This document shows positions 1-64,000 of a DNA stretch of 64,000 nt, in pieces. The notes beneath the pieces are model-generated. The model saw only the letters and a list, made by a program, of their open reading frames with translations. It did no database searches and was not told the DNA's origin. Within the stretch, counting starts at the first letter, position 1; the number at the start of each line of letters is the position of its first letter. This DNA comes from Telopea speciosissima. Lineage: Eukaryota; Streptophyta; Magnoliopsida; Proteales; Proteaceae. A program made the position numbers and the translations under genes. Location: NCBI RefSeq assembly GCF_018873765.1, contig NC_057919.1:67140984-67204983 (forward strand), written 5' to 3'.

Positions 1-960
1 TTCATGGTTAACTGTCTCTTGTAGTGGCTGATAAATTACTTGGAAGACTGTCTCATTGTATGAGGTTTATCCCACAATATGGGGCCACCATTTGCTTTTC
101 TGTTTTGCCAGTTCAACTTATCCTAGCTTGATCTATGTTTTTCATGTTTAGAAATCTTACAATATTTATTTGTACAAAGACTGTAACAGGAGTACTGCTT
201 TTGTCTGAAATTAGTGATGTTGACAAAATAATTGTTTTTTTTTTTTTTTTGCCATATTTGAAGAAGTGGAGGCTTTTAGAAGAGCATTTGAAGAAGGAAA
301 GAAGAGGCATCTTAGGTTTGTATTTCTTGAAAGATATATTATAAAATTGACCATGACACCTCTCCCCCACTTTTTTGTGCTTACTCTTTCATGTTATTTA
401 CCATCCCTATCTGGCTACCTCTCAACTGGGCATTTACACTCTTAATGCCAAACACCTACTCCCTCTACCGGTGACTTGTTTTCTAATGATTATAATTCAA
501 ATTCCTTTCATTGAAGAAACAATTGATTTTGTTCTTTCTCTTCAAAATTGGGTTACTTGTAAATTTCAAACTCTATTTGAAGTAAGTTGAGTGCAATGAA
601 TAACAAGAATTGAGTTATTACATGAGCATGTCTCAAGCATGTTCTGGGATGGTGGTTCGAATCCACCAAGATCCTTTTTGGATGATCATACATGATCATG
701 GTGAATGTTTTCATTTTAATTTTAAGTAAGTTTAGTCAAGTAATGGTATTTCTGTAATAATTCCTTAATTTGGTAAAAGGTGTTTCAAAACAGATTTTAC
801 CAAACGGATTTGTGTTGTTTTTTTATTCTAAAAACGTTTCTGGAACAAGTTTACCAAACACCATTTTAGAGCCCATAAATATGTTTCTAGCACAAAAACA
901 AAAAAAATGATAAAAGTAAAAAACACCTGTTCTAGAACAGAAGCGTTACCAAACGGGCTC
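1..960. other. Intergenic DNA left of the duplication
   Basis: No convincing gene is visible. A short open stretch near 252-304 (+) would read AIFEEVEAFRRAFEEGKKRH after a long T-tract and before a GT, so it could be a stray exon, but I do not recognise it. From about 866 to 961 the sequence TTAGAGCCC recurs inverted as GGGCTCTAA, next to an ACCAAACGGG-type end common in hAT MITEs. This suggests a degraded MITE abutting the duplication boundary. Confidence 0.3.
605..700 (+). repeat. tRNA-derived (SINE-like) relic
   Basis: A perfect RNA polymerase III B-box (GGTTCGAATCC) sits inside a 5-bp T-stem with a seven-base loop. No matching 5' acceptor stem or clear D-arm is present, so this is not a functional tRNA. 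A degraded tRNA-derived SINE head is the best reading. Confidence 0.3.
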
Positions 961-2273
961 TAACTGTAAAAGATGTGATATTAATTGGTTTCCTCCAACA
1001 AGATATAGGCATATATGGCCTTTATCAGCCATCCATCTACCAACAAGAAATTTGCAATTTGAAAATCCAAATGAAGTATGGACTTTGTTTTGTTTCTCCA
1101 TTGTTTGTCCATCTAGGGTAAGCCAACAAGCTATGTTATGTGTCTCAAATTCATTTGTGTATCTGTTTTTAAGATTGACCTGCTCTGACATATTTTGATG
1201 GCGATCTAAATGGGATTTGTTTCTAAGAGATGTAATGGTAGTGGAGGGATTGGGCCGATAGGCCCCAACCTAATGAAGGAGTATTTAGATTCTTTTTTAC
1301 CCGTCTTGTTGTAAAGAAGTTGATTCGAGGTTTTCTATATTAGGGTTTTGAGAAGATACAGTAGCAGCGCCGTTTTGGATGTTCTTGAGAGATCTATTGT
1401 AACTTTCTTTCATTACATTGTGAAACAACTTCTGCTTGGCCCGTGGACGTAGCATATGTGAACCACGTTAAATCTGAGTGTCATCTTGCTCGATTTTTTT
1501 ATTCTGTTAGTGTTTTGTTTGGTGTTTTCTTTAACAAGCTTCATGAACATTTGTGGAACGGAATATTAATCTATTTTGGCTATGACGCCTGGAGATACAT
1601 ATTTATGAACTTGAAAAGAAGCTTGAATTAAAAGAAACTCGATAACTGAAGGTGGCAACAGTTTGAAGGGTTAACAATCGAGCTCATCTCATCAATAAGA
1701 GTGAAAAAACTGAATTATACCACACTAAATAATAATTTTTTTCATATTTAGTTAATTTCCACTTCTTAATTTCTAAATAAATTATGAAACCAGTGTAGGC
1801 TAAATATTACAAATTGCTTTGGGATATTGTTCTACATCGTCTAAATGCAAATTGCCTTGTTTTTGGTTTTGGTATGATATAAGGATGTAAACAAAAAGTA
1901 TTCGAAGTAGATACATCAGTAATTGAATCTGTATCGTATTAAGATGTTCACTATCCGAATCCAATATGATCCCCAACAGATACTTCATTTTGAGTATCCT
2001 AAAAGTCGAATTCGAATCTGATAACATCCTACTATTTTTAATGGTACTGTCTAAATTACACCTCTATGTGTCTTTAGAACTTGGCACCTTCTTTTAATTG
2101 TCCCTTGTTTTATTCCCAAAAGTATTTTATGTCAAATGTGTAAAAGAGTTTTAAAAAAAATAATTTTAAAATGACTTATAAAATTGTGATTACACATTAT
2201 TTGACACCTTAGGATGTGTGAATAAAAAAATTCTCATTTTTAATATATAAGTAATAACTATATTACAAAAGTA

Positions 2274-3435
2274 AGGGTAAAGATATTTGTAACCAATCCG
2301 GTTACAACAATGACTTATTTGCCCATCCCACATTACTTACCAGCTTTTTTAAGGTAAGGGTGCTTTTCATCATTTCCTCCTCCTCCCTCTTCTTGTTCCC
2401 TTCTTCTCCGTCTCCGGCACCCCTCCCCCGCCATCTCCCTCTCCCCTTGCCGTCTGACACCCTTATTGACTTCTTCCATCCCTTAAAGTGATCCACGCAC
2501 TATATCAAATTTATTGCATTTGGAAATGAAGTCAATCGACTCAATCACACTATTAGCAATGCCCAATTCGTTATCCCTGTAATGCAAAATATTTGTCACA
2601 CAAATTCTTCAGCAGGCTTACAGAATCAAATCGAGTTTTCCACAGTTGTTGGTACGCATCTCGTTGGAACCTCCTACCCCTCCATCCTAAGGTGCATTCA
2701 AGGATGACAACGATCATTTATAGACTTGGTTATTGTCTTCCTTGCCAACAACAGGCTAAGAACGTTCGTTAATTTATTATCTGTAGCCATTGAACAACCG
2801 AGACTACCTCAACACAAGTGAGCATTCATGAAGGTCGAGAACCAAAACACGTGCACAAGAATTGATCATTGGCCAAGATGAACATAATAATTTCACGTTT
2901 TTTACCCTGAAGCCCGAGCACCTATTCCACACACTGAGTCAGTTCCCAGCATTACTAACTTTCGGCCAAGATAAAAATAGTTCCACATCTTACCTAAACA
3001 ACCGCTCGCCAAAAGCTCGAAAAAATACAATAGAAAACAAGTGCTCCTGCAGACCTCCATTGGACATAAATTTCTAAACTATCAAATAATGAAGACGACC
3101 CAACAATTCTCATCTATCGTTCCTGAAGCTAATCAGACAAAACCCAAGTGGGAAAGAAACAAAGATAAGAAACCGTTGCTAGGAGAGGGAGAGTGGTCGT
3201 GGTAGACAGGGAAGGTGTGTTAGGATTTGGGAAATCTCCAATTCTGAAACAAGTATTCACGCCCGGCGATGGAATCGGGTGGAAGAAAATTGAAAAAACA
3301 AAGAAGTTAACATGTTAATGTGAAATTACCTTATGTGCCCTATAATCCATATAAAAGTACATTTTATTTAGGGACAAATAAAGTCCGGTAACAAATTTTG
3401 TTTATAACCTTCTTGGTTACAGACAGACGCACTCT
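2274..3435. mobile_element. Non-autonomous TIR transposon (hAT- or Mutator-like), copy A only
   Basis: Copy B lacks this segment: its sequence runs straight through the insertion point. The flanks repeat AAAAGTA(A) at 2,267-2,274 and 3,436-3,443, giving a 7-8 bp target duplication. The ends are imperfect inverted repeats, sharing a TGTAACCAA box and then GGTTA about 16 bases in from each end. No transposase reading frame is seen. A C/T-rich tract at 2,370-2,450 and unremarkable interior sequence could be captured host DNA, but I do not recognise it. Confidence 0.7.
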
Positions 3436-4204
3436 AAAAGTAATTCATAATCTTGTCAAACTGATGAGCATATAGTTATAGATAATAACAATTTATAATC
3501 GAAGCAAATATCATTGCATCACACCAATATCCAAATCTATAATTGATTATCATATGGGGACTAGAAATACCCAAACTCGTACTGATATCTGACTATCTGA
3601 ATAATTAATACAAATTCGAATCTTGATTTTCCTTATCCATTTACATCTCCTGTATAATCAATGCAATGTGGTCTTGCCATTTTCTTCTTTTGTTTTCTAC
3701 CAACTAATTTATCGTTCAAGCAATGAATCTTATGGTTGCAAAATGCTTTAATGTAATTATATATCTCATAATTAAGTATTAAATACTTTTAGTTTAGCTT
3801 ATGTCTTACAATTCCCTATAAAACATCTTAGAAAGATGAAAAGATTAATTTTAACTAGTTTCATAAGATTATCATGGGCGGCTGAGTTTTCTGGATCAAT
3901 CTGGTTAAGAGAAAGTAAAAAATTCAGATTATTTGGAGAGACAATGTGTGATTCTACCACTAAGGAAACTTGAATCCTTTCAACTCATAGCAACATTATT
4001 TGGTAATTGTAAATCAAAACTTGTGATAATTGATATTTTTTTATCCCTTTTAAGATGAATATGAGTGTTACTTTTCATGCTTGGTAAGAATAGTTTAATA
4101 TCTTTACTTTATTGTAAGTCCAAATTTTGCAAGCATTCTCTTTATCATTTTAGATTTCTTTGATCGGTCAATTTTATTCTCACCCTAGAGATTGATATCT
4201 GTTA

Positions 4205-4970
4205 AGAATGTAACAATTGTACCTATTTCAACTTTTGAGGATCTAAGAAATATTATTTTGAGAGGTCCTATATGAACGAAGAAAGTTCATGTTCTTACTT
4301 GGTACTTTCAATCGTTATTGAGATCTCTAACCTTCGAACTAAGTCTTTGCTATAAGAAATATATGTACAAACACAATCATTACACATGATAGACACAATA
4401 GATAATTAAGTCTCATTACAGGTTTGAAAGAAAAAAAAAATATGGGTGCATTACTGTCAAGTCCAATGCATTAGTTGCATTAACTAAAATTATCATGCAA
4501 GTGATTAAGTCTTGATTGTAAATAGTATGCATAAGATTTCTATGCACAAATGAGTTTCATGGATCTTGCTAGTTTAGAAAAAGTTAAAAAATATAATAAT
4601 AATAAGTTATTTGGCAAGCCGACTTGAAGAAGTCTAGGGTATCAAAAAATCAATTTCAAATCTTAGGAATATGATTATTGCTTTATCTTATGATAGTCAA
4701 CAATATGTCATCCAGGACCACAAGTTGACTAAGTTCATGATAAACTCGCTTGGTAGAGATGCTAAGACCATAATTTTAGTTAATACTTCTCCTACAAAGT
4801 CAAACTTGGATGAGGCATATAATTCTTTAGCTTGGGGTGTTTCGTTTCTCTCAATTGACAGAGTCCCAAATATAATAGGAATAAAGCAAACCTACAAACT
4901 TGATCGAGTCACCTTTGATTCTCGTATTTCGAAATGGGACATGTTGTTATTAAGTTTGAGTCTATGGTGA
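4205..4970 (+). pseudogene. Kinesin (KIN14-like) motor-domain pseudogene, copy A
   Basis: Pieces of a kinesin motor domain appear in order. At about 4,209-4,265 VPISTFEDLRNII resembles the KIN14 motor stretch VPVSS-EDV. At about 4,560 MDLASLEKVKK is the switch II region (normally VDLAGSE). From about 4,628 RLEEV, then an in-frame TAG, is followed by GIKKSISNLRNMIIALS, then DHKLTKFM and SLGRDAKTIILVNTSP, then NLDEAYNSL, matching helix alpha-4 to alpha-6 of kinesins. The switch II glycine is lost (DLAS for DLAG), a stop is present and upstream exons are missing or decayed, so it is dead. The same TAG is in copy B, so it died before the duplication. A coiled-coil-like piece ELEKKLELKE near 1,600 may belong to the same gene, but such sequences are generic. 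Confidence 0.7.
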
Positions 4971-5174
4971 TTAAACTTGTGTTTAACTCTATTTGTCCAT
5001 ATATTTCATTTACAGTAGTTAGTGTCTTGTGGTTTATATAAACCTTTGCTTCTATTTCTATTCAACCTTTCGGGGTTCAATCTATTGAAACCAATGAACA
5101 TAGTAAGACAAAATGAGCTTCATAATATCATAGACAATTGGATTTGCAGGTAGAGGAGATTGAGAGGTTGAAAG

Positions 5175-5956
5175 TAGGGGTGTCAATTCCAGGCCCGGCC
5201 CGCTAGGCCCGATCGAGCCTGCCCTCCCAATGTGGGGTCCTAGCCCTTCGGGCGCCCAACCGGACCGATCGATTCCAGGCCCGACCTAGACCGCTCTATT
5301 ACAGCCCGACCTAGCACGACCCTTTAACTTATAAACTTCCCCTCCCCTTCCCTCCAAATTTCTTTTTTTTTTTGTTTGTTTCTTTGTTGGTCTTTGACAT
5401 TTATTGGTTAGATACACTTAACGTAGGTGAGATGAGGCTTTGTTTTGATTTTTAGATCTTACTTTGTTAGATGTGCTGCTATTTTTTTATTCCCCTCTAC
5501 TTATTTTGTTAAATGTGTTTCTATTCGGTGTTATGCTGCTATTATTTTTCCCTCTACTTACTTTATTAGATGTGATTTTATTCGGTGTTGTGTTGCTATT
5601 TTAGTTGGGATAAGCTTTATTTGACTTTGAGTTGAGGTATACAGTGACTGCCCAACAATGTGATGGTTTGAACTTAAAATTCTGGTTGCATGTCAATTAG
5701 TAAGCCCACACTGTTTAGAATTAAGCAGCTTATTAACCCATTTTAGACCTGGTTTAGGCCCGTTTAGCCCGAATAAGGTTGCCCCGATTAAAGACCGAAC
5801 ACCGACCAACCGAAATGAAACCGTACCATGCCCTCCCAAGGCAAGCCTGAGTGCCTAAATGGTCGAACAAGGTGCAACCTGTAAAATTGGTGAGGCCTGG
5901 CTAGGCCTGACCGAGACTGACCGAGACCGACCGAGACCGACCAGTTGACACCCCTA
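5175..5956. mobile_element. hAT-type non-autonomous element, copy A only
   Basis: Perfect 12-bp terminal inverted repeats TAGGGGTGTCAA / TTGACACCCCTA are flanked by the 8-bp target duplication GTTGAAAG (5,167-5,174 and 5,957-5,964). The 782-bp element is absent from the equivalent site in copy B (near 18,219), which keeps one GTTGAAAG. The subterminal regions are rich in GGCCC/GACCGA motifs. No coding capacity is seen. TIR and TSD length are diagnostic of the hAT superfamily. Confidence 0.92.
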
Positions 5957-6346
5957 GTTGAAAGGCTTGTGTTGCCATGGCGGTAAGTGGGCTCTTTTTT
6001 TTTTGCTTCTTTTTGATCTACTTATCTCTCATTGTATTGAACTTGCTTTGCTTGAGTTTGGATATTTGAGGCAAATCATTGCTCATGAATTGTCCGACAA
6101 AATGCTCAAAAGAAACATAACATTCCAAAATCAAGAATGCATTTTAATGGAACGCGTATCTAAACAATTACCTTATTCTCAATTAAAAACATATTTTACA
6201 TTTTGAGAATGATATTTAAATAGTGAAAATTTAAGTTGCAAATCATGTGCATTCTTGGAAAATCAGGTTTTATGACTTGACTCATCCTGTCAAAAACTTG
6301 GTGAGTTGGTATGGTCAAACATAGTCAGGACGAGTCAATTTTTTTC

Positions 6347-6383
<37 letters not shown>

Positions 6384-6649
6384 CATAAACATAACAAAAA
6401 TAAGAAGAAAAAAAAACCAAGAAATCACATATCGATGATGTGTGAATTTTTTTTTTAATGAAAACTTGTTCAATAAGGAACTGACACCATCATGGATGTC
6501 GGGATATCATTAGGGCAAGCTGACTGAATCATGGGCTCCTTATACATCCCATCTGATCCTGACCCACAACACAAAAATAAACAAAATTCCAGTTATCTTG
6601 AATATCAAAGAAGATTAGATTAATGATTCTTTATGACATAACGGGCTCA

Positions 6650-7375
6650 TCTAAGCACAAACTTTTGCTTTTACTGATGGTTCTTGGCTTCCCTCTTTAT
6701 GCAAGGGTAGTCGTGGTTCTTTGATACGTGACTCTGATGGTCACTTCCTTGGCGCCAGGTGTAAGGCTAGTTTGGGTTCATCAGCTTCTATGTTTGAAGC
6801 TGAGGCTATTCGTGACGTTTTGTTCTTGAATACAGCTAGCAAATTACCCACATAATGGTTATCTCGGATTGTAGTCCTGTTGTGCTGCCCTTAGGCATTT
6901 TTTGTCTTCTTTGGGCTGGGCTTCTATGGCCGTTGTAAACGATGTTTTAGTTTTATCACGTTCTTTTACATATGTTTCCTTTACTTTAGTTTCTTGCTTT
7001 GTTGTACATGAGGCTCACCTTTTAGCAAAAGGTACCTCGCGTTTTTTTCTGTCTTGTTTTTGGTGGCTTTCTGCCCTCCCCCCTTTCATTACGGAAAATA
7101 ATCATCTCCAATTTTTTAAAGTGTGGCAGTGCAACAGTGCTAGGTGGAGATGTCGACACCTGGCAGTACCGCATCCAACGGTCCATATCAATGAGCTCAG
7201 ACCGTTGGATGTGGCAGCTGCCAGGTGTCGACATCTCCACCTAGCACTGCCGCACTGCTACACTTTAGGAATTGGAGAGGATTGAGATCCTTTCATTACC
7301 TCTTGTAATCCTTTAGTCCGAGATTTACCCTACAATAGTGATTCGTAATAAAATTGTTGATTCTAACCAAAAAAG
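6650..7375 (+). mobile_element. LINE 3' end with RNase H-like domain, copy A
   Basis: The start of the plant L1-type RNase H domain is readable: FTDGSWLPSLCKG, then SLIRDSDGHFLGARCKA, then MFEAEAIRD, with the catalytic Asp of TDGS and the Glu of EAEA. Later parts (VSRFVVHEAHLLAK-like) are recognisable but out of frame, and a stop follows LPT. The sequence ends in a non-coding tail near 7,370 (CTAACCAAAAAAGG). A foldback element is nested at 7,106-7,277. The same truncated copy is in block B, so insertion preceded the duplication. Confidence 0.75.
7106..7277. mobile_element. Foldback MITE nested in the LINE tail, copy A
   Basis: Two long arms form an inverted repeat of roughly 75 bases each, running from CTCCAAT through CTAGGTGGAGATGTCGACAC to ATCCAACGGTC and back, around a short ATATCAATGAGCTC spacer. 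The RNA or single strand would fold into a nearly perfect hairpin. The same element occupies the matching site in copy B. The family is unknown to me and a clean target duplication is not evident. Confidence 0.8.
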
Positions 7376-7639
7376 GAGGAATAGATCAACGTTTTTTTTT
7401 TCTTTTTCCCCACATTCTTTGTTGGAAGGGTTCATTCCAACTTCCAACCTCTCTTGAGAGATTAGAGTTGTAGGTTAGGGAAGGGAATGAGAGATAACTA
7501 CAAAGGTTGTCAAATTGAATTCGGAATGGGAATTGAAAAGCAAAATTGGATTCGGACCGAATAATTGGAATCGGGACTTAGTTACTTTCTGGACCTAGCA
7601 TAGGAACCGATGGTTAGAATTGAAGCCAAACCGAGTTTG

Positions 7640-7800
7640 AGTGTTAATACATTATAATTTATTAATATAATATAATACTAGTATATTATAATAAATTAAT
7701 ACAATGTAATATTGATATATGATATATATTACTAATATTAGTATTTGATTTATAATGCTATTATATTATAGTATAATATTATATTATATATATGGTATAA
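7640..7800. repeat. AT-rich low-complexity tract
   Basis: TATAAT/TTAATA-type repeats with almost no G or C; the counterpart in copy B is at about 24,310-24,470. It lies between the LINE tail and the distal calreticulin upstream region. No gene is present. Confidence 0.7.
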
Positions 7801-8015
7801 ATCGAGTGTATAGGTTCGATACGAGTATCGATTCTTCTAAACCAAGGTGGCACTTGGTTTGGATTTGGATCACACCAACACTCCCTACAATTGAACAGAA
7901 TACCTGGTTCTAGACCGATTTACACCATTAGATTTGGTTGAAGGATCAATTGATCAAGGAGTGTCCCTCCAAGTTTAAAAAATTGTGAAGTCTCGATGAC
8001 GGTGAATTTTAATGT

Positions 8016-8292
8016 TTTTGTTTTTTTTGGTTACAGGAGGGGTATCCGATGACGGTGAATTTTAATGTTTTTGGTTACAGGAGGGGTATCCGACTTTAGG
8101 CCGACTAAATCCCCCTTAGGCTCGTACATGACTCCTGCGTCACGCACGAACCGGGAGCTTCTGCGCCCTAATAAGCCTCAGACAGGTGACCCCAAGAAAT
8201 TATGCAACGACAAAGGTTTGATCATGAGACATCGCTTCCTGAGGCAGAGTCTCATGTCTCCTCCAAGCCAGCTGCGCTAACCCCTTGAGTTA
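8016..8292 (-). mobile_element. tRNA-derived SINE insertion, copy A only
   Basis: Read on the minus strand, the head GGGGTTAGCGCAGCTGGCTT has an A-box-like TAGCGCAGCTGG, with a B-box-like GATCAAACC region downstream. The T-rich left edge is the reverse of an A-rich tail. The target duplication GAATTTTAATGT is at 8,004-8,015 and 8,293-8,304, and copy B has the empty site with one copy. About 53 bp at the tail end, including one target copy, is repeated in tandem (from about 7,995 and 8,049). Confidence 0.75.
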
Positions 8293-9925
8293 GAATTTTA
8301 ATGTCTTGAGAATGTTGTTTGAAACCGTGATCAAGTCTTCACGGCTTATCACTGAGATTTCTATATTTTTTTAGGAGAAAGAATGCGACCTATTCGTGTG
8401 CTATATGTAGCCTCTGTACCTAGACTGAAGGTTCCGTGAAATGATCGCTGTACTGGTGTGGCGGTAATTTTGCGGACCAGATAGCGTTATCTTTCCCAAT
8501 TTTTTTAATCCAAATCGGATGACTCCCTCAAGTCTAATGCTGATTTTCCAACAAAGATTAGGAGCAGTTTAATAAAGCAATTAAAATAATTAATGCATTC
8601 TTTTTAAGGATTATTGTATTAAAGTTGGCGTCACTTTCCAATGCTTGAATTTTATTAATTTGTACGTGCGATGGCGTGGGTGTCATAACTAACCCAAAAA
8701 GGCAAACGTCTTCCTGCCCCGCTTTTATTAATAAGTAGTCACATTAATGGAGAGCCAAAATTACTTATTCCCACGCGCCTGTCAAGAGCGTGTACTTTGT
8801 AGCTGAGTTGGATGCCAGCGTGACACTGAGCTCCAATCTGATTAGCAGTTCCAGTTTATATGGAGATGGACCCATGTGTACGGCTAACACCCATTGGCTG
8901 GTCGCCGCAAAAATGGGCCCACACTAAATCACCAAAATTTTCGTAAAACTGGGTTTTACGAAATCTCTAGAAAATTGCTATCTTTTAATCCTAATTAGGT
9001 CACCTCGACGTAATTGAACAAATGTCAAATGACCATTATACTTATACACTTTAAAATATATGACACTATAAGCCAGTGCGCTTCATTACTTACAAGTTGT
9101 ATCAGACCTAGCCTTACAACATGAGAGGCATCAAGATATGGACCATACCGGTTAAACCAAGCGGACCAAACCAATTAAAACCAAAATGGTCCGATCAATT
9201 ATAAATCGCCCGATCTCAAGCTTAGCTTGATTATCCTTTGTTTAGACTCGATTCTTGATAGTAATTGATGGACGTGCAATCAAAACTGATAATATTCATT
9301 TATAGTCCAATTAGCTTGGTTATAGTGTGATCAGCCTGTTTATGTTTATTTATAACTTGATAAGTTCATTTATTACTCGATTAACATGAGCCCAATTATA
9401 GATTAATAATCAATCAATAGACACCCTATTGAATATATCATGCAGTACATAAACGAGGTGGGTTCAACCTATAGTGATAAAGACTTGTCATTCGTAACAC
9501 GTAACCTACATCAACAATCAAGATGAACCGAATAAGCAAGGTTTTAAAACCTGAAATAAGTGATGAAATCGGTCATTGGCGATTTTGATCCGGATCAAAA
9601 TAGGTGTTCAAGATCCCTAGAATCAGTTTTCAGATCCAAAAACAGGAATTTCTAAAAAAACAAAGATTTTTAGGTGTGAATCAACCATAAGATCAATGGA
9701 AATCAGCCGATTCCGATCCAATTCCCGGTTCTTTAAACCCTGAGGATGGGCACCACCGGTTTAGTCCGCCCATTGCGTATCATTTTCAAACGCGCGATGC
9801 TTACTCTAATTTCTATATACGAACGGAGGTTAGTTTCGTCATTGACTGGGTTATTCGCTGTTCTTCGGACGTGAACGCGAATTAAAAGTAGTTAATGAAA
9901 GTAGAAAATCAGGAAAAACCTTCAC

Positions 9926-9933
9926 TATAATAA
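9926..9933 (+). promoter_or_regulatory. Putative TATA box of CRT-A
   Basis: TATAATAA lies 67 bases upstream of the calreticulin start codon, implying a leader of about 40 bases. Copy B has TATATTA at the same place (26,237-26,243). The flanking sequence is conserved between the copies. I saw no clear ER-stress element (CCAAT-N9-CCACG) nearby. Confidence 0.4.
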
Positions 9934-9999
9934 ACAGCTCCCCCAACACTCGACAGATCTGTGAGACGAAGAGTGGTGTGTCGTTCGTTTCTTGCTACA

Positions 10000-12900
10000 A
10001 TGGCGACTCCGTGGAAAAACCCTATTCTTTTCGGCATGGTCGCCCTTACCATTCTCTCAATTGTTTCTGCGGAAGTGTATTTCGAAGAGCGCTTCGAAGG
10101 TACAATGGATCTCCGCGATCTCGGATCCATTCTATTGTCATCTTTTGCTCTTATCATAGACTCATTTTGATCCATCAAGGGTTTCTGAAGTTTTCGTAAT
10201 TCTTTTTGCATCTGTATTGATCTAATTATGATTTAGCAGTTTCATGCTTATCCTTGGTTTCGTCACGGATTGGAGGAAAATCTATGATTTTGCTTCGTTC
10301 ATGTTAAGGATTTTGATCTAGTTAATATCAGATATGTTGTAATTATATCTGACGTTAATCTACGTTTGTATGAATGTCTAAGTTTGATTGTGCATTAATA
10401 CTCTAAAAATGTGTTATTGAGAGTGTGGGAGTATTGCGATCTGATTAGATATATTTGTTGAAGTTATTTTGATGGTTTATTTTTGAGTTTACTTTCTGAT
10501 ATCCAATTCAATCTATAGCTGCTCCCTATTCAAGTTTCACATATACTCCTTTGATAATTATCATGTGTTAGATCATATTTTGAGACTGCTCAAAACGTCT
10601 TTCTGGAGTTACTGACACCAGTGATCCATCTGAATTTATTGGCATTGGACTCCGGATTGCTTATTACCATCTGCGACTGATACTTTCTCACCATCGACAT
10701 ATCTGTTGGAATTTATATGAATTATCATTTACTTCGGATTTTATATTTAGCTGAAATGATTCTCATCTATGTCATGTTAAGATTTTTTCTTATTATTTAT
10801 TTTTATTCTGAAGTGTTGCGGGGTGGGATGCTAATACAGGAAGTACAAACTGTTAATCACATATATTGTACTATTCTCTCTTTGAACATCACATAGGCCT
10901 GAATATGTACCCTTGAATTAGTATTTTTGTGAGAACAAGTTGACGATGCCCCTTCATGGTCCTATCGTAGAGTTACATTATGTTTTTTTTTTTTTTTTTT
11001 TTGTGGGTGGGGGGGGGGGGGGGTGGGGTTCAACATCGAAATGAGTGTGTGCTTTCTAATTGATTTTGAGTGATTTGCTGTAATTGATTTGAACTTTTTT
11101 AATATGTAATTATTTTATGGGTGAATTTCAAGATGGATGGGAGAACCGGTGGGTCAAATCCGATTGGAAGAGAGATGAGAACATGGCTGGGGAGTGGAAT
11201 TACACTTGCGGTAAATGGAATGGAGACTCTAGTGATAAAGGTAACCTTCTATATTTTTTGCTTTTGTCTTTTCTTTTTCAATGAAGTAACAGAAAATTTG
11301 TTAGCATTTTCATGCATTGGGTTCTTCAGTGCTAGCTCTTGAATACCCTGTGGTACTTGATTGGCTTTGATCTCAATGTAGGTATCCAGACCAGTGAAGA
11401 CCACCGGTTTTATGCAATCTCAGCTGAGTTCCCTGAGCTAAGTAATAAGGATAAGACTTTGGTTTTCCAGTTCTCTGTAAAACATGAGCAAAAACTTGAC
11501 TGTGGTGGTGGCTACATGAAGTTGCTTAGTGGTGAATTTGATCAAAAGAAATTTGGTGGTGAGACCCCTTATAGGTAATGAACCATAGTTCGATACCATC
11601 TGTTATTTGTTTATTTAATTATCCCTTCCGTCCACACTAGAAAAGGTTTGACAGTAAATCTTTTTATATTGTGAGTGGCAGTATCATGTTTGGACCAGAT
11701 ATCTGTGGCTACAGCACCAAGAAAGTTCATGCTATACTTACGCGCAGTGGAACAAACCACCTTATCAAGAAGGATGTTCCTTGTGAGACTGACCAGCTGA
11801 CTCATGTGTATACTTTCATCCTCCGGCCAGATGCTACTTATAAAATCCTTATCGACAATGTGGAGAAACAATCTGGGAGTCTATATAGTGATTGGGATAT
11901 CCTCCCTCCAAAGAAAATCAAAGATCCTGAAGCTAAGAAAGTAAATCCTTTTGTAAAATGGATTTTTTTTTCTCCCATTATTTCTTTTATTGTTGTAACA
12001 GACCTCGTATTAATGTGCAGCCAGAAGATTGGGATGACAAGGAATATATTCCTGATCCTGAAGATAAGAAACCTGAGGTATTCATCCCCTTACTTTCATA
12101 AGCTTTTTGTTATTTCTACTGGGAATTCTAATTTGCTCTCTGCTACATTGTATTAAAATCATACTTACTATTTTTGTATGTTCGAAGGGGTATGATGACA
12201 TTCCAAAGGAGATACCTGATTCTGATGCCAAGAAGGTAGCTGATTCAGGACTTGCCTCTCAGTATCTTTATCATGTTTTGAAAGGCCTTATTTCCCTAAA
12301 AATGAACTAATTACTAAATATTGTGCTTCCTTACTCCATAGCCAGAGGATTGGGACGATGAGGAAGATGGTGAATGGACGGCACCAACCATCCCCAACCC
12401 AGAGTACAAGGGTCCATGGAAGGCAAATGTTCGTGAAATTTCTAAACCGGAAGCATGTCTTTTATTTTAATGGGCTTCAGTCTTCTTAACTGATTTTCAT
12501 TTTCTTCAGAAAATAAAGAACCCCAACTACAAGGGCAAATGGAAGGCACCAATGATTGATAACCCAGGTCTTTATTGATTCTCCATCAACACTATGTTTA
12601 CTTTTGAATGGTTTATTTTATTAACATTTATATATTTATGCTCAGATTTCAAGGATGACCAAGATATTTATGTTTTTGCCAATTTGAAATATGTTGGCAT
12701 CGAGTTGTGGCAGGTATATTTGTGTACAACTTCTTGTAGCAATTGATTGTATTTTTCAGGCTAAATAAATGCTAATGGGTGAGATATGTACATTTCAGGT
12801 AAAGTCAGGGACGTTGTTTGATAATGTTTTAATTTGTGATGATCCGGAATATGCAAAAAAGCTCGCCGAAGAAACATGGGGCAAAAACAAAGACGTATTT

Positions 12901-14185
12901 TACTTGTGCCTTACCTGTTTCAGTTCTTAAAAGTCTTTCCTCAATTCATGCAAAGATATTAGTTCTCAAGAAAGAGAATAAAACTCATGTTGAGATATTG
13001 GGTTTTGCAGGCTGAGAAGGCAGCATTTGATGAGGCTGAGAAAAATAGAGAGCAGGAGGTATATTGTCTTTTGCCATTTGTCCTCTGCATTTGGTTACAG
13101 ATTTTGCCTCTGCCTACAGTATATGTAATTCAGCTGAGCAGGGCAAAACTTTTCCTATTGTCGTTCTGGTACTGATCACTCATACTATGGTGGTGGTACT
13201 ACAGTACTACACAAGGGAAAGAGAATAGTAGGCTTCCTTTTATGTGTGGTTGTTCGGCTGGATGGCTGAATACTTTTTTTTGGGGGACAATTTTTCTAGT
13301 TCAGCAGGTCTGGAGAGTTATATCTGCCATTCTTTTTATGGCTAGATCCAATGTCCTGGTTCCTGACAGATTCGATAGAGCTGAAATTTTATGGACATGT
13401 GCTCCCAGAGGTCCCCTGGTCTTATGTCAAGTTTCAGCCAAAATTTAGCTGGCCAAGTGGCAAAATAAGGTTTTGGAAATCTAGTGTAAAAATGGAAATT
13501 TTACGAAAAGAAATGGGCGTTTGAATTTACAAGGGAATCTGTCAATACATGAGATGACTCAAAGAGCTAGTGTAAAGATGAAACTTCTCTAAAAAGAAAT
13601 GGACGGCTGAATGTACAAGGTAATCTGTCAATACTTTAGAGGGTATATTGTTCTGACTCTAAAAGTTAACATGTGGCCAATCATGACCATTTTCTAGATT
13701 GCCATATTACCCTTCCATGTTGCAAAGAATGGTCAGTCTCGAGATGCTCTGTACTCTTGCCAGACTAAAAAAAAAGTTGTCTTTTTATTTTTAGACATTG
13801 TTTCTCTGATCTGTTGTGATTCATTCTGGCAGGAAACGAAGGATGGTGCAGTTGATTCTGATGTAAGCTTTATAGAACTATTCCTGAAGTATATCATCCT
13901 ATTCTTAATGTATTCCATTTGCGATTGAACTAGCATGTTTTGCAGGATGAGAATGAGGATGATGAAAGTGACGATACTGAAGGCGATAAACCTGATAGTG
14001 ATGACACTGAAAGCAGCAAGACCGAAGATGATGATGATGATGATGATGATGTGCATGTATGTCTCCGTCTCTTTCAATTGTACAAAAAAGCTATGATTCT
14101 TCTGAAAATGTGCACGATGATTTTCCTTCTTCTGACTTGTTACACACTTCCTCTTGTGGTTATTCATTTGCAGGATGAGCTGTAA
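10000..14185 (+). CDS. CRT: Calreticulin, copy A (CRT-A), 14 exons, 424 aa
   Basis: ER-lumenal calcium-binding lectin chaperone that retains and folds monoglucosylated glycoproteins. Exons: 10000-10099, 11133-11240, 11382-11574, 11682-11940, 12021-12077, 12188-12235, 12342-12428, 12510-12567, 12646-12713, 12799-12894, 13011-13058, 13833-13862, 13946-14056, 14174-14185. All join in frame. Residues 1-24 are a signal peptide ([13 protein letters not shown].., cut after VSA). The lectin domain has both family signatures, [16 protein letters not shown] and IMFGPDICG, and an N-glycosylation site NYT at 56-58. The proline-rich arm has [19 protein letters not shown]-type and GPWKANKIKNPNY-type repeats. 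The acidic tail ends in eight Asp then VHDEL, giving the HDEL retention signal, with DEL-stop on a 12-nt last exon. Oddities: Cys59, where copy B has Ser, and a weak donor (GTTCGT) after exon 7. Length is normal for the family. Very likely functional. Confidence 0.95.
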
Positions 14186-14680
14186 GGAGATCTCTGAAGA
14201 AATTTTGGAGGCAGTTTATTCTAGGGATGACTCTGGTTTAGGCACTCAATTTTTTTTTTCCATTTCACTTTTTTCTTTTGGATGTAGGAATCCTTTTCAG
14301 GGAAGAACATTTAGGGTTGCATGAAATCATGTGGCTGTCCAAATTGTCTCATTTCAGTCCTTAGAACAGAAAGAAAGCTATAAGAGTTTTGTTCCTGCTA
14401 ACTCGTTAAAGTAGTTCAAAGAATCAAATGGATTTGAGTTATCCCTCGGTTTTGGTTTCACTTGTTCAATTTCCTTTTGCATATCCCCCTCTTAAGGTGA
14501 CTTTCGATTCCAAGACATGGCAGCAATCAGCAGAGGCGACCCTTCCAGCTCTGTTGCACATGTTTTAACCTGGAAAAAGATGGAGCCTTGGATCTCATAC
14601 GACCAACGGATAGATAGATTTAGGCTTCCCTGGATAGAATCACGTGTGAAACTTAAGACTGTCTAAATGACCTTAATAGG

Positions 14681-14913
14681 AATTTTTATCCTCTGCTGTC
14701 CGCTGCCCGGATAGTAGAGTGCTGTCCCCTCACATGGGCGTGAAATGATGATTTAACCACCCCTTGGGCTGCCCGGATAGTAGAGTGCTGTCCCCTCACA
14801 TGGGCGTGAAATGATGATTTAACCACCCCTTGGGCAGTGTGTTTGGGCAGGATGGTTAAATCGTCATTTTGCATCCATGTGAGGGGATAGCACTCTGCTG
14901 TCCGCTAACGATT
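14681..14913. mobile_element. Mutator-type MITE (ATCCTCTGCTGTCC family), copy A only
   Basis: Inserted just downstream of CRT-A. The target duplication is CCTTAATAGG / CCTTTAATAGG (14,671-14,680 and 14,914-14,924), and the site is empty in copy B near 30,973. The arms share AGAGTGCTGTCCCCTCACAT and GATTTAACCA in inverted orientation. The left arm contains a tandem duplication of about 73 bp, and the right terminus has lost the TATCCTCTG segment seen in the intact relative at 41,709-41,895. Confidence 0.8.
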
Positions 14914-15055
14914 CCTTTAATAGGTATAGTTAAACTTGACAGTTTTTAATTGCCCTTTGTTGTAGTCTTAAATGTCTGGGCACAAATTACAATCTTACTG
15001 TAAAAGATGTGATATTAATTGGTTTGCCCCAACAAGATATAGGCATATAAGGCCC

Positions 15056-15228
15056 GGATCTAGATCCTCTACTGCCGAGCTGCCCAGCAGGACCATGTTG
15101 CCCAGACACAATGAGGTGCGCAATGACCACCTTACCCTCACTCGGGCAAGGCGCTTGGGTAGGGGTGAGGCGGTCATTGCGCACCTCGCCGTGTCTGGGC
15201 AGCTCGACAGTAGAGGATCCAAATTGGA
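15056..15228. mobile_element. Small foldback MITE, copy B only
   Basis: Terminal inverted repeats GATCCTCTACTGCCGAGCTG and CAGCTCGACAGTAGAGGATC bracket a GC-rich centre. The site is uninterrupted in copy A near 1,015. The flanks ATATAAGGCCC and ATATGGCCCC suggest a 9-10 bp target duplication, so it is probably another Mutator-type MITE. It is distantly like the ATCCTCTGCTG family. Confidence 0.7.
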
Positions 15229-17294
15229 TATGGCCCCGGCCATCCATCTACCAACAGGAAATTTGCAATTTGAAAATGCAAATGAAGTGTGGACTTTGTT
15301 TTGTTTCCCCATTGTTTGTTCATCTAGGGTATCCCAACAAGCTATGTTGTCTGTCTCAAATTCATTTATGTATCCGTTTCTAAGATTGATCCGTTCCGAC
15401 ATATTTTGGTGGTGAACCAAATGAGATTTTTTTCTAAGATTTGCGATGGTAGTGGAGGGATTGGGCCGATAGGCCCCAACCCGATGAAGTAGTCTTTATA
15501 TTCTTTTTTATCCGTCTTGTTGTAAAGAAGTTGATTCTGAGTTTTTTATGTTAGGGTTTTGAGAAGAGATGGTAGCAGCATCGTTTTGGGTGTTCTTGAG
15601 AGATTTACATTGTAACTTTCTTTCATTACATAGTGAAACATCTTCAGCTTCGCCAGTGGACGTAGCACATGTGAACCACTTTAAATCTGAGTGTCATCTT
15701 GCTCGATTTTTTGTTTCTGTTCGTGTTTTGTTTGGTGTTTTCTTTTACAAGCTTCATGAATATTTGTGGAACGGAATGTTGATCTATTTTGGCTATGAAG
15801 TGCATATGAACATTTTTTAGAGAAATCTTGAAGTAGGACCTGAGGCCTTGAGATACAGATTTATGAACTTGAAAAGAAGCTGGAATTAAAGAAACTCGAT
15901 AACTAAAGGTGGTAACAGTTTGAAGTGTTAACAATCGGGCTCATCTCATCAATGAGAGTAAAAAAGCTGAATTATACCGCACTAAGTAATATTTTTTTCC
16001 ATATTTAGTTAATTTTCACTTCTTGTTACCTAATTAATTTTGAAACCAATTTAGGCTCAATTTTACAAATTGCTTAGGGAAATTGTTCTACATCGTCTAA
16101 AGGCAAATTGGCATGTTTTTTTTTATTTATTTTTAGGTATGATATAAGGATGTAAACAAAATGTATTCGAAGTAGATGCATCAATAATTGAATTTGTATC
16201 GTATTAACATGTTCGCTATCCGAATCCAATCTGATCCCCAATAGATACTTCATTTTGAGTATCCGAAAAATCAGATATTTTAATTCGAATTTGATAATAT
16301 CCTATTAGTTTTAATGGTACTGTCTAAATTACACCTCTATGTGTGTTTAGAGCTTGACCCTTCTTTTAATTGTCCCTTGTTTTATTCCTAAAAATCTTTA
16401 TGTCAAAGGTGTAAAAGAGTTTTTTAAAATAATTTGAAAATGACTTGTAAAATTGCGATTACAAATTATTTGACAACTTAGGATGTGTTAATAAAAAAAT
16501 CTCATTTTTAATATATAAGTAATAATTATATTATAAAAGTAATTCATAATCCTATCGACTTTATGAGTACATAGTTATAGATAATAGCAATTTATAATGA
16601 AAGCGAATATCACCGCATCACACCAATATCCAAATCTATAATTGATTATCATATGGGGACCAAAAATACCCAAACTCGTATTGATATCTGACTATCCGAA
16701 TAATTGATACGAATTCGAATCTCGATTTTCGTTCTCCATTTACATCTCTTGTATAATCAATACAATATGGTCTTGCCATTTTCTTATTTTTGTTTTCTAT
16801 CAACTATTTTATCGTTCAAGCAACGATTCTTATGATTGTAAAATGCTTTAATGTATTTATATATCTCATAATTAAGTATTAAATACTTTTAGTTTAGCTT
16901 ATGTAATACAATTCCCTATAAAACATCTTTAGAAAGGTGACAAGATTAATTTTAACTAGTTTCATAGGATTATCATGTGCGGCTAAGTTTTATGGATCAA
17001 CCTGGTTAAGAGAAAGTTAAAAATTCAGATTATTTGAAGAGAGAATGTGTGATTCTACCACTAAGGAAACTTGAATCCTTTCAACTCATAGCAACATTAT
17101 TTGGTAATTGTAAATCAAAACTTGTGATATTCTATATTTTTTTATTCTTCTTAAGATGAATATGAGTGTTACTTGTCATGCTTGGTAAGAATAGTTTAAT
17201 ATCTTTTGCTTTATTGTTAGTCCCAATTTTGCAAGCATTCTCTTTATCATTTTAGATTTCTTTGATCGGTCAATTTTATTCTCATCCTAGAGAT

Positions 17295-18005
17295 TGATAT
17301 CTGTTAAGAATGTAACAATTGTATCTATTTCAATGTTTGAGGATTTGAGAAATATTATTTTGAGGTCCTATTCAATCACTATTGAGACGTCTAACCTTTG
17401 AACTTTGTTTTTGCTATAAGAAATATATGTACAAACACAACCATTACACATGACAGACACAATAGATAATTAGATCTCATCAGAGAAAACAAAATATGGA
17501 CGCATTACTGTCAAGTCCAATGCATTAGTTGCATTAACAAAAATTATCATGCAAGTGATTAAGTCTTGATTGTAAATAGTATGCATAAGACTTCTACGCA
17601 CAATTGAGTTTCATGGATCTTGCTAATTTAGAAAAGTTAAAAAATATAATAATAATAAATTATTTGGCAAGCCGACTTGTAGAAGTCTAGAGTATCAAAA
17701 AATTAATTTTAAATCTTAGGAATATGATTATTGCTTTATCTTATGATAGTCAACAACATATGATACAGGACCACAAGTTGACTAAGTTCATGATAGACTC
17801 GCTTCGTAGAGATGGTAAGACCCTAATTTTAGTTAATACTTCTCCTACAAAGTCAAACTTGGATGAGGCATATAATTCTTTAACTTGGGGTGTTTTGTTT
17901 CTCTCAATTAACAGAGTTGCGAATATAATAGGAATAATGCAAACCTACAAACTTGATCGAGTCACCTTGATTCTCGTAATTTTAAATGGGACATGCTGTT
18001 ATTAA
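17295..18005 (+). pseudogene. Kinesin (KIN14-like) motor-domain pseudogene, copy B
   Basis: Counterpart of the copy A fragment, with the same order of motifs: VSISMFEDLRNII near 17,318, MDLANLEKLKN around 17,612, RLVEV then an in-frame TAG, then SNLRNMIIALS, DHKLTKFMIDSL, GKTLILVNTSP and NLDEAYNSLTWG. Shared stops and missing exons show the gene was already broken when the block duplicated. The two copies have since drifted independently. It encodes no motor. Confidence 0.68.
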
Positions 18006-19059
18006 GTTTGAGTCTATGGTGATTAAACTTGGGGTTAACTCTATTTGTCCATATATTTCATTTGTGGTAGTTAGTGTCTTGTGGTTTATGTAAACCTTTG
18101 CTCCTATTTCTATTCAACCTTTTGGGGTTTAATCTATTGAAACCAATGAACATATCATGACAAAATGAGATTCATAATATCATAGACAACTGGATTTGGA
18201 ATTAGAGGAGATGGAGAGGTTGAAAGGCTCGTCTTGCCATTGCGGTAAGTGGGCCTTTTTTTTTTTTTTTTTGCTTCTTTTTGATCTACTTATCTCCCAT
18301 TGTACTGAGTTTGGATCTTTGAGGCAAATTATTGCTCATGAATTGTCCGACGAAATGCTGAAAAGAAACGTAACATTCCAGAATCAAGAATGCATTTTAA
18401 TGGAAGGTGTATCTAAACAATTATCTTATTCTCAATTAAAAACATATTTTATATTTTGAGAATGATATTAAAATAGTAAAAATTTAAGTTGCAAATCATG
18501 TGCATTCTTGAAAAATCAGGTTTTTTTGACTTGATTCATTTTGTCAAAAACTTGGTGAGTTGGTCTGGTCAAACCTAGTCAGGACGAGTCAATTTTTTGC
18601 ATATAAATATATAAATAATTATAATAACAATAAATCATAAACATACAAAAATAAGAAGAAAAAAAAAACTAAGAAATCACATATCAATGATATATGATTT
18701 TTTTTTTCAAAGCAAACTTGCTCGATAAGGAACTGACACCAGCTTGGATATCGAGATATCATTAGGGCAAGTTGACTGAATCATGGGCTCCTTAGGGCGT
18801 GTTTGGTTGCGTAAATCAAGAGAATGGTGTTTTGTCAGACCATAATTCTAAATTAATAAAATCGTTTGGTTGCCTAATTCCAATGGATTACAAGAATTGC
18901 ATGATTCTGATTTTTACACTAAATATGATCCATATCTGAGTTTACTTTTTTAGGTGAACTCAGATATGAATTACAAATTCAAGGGTTAGTATAAATTCCA
19001 TCATCCAAAAGTGAATGATAGCCTCTTGCCCTAAATCAAAAAATAAATCGTGAATCGCG

Positions 19060-19300
19060 ATTTGTGTTTTCTCTCTCTTGACTCTCTCGCGACCTAGGGA
19101 AACAACGGTTGTTCATCTATGGCTTGAACTTGCGTTCTCTCTCTCTCGGACTCTCTCGCTTCCTCTCTGCTCTCTTTCACAAACTCAAGTGAAAACGAAA
19201 AGCTTTGAGAACTTGCAGACTAAGGAAGCTTGGACGACTCCTGCTGAGAAGAGCTGCTGAAAAAAGGCCTGCTAGGGTTCTTGTTCAGGTGAAGTTCTAT
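19060..19300 (+). other. Gene-leader-like segment inside the Harbinger element
   Basis: CT-rich sequence with repeated CTCTCTC, an open stretch of 60 codons (19,078-19,260) of low-complexity protein, then TTGTTCAG followed by GTGAAG. This resembles the 5' untranslated exon and first donor of a plant gene. It may have been captured with the tetraspanin exon or separately. No homology is recognised. Confidence 0.25.
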
Positions 19301-21448
19301 TTATATTCTTTCCCTGTCTCAATTGATTACACACGCACTTGTTCTACTTGAATAAGATGAAACCCTAGATTCTATCTAAAACCATTGGTAATGGAGGATT
19401 TTCAGATATGTTTAGGAATAATGGTTGAAGGTTAAGATTTGAGAGAGTTCAGGAGAACTGTCCTGCTGCGGAAAGAAAAGATAAATTTGATTTTGAAACA
19501 TATAATCGAAAATATTAAAAGAGAATTTTGGGGAGATGGGTTGTGGTAGAGGCCGAGAGGGAGTGTGTCCGTGTGTGCGGCGTGTCCTTATCTACAACTT
19601 TGGAGAACTCCACTCGGCTCTCATCCTCTCATAATATTCGAAAGTAAAGAGATCGGCATACTATGATCTAAACGAAAACCATTTCATAACTGAGATTCCG
19701 ATAGAAGTAATTGGTTTGGGTAAGGTAGGTGAACGAAGGTTAGAGCTACGATCATAATGAAACTAAAAGTACCCTGAACCAAATCACAATCCCTTTATTT
19801 CAAAAACAAAATGCTTCCATCAGAACTTGAACAGTAATCCAAACACCAAATGCAGTTGAATGTTAGGATTAGATGTCTGAGAAGGTATGTCTTCTTGACT
19901 CAGAGGATAGCTTTGGCACTGAATCGTACCAGGCTTACCAAGCCCCTACTTTAACCTTCATCTTTGTTACTCTTTTGCCCATATTTTACTGCCTATTATG
20001 GTGCACACTCCATGTAGCAATCAAGAAACTGAGAACTAGATGCCTACCTACAGTTTTTGACTGAGAACCAGATGTCAATGGCTTAATGCTGCTAAAATGC
20101 TCAGATAAGCATTTCCATTGATGTGCTTAGAGTTTTCTCTTAGTTTATGATTTAACCAATTGTCACTGTCCCATTTTTTTTTTTTGGTTGTGCATCTCCA
20201 GCCCCAAGTGATAATTTTTACCCCTCCCCCCAATAAATCAAGTAATCGACCTCTGCACTTGGTCTTGTACACATTAGGCCTCGTTAAGAGTTCTTTTTTG
20301 ATTTTCGGTTATAACATGTGTTGTTTCTGTGTCTCTTCTTTGGGGTTACTTTGGCACAATACCAGAGCTTTTTTAAAGTTTAATTAGGATAAGATGTTGT
20401 GGGCTCAAGCTAAGGCAGCAGGCCTAATTTATTCACTGGATACCTGATTTTTGTGTTAGTTGTTTCTATACCATAAGGGATTGAAACTCATTTTATTTTA
20501 TTTATGAGATTGGTTATATGGAAGTTAAAAAATGTACTTGGATTGAACAACAGTTTATTTTTTTGTTTTAATTTTCTAGGAGAATCAATACATCTAGTTT
20601 GAGTCTGTTTCATGTCTGCTCGAATTCTTCACTTTTTTCTTCGCAAATGATTGACTAGTGCTCTACATTTTTCATTTTGTTTTTCCTCCGCAATAGCTTG
20701 ATGGACTTAGTATTAAATTAGTTATGATTTTCTGTTGAAATTTAGCAATATCTAATGGGTATTGAAGAGAAATGAAGAATTTTAGAAGTTCAAACCAGTT
20801 GGAGAATGAAAAGTTGTATGCAGGACCTGGAAAAAAAAAATTAGTTCTGATTCTCTTTTGGGATTTTCTTTTTGAGTTCTTGATCTCTCTTTCATCAATT
20901 GTTTGTCTTTGAAACATGAAATAGGTTTTCAAAAGAAGAGTGTTCAGCCACTTGATTTTGGTTCTGCGTTTTGATTCTCTCTTAATCTTCTTACGATTTT
21001 CTCTTGAAAGAAATGGGTAGTTGGTGATTCTGATATTTTTATCTGGATTTGTTCAGAATTTTAGATCTAGTAACCACCAGAAACCTCTGTTAAATAAGTG
21101 TACATTGGGTTTTTTGTTTGCTTTGGAGTTTTTTTAGCATCTCTTTTCTATTCGAATCACAGCCTTCATTAAATGATGGGACATTGAATTTTCTGAAACT
21201 TTTGGTAGAAATTTTTAAAAGGGTTGTGTGTTTTTGCTATATTTTGAACATGTGCGTATCATGGAATCTTCATCAATTTCAAAACTTTGGGGCTTTACAT
21301 TTGTTTACCTGCCTTATTCTTGTAGTCTTCATCTATATTTCACTGGAATTAGGCTTCTAGTTCTCTCTCTTTGTGATTCAGTAAATTCAGGTGTGACATT
21401 TTGAAATTAATGTGTTATTTGGTTTTCTTTTGGTGATGTGATCTGCAG

Positions 21449-21762
21449 TCTGGTTGCTGTAAGCCTCCAACTTCATGTAACTTCACCTATGTGACTCCAA
21501 TCGATGGACCAACCCAAGCAGCAGAACCTCCTTCACTGACTCTGACTGCACAGCTTGGAACAACAATGAAAATGATCTCTGGTACAACTGCCAGTCTTGT
21601 AAGGGTGGAGTGCTTCAAAATATAAAGAGTCAGTGGAAGAAGGTTGCCATTGTCAACATCATCTTCCTCATCTTCCTTGTCATTGTCTACACCATTGGTT
21701 GCGGTGCTTTCAGGAACAACAGGATGGATAATTCTTATCCCAGATATAAGGGTTTCCCATAG
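21449..21762 (+). pseudogene. Tetraspanin last exon, captured and frameshifted
   Basis: After a CAG acceptor the sequence reads SGCCKPPTSCNFTYVTPIDG, the second half of the plant tetraspanin large extracellular loop with its GCCKPP motif. In a different frame it continues DCTAWNNNENDLWYNCQSCK, GGVLQNIKSQWKKVAIVNII and the fourth transmembrane helix FLIFLVIVYTIGCGAF, with tail RNNRMDNSYPRYKGFP and a stop. The frame change lies between about 21,508 and 21,527, in the linker before the DC motif. The large first exon, with three membrane helices and the CCG loop motif, is absent. The fragment is therefore a captured, non-coding exon inside the transposon. Confidence 0.9.
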
Positions 21763-22410
21763 AATCTTAATCTGATCTGGTTACATTGCTATAGAGGGAG
21801 AAGATGCAGATAGCATATTTTGCTGATTTGTTTTACTCTGTTTTTCATTTGATTCATAGTAGATATATACATGGATTTCTACATACTTCAGCAAGCTCTA
21901 TTGCTGACAAATCAGTTCACACCGCTCGCTATCCATTGCTGATTGTTATGTTGTAGTGATGAACTTGCACTGGCATGATTGTAGCATGGTTATAGCATGG
22001 TTATGTAGGACCCTGTGGATATTTTCTGCTGTTCTTCTTTATATTTATTTATAAACTTGATGGATATGAGGCATATTATGATTTTCTTTTGAGGTAAAAG
22101 CCTAATTCATTAAGGACAAAGAGCAGGCCCAGGCCAAGGCCAAGGCCAATGCCAATTACATCATCTCTCACAAGGAAGATGAGAATGTGGGGGAGAAGGT
22201 GCCTCTTAGTGCAGAACCAAATAGAAAATTAAATTAAATAAAAAGAATGATCAGGAGAAGGTGATGGTATTGAGTATGGCTGGGCAATTAGGTAATAAGG
22301 AAGAACAACAGAAAATAAATGATGTTGGATTTGTGGGTTGGCTTCAAATGTTTTTTTTTGCTTTTGTTCAGTTGCTATATGTTTTTGTGACATGGTTTAT
22401 GTAGGTGAGT

Positions 22411-22482
22411 GAGTCTTTAGCTCAAAAGGAAGAGCATCTGGGTTTGTTCCCAGGAGATGATGGTTCGATTCCATCACGACTC
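22411..22482 (+). tRNA. tRNA-like structure (probable pseudo-tRNA)
   Basis: A full cloverleaf can be drawn: acceptor GAGTCTT/ACGACTC with 6 of 7 pairs, D-stem GCTC/GAGC, anticodon stem CTGGG/CCCAG with five pairs, five-base variable loop, and T-stem GATGG/CCATC with loop TTCGATT. The anticodon loop TTTGTT has only six bases, so no anticodon can be assigned confidently. It lies within the Harbinger element. It is probably a degraded tRNA or SINE head. Confidence 0.4.
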
Positions 22483-22629
22483 TCATGTAGCAGTAGCATC
22501 TTATTTAATTTCTTATCTTGAAGTGAACTGATTTACCCATCAGAATAAGGTGAGGCTTGGGGGAATCTGAACTGTTGTTTTACTTAAATGAAAGCTATTG
22601 AGTCATACTGAGTCATACCCTCTATGTTG

Positions 22630-22785
22630 TCATACCTGAGCACACACTCACCTCCATCCCTTGTTACCCCTACACCTGAACACAACACTAACACAGTCAC
22701 CCTCACCCCTTGCTGCCCCTACACCTGAGCACACACTCACCCCCACCCCTTACTGCTCCTACACCTAAGCTCACACTCACACATA
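22630..22785. repeat. Tandem repeat (about 55 bp, 3 imperfect units)
   Basis: Units contain CCCCTACACCTGAGCACACA followed by CTCACCCCCACCCCTT. It lies inside the Harbinger element. No coding frame is preserved across units. Confidence 0.65.
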
Positions 22786-22914
22786 GAAATTGCATATTAA
22801 TAATTTTAGGTTATATAAGGTTGGGTGGTACTAGGATTTAATTAATTATTTGAGAACATTAATATGGTAATCGTATTTTTTTTTTGTTAATGTGTCTTAT
22901 ACTTTTAAATGTAA

Positions 22915-23120
22915 GGTTTAGTAACTGACAGACTTATTAGGGTAACCAAACAGTTATTCAGGTAGATTTAGAGTAAATCCAACTGATAGACTCAGGGTAA
23001 CCAAACAGTTTTTCAAATAGATTCAGGGTGAATCCAACTGATAGACTTAGGGTAACCAAACAGTTTTTCAGGAAGAATTACGTCACAGAATCATGATAAC
23101 CAAACAGTTTATTTTCTAGA
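22915..23120. repeat. Subterminal repeats of the Harbinger element
   Basis: Four or five imperfect units of about 55-60 bp carry GGTAACCAAACAGTTTTTCA and GAATCCAACTGATAGACT. The ACCAAACAG core resembles the inside of the terminal inverted repeat, as expected for transposase-binding subterminal motifs. Confidence 0.6.
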
Positions 23121-23314
23121 ATTACGATTCAACAGATGGTAACTCAAGTGGATGACCATCCACAATCAGACCACATCCAAAAGATTTACGCAACCAAACG
23201 CTTCCTTATGGGTCCCATCTGATCTGGCCCACAACACAAAAAATAAACAAAATTCCAGTTATCTTGAAAACCAAAGAAGATTAGATCAATGTTTCTTTAT
23301 GACATAACGGGCTC

Positions 23315-24045
23315 ATCTAAGCATAATCTTTTGCCTTTACTGATGGTTCTTGGCTTCCCTCTTTATGCAAGGGTGGTCGTGGTTCTTTGATACGTGACTC
23401 TGATGGTCACTTCTTTGGCGCCATGTGTAAGGCTAGTTTGGGTTCATCGGCTTCTATGTTTGAAGCTGAGGCTATTCATGACATTTTGTTTTCGGATACA
23501 ATTTGCAGATCACCCACATAATGGTTCTCTCGGACTGTCGTCTTGTTGTGCTGGACCTTAGACGTATTTCGTCTTCTTTGGACTGGGCCACTATGGCCTT
23601 TGTAGATGATGATATTTTAGATTTATCTCGTTCTTTTACGTATGTTTCCTTTACTTTAGTTTCTCGCTTTGTTGTACATGAGGCTCACCTTTTAGCAAAA
23701 GCTACCTCTCATTTTTTTTTTTCCTGTCTCATTTCTGGTGGCTTTCTCCCCTCCTCCCTTTCATTACGGAAAATAATTATCTCCAATTCCTTAAAGTGTG
23801 GCAGTGCGGCAGTGCTAGGTGGAGATGTCGACACCTGGCAGTGCCGCATCCAATGGTCCATATCAATGAGCTCGGATCGTTGGATTTGGCAGCTGCCAGG
23901 TGTCGACATCTCCACCTAGCACTGCTGCATTGCCACACTTTAGGAATTTGAGAGAATTAAAATCTTTTCATTACCTCTTGTAATCCTTTAGTCCGAGATT
24001 TACCCTGCACTAGTGATCCATAATAAAATTGCTGATTCTGACAAA
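23315..24045 (+). mobile_element. LINE 3' end with RNase H-like domain, copy B
   Basis: Counterpart of 6,650-7,375. It reads FTDGSWLPSLCKG, then GSLIRDSDGHFFGAMCKA, then MFEAEAIHDI; after a frame change come VLSDCRLVVLDLR and VSRFVVHEAHLLAKA, typical of the end of plant L1-type open reading frames. It is truncated and inactive. A foldback element is nested at 23,781-23,953. Confidence 0.75.
23781..23953. mobile_element. Foldback MITE nested in the LINE tail, copy B
   Basis: Same element and site as 7,106-7,277, with long arms around a short spacer including ATATCAATGAGCTC. Both copies keep long pairing arms despite independent substitutions. Confidence 0.8.
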
Positions 24046-26236
24046 AAAAAGAGGAACAAATAAACATGTTTTTTTTCCCTCCACGTTCTTTGTTGGAAGG
24101 GTTCGTTCCAACTTTCAACCTCTCTTGAGAGATGAGAGTTGTAGGTTAGCGAAGGGAATGAGAGATAACTATAAAGTTAGTCAAATTGAATTCGGAATGG
24201 GAATTGAAAAGCAAAATCGGATTCAACCAATAATTGGAATCGGGACTTAGTTACTTTCCGGATTCAGCATAGGAACCGATGATTAGAACCGAAGCTAAAC
24301 CGAATTTGAGTGTCAATATATTATAATTTATTAATATAATATAATACTAGTATATTACAATAAATTAATACAATGTAGTATTGATATATATTATATATAT
24401 TACTAATATTAGTATTTGATTTATAATGCTATTATATCATAGTATAATATTATATTATATATATGGTATAAACCGAGTATGGGGACCGGAACCGAAACAT
24501 GTATGAACCGAATAAGAAGTGGAACAGGATCGGAATCAAGTAGGTTAGCTATGAGTATCGATTCTTCAGAAACAAGGTGGGACTTGGTTTGGATTTGGAT
24601 CACACCAACACTCCCTATATCTGAACAGAATATCTGGTTCTGAATCAATTCACACCATTAGATTTGGTTGACTGATCAATTGATCAAGGAGTGTCCCTCC
24701 AAGTTTAAAAAATTGAAAAGTCATCGTGAATTTTAATGTTTTGAGTATTTTGATTGAAACTGTGATCAAGTCTTCACAACTTATAACCAAGATTTCCATA
24801 ATTTTTCGGAGAAAGAACGCTACCGATTCATGTGCCATGCGTAGTCCCTGCACCTAGACACAAGGTTACACGAAATGATCGTTTTATCCCCATGGAAAGG
24901 CAGGAAATCCTTGGTGGCATGGCGGTCATTTTGCGGACCAGACAGTTCCCAATTTTTAACCCAAATCGGATGACTCCCTCACGTCTAATCCTGATTTTCC
25001 AACAAAGATTAGGAGCAGTTTAATAAAGCAATTAAAATAATTAATGCATTTTTTTTAAGGATTAATGTATTAAAGTTGGCGTCACTTTCCAATGCTTGAA
25101 TTTTTATACATTTGTACGTGCGATGGCGTAGGTGTATAACTTACCCAGAAAGGCAAACGTGTTCCTGCCCCGCTTCTATTAATAAAAAATTGTCACATTA
25201 GAGTATTAGACAGCCAAAATTACTTATTCCTACGCGCCTGTCAAGAGCGTGTACTTTGTGGCCGAGTTGGATGCCAGCGCGTCACTGAGCTCCAATCTGA
25301 TTAGCACTTCCAGCTTATATGGAGATGGACCCATGTGTACGGCTAACACCCATTGGCTGGTCGCCGCAAAAGTGGGCCCACACTACATCACCAAAATTAT
25401 CGTAAAACTGGGTTTTACGAAATCTCTAGAAAATTGCTATCTTTTAATCCTAATTAGGTAACCTCGACGTAATTGAACAAATGTTAAATGACCATTATAC
25501 CCATAAACTTTAAAACATATGACCACACCGGTTAAACCAAGCGGACCCAACCAATTAAACCAAAATGGTCCGATCGATTATAAATCGCCCAATCTCAAGC
25601 TTAGCCTGATTATCCTTTAGTTACACTCGATTCTAGATAATAATTGATGGACGTCTAATCGAAACTGATAATATTTATTTATGGTCTAATTACCCTGGTT
25701 ATAGCTTGATTATGTTTATTTATACCTTGATACGTTCGTTTATAACTCGATTAACATGAGCCCCGTTAAAGATTAGTAACCAATCCAGGATATAAACGAG
25801 GTGGGTCAACCTATAGTGATAAAGACTTGTCAATCGTAACACGTAACCTACATTAACAATCAAGATGAACCGGATAAGCAAGGTTGAAATTGGGGACGGA
25901 ATCAGTCCTTGGTGATTTTGATCCGAATTGGGGTGTTCAAGAACCCTAGAATCAGTCCTCCCAAATACAGAAATTTCTAAAAATACAAAGATTTTTGGGT
26001 GTGAATCGACCATAAGATCAATGGAAATCAGGATCGATCACAGTCGATTCCGATCTAATTCCCGATTCTTTAAACCTGTTGCGTATCATTCTCAAACTCG
26101 CGATGCTTGCTCTAATTTCTAAACACGTGAGGAACGGAGGTTAGTTTCGTAATTGACTGGGTTATTCGCGGTTCTTCGGACGTGAAGGCGAATTAAAAGT
26201 AATTAATGAAAGTAGAAAATCAGGAAAAACCTTCAC

Positions 26237-26243
26237 TATATTA
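26237..26243 (+). promoter_or_regulatory. Putative TATA box of CRT-B
   Basis: TATATTA lies 74 bases upstream of the start codon, collinear with the copy A TATA box; the leader has diverged slightly by indels and substitutions. Confidence 0.4.
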
Positions 26244-26310
26244 CACAGATCCCCCCATGCTCCTCAGAGCTGTGATCGGAAGAGTGGTGTCTCGTTCGTT
26301 TCTTGCTACA

Positions 26311-29300
26311 ATGGCGACTCCGTGGAAAAGCCCTATTCTTTTCGGCATGGTCGCCCTTACCATTCTCTCAATTGTTTCTGCGGAAGTGTATTTCGAGGAG
26401 CGCTTCGAAGGTACAATGGATCTCTCGAATCTCGGATCCCTTCTAGATCCCTTCTATTCTTATCTTTTGCTCCCATCAGAGACTCATTTTGGTCCATCTA
26501 GGGGTTCTGAAGTTTTCGTAATTCGTTCTACATCTGCATTGATCTGATTGTGTTTTAGCAGTTTCATGCTTATCCTTGGTTTTGTCATGGATTGCAGGAA
26601 AATGTATGATTTTGTTTCGTTGATCTCAAAGGTTTTTGATCTGGTTAATATCAGATATGTTGTAATAATATCTGACGTTGATCTACATTTGTATGAATCT
26701 TTAATTTTGATTGTGCATTAATACTCTAAAAATGTGTTCTTGAGAGTTTGGGAGCATGGCTATCTGATTTGATATATTTGTTGAAGTTATTTTGAAGGTT
26801 TATTTTTGAATTTACTTTCTGATATCTAATTCAATCCATAGCTGCTGCTTATTCAAGTTTCACATATACTCCTTTGATAATTATCATGTGTTAGATCATA
26901 TTTTGCGGCTGCTCAAAACGTCTTTCTGGAGTTACTGATACCAGTGATCCATCTGAATTTATTGGCATTGGACTCCGGATTGCTTATTATGATAGTTTCT
27001 CACCATCGACTTATCTGTTGGAATTTATATGAATTATCATTTGCTTCAGATTTTATATACAGCTGAAATGATTCTCATCTATATCATGTTAAGATTTTTT
27101 CTTATTATTTATTATTTTTATTCATTGTATGAAGTGTTGCGGGGAGGGATACTAATACAGGAAGTACAGACTGTTAATCACATATATTGAACTATTCTCT
27201 CTTTGAACATCACATAGGCTTGAATATGTGCCCTTGAATTAGTATTTTTGTGCGAACAAGTTGACGATGCCCTTTATGGTCCTATCGTAGAGTTACATTT
27301 TGTTTTTGTTTTTTTTTTTTTTTTAGGGGGGGGGGGGACGGTAGTGGGGTTCAACATTGAAATGAGTGTGTACTTTCTAATTGATTTTGAGTGATTTACT
27401 GTAATTGATTTGCACTTTTTTAATTTGTAATTATTTTATGGGTTAATTTTTAGATGGGTGGGAGAACCGGTGGGTCAAATCCGATTGGAAGAGAGATGAT
27501 AACATGGCTGGGGAGTGGAATTACACTTCCGGTAAATGGAATGGAGACTCTAGTGATAAAGGTAACCTTCTATATTTTTTGCTTTTGTCTTTTCTTTTTC
27601 AATGAAGTACCAAAAATTTGTTAGCAGTGTCATGCATTGGGTTCTTCAGTGCTAGCTCTTGAATACTCTGTGGTACTTGATTCGATTTGATCTCAATGTA
27701 GGTATCCAGACCAGTGAAGACCACCGGTTTTATGCAATCTCAGCTGAGTTCCCTGAGCTAAGTAATAAGGATAAGACTTTGGTTTTCCAGTTCTCTGTAA
27801 AACATGAGCAAAAACTTGACTGTGGTGGTGGCTACATGAAGTTGCTTAGTGGTGAATTTGATCAAAAGAAATTTGGTGGTGAGACCCCTTATAGGTAATG
27901 AACCATAGTTCGATACCATCTATTATTTGTTTATTTAATTATCCCTTCCGTCCACACTAGAAAAGGTTTGACAGCAAATCTTTTTATATTGTGAATGGCA
28001 GTATCATGTTTGGACCAGATATCTGTGGCTACAGCACCAAGAAAGTTCATGCTATACTTACACGCAGTGGAACAAACCACCTTATCAAGAAGGATGTTGC
28101 TTGTGAGACTGACCAGCTGACTCATGTGTATACTTTCATCCTCCGGCCAGATGCTACTTATAAAATCCTTATCGACAATGTGGAGAAACAATCTGGGAGT
28201 ATATATAGTGATTGGGATATCCTCCCTCCAAAGAAAATCAAAGATCCTGAAGCTAAGAAAGTAAATCCTTTTGTAAAATAGATTTTTTTTTCTCCCATTA
28301 TTTCTTTTATTGTTGTAACAGACCTCGTGTTAATGTGCAGCCAGAAGATTGGGATGACAAGGAATATATTCCTGATCCTGAAGATAAGAAACCTGAGGTA
28401 TTCATCCCCTTACTTTCATAAGCTTTTTGTTATTTCTACTGGGAATTCTAATTTGCTCTCTGCTACATTGTATTAAAATCATACTTACTATTTTTGTATG
28501 TTCAAAGGGGTATGATGACATTCCAAAGGAGATACCTGATTCTGATGCCAAGAAGGTAGTTGATTCAGGACTCACCTCTCAGTATCTTTATCATGTTTTG
28601 AAAGGCCTCATTTCCCTAAAAATGAACTAATTACTAAATATTTTGCTTCATTACTCCATAGCCAGAGGATTGGGACGATGAGGAAGATGGTGAATGGACA
28701 GCACCAACCATCCCCAACCCAGAGTACAAGGGTCCATGGAAGGCAAATGTTCGTGAAATTTCTAAACCGGAAGCATGTCTTTTATTTTAATGGGCTTCAG
28801 TCTTCTTAACTGTTTTCATTTTCTGCAGAAAATAAAGAACCCCAACTACAAGGGCAAATGGAAGGCACCAATGATTGATAACCCAGGTCTTTACTGATTC
28901 TCCATCAACACCATGTTTACTTTTGAATGGTTTATTTTATTAACATTTATATATTTATTCTCAGATTTCAAGGATGTCCCAGATATTTATGTTTATGCCA
29001 ATTTGAAATATGTTGGCATCGAGTTGTGGCAGGTATATTTGTGTACAACTTCTTGTAGCAATTGATTATATTTTTCAGGCTAAATAAATGCTAATGGGAG
29101 AGATATGTACATTTCAGGTAAAGTCAGGGACGTTGTTTGATAATGTTTTAATTTGTGATGATCCGGAATATGCAAAAAAGCTTGCCGAAGAAACATGGGG
29201 CAAAAACAAAGATGTATTTTACTTGTGCCTTATCTGTTTCAGTTCTTAAAAGTCTTTCCTCAACTCATGTAAAGATATTAATTCTCAAGAAAGAGAATAA

Positions 29301-30478
29301 AACTCATGTTGAGATATTGGGTTTTGCAGGCTGAGAAGGCAGCATTTGATGAGGCTGAGAAAAAGAGAGAGCAGGAGGTATATTGTCTTTTGCCATTTGT
29401 CATCTGCATTTGTTTACAGATTTGGCCTCTGCCTACAGTATATGTAATTCAGCTGAGCAGGGCAAAACTTTTCCAACTGTCGTTCAGGTACTGACCACTC
29501 ATACAATGGTGGTGGTACTACAGTACTACACAAGGGAAAGAGAAGACTAGGTTTCCTTTTATGTGTGGTAGTTTCGCTGAACGGCTGAATACATTTTTTT
29601 TGGGGACAATTTTTCTAGTCCAGCAGGTCTGGAGAGTTGTATCTGCCATTCTTCTTATGGCTAGATCCAATCTCCTGATTCCTGACAGATTCGATAGAGC
29701 TGAAATTTTATGGACATGTGCTCTTATAGGTCCCCTGGTCCTTTGTCAAGTTTCAGCCAAAATTGAGTTGGCCAAGTGGCAAAATAAGGTTTTGTAAAAA
29801 TGGAAATTTAGGAATAGAAATGGACGTTTGAATTTACAAGGGAATCTGTCCATACATGAGATGACTTAAAGAGTTAGTGTGAAGATGAAACTTCTCTAAA
29901 AAGAAATGGACGGCTGAATGTACAAGGGAATCTGTCAATACATGAGAGGGTATATTGTTCTAAACTCAAAAAATTAATATGTGGCCAATCATTACCATTG
30001 TCTAGATTGCCACATTACCCTTCCATGTTGCAAAGCATGGTGTCAGTCGCGAGATGCTCTATAGTCTTGCCAGACTAAAAAAAAAAACTTGTCTTTTTAT
30101 TTTTAGACATAGTTTCTCTGATCTGTTGTGATTCATTCTGGCAGGAAGCGAAGGATGATCCAGTTGATTCTGATGTAAGCTTTATAGAACTATTCCTGAA
30201 GTATATCATCCTATTCTTAATGTCTGCCATTTGCGATTGAACTAACATGTTTTGCAGGATGAGAATGAGGATGATGAAAGTGACGATGCTGAAGGCGATA
30301 AACCTGATAGTGATGACACTGAAAGCAGCAAGACCGAAGAAGATGATGATGATGTGCATGTATGTCTCCTTCTCTTTCAGTTGTACAAAAAAGCTATGAT
30401 TCTGTCACGATGATTTTCCTTCTTCTGACTTGTTACACACTTCCTCTTGTGGTTATTCATTTGCAGGATGAGCTATAA
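26311..30478 (+). CDS. CRT: Calreticulin, copy B (CRT-B), 14 exons, 421 aa
   Basis: Tandem paralogue of CRT-A with identical exon phases: 26311-26410, 27454-27561, 27702-27894, 28002-28260, 28341-28397, 28508-28555, 28662-28748, 28829-28886, 28965-29032, 29118-29213, 29330-29377, 30145-30174, 30258-30359, 30467-30478. All frames join without stops. Signal peptide, both calreticulin signatures ([25 protein letters not shown]), P-domain repeats and HDEL are intact. Differences from A include N7S, E48D, C59S (B has NYTSGKW), Pro to Ala in [21 protein letters not shown] for [13 protein letters not shown], and a shorter Asp run ([11 protein letters not shown]), making it three residues shorter. 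Ser59 is closer to the small residue usual in plants. Regulation is unknown; the upstream 1 kb resembles copy A, so expression may overlap. Confidence 0.95.
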
Positions 30479-31184
30479 GGAGATCTCCGAAGAAATTCTG
30501 GAGGCAGTTTATTCTAGGGATCACTTTGGGTGGTTTAGGCACTCAAAAAAATTTTCCATTTCACTTTTTTCTTTTGGTTGTTGGAATCCTTTTCAGGGAA
30601 AGAACATTTAGGGTTGCATGAAATCATGTGGCTGTCAAAATCGTCTCATTTCAGTCCTTAGAACAGAAAGAAAGCTATAAGAGTTTTGTTCCTGCTAACT
30701 CGTTAAAGTAGTTAAAAGAATCAAATGGATTGAGTTATCCCTTGGTTTTGGTTTCACTTGTTCAGTTTCCTTTTGCATATCCCACTCTTAAGGTGACTTC
30801 GATTCCAAGACCTGGCAGCAATCAGCAGAGGCGGCCCTTCCAGCTCTGTGGTTGCACATTGTCTTAACCTCGAAAAAGATAGAGCCTTGGAACTCATACA
30901 ACCTACGGATGGATTGATTTGGTCTTCCCTGGATAGAATCACGTGTGAAACTTAAGACTGTCTAAATAACCATTATGGGTATAGTTAGAACTTGGCAGTT
31001 TTTAGTTGCCTTTTGTTTTATTTCTAAAAAATCTTAAAGTCAGGGATATAAAAGGAATTTAAAAATAATTTGAAAGTGATTAAGCATTATGTAGTATTAA
31101 AATTTGTCATTCTCTTGCATATTTTTTGAGTACACTGGAAATTATAGTATTTAGTTGAATCAGGTAAAAAGAGTATTATATTAC

Positions 31185-31315
31185 CTATAGCTGCCTAGTG
31201 CAAATGGTGAGTTCTAGTGCGTTTCATGCCCATGCTTACCAGGAGGTCTCGAGTTCGAGTCTTTTGGCTGGTACCTTTCCCCCTTCTTATACTTTCCCTT
31301 AAAAAAATAAGATAT
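31185..31315 (+). mobile_element. tRNA-derived SINE-like copy
   Basis: An A-box-like TAGTGCAAATGG is followed about 50 bases later by a B-box-like GAGTTCGAGTC, then a C/T-rich body and a short A-rich end (TTAAAAAAATAAGATA). The layout fits a tRNA-related plant SINE. A target duplication was not found. Confidence 0.45.
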
Positions 31316-31319
31316 ATAT

Positions 31320-33262
31320 AAAAGCTCTCAATTCCCCCCTCCAAAAAAATGAGTGTATTATATTAGAAAAAGAGCCTAATGCACCAATCGTGTGTGTACA
31401 CAGCTTGATTTCTCCCAAAAAAAAAGGTGTGTACACAGCTTGATCATAAAACCAGGTCTGCATATAACAACAACAAAAAATTCAGTTAGAGGTAGACAAT
31501 ATTATTATTGTTTGATATCACATCAATGCAAGAGTTCTTTATGGGGAGCATGGCCCAATGGGAATGCATAGACAACATCAATAGGGTAGTTATTTCACCC
31601 CATGCGGAGAGGTACACTCCCCCACAAAGAACATTTCTCCATATTCTTTATTTATAATGGCTTAAAAAGATTTCATGTAGCTAAAGCATTTCTATGCATT
31701 TCTATGCGTATTTTAAATCATCGCATCCATACATCTAATAAGAGATAATGACACATTTTAGAACATCCCAAACGAACCACTAAGCCAGGTTTAAACAAAA
31801 ATAAACATTTATCGAAATAGTATCAATTCAAAGGCCACGACACCTCAACATCACATCCACACGTCTAATAAGAGATAAGGAAACTTTGTAGAACTTTCCA
31901 AAACCCAAAAAAATACAAAAATGCTCCCAAATAACCCGAAATGACTCATCCGATTTGGTTCGAACAAAAAATAAATATATGCCGAAATAGATCTCGATTA
32001 GAAGGTCACGAGCATTAACATCGCATCCACACGTCTAATAAGAGATACGGACACTTTTTAGAACATCTTAAACCCAAAAAAGTACAAAAATGCCTCCAAA
32101 TAACTCCAAGCGACCCACCCGATCTTGTTCGAACCGAAAATGAACATATGCCAAAATAGGTTTTACTTGCTACAACTTTTAAGGATGTAAAGTGTACATC
32201 TGGTTTTTGCTTCAACCTCATGTCCTCCCCTTGAAATTTGCTCCTGATTCCAGCAATAACAATGTTGACATGTTATCTAGCTTATATTATGCAAATATTG
32301 TAATTTATTCATGGATAACAAATTTTATTAGAATAGAAATCTCAGCCAAAAGGATCACAAGCAATGAGATAATAAAAAGTTAATAAGGAGACAAACACTG
32401 GTCCATGCTCTCTTCCAGGCCCTGCTTTGGCAAGTAAATGAGATATGAATGGAATTAATCCGCAACAGATCTGGCATGTCTTAACAAAAATTCTCCAAGA
32501 ACCTATATTTTGTAAATATTGCTGTGGTAATAGAGGGAGATTTAGTAAATAGCGTTGGATACGCTTTCAGATTGGCTGTAGGCTTGTAGCCAGGTTCCAG
32601 GATTTAATCCTGCTTCACCCTTGCGCGCAGAACATGCACCTCACCCTTGTGTGGCATGCTCTCCTTCATCTTTTCTCCTTGAGCTATATGCGATTCCCTC
32701 GCTCTCCTGTTACCTCATTGTGGGTCACCTATAGAGAGCAATTTCGAATCCCAGAAGTAAAAAATTAAAGAAAAAAAGGATATAAGCTTCCTGACTTTCA
32801 GCAAGTAGACAAATGCACTGCCCATTCCCTCTGCTAGGGATACGAAAAGCAGTTTTCAATAATGGCTAATTTCCCAAGTAAAAAACTTTGCAAGTGAAAG
32901 ATCTGTTCTTTTCTTATGAGGAAAATGAGTCAGGGCTTTGTCTCAAAGTGAGAGACCATACTTCTAGGTATTGACAAATGACAACATCCAATTTTGAATA
33001 ACAGTATCCAGAAAATGAGGTTGAAGCAAAAACCAAAGTAAGAGGTCGGCTAGATAGCAGAACCTGGCGTCCTATCATTGTTCTATTATAAACAACATCA
33101 AGGTCTGTTCTGATCTTATCGGTTAAACTCAGATGGACATCCTTGTTTCAGGTAGGCATTTAATGGAACAGCCGGCAGCGACTCTACCAATCTCCCTGAA
33201 ACTGAACCACATAACAGTAGGAGCCCAAAAAAACTCATATGCTCATCAGCCCCTCATTTGAA
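31320..33262. other. Intergenic DNA right of the duplication
   Basis: No gene is supported. It holds a duplicated GTGTACACAGCTTGAT pair (31,391-31,443), the 170-bp tandem repeat, and otherwise AT-rich sequence. Open frames here are short and lack splice or homology support. Confidence 0.5.
31720..32170. repeat. Tandem repeat, about 170-bp period
   Basis: The anchor CTAATAAGAGATA recurs near 31,735, 31,865 and 32,035. The last two are 170 bp apart; the first unit is about 40 bp shorter. Units share CCACACGTCTAATAAGAGAT, AGAACAT..CAAAC and AACATATGCC-type segments with many substitutions. It looks like a small decayed satellite-like array. Confidence 0.65.
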
Positions 33263-33400
33263 TTACCATCTTCCATCAATGTCAGTCACTTCTCGAGAAG
33301 ACATCTCCAATGATTCACTCGAAATTAAGTTGACCATCGACTGACATAATTTCCTCTCAAGCATATGATGCAGCCGATCACATTCATTTTCAAATCGCAT
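33263..33400 (-). CDS. Possible terminal exon or small ORF, unknown
   Basis: An open frame of 45 codons reads MRFENECDRLHHMLERKLC.., continuing SMVNLISSESLEMSSREVTD and IDGRW before TAA. The composition (Glu, Arg, Leu, Ser, with a helical first half) looks protein-like, and TTCTGCTTAG just before the ATG could be a splice acceptor, so it may be the last exon of an otherwise unrecognised or decayed gene. I find no convincing partner exon within a few hundred bases upstream and cannot name a family. Confidence 0.2.
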   Translation of the reverse strand: MRFENECDRLHHMLERKLCQSMVNLISSESLEMSSREVTDIDGRW

Positions 33401-35250
33401 CTAAGCAGAATTGACTCACCAAATGTTTGATGGAGCCACCTTCACTGATGACTTGCAGATTGACTTAACCTGTCGATGATTTAAGACCGATCTGACTATT
33501 GCTTCTGTGAGAAGCATGAAGTGGTTGTACCAAATATTTGATCACATATAAGCAAACAGTTTAGAAGAAGCTCAGAAAAATCATTGCTTCATTCTCATCC
33601 ATTGGCATTCTCCTTGAAGCATGTTGGCTATCAGATTTCACCAGAAAAGTATGAATTCCAGTGAAGTCCATGATAACCACCAAACTTGAGCATTTCAACA
33701 GTGGCTTTCTTTAATGTCTGAAGGCTGTGGTGGTGAATGAAGTAACGGAATTGCAGATTTTGTCCCGATTAAAGACCTTGAGATGGTCCACAGTTGTTTT
33801 CTGAACAAAGTTGTTCAACTTCAATCAACTGCCTGAGAAAGGTTCCCATTCTTAATTTAAGTATTGAATAGCATATCCAAGTTGGAAAGGCTTGAGAGAT
33901 GATGCCAATGGACCTGCCAAACAGTGCTGACGAAAATATCCTGATTGCTAGACAGGCATAAAGTAAATGGCTTTCCACCACACGTGGGAAGGTGAGCTCA
34001 TTAAATAGTTCACGAGTGTTTAACAGATGGCAGAGGGAAGGAAACCAATCAGAGAAACAGGGTGAGAATCACTGGTTCATTGGACAAGAGGGAATCCATT
34101 GGTCAATTTTATTGATTTCTCAGTTGTTGCATGAGCTGTTTGCACTTTAATGCTCAAAGAAGGTTTCTTCCATCCATATTAGTCTAATTGTTTCATACTA
34201 ATCCATTGTTGGCATTTGATAAATAATAAAGCAATACATATAATACACAAGAATGGTTATCTGGGACAAAAATATAGCATAAATCTATGGAGGAGAGTAT
34301 AAGCTGGAGGCTACTTATTGGAAGGATTCTGATGGATTGGGAATTTAAAATGATTTGGCAAGCTTATGTGCAGGACATTTGCCCCTCCCAGAACCTGCAG
34401 TAGCGGGAGCCTTGTGCACTGGGACACTCTTTTAAGCTTATTGCAGGACATGTTTACTGTTTCTCTGGTTATGCCATTCTCTCTTTATGGTTTACAAATT
34501 AGTTATGTAAATAGCCAACCAGTTGATGGGTTTTCAAAAACACAATAAGAAATGAATAATCAAATAATTAAACTGGGTGAATTGTTTTTTACAATAATGA
34601 AGAATCAACATTGATGTGCTTATCCATCTTTTAAAAAGATGAAGTTCCACTAGTGATTGACAAGGAAACAAAATTAACATGGAGTTAGTGTCTTCTTTTG
34701 GATTTTTAAAACAAAGAAAGAGTAAACAAGTGAATGTGACTGATGTTAATGAGCAAGCATGCTTTAAGAGCAGAGAGAAATATGGATAGCAAGATCATAA
34801 TAAAAGCAACAACATTTTGAGAAAGGAAGGGAAAACAGGGAGGCAAATGGAAAAATGAACATATTGGCTCTTTATTCTTGTGGAAAACATTTGCTAGTCC
34901 CTTTGTGAGAGCAAGCTGATGCAGATAGATAAAAAATAAAGAACCTGAAAATAGGCTAGTCAGTATTCTGAGTTAAAATTGATGACTAAGAAAAATGTAG
35001 TTTATGTTGCATTGATGCTGGTAAAGTTTCTGTTCTTTATGGTCTAATACTAGGCAAAAGGAATAAGTCCTCCTATCAATTAAAATAAGGCCCAGTATAA
35101 TTCCTGTAACATGTCTTTCCCCCTTCTGAAAATATCTAAAATTCTAAATTGGTGGTGTCCTCTCAAATGTGTGTCTCTATACATACCATACATGTTGACT
35201 AAATCATCAAAAGTATTGCCCCAGAAACTAGATATCTCACCTCAAGAACA
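33401..35250. other. Intergenic DNA, no gene seen
   Basis: Mixed-composition sequence with only short open frames in all six frames and no recognised protein, RNA or TE motif. A minus-strand ORF at 33,769-33,981 lacks supporting features. Confidence 0.45.
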
Positions 35251-35400
35251 GTAAGATGTACAAAGTTGAAAACACCATTTAATATTTAAACAAAAGTGAA
35301 CAAAAATATGCAACACCAATAGGAAGTAAGATGTACAAAGTCAAAAACACCATTTAATATTTAAACAGAAGTGAACAAAAATATGCAACACCAAAAGGAA
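35251..35400. repeat. Direct tandem duplication, 75 bp x 2
   Basis: Two adjacent units begin GTAAGATGTACAAAGT and end GCAACACCAA(T/A)AGGAA, differing at only a few positions, so the duplication is recent. Confidence 0.9.
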
Positions 35401-35589
35401 ACCATAGTTTTAAGGGGCCAATACGGCACTCCATAAGCCCCCAACAGACATAATGCATACTAGTTAACTGATCAAGGCAATAGAAAGGCAAGACCAGCAC
35501 AAGATTCATGGTCCTTTTGAGAGATCACTAGTCATAACTGTGTTTGAGATCTAGGGATCAATTCAGACAAACCTTTTTCCAATTTGATC

Positions 35590-36885
35590 ATAATCTCCTC
35601 TTTCCCCATTTCTTCATAATCTCAGACCACCTTGTAAATAAACCGGAAGCCTCAAATTTACTGCCTCTGCTAATTCTTCACCTCACACCATCCAGTAAGG
35701 GGAGAACTGCACTGATCTGTAAGTCTGGTGGAGATCGATCCTTTTTCTCAAAGAGATCTTGAGTTTTCCAAACATTGCCCTTCCAGGGGCATTAAGCAAG
35801 CAAATAAAGGTACCAACCTCCACTCTGAAGTTGTGCCTTCTCATCGATTCAAAAATCTCTATAGCCCTCTTCACCTCTCGTGCAGCAGCAAAAGCCTGTA
35901 CAGAAATGGAGAGCCTCTCAATTGTTTGAAGCCGTTTATTCCTCATTTCTTCAAGCATCGCCAACATGCTCTTGAACTGCATCGTCTTCCGGATAATTCC
36001 CATCATGGAACCATATGTACTAGAATCATTTAAGAATCCTGGTCGTTGCCCAGCCCAGCAGAAGGACCAAAATGTTGGCCTCCAAGCATTTCGGAACTGA
36101 GCTAACAGATCAAGAACGAGGTCACAAGAGAGATCGATCGCACTTTGATCAAGAGCCGCTTCAACGTTTCGATCTGATGTAAACAGCTCTTCAATCACCT
36201 TGCACACAGTTTCTACCTCTTTCACATCTGCAACAGATAGACCACCGTCAGCCTGACTTTCATCACTCTCCTCCTGGCTTTCATCATCATCATCATCATC
36301 ATCCCAAGTTTGTTCTGTTTCTTCAACTGTTTCTGTTTTTCCCTTTGAAACGCCGGAAAGAGTCCTATAATTCAAAACTGGCATTATTTTTTGCAAACTA
36401 GACTGGGGAGACAGCAGAGAGAAGTGTAGCCAACGAAATGGAACAGAGACATGATCCTTACTATGACCAGTTGCATAGTTGTCAACATATTCCTCGGTTC
36501 TTGTATCTGCCCCTGAAACCCTAGAGAAACTCCTAGAATCTAAAACCATGGAACTCAAGACTTGCAATTCTTCTTGTAAAACAGACTTGAGAGACTGTGG
36601 AAAGGTGTGTGACAGACTATATGAAACTTCACTATGAGAACGATCGATACGATGATGAGGAGGAGAATAATTATGACGAGGCAAGGACAAAGAGCTACCA
36701 TTACGAAGGCACATTTGCTGTCCACGAAATCGTCTTTGTCGTCTGGATCGTCTCTGATCTCCAAAGCATAGCTCGGAAGAGGAGCAGCAGCAATGGCCAT
36801 TGAGATGAGAGATTTGAATCTCAAGGAAGTTAAAAAAGCGGACAAAAATCCGATGTCTTGCCATTCTTGTCATTGATGGAACCAT
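35590..36885 (-). pseudogene. Truncated mitochondrial-type PPR protein gene
   Basis: A long frame (from an ATG at 36,885 to about 35,780) encodes an Arg-rich, organelle-targeting-like N-terminus (RIFVRFFNFLEIQ), an acidic linker WDDDDDDDESQEESDESQ, and the start of a P-type pentatricopeptide array: SCDLVLDLLAQFRNAWRPTF, FCWAGQRPGF, STYGSMMGIIRKTMQFKSML, then FSI-like RLSISVQAFAAAREVKRAIE. Just after LLNAPGRAMFGK the frame shifts; the lost frame continues AQDLFEKKDRSPPDL..VLP and WCEVKN, then shifts again. The rest of the array is missing, roughly the C-terminal third to half of comparable plant PPR proteins. It is most likely a pseudogene; a very truncated product cannot be excluded. Confidence 0.75.
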
Positions 36886-37732
36886 TTGACCGCCAATCCG
36901 CCATGGATAGGGCAAAGGAGCTCCGATTTGAGAATTTCAGGCTTTGAGAAACAATGGATAAGAAGATTTTCCTCTCGGCAGTTGAAAACTGAAACCAAAT
37001 TCCCCCACTGAGGACTGTGGTACAAGTAAACTCGGAGTCAGAAGGTGACGCCGGTGGTCGTAAATTTTATAGCAAATTCGGTAGGTGGTGGCTCATCTAG
37101 TTCGGTAGTCGTCACTCGGTAGGTATTTGGTAGACTGGTAGTGGCTCAATTCGTTTGGTAGGTATTGTTCCAACTGAAGGTGTTAATTGGTTCGGTTTGG
37201 TTTGGTTTGGTTCATGATATAATCCGTATTAATCGAAACCAAAACTGAATCAAAACAGAATTGGTTTGATTTTAATCGAGTTTTTGTATTCGGTTTCGTA
37301 TACAATCTCAGTATAATGAATTCGGTTCAGTTCTTTGATTTGAATGAGACTTGGGAATGTATATAATCTTGATGAAGCAAAGCATGAAAGAGGAACTGAG
37401 TAGAAGTACAAAACTACGGTAAAGAAGCGAGAACAGTTGATACTCCAACACGGAGGCGAAAGAGACAAAGTAAGCAATGAAATCTTAGAACTCGTATTTT
37501 AACATTGTAGGTACGAGTTGAATTATATATAGGGAAGCAGTTTTCTGTACGAGAGTGTGGTCTACGCCAGCACTCCCATGTGTCTATCTCTCCCCTCCTT
37601 AAAATAAGGGGACATAGGTGTCTTTTCACATGGGAGGAGAGAGAAAGACTCATGGAAGTGCTAGTGTAGGCCATACTATCGGATAGAAAAATTTTTCCCT
37701 TATATATATTACATTTTATTCGATCGATTCAA

Positions 37733-37968
37733 TTAAAAAACCAATGACTTATGATATAAAACCATAAATGAACCAAATGATATTTTAATTTTCAAAACTA
37801 ATAATAAACCGAAATGATTTAGATTTTAAATTGACACTCATCAAGTCATATTAAAAAACCAATGACTTATGATATAAAACCATAAATGAACCAAATGATA
37901 TTTTAATTTTCAAAACCAATAATAAACCGAAATGATTTAGATTTTAAATTGACACTCATCAAGTCATA
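37733..37968. repeat. Direct tandem duplication, 118 bp x 2
   Basis: The segment starting CCAATGACTTATGATATAAA and ending GACACTCATCAAGTCATA is present twice in tandem (units from about 37,741 and 37,859), nearly identical. Confidence 0.9.
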
Positions 37969-38073
37969 GTGGATACATTCCCCCCTGCCCAACTAGCTAC
38001 TTGGTTGTGTGTGGCATGTTGCTCCTGCACTGGACAGAGGGCTACACGAAATGATCTTGCATCTTCAAAATTT

Positions 38074-38224
38074 GGATTCGGCTCTTCTCCGGGAGCCCGG
38101 TGCCCAGGGGCAACCAACGATCGGGTTGTGCCGCACACATCTTGGCGTGCTCCCATCAATCGTTGGGTTGTGTTGGGTTGTGATGCCCTCTGGGCACTAG
38201 GTTCTCTGGAGAGGAGCTCGATCC
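38074..38224. mobile_element. MITE of the GGATTCGGCTCCTCT family
   Basis: Inverted ends GGATTCGGCTCTTCTCCGGG and GAGAGGAGCTCGATCC, with internal CCCGGTGCCCAGGGGC / GCCCTCTGGGCAC arms. Related copies lie at 48,609-48,925 (two) and 52,980-53,160. The shared centre contains GTTGTGCCGCACACAT. The superfamily is uncertain. Confidence 0.7.
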
Positions 38225-38234
38225 TAGGGATAAT

Positions 38235-38789
38235 TAGGGGTGCAACAGGGTCGGGTTGGGTCGAGCTTTATAAAACCCTAGCCCAACCCTAAGTCTCCTT
38301 AGCTGGGTCCAGGCTTGACCCGACACTGACTCAGGACCTGAAAAATCCAACCTTGACCCATCCTCAGGATCAGGTTGAGCTGACCTTAATTGGCCTTGAT
38401 CATGGGGAGGGGGAAGGGAAATGCATAAGCTGGATTGGGTCGGGAAGAAAATGATCAATTTTACTTAAAATAACACTATAATAAAATGTTTATATCACTT
38501 ATTATCTTTTTTTTTTGGGGTTAGAAATCACTTATTATTTTCATATATAATATATTATATAATAAAATATGGGTGACATTTAAAGTTTATAATATATATT
38601 TTATAGTATAACTTAAAATAGGGTTGGGCCAGATCAAGCTAGGTTCAACCTTGATCCGACTCGACCCGACCCTGACTTGGGATTAGAAATTTCCAATCCT
38701 GACCCGCCCTCAGAATCAAATTATCTCAACCCAAGCCTTGTTCGAGCACAGGGTGGGTTTGGGCCGACAGGGCCACTCTTGCACACCTA
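38235..38789. mobile_element. hAT-type non-autonomous element
   Basis: Termini TAGGGGTGCAA and TTGCACACCTA are near-perfect inverted repeats, flanked by GGGATAAT (38,227-38,234) and GGAATAAT (38,790-38,797), an 8-bp target duplication with one change. Subterminal GGTCGGGTTGGGTCGAG / CGACTCGACCCGACC arms pair. There is no coding capacity. It abuts the MITE to its left. Confidence 0.8.
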
Positions 38790-38879
38790 GGAATAATACA
38801 GCGCATCGCGGTGAGCATCAACGGCGTGCATAGTGGAGTGCAACTCTGCTCGTCCAAGTTCCCGCCAAGCTTCTACAAC

Positions 38880-39710
38880 TGAAACCCTTCTCGTATTTCG
38901 TTCTTCAAATTCCCGCCACCAGTCTAGTGTAATTTTTTGGGTTTTGCAAGAAGCGAAACTCTTCTCCATCTCTGCTGACAATTGTAGCTCCCCGGCTGTT
39001 TCAAAACAAAACCCTAAGACTAACCCGGCGAAACCTAACCCTAACCCTACTTCTCCCGAGACGAAATAGAAGAAGCCCCTTTTAGTCTATGGTCTTTCTC
39101 CCAATTTGTGGCGTCCTGTGATTCCTCCAGACGTGGTAACGAACGCCCGATTCAGGGAACAAACTGTATGGAGATGGGTTATCGGGAAGAGAATCAAGGT
39201 TTATTGGCCTTGGATGAGTGCTGGTATGAAGGTTGGGTTGGGTTAAGTCATTCGATAAGATGTTTCGTAAGCATTAAGTTCAGTATGATGATGCTAAGGA
39301 AGAAGTTTTGGATCTTGCGAATGAGAGAATTGAGTGGTTGGTGGAGGTAACAAGAAGCTTTCGCCGTTAACGCGGCCTTGGATATGGAGGAGAATACGGA
39401 AGAGGGAAACATAGGAGATGATTTCACGGATGAAGACTGGGGGGAAATGTGGGGAAGGAGACGGTAGAAGATGATTCAGAAGAGATGGATATTGATGAAG
39501 AATATGACGATGAGGTAGTAAAGAGCTCGAGATTATCATACAGCAGGAATTCGTGGTCTAGAAAGAGAAAGAGAGAGAAAAATGCTCGAACTGGAAAAGC
39601 TGGATTCTGAAAAGAGATTAAGGATGGTGAGGATGCACAGAGGAATGTAAAGGATCTTTTGATGACCACAGAATCAGATTAGTCAAGTCTGTGAAATGTT
39701 GAAAGTAAGT
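38880..39710 (+). pseudogene. MSH6: MSH6-like N-terminal exon, broken
   Basis: Resembles the N-terminus of plant MSH6, the MutS-alpha mismatch-repair subunit. SPAVSKQNPKTNPAKPNPNP, TSPETK then TAG (39,067-39,069), then KKPLLVYGLSPNLWRPV-like text precede the Tudor-like segment, where IGKRIKVYWP is followed in another frame by LDECWYEGWV, then VKSFDK, a stop, VQYDDAKEEVLDLANERIEW. An acidic linker with KSS-, ARTGKAG- and AQRNVKDLL-like pieces follows. One nonsense codon near the start and at least two frameshifts rule out function. Later MSH6 exons are scattered to the right, so this is a decayed duplicate and not a processed copy. Confidence 0.72.
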
Positions 39711-40554
39711 GCGTTTGATTTAGCCTTTTGGATTACAGAGAATGGAATACGCCATCTTAGTGTTGGTGAAACAGAAAGAAGGGGGTTTGCTTTATATCTA
39801 GTCCAGGCATTGAAATATTGTCCCCAGTTGTTCTGATAGGAACAATGCTAGTTGTCCCGTATATCCCTAAGTTTGGTCCTGTATGGTAGAGGTTGTTTTT
39901 CTGAAGCATATCGTTATACTGTCTATATTCAATAATGAGTCAATGACCATTCGGAAGGCATGTTGCATTTGTCCTCTTTCTCCAAGTTCTGAGTTTTAAC
40001 CTTACTGTGTTTCCATGACTTATGCTTTATAATGAAGATATCTAGTAAGAACAGCTTTTTTCACTGGTTTTATTTGTAACTCTTGGATTCTGTAGAGTCG
40101 GTATTCCAGCTAATAGAGACAACCCAGCTGCTGTGTACTGAGAAAAAAATAAGAATATAGAACAGCAACAAATGAGACAAAGAGACACTAGGTAGTCACA
40201 GTCTACTGAATTTGTGAATCATGATATTGCAAATTCTACCTTAAAAATTAGTGCATATTATTTTCAATGTGAAATGAAATCAGTGTATCCCTTGTCACAG
40301 ATCTCTTGTACTATAATTTAAATGTTATGTATGTTTTGTCATTCAAGGAACATGTATTTTTTCTGTGTGCTGTTGCTCTTTGTTTTTTTTTTTTTTTGGT
40401 TCTTGGTATCCTAAAAGGAAAAAGATGCCAAGGATTTGGTTGTAAGAATCATGAAAATGTGCCTAACTTTTGGTTTGGATCCGGAAAAGAGTTAGACATA
40501 TTAATATACAATTTGTGTTTTAGATATCTGGGTCAACCATAAATAAAAAGGCTA

Positions 40555-41265
40555 CATAGATGATGATGTTTTATAGAGATTTAAGGCGGGAGGGATGAAG
40601 TGGAGAGGTGTGACCGAAGTACGATGTGATCGATGTATTTCTTTAAAGCTTAAAGGAAAGTTCTATAGGACTGTTGTCCGACTGACCATGATGTATGGGG
40701 CGGGATGTTGGGCAGTTAAAAAGTATCATATAAAGAAGCTATGCGTAGCAGAAATGAGGATGTTAAGATGGATCTGCGGCAAAACTATGAAGGATAAAGT
40801 AAGGAATGAACATATTAGAGCTGATTTGGGAGTTGGCTTGATCAATGACAAGTTCCGAGAGTGTAGTTTCAGGTGGCATGGCCATGTTCAAGGGAGGCCT
40901 GCGGATGCCCGAGTACGGAGGAGTGATCTGATCCTAATTGAAGGAGTTAAAAGAGCTAGGGACAGACCTAAAATGACCATAGGAGAGGTTGTGAGGAATG
41001 ACATGCGTAGTCTAGGTCTTGTACCAAGTATGACCGTGTATAGAACCTTTTGGAGAGCAAAGATCCATGTTGCCGACCCCATATAGCTGAGATTTCCCTG
41101 ATTTCCTAGGCTGGTCTTCTGTCCTCTTACTTTCATTTCTCTTTTCGTACTTCTCATCTCCTATGTCTTCATGTCCTTTTTTTTTTTTCTTACTTCGATT
41201 TGCAAGGATCCATGTAGCCGACCCCATTTAGATGGGATAAGGCTTAGTTGTTGTTGTTGTTAGTG
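40555..41265 (+). mobile_element. RTE-type LINE 3' end
   Basis: An ORF (40,595-41,086) encodes the C-terminus of an RTE-clade reverse transcriptase: TVVRLTMMYGAGCWAVKKYH, VAEMRMLRWICGKTMKDK, RNEHIRADLGV, FRWHGHVQGRPADA and the end WRAKIHVADPI. The 3' tail has AGATGGGATAAGGCTTAG followed by a TTG repeat, the usual 3' end of plant RTE elements. It is 5'-truncated and lacks the polymerase core and endonuclease. It sits inside the MSH6-like remnant. Confidence 0.88.
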
Positions 41266-41429
41266 GTGGTGGTGGTGGGGGCGGGGGCCTTCGCCGTTGA
41301 GGGGATGGTGGCACTTTGTCTAATTTATTGGTTTGTGTAAATTTTAAATGGAAAAGTGTTTCCTCCTTCCCTGCGACTAACTTTGGAAATATTTCACTGC
41401 AGAAGAACATCCGCCTCTTATTTTTACAA

Positions 41430-41475
41430 GTTAACACATGATGCGGCAGTACGATTTGGTACACATGAAGCAGAA
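41430..41475 (+). pseudogene. MSH6-like exon fragment (DAAVRFGTHEAE)
   Basis: The short reading DAAVRFGTHEAE matches the plant MSH6 segment DA..RFG.REAEKF, which lies between the Tudor-like domain and MutS domain I, and is followed by GTAAGT like an exon end. Its order relative to the flanking MSH6 pieces is right. Confidence 0.5.
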
Positions 41476-41708
41476 GTAAGTACTCATTTATCTTGACTTT
41501 ACTCCCCCACCCCCCAAACAGGAATAATAAGTAAATCTGTAAATGTATACTTTCTGTTGGGTGGTTGAGTTGTTACCTTGCATCTGTGTCCATGTTACAA
41601 GGTTCTTAGATTCATTCTCTCCCCCCCCCTCCTTGCTAATTGAAGTTCTCAGATTCCTATTAGTCCAAAGTTTTAAGTTGTAGTCAAGCATCATTTCTAG
41701 TCTATCAT

Positions 41709-41895
41709 GAATTTTTATCCTCTGTTGTCCGCTACCCAGACAGCAGAGTGTTGTCCCCTCACATGGGCACGAAATGACAATTTAACCACCCCTCGGGCAG
41801 TGTGTTCGGGCAGGGTGGTTAAATCGTCATTTCGCGCCCATGTGAGAGGACAGCACTTTGCTGTCTGGGCAGCGGACAGCAGAGGATAACGATTC
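41709..41895. mobile_element. Mutator-type MITE (ATCCTCTGCTGTCC family), intact ends
   Basis: A 187-bp element with ends GAATTTTTATCCTCTG and CAGAGGATAACGATTC and long pairing arms, flanked by the exact 9-bp target duplication GTCTATCAT (41,700-41,708 and 41,896-41,904). The 9-bp TSD points to the Mutator superfamily. It is related to 14,681-14,913. Confidence 0.92.
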
Positions 41896-42560
41896 GTCTA
41901 TCATTATAGTCTGAGGTTGCTTCAGTGTTGCATTAGTCTCTTATGCTCCCTAGCTATCCCAATCCCAATAAGTGAATCATCATTTTCTTTGAGCAAGCGG
42001 CATAGAGGAGAACACCAATGAGGTGCAACAAAATGGTATCGTACATTGGAGGGCAGAAATGTCATTTCATCTAAGGAGGAGAGTAGTCCTAGATAGGTAG
42101 GAAACCTACTAGGAGCCAAACAACAGGATCAATCGCAAAAGGGGTTGCTGGTTCAAATGGACAGCACTAGGTTTTAGGTTAATTCTAGGGTTTAGGATGG
42201 GAATTTGGGAATGGGTCTTATATGGCTTTAATATGCAGGTCTAGGGTGCTTTTATGGCATATAAATAATAAGATTTGGGAAGGTTTTAAAATTCTGCAAT
42301 TCTGGACAGAATTGAGTTGCAGGTTTTGGGTTTTAATGGAGTGGAGGAATGGAGGGGATAGAGTGGGAGTTATGAGTTGGGTTTAGGATCGAGTGTAGGG
42401 AGAAGTGTGGGGGTTGTATGCTGGAAGTTTGGTTTGAAATTGATGGACAGATCTGAAGTTATGAGAGAGTCCTAGTTAAGGTAAGAGTTGCAGGTTTAAT
42501 GGAGGTTAGGGTTTGATGGATGGAGGGGAAGGATATATGCAGGAAACTAAAATTACTTAC

Positions 42561-43238
42561 TGGTTTGATCTCCTTCAAAGGCAGTAGCAGCAGCTTGAAG
42601 AAGCTCGATTGAAGAAGAAGAAGAACCTCCCGGTATTGGACAGACGCAAGGAGTCGCAGGAGTCCACCCACCCTATCCACCTTGAGATCCATAAGGATAT
42701 ACACTCACAAAGAGCACCAGCAGTGGCAGCAAACATAAAGCTAATTTTTATTAATCAAAATTCGTATGTAATGCTGGTCTCCCTTACAAACTTATATAGA
42801 AGACTCAAAAATAGACTTAGACACTAAAAAGGAATGGCCTAACCCTATCCCTAACCTATTAAGTAACTTAAACTGACTAGGAAACTAGAATACTAAAGGA
42901 AATAGACTCAAAACATGGCTGGACTTATAGAGTCCTAATCCAGCCCAACTTACATCACATGACCACTTAAGTTGTTACATGACCACTTAACCAAGTCACA
43001 TGATCACTTAAATTGAACCAATTGGATGCAACCAATTTGAACCGGTTCAATTAAAAAACATAAAAATAAACTAAGTATTGGGCTAATCCAGTATGCAACC
43101 TATATACCCCTAGTTTAGGCTCATTAAAGTGGCCTATTACATAGAAAACCCTTGGGAACAAAGGCCCAACATGTATATAACCCAACCTTAGGCCTATTTC
43201 TAAAGAAATAAGCCAATTTCTATGATGAACCTGCATCA
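42561..43238 (-). mobile_element. Possible solo LTR
   Basis: On the minus strand the block starts TGATGCAGGTTC and ends GATCAAACCA (TG..CA). It contains a TATA-like CTATATAAG followed after about 50 bases by AATAAAAATTAG, as in LTR promoters and polyadenylation sites, and uses repeated GTGGTCATGT motifs. The 5-bp flanks (CTTAC and GAGAG) do not match and no primer-binding site was found, so the call is tentative. Confidence 0.35.
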
Positions 43239-43299
43239 GAGAGAGATAGACACAAATGTGCTAGTGTATCCTACCCTAGCGGTTCACAGAACCTTTTCA

Positions 43300-43376
43300 C
43301 TCAGTTTAAACATTTCATCATTCTGGAGCAAATGGGAAAATTTTATGAACTATTTGAAATGGATGCTTATATAAGG
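43300..43376 (+). pseudogene. MSH6-like exon fragment with mismatch-recognition motif
   Basis: The reading KHFIILEQMGKFYELFEMDA contains the MutS domain I mismatch-recognition motif MGKFYELFEMDA (Phe-X-Glu). The exon continues YIR and stops at a GTATGC donor-like site. The upstream WWEFKSKH part is decayed. Confidence 0.7.
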
Positions 43377-44789
43377 TATGCATGAGTATGAGAACATTTC
43401 CTTATTTGTTCCTGACGGTTTTCTCCTATGATTTCTCTTGATGGCTTTAGGTTCATGTAAAAATTTTCTGCTAAATACATTCCTTCCTTCTAGTTCATTT
43501 ATTTTTCTTTGCTTGCAGAAGAAATAAAACTTTAATCTTCATCCCCCTCCCCCAGTTTTTTTTCGGTTTGTCCTGTGCCTTTTGAATTTTTACTTCTTGT
43601 CCTCCCTTGTGAATATGATATTTTTGTCGGAGGAGTAAAGGGGTCGGGAATGACATTTATGTAGTCTAAAACCAGCTGATGATAAGACAAAAATGTTGTA
43701 TATTTGGCTACCCTTAGTGCTTTCTATAATGTTTATGTTTTTCCTCCTTTTGTGTGTGTGTGTATTTCTTCTACTTCTTGGTTATCTATAAGGTCAGTTT
43801 GTACTTACCTTTATTTTTCATTTAATCCCAAGGAATTGATAAATGCTGCAGAGTATTCACCTTTTGTCAGAACATATCTGATACATGCTGGTTGGTTCAG
43901 GGCATCCAATCATTGTACATTCACCTAAAAGATCTTCTAGCCCCAAAGATTGCCAAATCAAATGATCTAAATCATATGAAGCTCACCTTTATTTATGACT
44001 TTTCAAATAAAAAAATGTTTACCTTCAATCTGAATCATGTTTTGGTTATGAGGAAGTGCTATTGATTGGAGGATTAGGATTCCCTCTGGCTGGCTTCTAT
44101 TTATCCAGTTTCTTTTAATGGGGATACTGATTGAAAAGTCTGGACCAATGAGCATGTTAGAAACTGTATGCTGTGGGTATAATAGCTTTTATTTTGTATA
44201 GTCAACTCAATTTAAATTTGAGTTTGACTGCGCCTCTTTCACCATGCAACTAAGATTGTATTTGCTGTTATTGCCAAGCGATCAATATCTTTTTAGTTAT
44301 TTTTCAGTTTTACCCTTTTTCTTTTAGCTCCAGTAATCTGCACTGTATCACCGTTCCTTACAATTGCATTCTACTGTGTCTACATGCCCAAAACACCTCA
44401 ATTAAATTTCTCTCAACTTATCACCAATTGGAGTCGCTCCAAAATAGTCTCAAAGGATGCTCCTTTCTTATTTTATCTTTCTGGTTTTACCACTCATCCC
44501 ATCTCAACGTCCTTGCCCTTGTTGCTATACACTTCTTTTGTTTAATGTTGTTTATTTGTGTGAAATACGACCCTAAACAGGGTTGAATGGAAAAACAGGG
44601 TTCATTTAGCCATACCTATTTTGTTGGGATCACTTGAGTTGAGCTGTTTCATTGTCTGCAATTTGGTACTCTTTTTAAGTTGATGGTCGATACTGCCTGA
44701 TGTTGAATTTACTATGTGTGCGAGAAAATCAATTTTCTGAAATGCTCGTGTCTTCAAAGGTTTTGAAACATGAAATTTGAGCTATAATT

Positions 44790-44867
44790 ACAAAAGGAAC
44801 TTTGACTGAAGAAGAGATGTTATCAAACACCCCCGATACTTCTCATCTGATGGCAGATTGGAAGACA
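44790..44867 (+). pseudogene. MSH6-like exon fragment, unit 1
   Basis: The reading ITKGTLTEEEMLSNTPDTSH followed by LMAD matches the plant MSH6 stretch TKGTLTEGE.LS..PDASYLMA at the end of MutS domain I. The continuation is not alignable. Confidence 0.65.
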
Positions 44868-46995
44868 TATTTTGGGGAACCAAAAGTGTTTGCGCTTGGG
44901 CAGGTTGACACTGGTCCTTTGTTTATCCTTACACTTACTTTTTCCTTTCTACTATGATATATGGCCTTCTTATCATTAGCCTGAAAGTACAAGCAAGGGA
45001 AATCATAATATAATTTTGGAAACAAGATTTTGGTGTCAAATTGGACTATTGTCTGTTCCCAGTTTTTTGTTTTTTTTTTTTGGTGGGTGTGTGTGTTAGG
45101 GGGGGGGGTTGAGCCGTGAATTTGGCCATGGATCCATACTCCTAATTGAAACAGAAGTACATACATCATTTCTTAACTTGTGTAAAGGGAAAAGGATCTC
45201 TCAACCGTCGGTGGTGCGTATGCTAACATCTCTGTGTCTATCTCTCTCCTCACATGAAATTCCAATGTATAACATTGTTTTTTTGCACTTCATTGCTGCA
45301 CTCATCTATGCCGCTTGCTTAGAGAACCCTCCCCCATAAAGAATACTTGTATCTTTTTCATGGGCCAAAAGGAGAATCCTCTTGTCCTGCAATCCTCTCT
45401 TCCCCCAGAAAAAGTCAAATTTTCTTAAGCCTAACCTTAGTGTTGCGAGCTCTTTTGTCCAACCATTCTGTAACCTGGGCCTGTTTTTTCTAAGCCAGAT
45501 CCATTTACTGGACCTTTAACCCTGTCGTTGCATTTGTTTCTAACCAACTTTGATCCAACAAGATTTTCTTAAATCTGAGATGGCTCCCTTCAAATTGCCG
45601 TTTTCTTTTACGAAAGAGCAACAAAGTAGTGCTCAGGATACCCCCCCCCCCAAAAAAAAAGAGGTTTGTCTTGTGCCTTTTGATTTTTTACTTCTTTTCC
45701 TCCGTTGTGAATATGATATTTTGGTCGGAGGAGTAGAGGGGGTCGGGAATGACATTTATGTAGTCTTAATCCAGCTGATGATAAACCAAAATGTTGTATA
45801 TTTGGCTACCCTTGGTGCTTTCAACAATGTTATGTTTTTCCTCCTTTCATGTGTGTGTATTCCTGCTACTTCTTGGTTATCTATAAGGTCAGTTTGTACT
45901 TACCTTCATTTTTCATTTTATCCCAAAGAGTTCATACTTGATAGATCCTGCAGAGTATTCACCTTTTGTCAGAACATATCTGGTACATGCTGGCTGGTCC
46001 AGGGCATCCAATCATTGTACATTCACCTAGATGGTCTCCTAGCCCCAAAGATTACCAAATCAAATGATCTAAATCATTTATTACCAAAAAAAAAAGATCT
46101 AAATCATCTGAAGCTCACCTTTATTTATGACTTTTCAAAGAGCAAAAAAATGTTTACTTTTAATCTGAATCTTGTTTTGGTTATGAGGAAGAGCTATTGA
46201 TTAGAGGATTAGGATTGCCTCTGGCTGGCTTCTGTTTATTCAGGTTCTTTTAATGGGGATACTGATTGAAAAGTCTGGACCAATGAACATGTGGTTGACT
46301 CAGAGAAGTTTGCTTCCGGGAAGGAATTCTTAAAACCAGTTGCTTAGGGAGGCGGGTCTAGGGAGCTCATAAACTGTATGCTGGGGTATAATAGCTTTTA
46401 TTTAAATATTACATATTAAATTTGAATGGTCAACTCTGTATAAATTTGAGTTTGACTGCATGAATCCTCTTTCACCATTCAACTAAGATCATCTTTGCTG
46501 TTAACGCCAAGCTGTCAATATCTTCTCACCATTTCTCCATAGCTTATTTTGAGTCTTACCCTTGTTCTTTTAGCTCCTCTTATCAGCACTGTATCACTGT
46601 TCCTTACAATTACATTCAATTGTGTGTACATGCCCAAAGCACCTCAATTAAATTTCTCTCAACTTATCACCTATTCGAATCACTCCAAAATAAACTCAAA
46701 GGGTGCTCCTTTCTTATTTTATCTTTCTGGTTTTACCACTCATCCGTCTCAGCCCCCTTGTCCTTGTCTCTATACACTTCTTTTGTTTATATGTTGTTTA
46801 TTTGCATGAAATACGACCTTAAACAGGGTCGAATGAAAAACAGGGTTTGTTTAGCCAAACCTATTTTATTGAGATAACTCAGTTGACTCGAGCTGTTTCA
46901 TTTTATGCATTTTTGTACTCTTTTTAAGTTGATTGTTGATACTACCTGATGTTGAATTTGCTATGTTTGCAAGAAAATCAATTGCTGAAATGCTG

Positions 46996-47050
46996 ACTGA
47001 AGGAGATGCTATCAAACATTCCTGATACTTCTTATCTGATGGCAGACACA
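46996..47050 (+). pseudogene. MSH6-like exon fragment, unit 2
   Basis: Second copy of the same exon: LTE, then after a one-base frame change EMLSNIPDTSYLMADT. Frame is lost relative to unit 1, so the copies decayed separately. Confidence 0.6.
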
Positions 47051-47856
47051 GATTTTTCGGGGAACCAAGAGTGTTTGCGCTTGGACAGGTTGACACTAGT
47101 CTTTTGTTTATCCTTACACTTATCTTTTCCTTTCTATTGCTATGATATAAGCCTTCTTATCATTAGACTGAAAATACGAGCAACGGAGATCATAATATAA
47201 TTTTGGAAACAAGATTTGGGATTCAAATTGGACTATTGTTTGTTCCCCAGTTGGGGGGTTGGGGAAAACACGTCAATTGGCCATGGATCCATAGTCATGA
47301 TTGAAACAGAAGTACGCACATCATTTCTTACATTGTATAAAAGAAGGGAAAAGGTTGTCTGAACGGTCGGGTTAGGTAGGCTAATATCTCCTCACATGAA
47401 ATTCCAATATACGATATTGTTTTGTTGCACTTCATTGGTGCACTCATCTATGCCACTTGCTCAGAGAATCCTCCTCCCCCGTAAAAGAATGCTTGTATCT
47501 TTTTCATGAACCAGAAGGAGAATCCTCTTGTCCTGCAATTCCTCTTCCCTCTAAAAAAAGTCAAATCCTCTTCCTCAAACCAACCATGGTGTTGGGAACT
47601 CTTTTGTCCAACCAGTCTGTATCCTGGGCCTTTTTCTTGTAAGCCAGATCCACTGACTGGACCTTTCGATCCTTCCGTTGCATTTCTTTTTTTTACCAAC
47701 TTTGGTGAAACAAGATTTCTTAAATCTTAAATGGTTACCCTTCAAATTGCTGAGAAACAATATTTTATTTTACAATAGAGCAACAAATTAGTGCTCAGGA
47801 TACCCCCCCCCCCACCCCCAAAAAAAAAAAATGAAGACAAAGTAGGTGTAAAACTA

Positions 47857-50800
47857 TCAGGAGTGTACTTGGGTGACTCTGTAGTTTATGTATTCATCTT
47901 CATCATCACCATCATTTTCATCTACTTGGAACGGTGAAGGGTCATCAAAGACCTGATACATCAACAAAAAAAAAAAGATCAATAGCTTTCTACACAAGAT
48001 GCATTTATATGCACTACAAGGAAACCATTCTAGGGGAGAACATGAGATATACATCTTGGGTTTCAAAGACAGGCTTTTCATTTTGGTTTTAATTTTACAA
48101 AACTTTTCTTTATATTTTTTTTCAGGGAACATAGTTTGGAACATGGGAAGCTAACCTGATGCTGCCGGTGCATAATTCTTTGAATTGCAGTTATTGTTCG
48201 CATCATTATATAGAGAGGAAGGATGATACCACCAGCCCTTAGAACAAATAGCTGCGAAAATCATGTGGAGAAAGAAGCAAAGAAATGAAAAGGAGGAGAC
48301 AATCAGACCAAATTGTGATAAGTGAATAAGAGCATGTTCCCCTTCCCTTTTACCCCCCGAAAAAAATTTCCCTCTTCCCCTCTTTTCTTCGGAAAGTATG
48401 TCAAAGCCACGTGCAAAAGTATAAATTCGCATACTTACTATTAGAATTGTGAAAGCATAGTGGTCTGTTTCACCAGCAAGCAATGCAAGGAGGTGTTTCA
48501 AAAGCAAAAGTACTCCAAACTGCATGCCATTGTAAAAGAAATTAAGACGAGTATCAGAAAGGTAGCTCAAGAGCATAACTTGGGGTTAAGAAATGTGTGG
48601 GCAATCAGGGATTCGGCTCCTCTGCTTGGAGAGCAGCACCCAATGAGTGCCAATGAGGCATCCGTTACGGCTGGGCTGTGCCGTATATATCGGGCTGTGC
48701 CGTACACATCTCAGCCTTTGGAGGCCTCATTGGGTGATGCCTCCAAGGAGAGGAGCCCAATCTGGGATTGAACTCTCTCCAGGGAGCCCAGTGCCCAGGG
48801 ACTGCTCAGGGGGCAATCAGCTGTTGGGCTGTGTCGCACACATCCCAATGATTGATTGGATGTGCGGCACAGCCCAGCCCTTGGATGCATCTGTGTGTTG
48901 GGCTCCTTGGAGAGGAGTCGGATCCACCCAACCGGGCAACCAGTGCAGGTCCATCTCACAATGGGTCCAGAAAGGATTAAATAAACAAATACCATTGGAT
49001 CAGGGTTTTAGGTATCGGTAGCATGTCATTTGACACGGTTGATATGTATCAGTATCATCAGTCTATTGGGTGTCGGTAGTGACCAATACTATACTCCTTG
49101 CAATCGAATATATTTTCAAGCCACTGTTACTTGGAAAGAGATCCTCTCTAATGTGCCAGCCCTGCCAATATGCATCCAATGACTAGAGGCCCTTGATGTG
49201 CATGCCGAAATGCCTTCAGCTGTTGGATATGCACTGGAGGGATTGGCATTCTAGAGAGGATTTTTATTGGACCAGAATCCTCTGCAGTACCGGTGGGGCG
49301 ATAGTGCACAGCAAAGGCCAGATGGCACACATGGTCTCTGCTGTGCTATTGAATGTGCACTACCACCCCCACTGGCATTGCAGAGGATTTTAATGCATTT
49401 TTATTGCCCTCAGTGGGCGTAATCCAACCATTAAATCATGGGGGTGATGTATTTTTATCTTCACTCTGGGGGCGATAAAAATCCACCAGAAGAGGATTAG
49501 GTCCGCTATACCTTCAGTAAAATCCAGATAGTGCCTGGAAACAAACTCACATCTTCTACGCGTGGAAAAGGAGGACTCTACAGGTGGAATGCGAAGCATG
49601 TGGACATCTATCTTCTATCCATTGCAGTTAATAATGTGAACTATGGTGCCACGTGGAGGATTGCCTAAAGTCACTGTTTGCACGATCGGGTTCCCAATTT
49701 GGTTGGTGTGAATACTAAAATGGGCAAAAAATAAACCATTAGGATCTGATCTGGCAGATTTGCATGTGCACCACGTGGACAGGTAAATGAATATTAAAAT
49801 TGGAATTGGTACCGTACGTAATCCATGAGTATCGGATCCAAACCACCAGGTTTGATTCTACCCGTTTTGATTTTTGAATTTAACGAATGGAAGGAGAATA
49901 GATTCCAATTTTCTGATTTTGAGAGTTTTTTTTTTAATTGATTAACTGATAAATTGTAAGAGTTGTGAGTGATGGAGTTTGACAGTTATAGACATTACCG
50001 TGAGGGCCACGGATCGACAGCAAGACGCGCTTCTCTCGGCGGCAGATGAACACTCGGAGTAGTCGGGTTCTGCGGCGACGATCGCCATTAATCCTGGATT
50101 ACGTAGCTCTCTCTCTTGCCTCCGTAGTCGAATGGGAACCTCCGACTCCAAACTCCCTCTGTTTTCAGTTTTCGTTTTTGAGGTTAGTCATCCATCGATT
50201 TAAGATTAAATCTGAATTCTGAAATGTTCATCTTTCTTATTCATCGGCTGCTCTATTTCTTTTTCTATCATTAGAGAGATTGGAATTCAAGGAAATTCCT
50301 TCTATGGATGTGAAGTATAACATTAACATGCATGGGAACAGGGGACTCGAACGATCGATGACCTATATAAGTAAAACTAAGAACGATGGCAGAAGGCTTA
50401 CCTGATTGTTACCACTACATCGGCAGAATGAGCCTTTTTGGGCGGTGCCGTATACCCAGGTTCGAACTTCTGCAAATTTTCAAAAATTTCAATCGGCATT
50501 AGAAAGTTAGCGTGGACCCGTATGGAATTAGACCTCTCAAGACTCCATTTTTATAATGGAATACACCAAGAAAACATTTCGAAAGCAGATTCCCATTTCT
50601 TGATTAACACTAAAATCCAAATCGCATAAAAAAGTAAAGGAGAACGAGCGATTAACAGAGTTCAAAACTTTGAAAAGAAATGACTTGAAATAGCAGAAAA
50701 ACAAGAATCGAATTAATTAATCTTGATACTAACCTGGAGACAAATTTCACAAGTGGTGTTACCCTTCTCGTTACACCATCTCTGTACGCACTCTCTGTGT

Positions 50801-51063
50801 GCAAACTGAAAGGAACCAACCAAACAAACGATCATGAATTTGAACTCAGAGAAAGTAATAAGGGAAGAGATCAGAAAACAGAGGAGGGAAAAGGCACCCT
50901 AACAAGAAGTTAGGAACTCATCCTCGACCTTTACAGTTCCAGAACAAGCACATGGAGCTTCCAATCGCTTAGCCTTCACTTGTTCTTCTTCATGGCAGAT
51001 TCTACACTGTGGAATTGAAGAAAAGGAGGTCGAATCCTCCACAAACAACACCATCTCTTCCAT
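47857..51063 (-). CDS. RING-CH (MARCH-like) transmembrane E3 ubiquitin ligase, 7 exons, 235 aa
   Basis: Membrane-bound E3 ligase of the plant RINGv/DUF3675 family. Exons (minus): 51063-50929, 50805-50734, 50469-50402, 50158-49999, 48519-48439, 48251-48156, 47952-47857; all junctions are GT-AG and in frame. The RING-CH finger spans exons 1-2: [35 protein letters not shown], supplying the C4HC3 ligands. Next come the family hallmark [14 protein letters not shown] and the SCCRSVALT stretch. Two hydrophobic segments follow, [16 protein letters not shown] with its downstream part, and [17 protein letters not shown], then an acidic tail ending [14 protein letters not shown]. The start is the first in-frame ATG ([10 protein letters not shown]). 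It looks intact. The fourth intron (1.48 kb) holds several MITEs. The stop lies about 50 bases from the decayed MSH6 repeat, tail to tail. Confidence 0.92.
48609..48925. mobile_element. Two adjoining GGATTCGGCTCCTCT-family MITEs in an intron
   Basis: The first runs from GGATTCGGCTCCTCTGCTTG to AAGGAGAGGAGCCCAATC (48,609 to about 48,765), with arms around ACCCAATGAG/CTCATTGGGT. The second runs from GGGATTGAACTCTCTCCAGG to CTTGGAGAGGAGTCGGATCC (about 48,763-48,925). Both contain the GTGCCG/GTCGCACACATC centre. They lie in intron 4 of the RING-CH gene. Confidence 0.65.
49141..49394. mobile_element. Two further foldback MITEs in the same intron
   Basis: The first (about 49,141-49,261) has ends GATCCTCTCTAATGTGCCAG and TTGGCATTCTAGAGAGGAT with inner TATGCATCCAA/TTGGATATGCA arms. 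The second (about 49,281-49,394) has ends GAATCCTCTGCAGTACCGGT and CATTGCAGAGGATTTT with GTGCAC arms. Both begin with an ATCCTCT motif like the Mutator-type MITEs elsewhere in the window. Confidence 0.6.
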
Positions 51064-51619
51064 TTCTATCTCTCTTTCTGTGTGTGTGGATTCTGAAGTC
51101 GGGAGTCTGGAGAGTGGATCACAAGTAAATAACTTAGAAAGCAAACCCTTTTATCTTTTCGAAAAATAGAACCGAAAAAAATAAAAAAACGACGGAAGAA
51201 GAGGGAGACCAGTTCTTAAAAGACAAGACACCAACCCCTACTATTAGGAGAGGAAAGTCAAGAAACCTCTCTTTAATAATCGTCGGATCCTGACTCCTGA
51301 ATCCTGATATACAGAAGGGTATTTTGGTCTAAGTAACTAAACTTGGAGTTCACGAGACATTTAAATTTCTGTTCTTAATTGCATAGTTTAGTTGACGTTT
51401 TAAAATACAATATTTTATTAACTCAAAGGGATTGAAAGTTTGAAACAGAACAAGTCTGAGTTTGTGGTCTAAAGGACCTCTCTTGTTTTATTTGCAAGCT
51501 TCTTGTGTTTGAACTTTGAAATTTGAACTGGGGTTATTATGATATTTAGATTATCTTGAGCTCCTTCTCATTTGGCTTTGCTTTTCTGTTTTATTAACAA
51601 GTTTTATGTTTGAATTTTG

Positions 51620-51675
51620 AATGGGTAGGGGGAGAGAGAGAGAGAGAGAGGGAGAGAGAGAGAGAGAGAGAGAGA
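51620..51675. repeat. GA microsatellite
   Basis: (GA)n interrupted by GGGAGAG, upstream of the RING-CH gene. The sequence from 51,680 to 52,440 beyond it has inverted segments around TTTGATGCAAATC but no supported gene. Confidence 0.9.
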
Positions 51676-52439
51676 TTGATTTGGATCCTTTGCGGCCATT
51701 GTTTTGTGGTCAACTCACAGGCCACCACATGGATCTGATGCAAATCCAATGGTTGGTAGATGGTGGCCTTAAATTTTTGAATTTTGAATTGAATTCATCT
51801 ATCAATTATTAGATTTGCATCAAATTCACATGGCAGCGTATGAGTTTGAGTGCAACGTGATGATCGTTAAACCCCAAGCCCCAGAGAAAGATATTTATCT
51901 TGGGAGCAAATTTTTCCACAAGGAACATATGTGGAGAACAATTGATGATCTGTTCATCCCACATTGTAAATCAATTGTCATATCCACATGGTCTGCTGTC
52001 TATCTGAAGGTTGAAATGAGCAAATCAGCCAGCCTTCTACCAGCTTTAATGGTTAAATACACACAATAAGAACATGATGAGAAGGATTGAGAGGATCCAT
52101 GAAATTTTAGATTGAAAATTGTGAGAAGGGTCCCTCATTAGTCATCAGGAATAGGAATTGGGATTTTAACTTGTAAGATTAGCCAAAACAATCCTCCTTT
52201 ATTCTCCAGACGAGCTTAGGCCTAGAGTATATAGACATAATGTGGGTGTGGAGAAAGAGGAATGTATTTTGTATTGTGTGAGCATGTCATGCCTCATGTG
52301 GACATAAAAAAGCTGCTGCCTTTGTCAGGGATTCAAAGGAATTTGAAATGGAGAGGACTGGGTACATTGGTATATTAATACTACTAGATTAGATTAGACT
52401 AATAATGACAATTATGAGCTAAGGTAAAGTATTAATTTA

Positions 52440-52979
52440 TAGGGGAAAAAAATCACGTAGTGGTGGGTGGGGGGGGGGGGGGATTGGGATGCTTTCCCAC
52501 GCCCCATACGTTTTGGCCATGTGGTCCTGCACCGGACGCTCTCCTTTTTTACATGTGGGCCCCTTGATTGATGATTCCGTTTTACATACTGTGATTAGTT
52601 TGGCATGGAAGATTCTCCACACAACATGGTTTTAGTGTACGGTATCAGATTGGTTATCAGTGACCTTCAGAATTGATACGATATTGATACAGATTGAAAT
52701 GGATCAAATAGTTTTGCCCTTTATTTTTTTTACTGTTTTACCCTTGGTCCATACCGTGTAATAATACAATATTGGCATGGTAGTGGGAGTCCAATATCAA
52801 TATCTCAAATCATGCCACACAAGCAAATCATTTCCCAAATTTATATTAAAAAGGGGAAGGGATCGATGCACGAGAGATTCTGTGCATCGATTCGTCAAAT
52901 AGGAGATGTTATGGTCTTTTCTTATGAGCATTTATGTCTATCTGACGATACTTATTACTTAATGCTGGTTGTGCATAAA
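52440..52979. other. Intergenic repeats
   Basis: A poly-G tract (52,468-52,482), then a stretch with GATACGATATTGATAC-type repeats (52,620-52,800) shared with 53,290-53,420 and 56,420-56,640. No gene is seen. Confidence 0.5.
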
Positions 52980-53160
52980 GGATTGAGCTCCTCTCCAGGG
53001 AGCCCAGCTCTCAGGGAGTGCCTAGGGGCATCCAAGGGCTGGGTTGGGTTGTGCCGTACATATCCTGGTGCGCATCTAGTCAGTCATCGGGATGTGTGCG
53101 GTATAATCCAATAGTTGAATGCCCCCTGGGCACTGGGCTCCCTAGAGAGGAACCGAATCC
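52980..53160. mobile_element. MITE of the GGATTCGGCTCCTCT family
   Basis: Ends GGATTGAGCTCCTCTCCAGG and CCTAGAGAGGAACCGAATCC are inverted; inner arms AGGGAGCCCAG / CTGGGCTCCCT also pair. The centre TTGTGCCGTACATATC matches the relatives at 38,074 and 48,609. Confidence 0.75.
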
Positions 53161-53433
53161 AAAACTTTTGCCTAATAAAAAATAGAAAAGCGTTTACCAA
53201 ACAACTATTGTATTATATACACTCACATAGATTTTTGTACGGAAAATGTTCTTGGAATTGTTGGGAGAGGGTACTCGCTCTCTCTAGATAAAGCATCAAA
53301 GGCCGTATCAATCTCCGGCGATACTGATATCGATACGTCCATGTAAGTTTTGTATCAGGCCGTATCAATCCAGGATTCAATGGTGTCGGATGACATGATA
53401 TGTATCAGCTAACACGGCACCAATACCTTCATC

Positions 53434-53436
53434 CAT

Positions 53437-53472
<36 letters not shown>
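53434..53472. repeat. CT microsatellite
   Basis: Uninterrupted (CT)n run of about 19 units. Confidence 0.95.
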
Positions 53473-53475
<3 letters not shown>

Positions 53476-55070
53476 CTCTTCTCATGAAATGACCTCGTTG
53501 AAACATTCCATTGCAGTAGATTGGTATGCTCATCTATGTGTTTGCTGAGAGAACTCTCAATTTTTATTTACTTGTCCAAAACCAAACCAACAAGAAATCG
53601 ATCTGATTTTTTTAGGTTGGTTCAGTCCGGTTTCACCGGTCCCCATGTGAATGATATTGTTCCCACACTATCATTGGGTGTGACGTTGGAAGATTCCCCA
53701 CGCTGGTAGCGTGGGAATCCTCTCCCCATAAAGATTTATGAAGGAATCGAGGTGGGGGCATGAGGTCATCATGTGTGTTCTGATCTGGTCGGACCTGTTT
53801 TACCGCTCGATGCTCACTCACTCATTCTCTCTCTCTCTTTGCCATTGGGCTTTTCTTACTGGATTACTTTGGTGAGTTGTGACATCTGTGCTTATCCCCT
53901 CTCAGCAGTCAGAGCCTCCTTTATCGATCTGATCATCTCTCTTCTGTCTATCTCGATCTCGATGATTAGGATTTAAATTCTTCTGTATATTGCTTCCTAC
54001 CCTACCATTCGTATTGCGTAATCCTCACTCTGAAAAATCTATATCTGTACTAGTGAGGAGTGATAATCCGATAAGGTGAGTTTTTTTTTTTAAGACTATT
54101 CTAACAAGTGGTCCTAGTAAATTGCCACAAAGAGTAAGAAAAATAGTGAGAGAAAGAGACAAATGGAGATTGGGGCTTCACCCCAGGAGGGTGGAACGTC
54201 GATTTGGTCATCTACCACCACTCACTCACGAGTCACGAGACTCACACGACTCACCTCTCATGTTGTATTATTTTATGGAAGAATGTGGTTAGGAAGGCCA
54301 CGTTCATCGCAAGTTATGTATTAGAACTTTCTTATCAGGATTAAAGACAATTGAATAAGTTGGTTGAAGAACTTGAGATTTAAACTTTAGGTATCTTACT
54401 ATGGTCGCCTTCTGTTCAGATCTTTATCTCTTTTAGTTTCTTGTTTGACTCAGTTTCTCAGTTCCTCTAACATGGGGGTTGAAATGACCACCCTACCTCT
54501 GCCTGAACATTCTGTCTAAATGGGATCCACCAACTCCTATTAGAGGAATAGGAGATAATTTTCCCGTTCTGTTCTTGATTCTACATTTCATTTCCTACCA
54601 TTAATGACTCTCTCTTGGTTAGCTAGCACTCAATGTTAAGAGTTATTGGATAAACTCAACTCGATGGTTAAGCTTTGTTTTCCTTTTTCATTTGAAACAA
54701 GAAGGAATGCAATTATTGAAGTATGAACAAGGAAAGGTTGTGACTTGTGAATTCTTCAATCCACTTTATCTTCCACTTACACATGGCCTTAAAATTTAAA
54801 ACCCAGATGTCAGTGCGAGGTAGATGGGTGCTTGGAAAGTTCATAGTCCAACACGTCTGCAGTACCAGGCATTACTGTTGAAAAACTGGTTGGGTACATC
54901 TAGCAGCTCAAGTTTAAACACAACCGCAGCTCAACAAGGCTTAGGCTGGACTTTTCAGCCATGAGTTGGGCCAGCGATGAGATTTTCAGGTTCGTATCGG
55001 GCTGGGTTGGGCTTAGACTGAGGCTTTGGTTTGAGCTCGGCTTGATTTGGCCCAATCCTATAAATATAAA
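53473..55070. other. Intergenic DNA, no gene supported
   Basis: Several open frames of 60-70 codons lack homology, conserved motifs or splice context. GGGTTGGGCTTAGAC-type sequence at 54,960-55,050 resembles the subterminal arms of the hAT-like elements and may be a degraded copy. Confidence 0.45.
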
Positions 55071-55080
55071 TATAAATAAT

Positions 55081-55270
55081 GGAGAAAAGTTCTATGTGGG
55101 GGGAGTGTACTGCCCACACCAGACACAATTGGGGGAAGAGCGAAATGATGGCTCCACCCCCTATGAAAGGCGAAATCCCAGCCCCCAATGATGCTTTTGT
55201 GTGCCTTCTTATTGGCCACCGCACGCATAGGGGGGCCACACTCCCCCCCCCCCCCCGAGAATGCTCCCCC
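55081..55270. mobile_element. Mutator-type MITE
   Basis: Flanked by the 9-bp duplication ATAAATAAT (55,072-55,080 and 55,271-55,279). The ends GGAGAAAAGTTCTATGTGGG and the inverted GAGAATGCTCCCCC pair imperfectly, as do GGGGGGAGTGT and ACACTCCCCCC. A poly-C run of 14 (55,244-55,257) lies in one arm. Confidence 0.75.
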
Positions 55271-55584
55271 ATAAATAATATATAAAATATGGGAAAACGA
55301 ATGTTAACTGGTCGCGTGGTTAGTGTGGCTCCTAAGCCTAGACACAGTACCACCCTGCAGCCCCCATGAAATGTATTGCCCTACTCCTTTGGAAAGATGA
55401 AAATCCTGCCTAGAGTGATGCTTGCGCGCGAGCTCCCATTGGCCATTGCTCATGTGCAGCCTCTTGAGGCCTAGACAACGATCTCTTGCCCCCTATATGT
55501 AATATACAATTAGACTTAATTATAACATACATATGTCAATGCAGAGTGGGATGCTTCAAGTGATATTCGAATCATCTATACCAC

Positions 55585-55835
55585 TTCTTATCCAGCCAGT
55601 GGTTGAGGACATAATCCATATCTCGTCGTATTGTTATGGAATGTAATTTCCATTTTATTCTTAGGGAGAGCAATTCTTTAGCTGACTCCTTAGCTAGTAT
55701 GACCCTATCTTTTTTGAGCAGGACGGTTTGGCCTATTTTCATTGCGTGGTTAACAGATTGCAACTCGATTTGCAACTATGAACTTTGCTCACATTCATGA
55801 ATAAACTTCTATTTACCAAAAAAAAAAAAAAATGA
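55585..55835 (+). mobile_element. LINE 3' end fragment
   Basis: Plus-strand text GESNSLADSLASMTLSFLSR and FIAWLTDCNS is the typical C-terminus of plant L1-type open reading frames (R.GN..AD.LA), followed by a short 3' UTR and an A-tail of 15 at 55,820-55,834. It is severely 5'-truncated. Confidence 0.65.
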
Positions 55836-56419
55836 CTTCACGAACCTTGCCCCAAAAAGTTATTGTCGATATCATGTAGCCTCGAGGTTTTGGGGGAGAG
55901 GAGGTTAAACTTGGGTGCAACTTGTTTTCACCAAAGTTGTGAATTAAGAAATTGCACCATTCTTGTGATGGCTCCTTATTTTATTTCCATTTTTTAAAGA
56001 AGGGTACAAAAGGATTTTCAATATTAGTTGAAAGTAATTTTTTATTTTAAGCTATTATTATCTTATGTGAAATAATAGGATTTACTCTCATTAAAAAAAT
56101 GGTATATTATCTTAAAAAGCAAAAAAATTAAAAAAATAAAGTTACAATTTCTTTTCATCTTTCACCTCGAAAAAAGTAATATTCATCAAATTTGATTACA
56201 ATGAGATTTTTCACCTTAATTCCACCTCAATCCTTAGATATGCACAGATTTTGCCAAGACAACCAATGGATTGTGTTTGAGTCTTCCTTACCATCCCAAA
56301 GAAGCTTGCCGCAGCACTACGGATTCGATCATTAGTTGCTTTAGGGACTTTGAAATGTGATAAAGCAAAATTTAACATTGGGAGGACCATTGATTTGAGA
56401 AGTACTTCTCTACCATAGT

Positions 56420-56640
56420 TCTAAGTATTGGTATCGTATCGTCCGTATCGGGTGATATATATCGATTTTATTAGTCGCCAGTATCCTATCGATAGCACGA
56501 TATGGATAAGGGGGAAAATGGTCAAAAACTTGTTTTTTAACGATATTCAAGGGCATTTGTGTCAGATACAGCTGATCCAGTTGATCCAGGTCGATATCGT
56601 ATCGATATTGTATCGATTTTGCGAGTCACGGATGCTCGTT
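56420..56640. repeat. GTATCG-rich dispersed repeat
   Basis: Many copies of GTATCG/CGATAC/ATCGAT words, including GGTATCGTATCGTCCGTATC and GATATCGTATCGATATTGTA. Similar words occur at 49,005-49,110, 52,620-52,800 and 53,290-53,420, suggesting a family of palindromic elements. Confidence 0.5.
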
Positions 56641-57182
56641 CCGTTACCATGCACTAAAACCATGTTCTCTACCCATGTGGCAGAGAAATTGTTCACCCCA
56701 AAATCAGCAGGAAGACCCAAATATTTACTTTGGCCCATCTCCATATGTGATTTTCAAAATTATAGAGAGCCAACTCTTCATTTTAGTTGTTGTGTTGGAG
56801 CTAAAACACATGCTCCATTTTTTAAGATTTTTTTCAGTCCTGTTAGATCCCGCCAAACCATCCAGATCCGGCCAAAGTTGATCCGGTTCATAAATAAATC
56901 AGTTATGAATAATGGCCAACGTGGCCGTTCTGATTCAATGAACGAGCCCGTTCCGATCCGCAGCCACCTGAGGTGGCCCACCTCAGCATTGAGAGAGAGA
57001 GAGAGAGAGATGGAGCGCCCCGAGACTGCGAGGGAGTAGTTTATCTGCCACCCTTTGGTCACTCCGCCCCTGCAACGAACCTGTCGAAGCCTCCAATCCA
57101 GAAATCTGAGCAACTGTTACAACATTTTCATCAAATTTCCAACCGAATCCTGTCACCGAACTGATAGCAATTGAATTGAAGA

Positions 57183-60100
57183 ATGCAGGCTTCGATCTCT
57201 CTTTCCGGTGCGTCCCAATCGTCGCCCACCATTACCAGATCCGAACGCACAGTAGAGTTCATCTGTAACAATGCTCTCCAACCCATGAATCTTCGTTTCT
57301 GTGGTCTCAGAAGAGAGACCCTTAGATTTAATGCTTTGAAGTGGCCTGATTCTCGTCCAGATGCGTTGTCGGGACGAAGGTCCTCGAGAAAGTTATCAGC
57401 TTCTTTGTCGAACAATGGAGTTCCCTCCAAGGGATTTGACTAAGATTTAGTTATTATTGGTGCTGGCGTCGGCGGTCACGGAGCTGGTCTTCATGCTGTC
57501 GAGAAGGTATGGTTTTCTACTTTTTGGCTTTTCTGGCTGACTGTATTTGAGAAGGTGAGTGTTGTAGTTTCGATTTGATTGCATCGCTGATGAGTGGAGA
57601 GTGGCCTTCAATTGTTATAATTAGTTGATACAATCTTTCGTCTGAGCTCAATTTAAGTAAATTGGCTCAGATCACTTATGCTTTCAAGTGGGTTATTTCT
57701 CTTTCAATCATTAACGTAGAAAGAAGTAAAAATGAGCTGGGATCAAACCAGGGAGCCTGTGGTTTACGTTTAAAGTGGAATCATTTACGATCAGACAACC
57801 ATGGTGTAATGAATAATTTTTGTTTCGGTGATGTCTGAAATTCTACTTGAATAACCCTACCTACTGTAGATGGAAAGTAAGATATTGATGTGCACAATTA
57901 TTAATTAGTTTGAAAGTCGTTGTATTGGAATGCTATGTTACGGTTAAAACTGAATGAGCAATCCATAGTTATAGTATTAGACCAACTCGGTGTACTCAGG
58001 TCGTGATATTTTAATGTAGCAGACCCAATTGTGTAAGCATATTCACCCAAAAAAAGAATTGTGTACCTATCAAAAAAAAAAACAGAATTGTTTAGGCATA
58101 TTTTTATCTCAACTAGCTTTAGAAACTCAAATTATGAACAAGGGTGAAGAAAAGAACCTAATATTTGTTGATTCAATTATCTTATGGGAACTGTCTCATA
58201 CTTGGTAATAATTAAAAGAAACAGAGTTAGTGTACACAACTTTACCTGGATTCGGACGCTCTTTTAATTTAGTAACAAATTTTCCAGTATTTGGTGCTTA
58301 TATAAGCATGGAATGCTTTACATGGTTTTGGCTGTATCTTCAATTCCACTGTTTTAGATGCACATGATGTCAGAAAATGATAAAATACACTGGTTGCAGG
58401 GGCTGAAAACTGCAATCATTGAGGGAGATGTGGTGGGAGGTACGTGTGTAAACAGAGGTTGTGTTCCTTCTAAAGCTCTTCTGGCTGTGAGTGGTCGGAT
58501 GCGCGAGTTTCAGAATGAGCATCACTTAAAGGCATTTGGTTTGCAGGTAATGTTCATAATCATGTTATTCCTGGAACCTATTGCTTGTATAATGGATCAA
58601 CATGGTGAAAGAAATTTTATTCAAAATGAGTACTGATTTAGTTATAATGGGTTGACTTGTTGTTTATTATATTTATTAGTTATTTCTGCAGCCTTGCAGT
58701 ATCATTGTCTAGTAAAGATATGAAGAAATGGTCGCTGTACCTTTCTCTGTATTGTTTTTTATAGCTACAGCTCTCAATTATTTACCTTTGGTAGTCATCA
58801 ATCCAGCACCTTTTTTTTTTGTTGACTCTTTTAGGAACTCTTTTTCTTGGAAAGGGCAGGGGTGGGAGGTGAAGATAAGTAAGTTTATTGAAGAGGGGAA
58901 AAAGGAAGAAAGGTGGGTTTATAATGACCCCAAAGAGTCAAAGTTACAAGTGGAAAAATGAAATGTGAATGAAAAGGGGAGTCCTCCAAGAGCTAATTTT
59001 ATAGAATTAGCAGATGCTTCCTGGGTATGCCATTTCTAAACCCTGGACTATATAGGGTTAAGCGCTAAACTGGAGCTAGAAAGGAGCCGTTTCACTTACC
59101 TCGTCAATCCTGGCCAGTGTTTCCTTAACTAACACCTGAACTGAAAAACCGAATCCATGTCAACCACTGAAATTTGAGTGGCACCGACCCTGCTAGTCCA
59201 AAATAAAATTTGGCACAAGCATAAGATAGTCTCTCCAAAGATGGCATCCTCTAATCAACTTCCAATAATAAACTGCATATTTCCCCTAGAACCTATTAAA
59301 TATCTTTGTGGTGGGTCGAGGGGCATACCCAAAATCCAAACCCTCTTACCACTTAAAAAGCATGGAGGCTGGACATTGTCACTGATTGGAACCAATCTGT
59401 GAAGAACTGTCTCTTTTGGAACTAAAAAAGTGAAACCACTGTAACATTGCTTTAAACATCCTCTATAAAGTTCCAAAACATCACATTCTTTCTGCACGGA
59501 AACAGTACGAAATGATTTCCTGTATTATTCCCAGGAAAGCCTACATAGCAATTAGAATCTCCTGCTTTCAACTAAATTGCAAGGACAAACACTTGCCTTC
59601 CTGGGTAGCGTAAAAGTCCTTGTTAAATACATTTAGTTTATTTACAAAATAATGTATGACTGTTTGGAGAGTGCTAAAACATGCTTGCATAATGGGAGGT
59701 GCAAAGGCATCTCGAGTATTAATGCAATATTGTGATACTAAATTATAAGTGTAAAACAATCTAAAAAATTCCAGCCTTTAGGTTTTCATTTCCTTCTTTA
59801 CAAAATAATGTATGACTGTTTGGAGAATGCTAAAACATGCTTGCATAATGGGAGGTGCAAAGGCATCTCGAGTATTAATGCACTATTGTGATACTAAATT
59901 ATAAGTGTAAAACAATCTAAAAAATTCCAGCCTTTAGGTTTTCATTTCCTTCTTTCAACATAATTTTACTTCTTGTTTTTATTTACCTGGAATCATCTTT
60001 TTGGCGGTTTCAGTTAAACAATCAATTAATTGTTTTGTACTAAATCAGTTTATTTTATTTTATTTTAATTAGATCATGTTGCTTATAATTAACTGCAGCC

Positions 60101-63100
60101 TTGTTTAAGGTTGTGCAGGAACCCTTGCTAGAGGCTATATTTCATCATTTATAGAATCATATTGTTTTGCACATTATTTAACATGTTGCATGCTGCTCTG
60201 ATCTGATGGTAGGTTTCATCTGCTCGGTATGACAGACAAGGAGTTGCTGATCATGCAAATAATCTTGCTTCAAAAATTCGTAATAATTTGACCAATTCAC
60301 TGAAAGCAATTGGTGTGGATATATTAACAGGTGTTGGCACAATTTTGGTAAGTCATAAATTTCTTTGAGTGGAATAAGATACCAGATACCTCACTATTAT
60401 AAATGATATACAAATTATTGATTTCATATTTCCAAACACATAGTTGTCACCAAAACATTCTCAATTTAATTTCTTTATGGGGAAGGGTTTTGTGTACGAT
60501 CACTTTCGGAAATCGAAAGTTTCATATACAGGGGGTGGGTTTTTTGGTATTTTGAAAGGGGACTTTATCCGCATCTAAGGGTTTCAAGTACAACCGTGCC
60601 GCATCCACGGCCATACATGAAACCTTTTGCCGTACGTTATTATGATTTTTTTTTAATGTTTCATCTCAGGGTCCACAAAAGGTGAAATATGGAAAAGTTG
60701 GCTTCTCTGACAATGTCATAACTGCAAAAGACATAATTATTGCAACTGGTTCTGTTCCTTTTGTCCCCAAGGGTATAGAAGTTGATGGTAAGAGCTAAAT
60801 CTCCATAGTTTTACCAATATATATATTTTTATTTTAAAATAATTTTTCTGTGGAAAACAGTACCTGTTAAGACCTCCATGTTGTATTTTGATTGCCATTT
60901 CATGCAAATTTTAGGAGATAAGATGTTGATTATATTTAAAGAATGATTTACTCTTATATAAGGAACTTATCCAAAGTGATTAGGATCAGCATCTGAGAAT
61001 CAACCAACCCTTTCACCTTGTTTCATTCAATTGATCCTATATTCAGTTTCTATAAACCTGCACCTATACCCCACAGCTAGGTCCCTTCACCCATTCTGAA
61101 ACACCAATTTTATTTCACTGTCTCTTTAGTCACTAAATAGCACTAGGCCCTACCTCAATCAATCCCTAGCTGTAGAATCTTAGGCCTGATTTTCCTTTAT
61201 GTCCCGCATAATATAGGCTTCTCTAGCTTTTACTTAGGAATTGCTACACATGCTTTGTGGCATAGATTGAAAGTAAACATAGTGAATAAATATCAAAACC
61301 AGTTCTGATAATTGAGCGAAGACATGTGAAATGTGTGGCAAGAATATAGCAGAAAATCAAATAATAAAAGCAAGACTGATTTTAGTTCATCTTCTAACTC
61401 TTGGTTATAGCTGCTAGTAATGAATTCCCTTTTTTTCCCCTTCAATTGTTATGATTCAGATATTACAATCTGCCATTCTTTCTCATTGTTCCCATTTAAT
61501 AACTGGATACTCTTACATAATGTCCTGCAGGAAAAACTGTAATTACCAGTGATCATGCACTGAAGCTGGAGTATGTTCCTGATTGGATAGCAATTGTAGG
61601 AAGTGGTTACATTGGCCTTGAATTCAGTGATGTGTACACGGCACTTGGAAGTGAGGTAGGCATCTGATAATTGCATTTTTGTTTTGAGCGAATGCCTTTT
61701 CTCCAATCAGTCATATAGTAGCACATAGCGCAAATGGCTAGGTTAGAATATAATTCCATTTTCCAAGTCGACAATAAGTACCAAATAGTGCCAATTCTGG
61801 ACAGGTACTCCATTCCCTCCTGCCCCCAAACACCCCTGCTTAAACCGTTGACGGTACCATAAAAATTACTTTAAACTTTGTTGCTTATTACCAAAAAAAC
61901 AAAAAGAAAGGAAAGTGACTTAGTTTCTATCTTTAAACCTTGTTTCTTCTTAAAGAAAAAAAAAAGCAAAAAAAAGGAAGGAAAGTGACTTAGTTTCTAA
62001 CCTTATACTATGTTTTTGCTTTTGTACTTGGATATAGTAATTGGTACGCCTGAACTCTATCTTTTCAATTTTCAGGGTTTCAACACTAACTCTCAAGGCC
62101 TCTTAGTATCGGATGCTTAAACTATTGATATTAAGGGAAAATTACCAAACCCAATAAGTACTTGGGATCACATTTCAATTTCTTTTTGATCTCCTTTTAT
62201 GTCTTTTTTTGGTAAGCTGATCTCCTTTTATGTCACATGGAAGGTTCTTTCCAACTTTCTAAACCTCAGTGCAATAAGCATCAGAATCAAGAATGACAAT
62301 GGAAATATGCTGTAAAGCTTTGAAACAACAGTACAGCAGCATGGATGAAGCTGACTATCAACCCTTCAGAACGGAACAATTAAACATGCCTCACTGCCCA
62401 AATAATACCCAAATTTCTAAGGACTAACCAACGATCCACTTTCTAGGTAGTAAAGTCCATGGGTTGATATGAGTCATATGACAGACCTTGGTTCAAAAGC
62501 TGTCTTAACCGACGCCTTGTTGGTGTCGCCTTGGTTTTTTTCCTCCTCCAATGCCTAGGATCGCCTAGACGCCGTGACAACTATGGTCTTAGCCATCTAA
62601 GAACTAACCCCTTACCTACTTGCCTAACATAACAATCCAACCTTATTTGAAGACCAAAAACAGTCAGATCCTATGACAACTCAAGTTTGAGGTTTGCTAC
62701 TTTGCTCTTAGAAGAATTCAGCGGCATAAAGATGGGAGGTGATCTATCTTACACCCCCACCCCATTTAATAGCTTGATTATTTAATATTCATAACTCCAC
62801 CAAGGAACTCTAAAACTAAAGTTTATTTGGGAACTCAACTCCAGGTTATAAGTGACAGGAATTAGAGTGTTTCAACTACTAATGACTAGTCTTTCTATGT
62901 ATTAGTAATCAGATTGCATATAAGTTTTGCTTTATGAACTGAATTATTCACAAGTGAATCTATCCCATACTGAATCTAGAATTTGACCACATCTGTTCCT
63001 TGCACAATGGTAGTTTGGACATGGCATAGTCACTTCTTGAAATGTTTGTTATACATTGCCACCTTCACAGTGCATATGATTGCTCTCACTATTCCATCCA

Positions 63101-64000
63101 GTTCATTTAGGACTCCAAGTTTACTGGATTATATTGTGGATATGATTATCAGATGGATTCAATTAATGCTGGAAAGGTCAGTGGACCACTAAATGCTTTT
63201 ATGTCCGATCAAATTTGATGAACTGGCATTTTGTGTATCGTGCGACTTTAATATTGCTTGAATACATCATACTTTGCTTGAGTTGCCAGTGCTCTTATTC
63301 ACTAATTTATTCAAGTTTGAAATTGAATAGGAAAATGCTTACATTCCTTGTTGCTACTACTAGTTACTGGGATTTTGAGTGTCAAACCATGAAGAAATTA
63401 TATTTGTGAATTCATGCAGTTCCTTTTATGTTTCTTTCTCATTTTTTTGTCATTGATCTGTCTCTGTTTGACTCTCTACAGTTTTACATTCCTTTTGATT
63501 ATTACATGCAATTTAAGTCGGTTTTGGTCATCTTTCATCTTCCTAATCTTTTCCATACCAAAGTGTGTTGGTTTCTCATTTCATATTTGCAATTTTCTTT
63601 TAGTCTTCATCAAAGTTTTTATTTACCTTTGAGTATTCCTATTTATCTTTCACCACTAAATCTGTAACTTTGCCCCTCATGTTACTGTAATTTTTCACCA
63701 AGTGAGGCTAACAATTATTGGTTACACAGGTTACTTTTATTGAAGCACTGGATCAGCTAATGCCTGGCTTTGATCCTGAGATTGGAAAGTTAGCCCAGAG
63801 AGTTCTCATAAATCCTCGTAAAATTGATTACCATACTGGTGTATTTGCAACCAAGGTGCTTTGTCATTGAAAATTAATTTTTTCATCTTCTTTAGTAGGT
63901 CATAAGGTAATATCTTTGACATTTTCTCCAGATCACTCCAGCAAAGGATGGAAAACCTGTCACTATTGAGCTTATTGATGCAAAGACAAAGGAGCCAAAA
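57183..64000 (+). CDS. LPD1: Plastid dihydrolipoyl dehydrogenase (LPD), 5' part, with in-frame stop
   Basis: E3 flavoprotein of the plastid pyruvate dehydrogenase complex; reoxidises dihydrolipoamide with FAD and NAD+ for fatty-acid precursor supply. Exons: 57183-57506, 58400-58546, 60213-60347, 60670-60787, 61531-61655, 63730-63855, 63932 to the edge; about 348 codons, perhaps 60% of a protein near 570 aa. Residues 1-80 are a Ser/Arg-rich transit peptide ([15 protein letters not shown]..). FAD loop [19 protein letters not shown], redox disulfide [27 protein letters not shown], and NAD loop [15 protein letters not shown] are intact. Codon 87 is TAA (57,441-57,443) between GFD and DLVIIG, where the family has Tyr (FDYDLVIIG). 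All other codons and splice sites read cleanly, so this is a very recent null allele, a pseudogene, or a base-call error. Confidence 0.85.
58960..59640. other. Inserted repeat-like DNA in LPD intron 2
   Basis: The intron between 58,547 and 60,212 is swollen. Open minus-strand text at 59,255-59,497 ([20 protein letters not shown]) looks protein-like and may be a retroelement remnant. No domain is recognised. Confidence 0.3.
59641..59955. repeat. Direct tandem duplication, 156 bp x 2, in LPD intron 2
   Basis: Units start TTTACAAAATAATGTATGAC at 59,641 and 59,797 and run through GGTGCAAAGGCATCTCGAGT; they are almost identical, so the duplication is recent. Confidence 0.92.
60480..60645. repeat. 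MITE-like insertion in LPD intron 3
   Basis: A G/C-richer island (GGAAGGGTTTTGTGTACGAT to CCTTTTGCCGTACGTTATTA) with CATGAAACC / GGTTTCAAGTACAAC-type partial inverted words, in an otherwise AT-rich intron. Its family is unknown. Confidence 0.3.

Follow-up and report, generated by a model that had tools for sequence, protein, structure and literature searches.

A probable multi-donor Pack-PIF element carrying a captured tetraspanin exon in Telopea speciosissima

Results

A TIR-bounded element in one copy of a tandem duplication

The window, a 64,000-nucleotide stretch of the Telopea speciosissima genome (NC_057919.1, positions 67,140,984 to 67,204,983), contains a tandem duplication whose copy A (approximately 960-14675) differs from copy B by 7.26% mismatches over 11,294 aligned bases. 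Copy B holds a 4,411-bp element (18795-23205), here designated W. Its terminal inverted repeats (TIRs) of 23 bp, at 18795-18817 on the forward strand and 23183-23205 on the reverse strand, are identical at 20 of 23 bases; for two fixed ends of this base composition, pairing at 19 or more of 23 positions has a chance probability of about 4e-8. TTA flanks the element on both sides (18792-18794 and 23206-23208), and the corresponding region of copy A (6531-6550, ATGGGCTCCTTATACATCCC) possesses a single TTA at 6540-6542 without an insert. The target duplication, TIRs and empty site described in an earlier sequence-only reading of this DNA were thus borne out.

The TIRs are short and begin with GG (GGGCGTGTTTGG... 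and GGAAGCGTTTGG...) and the target duplication is a 3-bp TWA, both traits of PIF/Harbinger elements. Four subterminal repeats with the TIR-like motif GTTTGGTT (22933-23126, reverse strand; repeat families D1 and D2) lie close to the right end, three of which were recovered in the TIR pattern scan at two mismatches. No transposase was seen when all six frames of W were read by eye and partly scanned with Pfam, and the only open reading frame of at least 100 residues in the six frames lies on the minus strand.

W has relatives with the same ends, one with a broken transposase

The genome search that the sequence-only reading had proposed recovered 250 TIR ends with a flanking TWA at one mismatch or fewer, against none for the reversed control pattern. 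From the host genome, 34 TIR-bounded relatives were cut out, giving 35 elements together with W. The 3-bp flanks are identical in 29 of the 34 relatives and in W, and differ in five of the 35 elements; 28 of the 29 identical pairs are TTA or TAA, the remaining one (L019) being TCA.

One 8.06-kb relative, L029, possesses the same TIRs, TTA on both sides and a transposase broken by stops. Three open pieces of this transposase, joined with X, matched DDE_Tnp_4 (PF13359) at 69.2 bits (E 4e-19). The last piece alone scored 28.3 bits against a cut-off of 24.8, while the longest single transposase frame gave only a sub-threshold match to HTH_Tnp_4 (15 bits, cut-off 27). A Myb/SANT-like ORF1 was sought in part of the L029 frames, and the two beside the transposase gave no Myb match. 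L029 thus combines W-type ends with a transposase of the DDE type, albeit a broken one; among the TIR-bounded relatives examined, no intact transposase with W-type ends was found. Six interior frames, of the many in other family members, gave no Pfam match above cut-off. The TTA duplication, the TIRs and the DDE_Tnp_4-bearing relative support the earlier assignment of W as PIF/Harbinger-like. Its reading as non-autonomous is also supported.

The elements are mobile as units and occur in several copies: W on C4 and L009 on C1 share the same mosaic, and seven elements carry a tetraspanin piece.

The central cargo is a tetraspanin exon with its intron

The centre of W matches, on the forward strand, the closest intact tetraspanin gene found, which lies on C11 (P11). 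It comprises the 3' part of the intron (20850-21448; 83.5% identity with gaps to the P11 intron), the terminal exon (21449-21762; 104 codons in the parent, PF00335) and the start of the 3' UTR (21763-21878), which matches P11 from the stop codon onwards and is joined to the right backbone near 21878. A captured exon with upstream intron, as the sequence-only reading had it, is confirmed by the 96.5% identity to exon 2 of the intact P11 and by the retained AG acceptor. The copied sequence includes intron and splice sites, so capture occurred from DNA. The exon in W carries one 1-nt frameshift, and its larger open part just missed the curated PF00335 cut-off (30.8 bits against 32.1; E 2.9e-7).

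Other copies with this cargo were indeed present. Of the 35 elements, seven contain the tetraspanin piece, each time enclosed by TIRs and backbone of the same type, and the TIRs therefore do not derive from two nested MITEs. An insertion of host DNA devoid of TIRs was likewise rejected, the cargo being TIR-enclosed in these seven elements and the closest intact gene lying on C11. Neither of the two outcomes that would have spoken against the sequence-only reading was found. A right break at P11 position 2330 is common to five elements, so that the tetraspanin was probably captured once.

The longer element matches to P11 are 87-90% identical (one 74-bp piece, 81%), and those to a paralogue, P4, 63-81%. 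In exon 2, P11 differs from the element consensus by four synonymous and no nonsynonymous changes, P4 agreeing with the elements at two of the four. These changes are few; they hint that the true source was perhaps still constrained after its split from P11. The parent was traced to the closest intact gene found, but the actual donor may have been a gene other than P11. L046 (C11:3923519), a tetraspanin-like exon situated some 5 kb away from P11, was rejected as donor, being only 58% alike to P11. Comparison of the P11 tetraspanin with solved structures gave no match at E ≤0.01.

The left cargo derives from four further host loci

Besides the tetraspanin, four host loci contributed patches to the left cargo, bringing the donors of W to five. 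All pieces lie on the forward strand. Upstream DNA of an AT-hook-like gene (L048, C1:76.51 Mb) is present as two pieces, 19319-19350 (97% over 32 bp) and 19585-19929 (88%). Between them is nested upstream DNA of a UBR-box gene (19347-19584; 91% to L049, C1:85.13 Mb). A coding piece of a RING-finger gene follows (19926-20022; 93% to L050, C1:9.74 Mb), and thereafter a fragment of a C6 locus (20062-20836; L047, C6:59.898 Mb) with two internal deletions, its pieces being 89%, 100% (26 bp) and 94% identical. The frame neighbouring L049 matched zf-UBR (PF02207, E 1.6e-8) and that at L050 matched zf-RING_2 (E 4.3e-11); the AT-hook at L048 is weak in Pfam (13.4 bits, under the cut-off of 17.4).

The ends and a tRNA-like structure belong to the family backbone

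The left end of W (18795-19321, forward strand) is the element's own 5' backbone. It matches the TIR-bearing member L051 at 87% over element positions 1-480 and at 91% over 474-527, other cut-out members giving shorter matches. Additionally, a short backbone-like piece at 20020-20071 (forward strand) is common to L051 (79% over 53 aligned columns). The "leader-like segment" of the sequence-only reading, a CT-rich part within the left end, is present but is mostly this backbone, common to other members, and only then come the patches from four host loci.

The right backbone (21884-23205, forward strand) is shared with members bearing other cargo, L020 and L021 (95-96%) among them. Within it, at 22411-22484 on the forward strand, lies a tRNA-like structure that matched Rfam RF00005 over 22411-22483 at 47.4 bits (E 5e-7). 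It was found complete by BLAST in 31 of 35 elements and partial in one more, and was detected by ARAGORN in 29 of 35. The structure noted earlier is therefore real, but it belongs to the backbone and is not captured cargo. ARAGORN could not read the anticodon in W, where the loop is 6 nt by eye. Across 30 elements the tRNA-like part is 3.9% diverged and its flanks 5.7-6.1%, a difference in sequence too little to claim function.

Joints carry microhomology and members probably exchange ends

Nine joints were resolved, comprising seven source switches and the two deletions within the C6 piece, with the joint between C6 locus and tetraspanin left out. The joints were set by eye before scoring and carry microhomology of 3, 4, 0, 4, 0, 6, 3, 4 and 5 bp. 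Thus, 3-6 bp is found at seven of nine, where at least 3 bp would be expected at 6-7.5% of joints.

Trees of the two ends speak for reassortment of ends. The elements with which W and L009 group in the left-end tree (95/94) are not those of the right-end tree (90/75, 82/88); in the latter they group with L020, L021, L024 and L030 with moderate support, at forks that are not starred. L020 also changes partners between the trees, and L019 stands apart from the other tetraspanin carriers in the left-end tree.

Discussion

W contains fragments of host genes whose parents reside elsewhere (the C11 tetraspanin, the C1 RING gene and others), as is characteristic of Pack-TYPE elements. We consider it likely, at a probability of roughly 0.85, that W is a multi-donor Pack-PIF, in other words a Pack-TYPE element that is non-autonomous and belongs to the PIF/Harbinger superfamily. 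Pack-MULEs similarly carry several gene fragments with introns captured at the DNA level. They belong to another superfamily, however, with target duplications of 8-11 bp and long TIRs, whereas W has 23-bp TIRs and a 3-bp TTA duplication fixed by the empty site. Helitrons, which have neither TIRs nor a target duplication, are also distinct from W.

Two mechanisms of gene acquisition by TIR transposons are under debate, gap repair with template switching and fusion of neighbouring insertions. For the interior of W, template switching in the course of gap repair is the probable origin. W would move by cut-and-paste, with transposase supplied in trans by PIF-type relatives possessing the same ends (of which L029 is a broken one), and its interior would have been assembled stepwise. 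Following excision or breakage, gap repair in a family member may switch template to distant host DNA and back at a few matching bases, as the joints suggest. One lineage would thereby have acquired upstream DNA of the AT-hook-like gene with that of the UBR-box gene inside it, then the RING-finger exon and about 0.8 kb of the C6 locus. A second would have acquired, from a relative of the C11 tetraspanin gene, part of exon 1, the intron, exon 2 and the 3' flank. In the ancestor of W and L009, the left part of the former would have been combined with the tetraspanin middle of the latter and with a right end resembling those of L020 and L021. The insertion of W at a TTA would have followed, once the local tandem duplication was in place.

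In the capture model of Gisby and Catoni 2022 (PMC8903248), as set out in excerpts of that paper, neighbouring insertions fuse: two members flank host DNA and their outer TIRs mobilise everything between. Two donors do lie near family members, C1:76.51 Mb about 0.2 Mb from L024 (C1:76.30 Mb) and C6:59.90 Mb about 0.3 Mb from L016 (C6:59.58 Mb), yet neither member matches the fragment of the adjacent donor. Furthermore, fusion would leave a contiguous host segment between relic TIRs, whereas the left cargo consists of 26-517 bp pieces, one nested within another, drawn from four or more loci across two chromosomes, and microhomology marks most joints. Fusion is thus an unlikely origin, although it could contribute to the three-part mosaic of W and L009. 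The timing of insertion bears on a separate alternative, in which W predates the tandem duplication and copy A lost it by precise excision. PIF/Harbinger elements are able to excise precisely. W and L009, however, differ by only 3.93% over 3,995 bases, below the divergence of copies A and B, so that an insertion younger than the duplication is the simpler account and excision from copy A appears improbable.

The cargo itself might be a functional chimeric gene under selection, with a leader exon spliced to a tetraspanin C-terminus. In six of the seven elements, exon 2 retains an open frame of 104 codons (one alignment stopping at codon 103), the splice sites are kept, and the exons are 96-98% identical to P11 where the introns are 82-86% identical with gaps. 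Against this, exon 2 accumulated 33 nonsynonymous and 7 synonymous changes after amplification, exons and introns have diverged to a similar degree between elements, and no selection on the cargo was seen at this stage. Exon 1 before codon 66 is absent from every element, W and L009 lack exon 1 entirely, stops immediately precede the exon-1 piece of L015, and W carries the frameshift. Given the incomplete exon 1 and the lack of visible constraint after amplification, most of the difference between exons and introns in their identity to P11 did not arise within the amplified elements. A selected chimeric gene is accordingly very improbable. At present the captured coding pieces seem to be free of constraint and to travel with the transposon as passengers, not as genes; as the tetraspanin cargo appears to be a passenger, we claim no new function for it.

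PIF elements are best known as the source of small MITEs; W indicates that they can build composites from five donor loci. We lean, with some reservation, towards a broader reading in which one PIF/Harbinger backbone acts as a serial collector. Its common ends and different interiors would arise from repeated, nested, microhomology-guided copying of separate host genes, its members would swap ends and cargo, and composite multi-gene elements would re-amplify. The family is multi-copy, with donor loci identified and nested capture and joints placed to the base in one genome, so that the two models of capture become separable by counting.

A search of the literature on tetraspanin, gene capture and transposable elements gave nothing on topic among the titles and abstract openings. 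The sequence-only reading had regarded gene capture as less known for PIF/Harbinger elements, a view to be corrected, since published work already reports it, for grapevine in PMC2528002 and for rice and maize in PMC8903248. The kind is known; the capture origins and joining of the pieces are unusually clear in W. As described in parts of PMC8903248, maize and rice Pack-PIFs resemble W in being non-autonomous elements with PIF ends and, for the most part, TTA/TAA duplications, in carrying fragments of host genes and in forming multi-copy clusters. Zm-Pack-PIF cluster 18, in the same account, carries gene pieces of 163 and 58 bp in elements of about 0.5 kb, in contrast to the 4.4 kb, five donor loci and exon with intron of W. 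Animal Pack-TIRs (PMC8277862, in part) share the breakpoint microhomology, and template switching has been proposed as their origin; they are animal elements, and neither Harbinger nor PIF occurs in the main text of that paper. In grapevine, excerpts of PMC2528002 describe Pifvine-3 elements, found by transposase similarity, with long 5' regions that have matches in exons and introns of the host and are in some cases common to several copies, as in the W family; W, in contrast, is non-autonomous and its donor loci were identified singly.

Insertion site and ends of the element

The 4,411-bp element W, a non-autonomous PIF/Harbinger-like insertion at 18795-23205 of the window (C4:67140984-67204983 of the 822.9-Mb genome), breaks the continuity of copy B (~14990-30975) of a tandem duplication whose other half, copy A, spans ~960-14675. 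Bordering the element are ...GGGCTCCTTA on the left and TTATGGGTCCC... on the right; the matching site in copy A is ...GGGCTCCTTATACATCCC..., without the element. Taken raw, the alignments of the left and right flanks overlap by the six bases TCCTTA; TTA was taken as the target duplication and the right-hand TCC was assigned to the element end, since the element starts with GGAA on the other strand. The terminal inverted repeats (TIRs) are identical at 20 of 23 bases. The TTA duplication, 23-bp TIRs and empty site described in the sequence-only reading were all recovered. Additionally, the TIR core GTTTGGTT occurs in four inner repeats on the minus strand (22933-23126; spacing 55, 55 and 44 bp), which look as if the end of W had been duplicated inwards and are possible extra transposase binding sites.

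W belongs to a family with a tRNA-like part in its backbone

In the genome search suggested for the TIRs, pattern TWAGGNNNNGTTTGGTTGCGTAAATC, with at most one mismatch, occurred 126 + 124 times, against 0 for the reversed control. W as a whole-genome query returned at least 58 matches, with 40 of 1,421 candidates scored. We fetched 35 regions (L-numbered), 20 from W-query matches and 15 around TIR ends among the matches listed; L043, with a single TIR, was excluded, and the remaining 34 together with W make 35 elements of 0.7-8.1 kb. The 3-bp flanks are identical in W and in 29 of the 34 relatives, and unequal in L010, L012, L013, L032 and L038. Members have a common left end, often of ~150-400 bp, and most have a common right end of ~0.9-1.3 kb, of which L029, L037 and L041 hold only 0.2-0.3 kb; interiors vary by lineage. 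One relative, L015, carries ~760 bp extra in its right backbone (1501-2260), perhaps a nested element. Common open frames of 88-101 aa lie in the interiors of L033, L034 and L035 (element ~760-1060); the two scanned gave no above-cut-off Pfam match, and the frames are possibly another captured gene.

By BLAST, the tRNA-like part is full in 31 of the 35 elements, partial in L030 and not found in L029, L037 and L041, and is therefore backbone of the non-autonomous family. The structure noticed earlier is real, but it is not cargo. ARAGORN called a tRNA in 29 of the 35; the anticodon was readable in only 3 of them. By sequence comparison, this part is slightly less diverged than its flanks, too small a difference to imply function.

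As to an autonomous partner, the fetched elements included a broken relative and no intact copy. L029 (C9:46268411-46276465, 8,055 bp) shares the TIRs of W, is flanked by TTA on both sides and shows a DDE_Tnp_4 match, but its transposase frame is interrupted by stops; by its ends and transposase remains it would be a helper-type relative with a broken frame. The pieces show, by eye, the expected DDE neighbourhoods AIDGSH, LVDAGF and NYIERAF. The longest single piece has only a sub-threshold HTH_Tnp_4 match, the last piece by itself reaches 28.3 bits for DDE_Tnp_4 (cut-off 24.8), and three pieces joined with X reach 69.2 bits (E 4e-19).

Donors of the cargo

W 400-2046, searched against the genome (14 of 14 candidates scored), gave 17 matches, comprising seven whole or nearly whole copies inside elements and ten fragments. 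Five fragment loci were fetched and mapped; C6:87373 is L015, and C6:65921962 (78%, 90 bases) was left out. Counting from 18795 as 1, W 1-527 represents the left end native to the element, common to the TIR-bearing L051. Upstream DNA of an ORF at L048 is matched by positions 525-556 and 791-1135; we take this ORF to be AT-hook-like from its motif, its Pfam AT_hook score of 13.4 being under the cut-off of 17.4. Nested within this fragment, 553-790 is similar to the DNA preceding a UBR-box ORF (L049; zf-UBR E 1.6e-8). Positions 1132-1228 correspond to part of a RING-finger ORF (L050; zf-RING_2 E 4.3e-11), and 1268-2042 corresponds in three pieces to a C6 locus (L047) known by sequence match. The family TIR was not found within the fetched stretches of L047-L050. 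Including the tetraspanin, the donor loci number five: three on C1, spaced 66.8 and 8.6 Mb, one on C6 and one on C11.

For the tetraspanin, a Pfam search of the genome (54 of 54 candidates scored) gave 37 matches, from which three loci (P11, P4 and L046) were fetched. The closest gene among these is P11 (coding part C11:3917028-3918581, minus strand), with two exons of 169 + 104 codons (PF00335 E 2.4e-41). It is matched in 7 of the 35 elements: from codon 66 (P11 515) to 2330 in L015, 573-2330 in L016 and L018, 573-2176 and 2257-2330 in L017, 774-2330 in L019, 1077-1983 in L009 and 957 to ~1983 in W, where BLAST extends to 2019, beyond the joint. The right break at 2330, common to five elements, suggests a single capture. 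The match in W covers intron, splice site and exon, confirming the proposed tetraspanin exon with upstream intron-like DNA; as intron and splice sites are included, the copy was made from DNA.

By BLAST with gaps, identity to P11 is 96-98% in exons (likewise 96% in a 52-bp L019 piece), 82-86% in introns and 88-92% in the 3' part of longer copies; short 3' pieces give 81% (74 bp, L017), 84% (W) and 93% (L009). With gaps left out, introns differ from P11 by 8.1-10.4%. Between elements, divergence is alike in exon 2 (2.5-4.8%) and intron (1.8-5.2%). After amplification, exon 2 gained 33 nonsynonymous and 7 synonymous changes (three positions with the same change in two elements being counted twice) and the exon-1 piece 12 and 7; the neutral expectation is about three to one. 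Between P11 and the element consensus, exon 2 shows four changes, all synonymous, and exon 1 two synonymous and two nonsynonymous, both of which probably arose in P11, since its paralogue P4 agrees with the elements there. Exon 2 has a 1-nt frameshift in W and is open in the other six elements. Our reading, from few changes, is that the donor was a constrained gene split earlier from P11, captured shortly before amplification, and that the cargo has been unconstrained since. P11 is the closest gene found to the parent sought, with the donor itself read as already separate.

Mode of capture and exchange between members

Nine joints were fixed to the base by eye and then compared with breakpoints placed at random in the source sequences; the C6-locus/tetraspanin joint, where extra bases are present, was excluded. 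Microhomology measured 3, 4, 0, 4, 0, 6, 3, 4 and 5 bases, reaching at least 3 in five of seven source-to-source switches and both deletions within the C6 piece, i.e. 7 of 9 against an expected 6-7.5% per joint (binomial P ~1.5e-7). Near the C6-locus joint a 15-base backbone motif recurs 32 bases on (repeat family D20), as if copying had slipped backwards once. The cargo was probably assembled by template switching during repair, the origin proposed for animal Pack-TIRs (PMC8277862). The joints fit this better than fusion of neighbouring insertions, the model proposed for plant Pack-TYPE elements (PMC8903248). Rice and maize are described as having Pack-PIF elements (PMC8903248), and in grapevine PIF elements that have taken up exons and introns were described as Pifvine-3 (PMC2528002). 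W therefore belongs to a known type of element, and its value lies in its clear donors and clear joints.

The composite is common to W and L009, which lacks ~270 bp spanning the junction with the tetraspanin piece. In the left-end tree these two group with L010-L014 and L016-L018 (95/94); L015 branches just outside this group and L019 falls in another part of the tree. In the right-end tree they group with L020, L021, L024 and L030 (82/88; 90/75 with L028 and L036 added; neither starred). The left end of L020 is that of the L029 group (95/95). These differing partners indicate that ends and cargo were reassorted among members; the mechanism may have been recombination or, again, template switching. 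Divergence between W and L009 is 3.93% (157 of 3,995 bases), below that between copies A and B (820 mismatches in 11,294 aligned bases, 7.26%); most simply, W inserted after the tandem duplication, making copy A the ancestral empty site.

Other features of the window

The tandem duplication contains a calreticulin-family gene piece (27961-28278; PF00262 E 2.7e-16). A ~175-bp segment with copies in both halves (7105-7278 and 23780-23955) is palindrome-like, since the two copies also match each other inverted, and is perhaps an older MITE. A 169-aa ORF (40577-41086) without a Pfam match resembles, by eye, the last part of a reverse transcriptase from a non-LTR retrotransposon. At 43565-45652 and 45663-47814 lies another tandem duplication, of ~2 kb, 80-92% identical in pieces.
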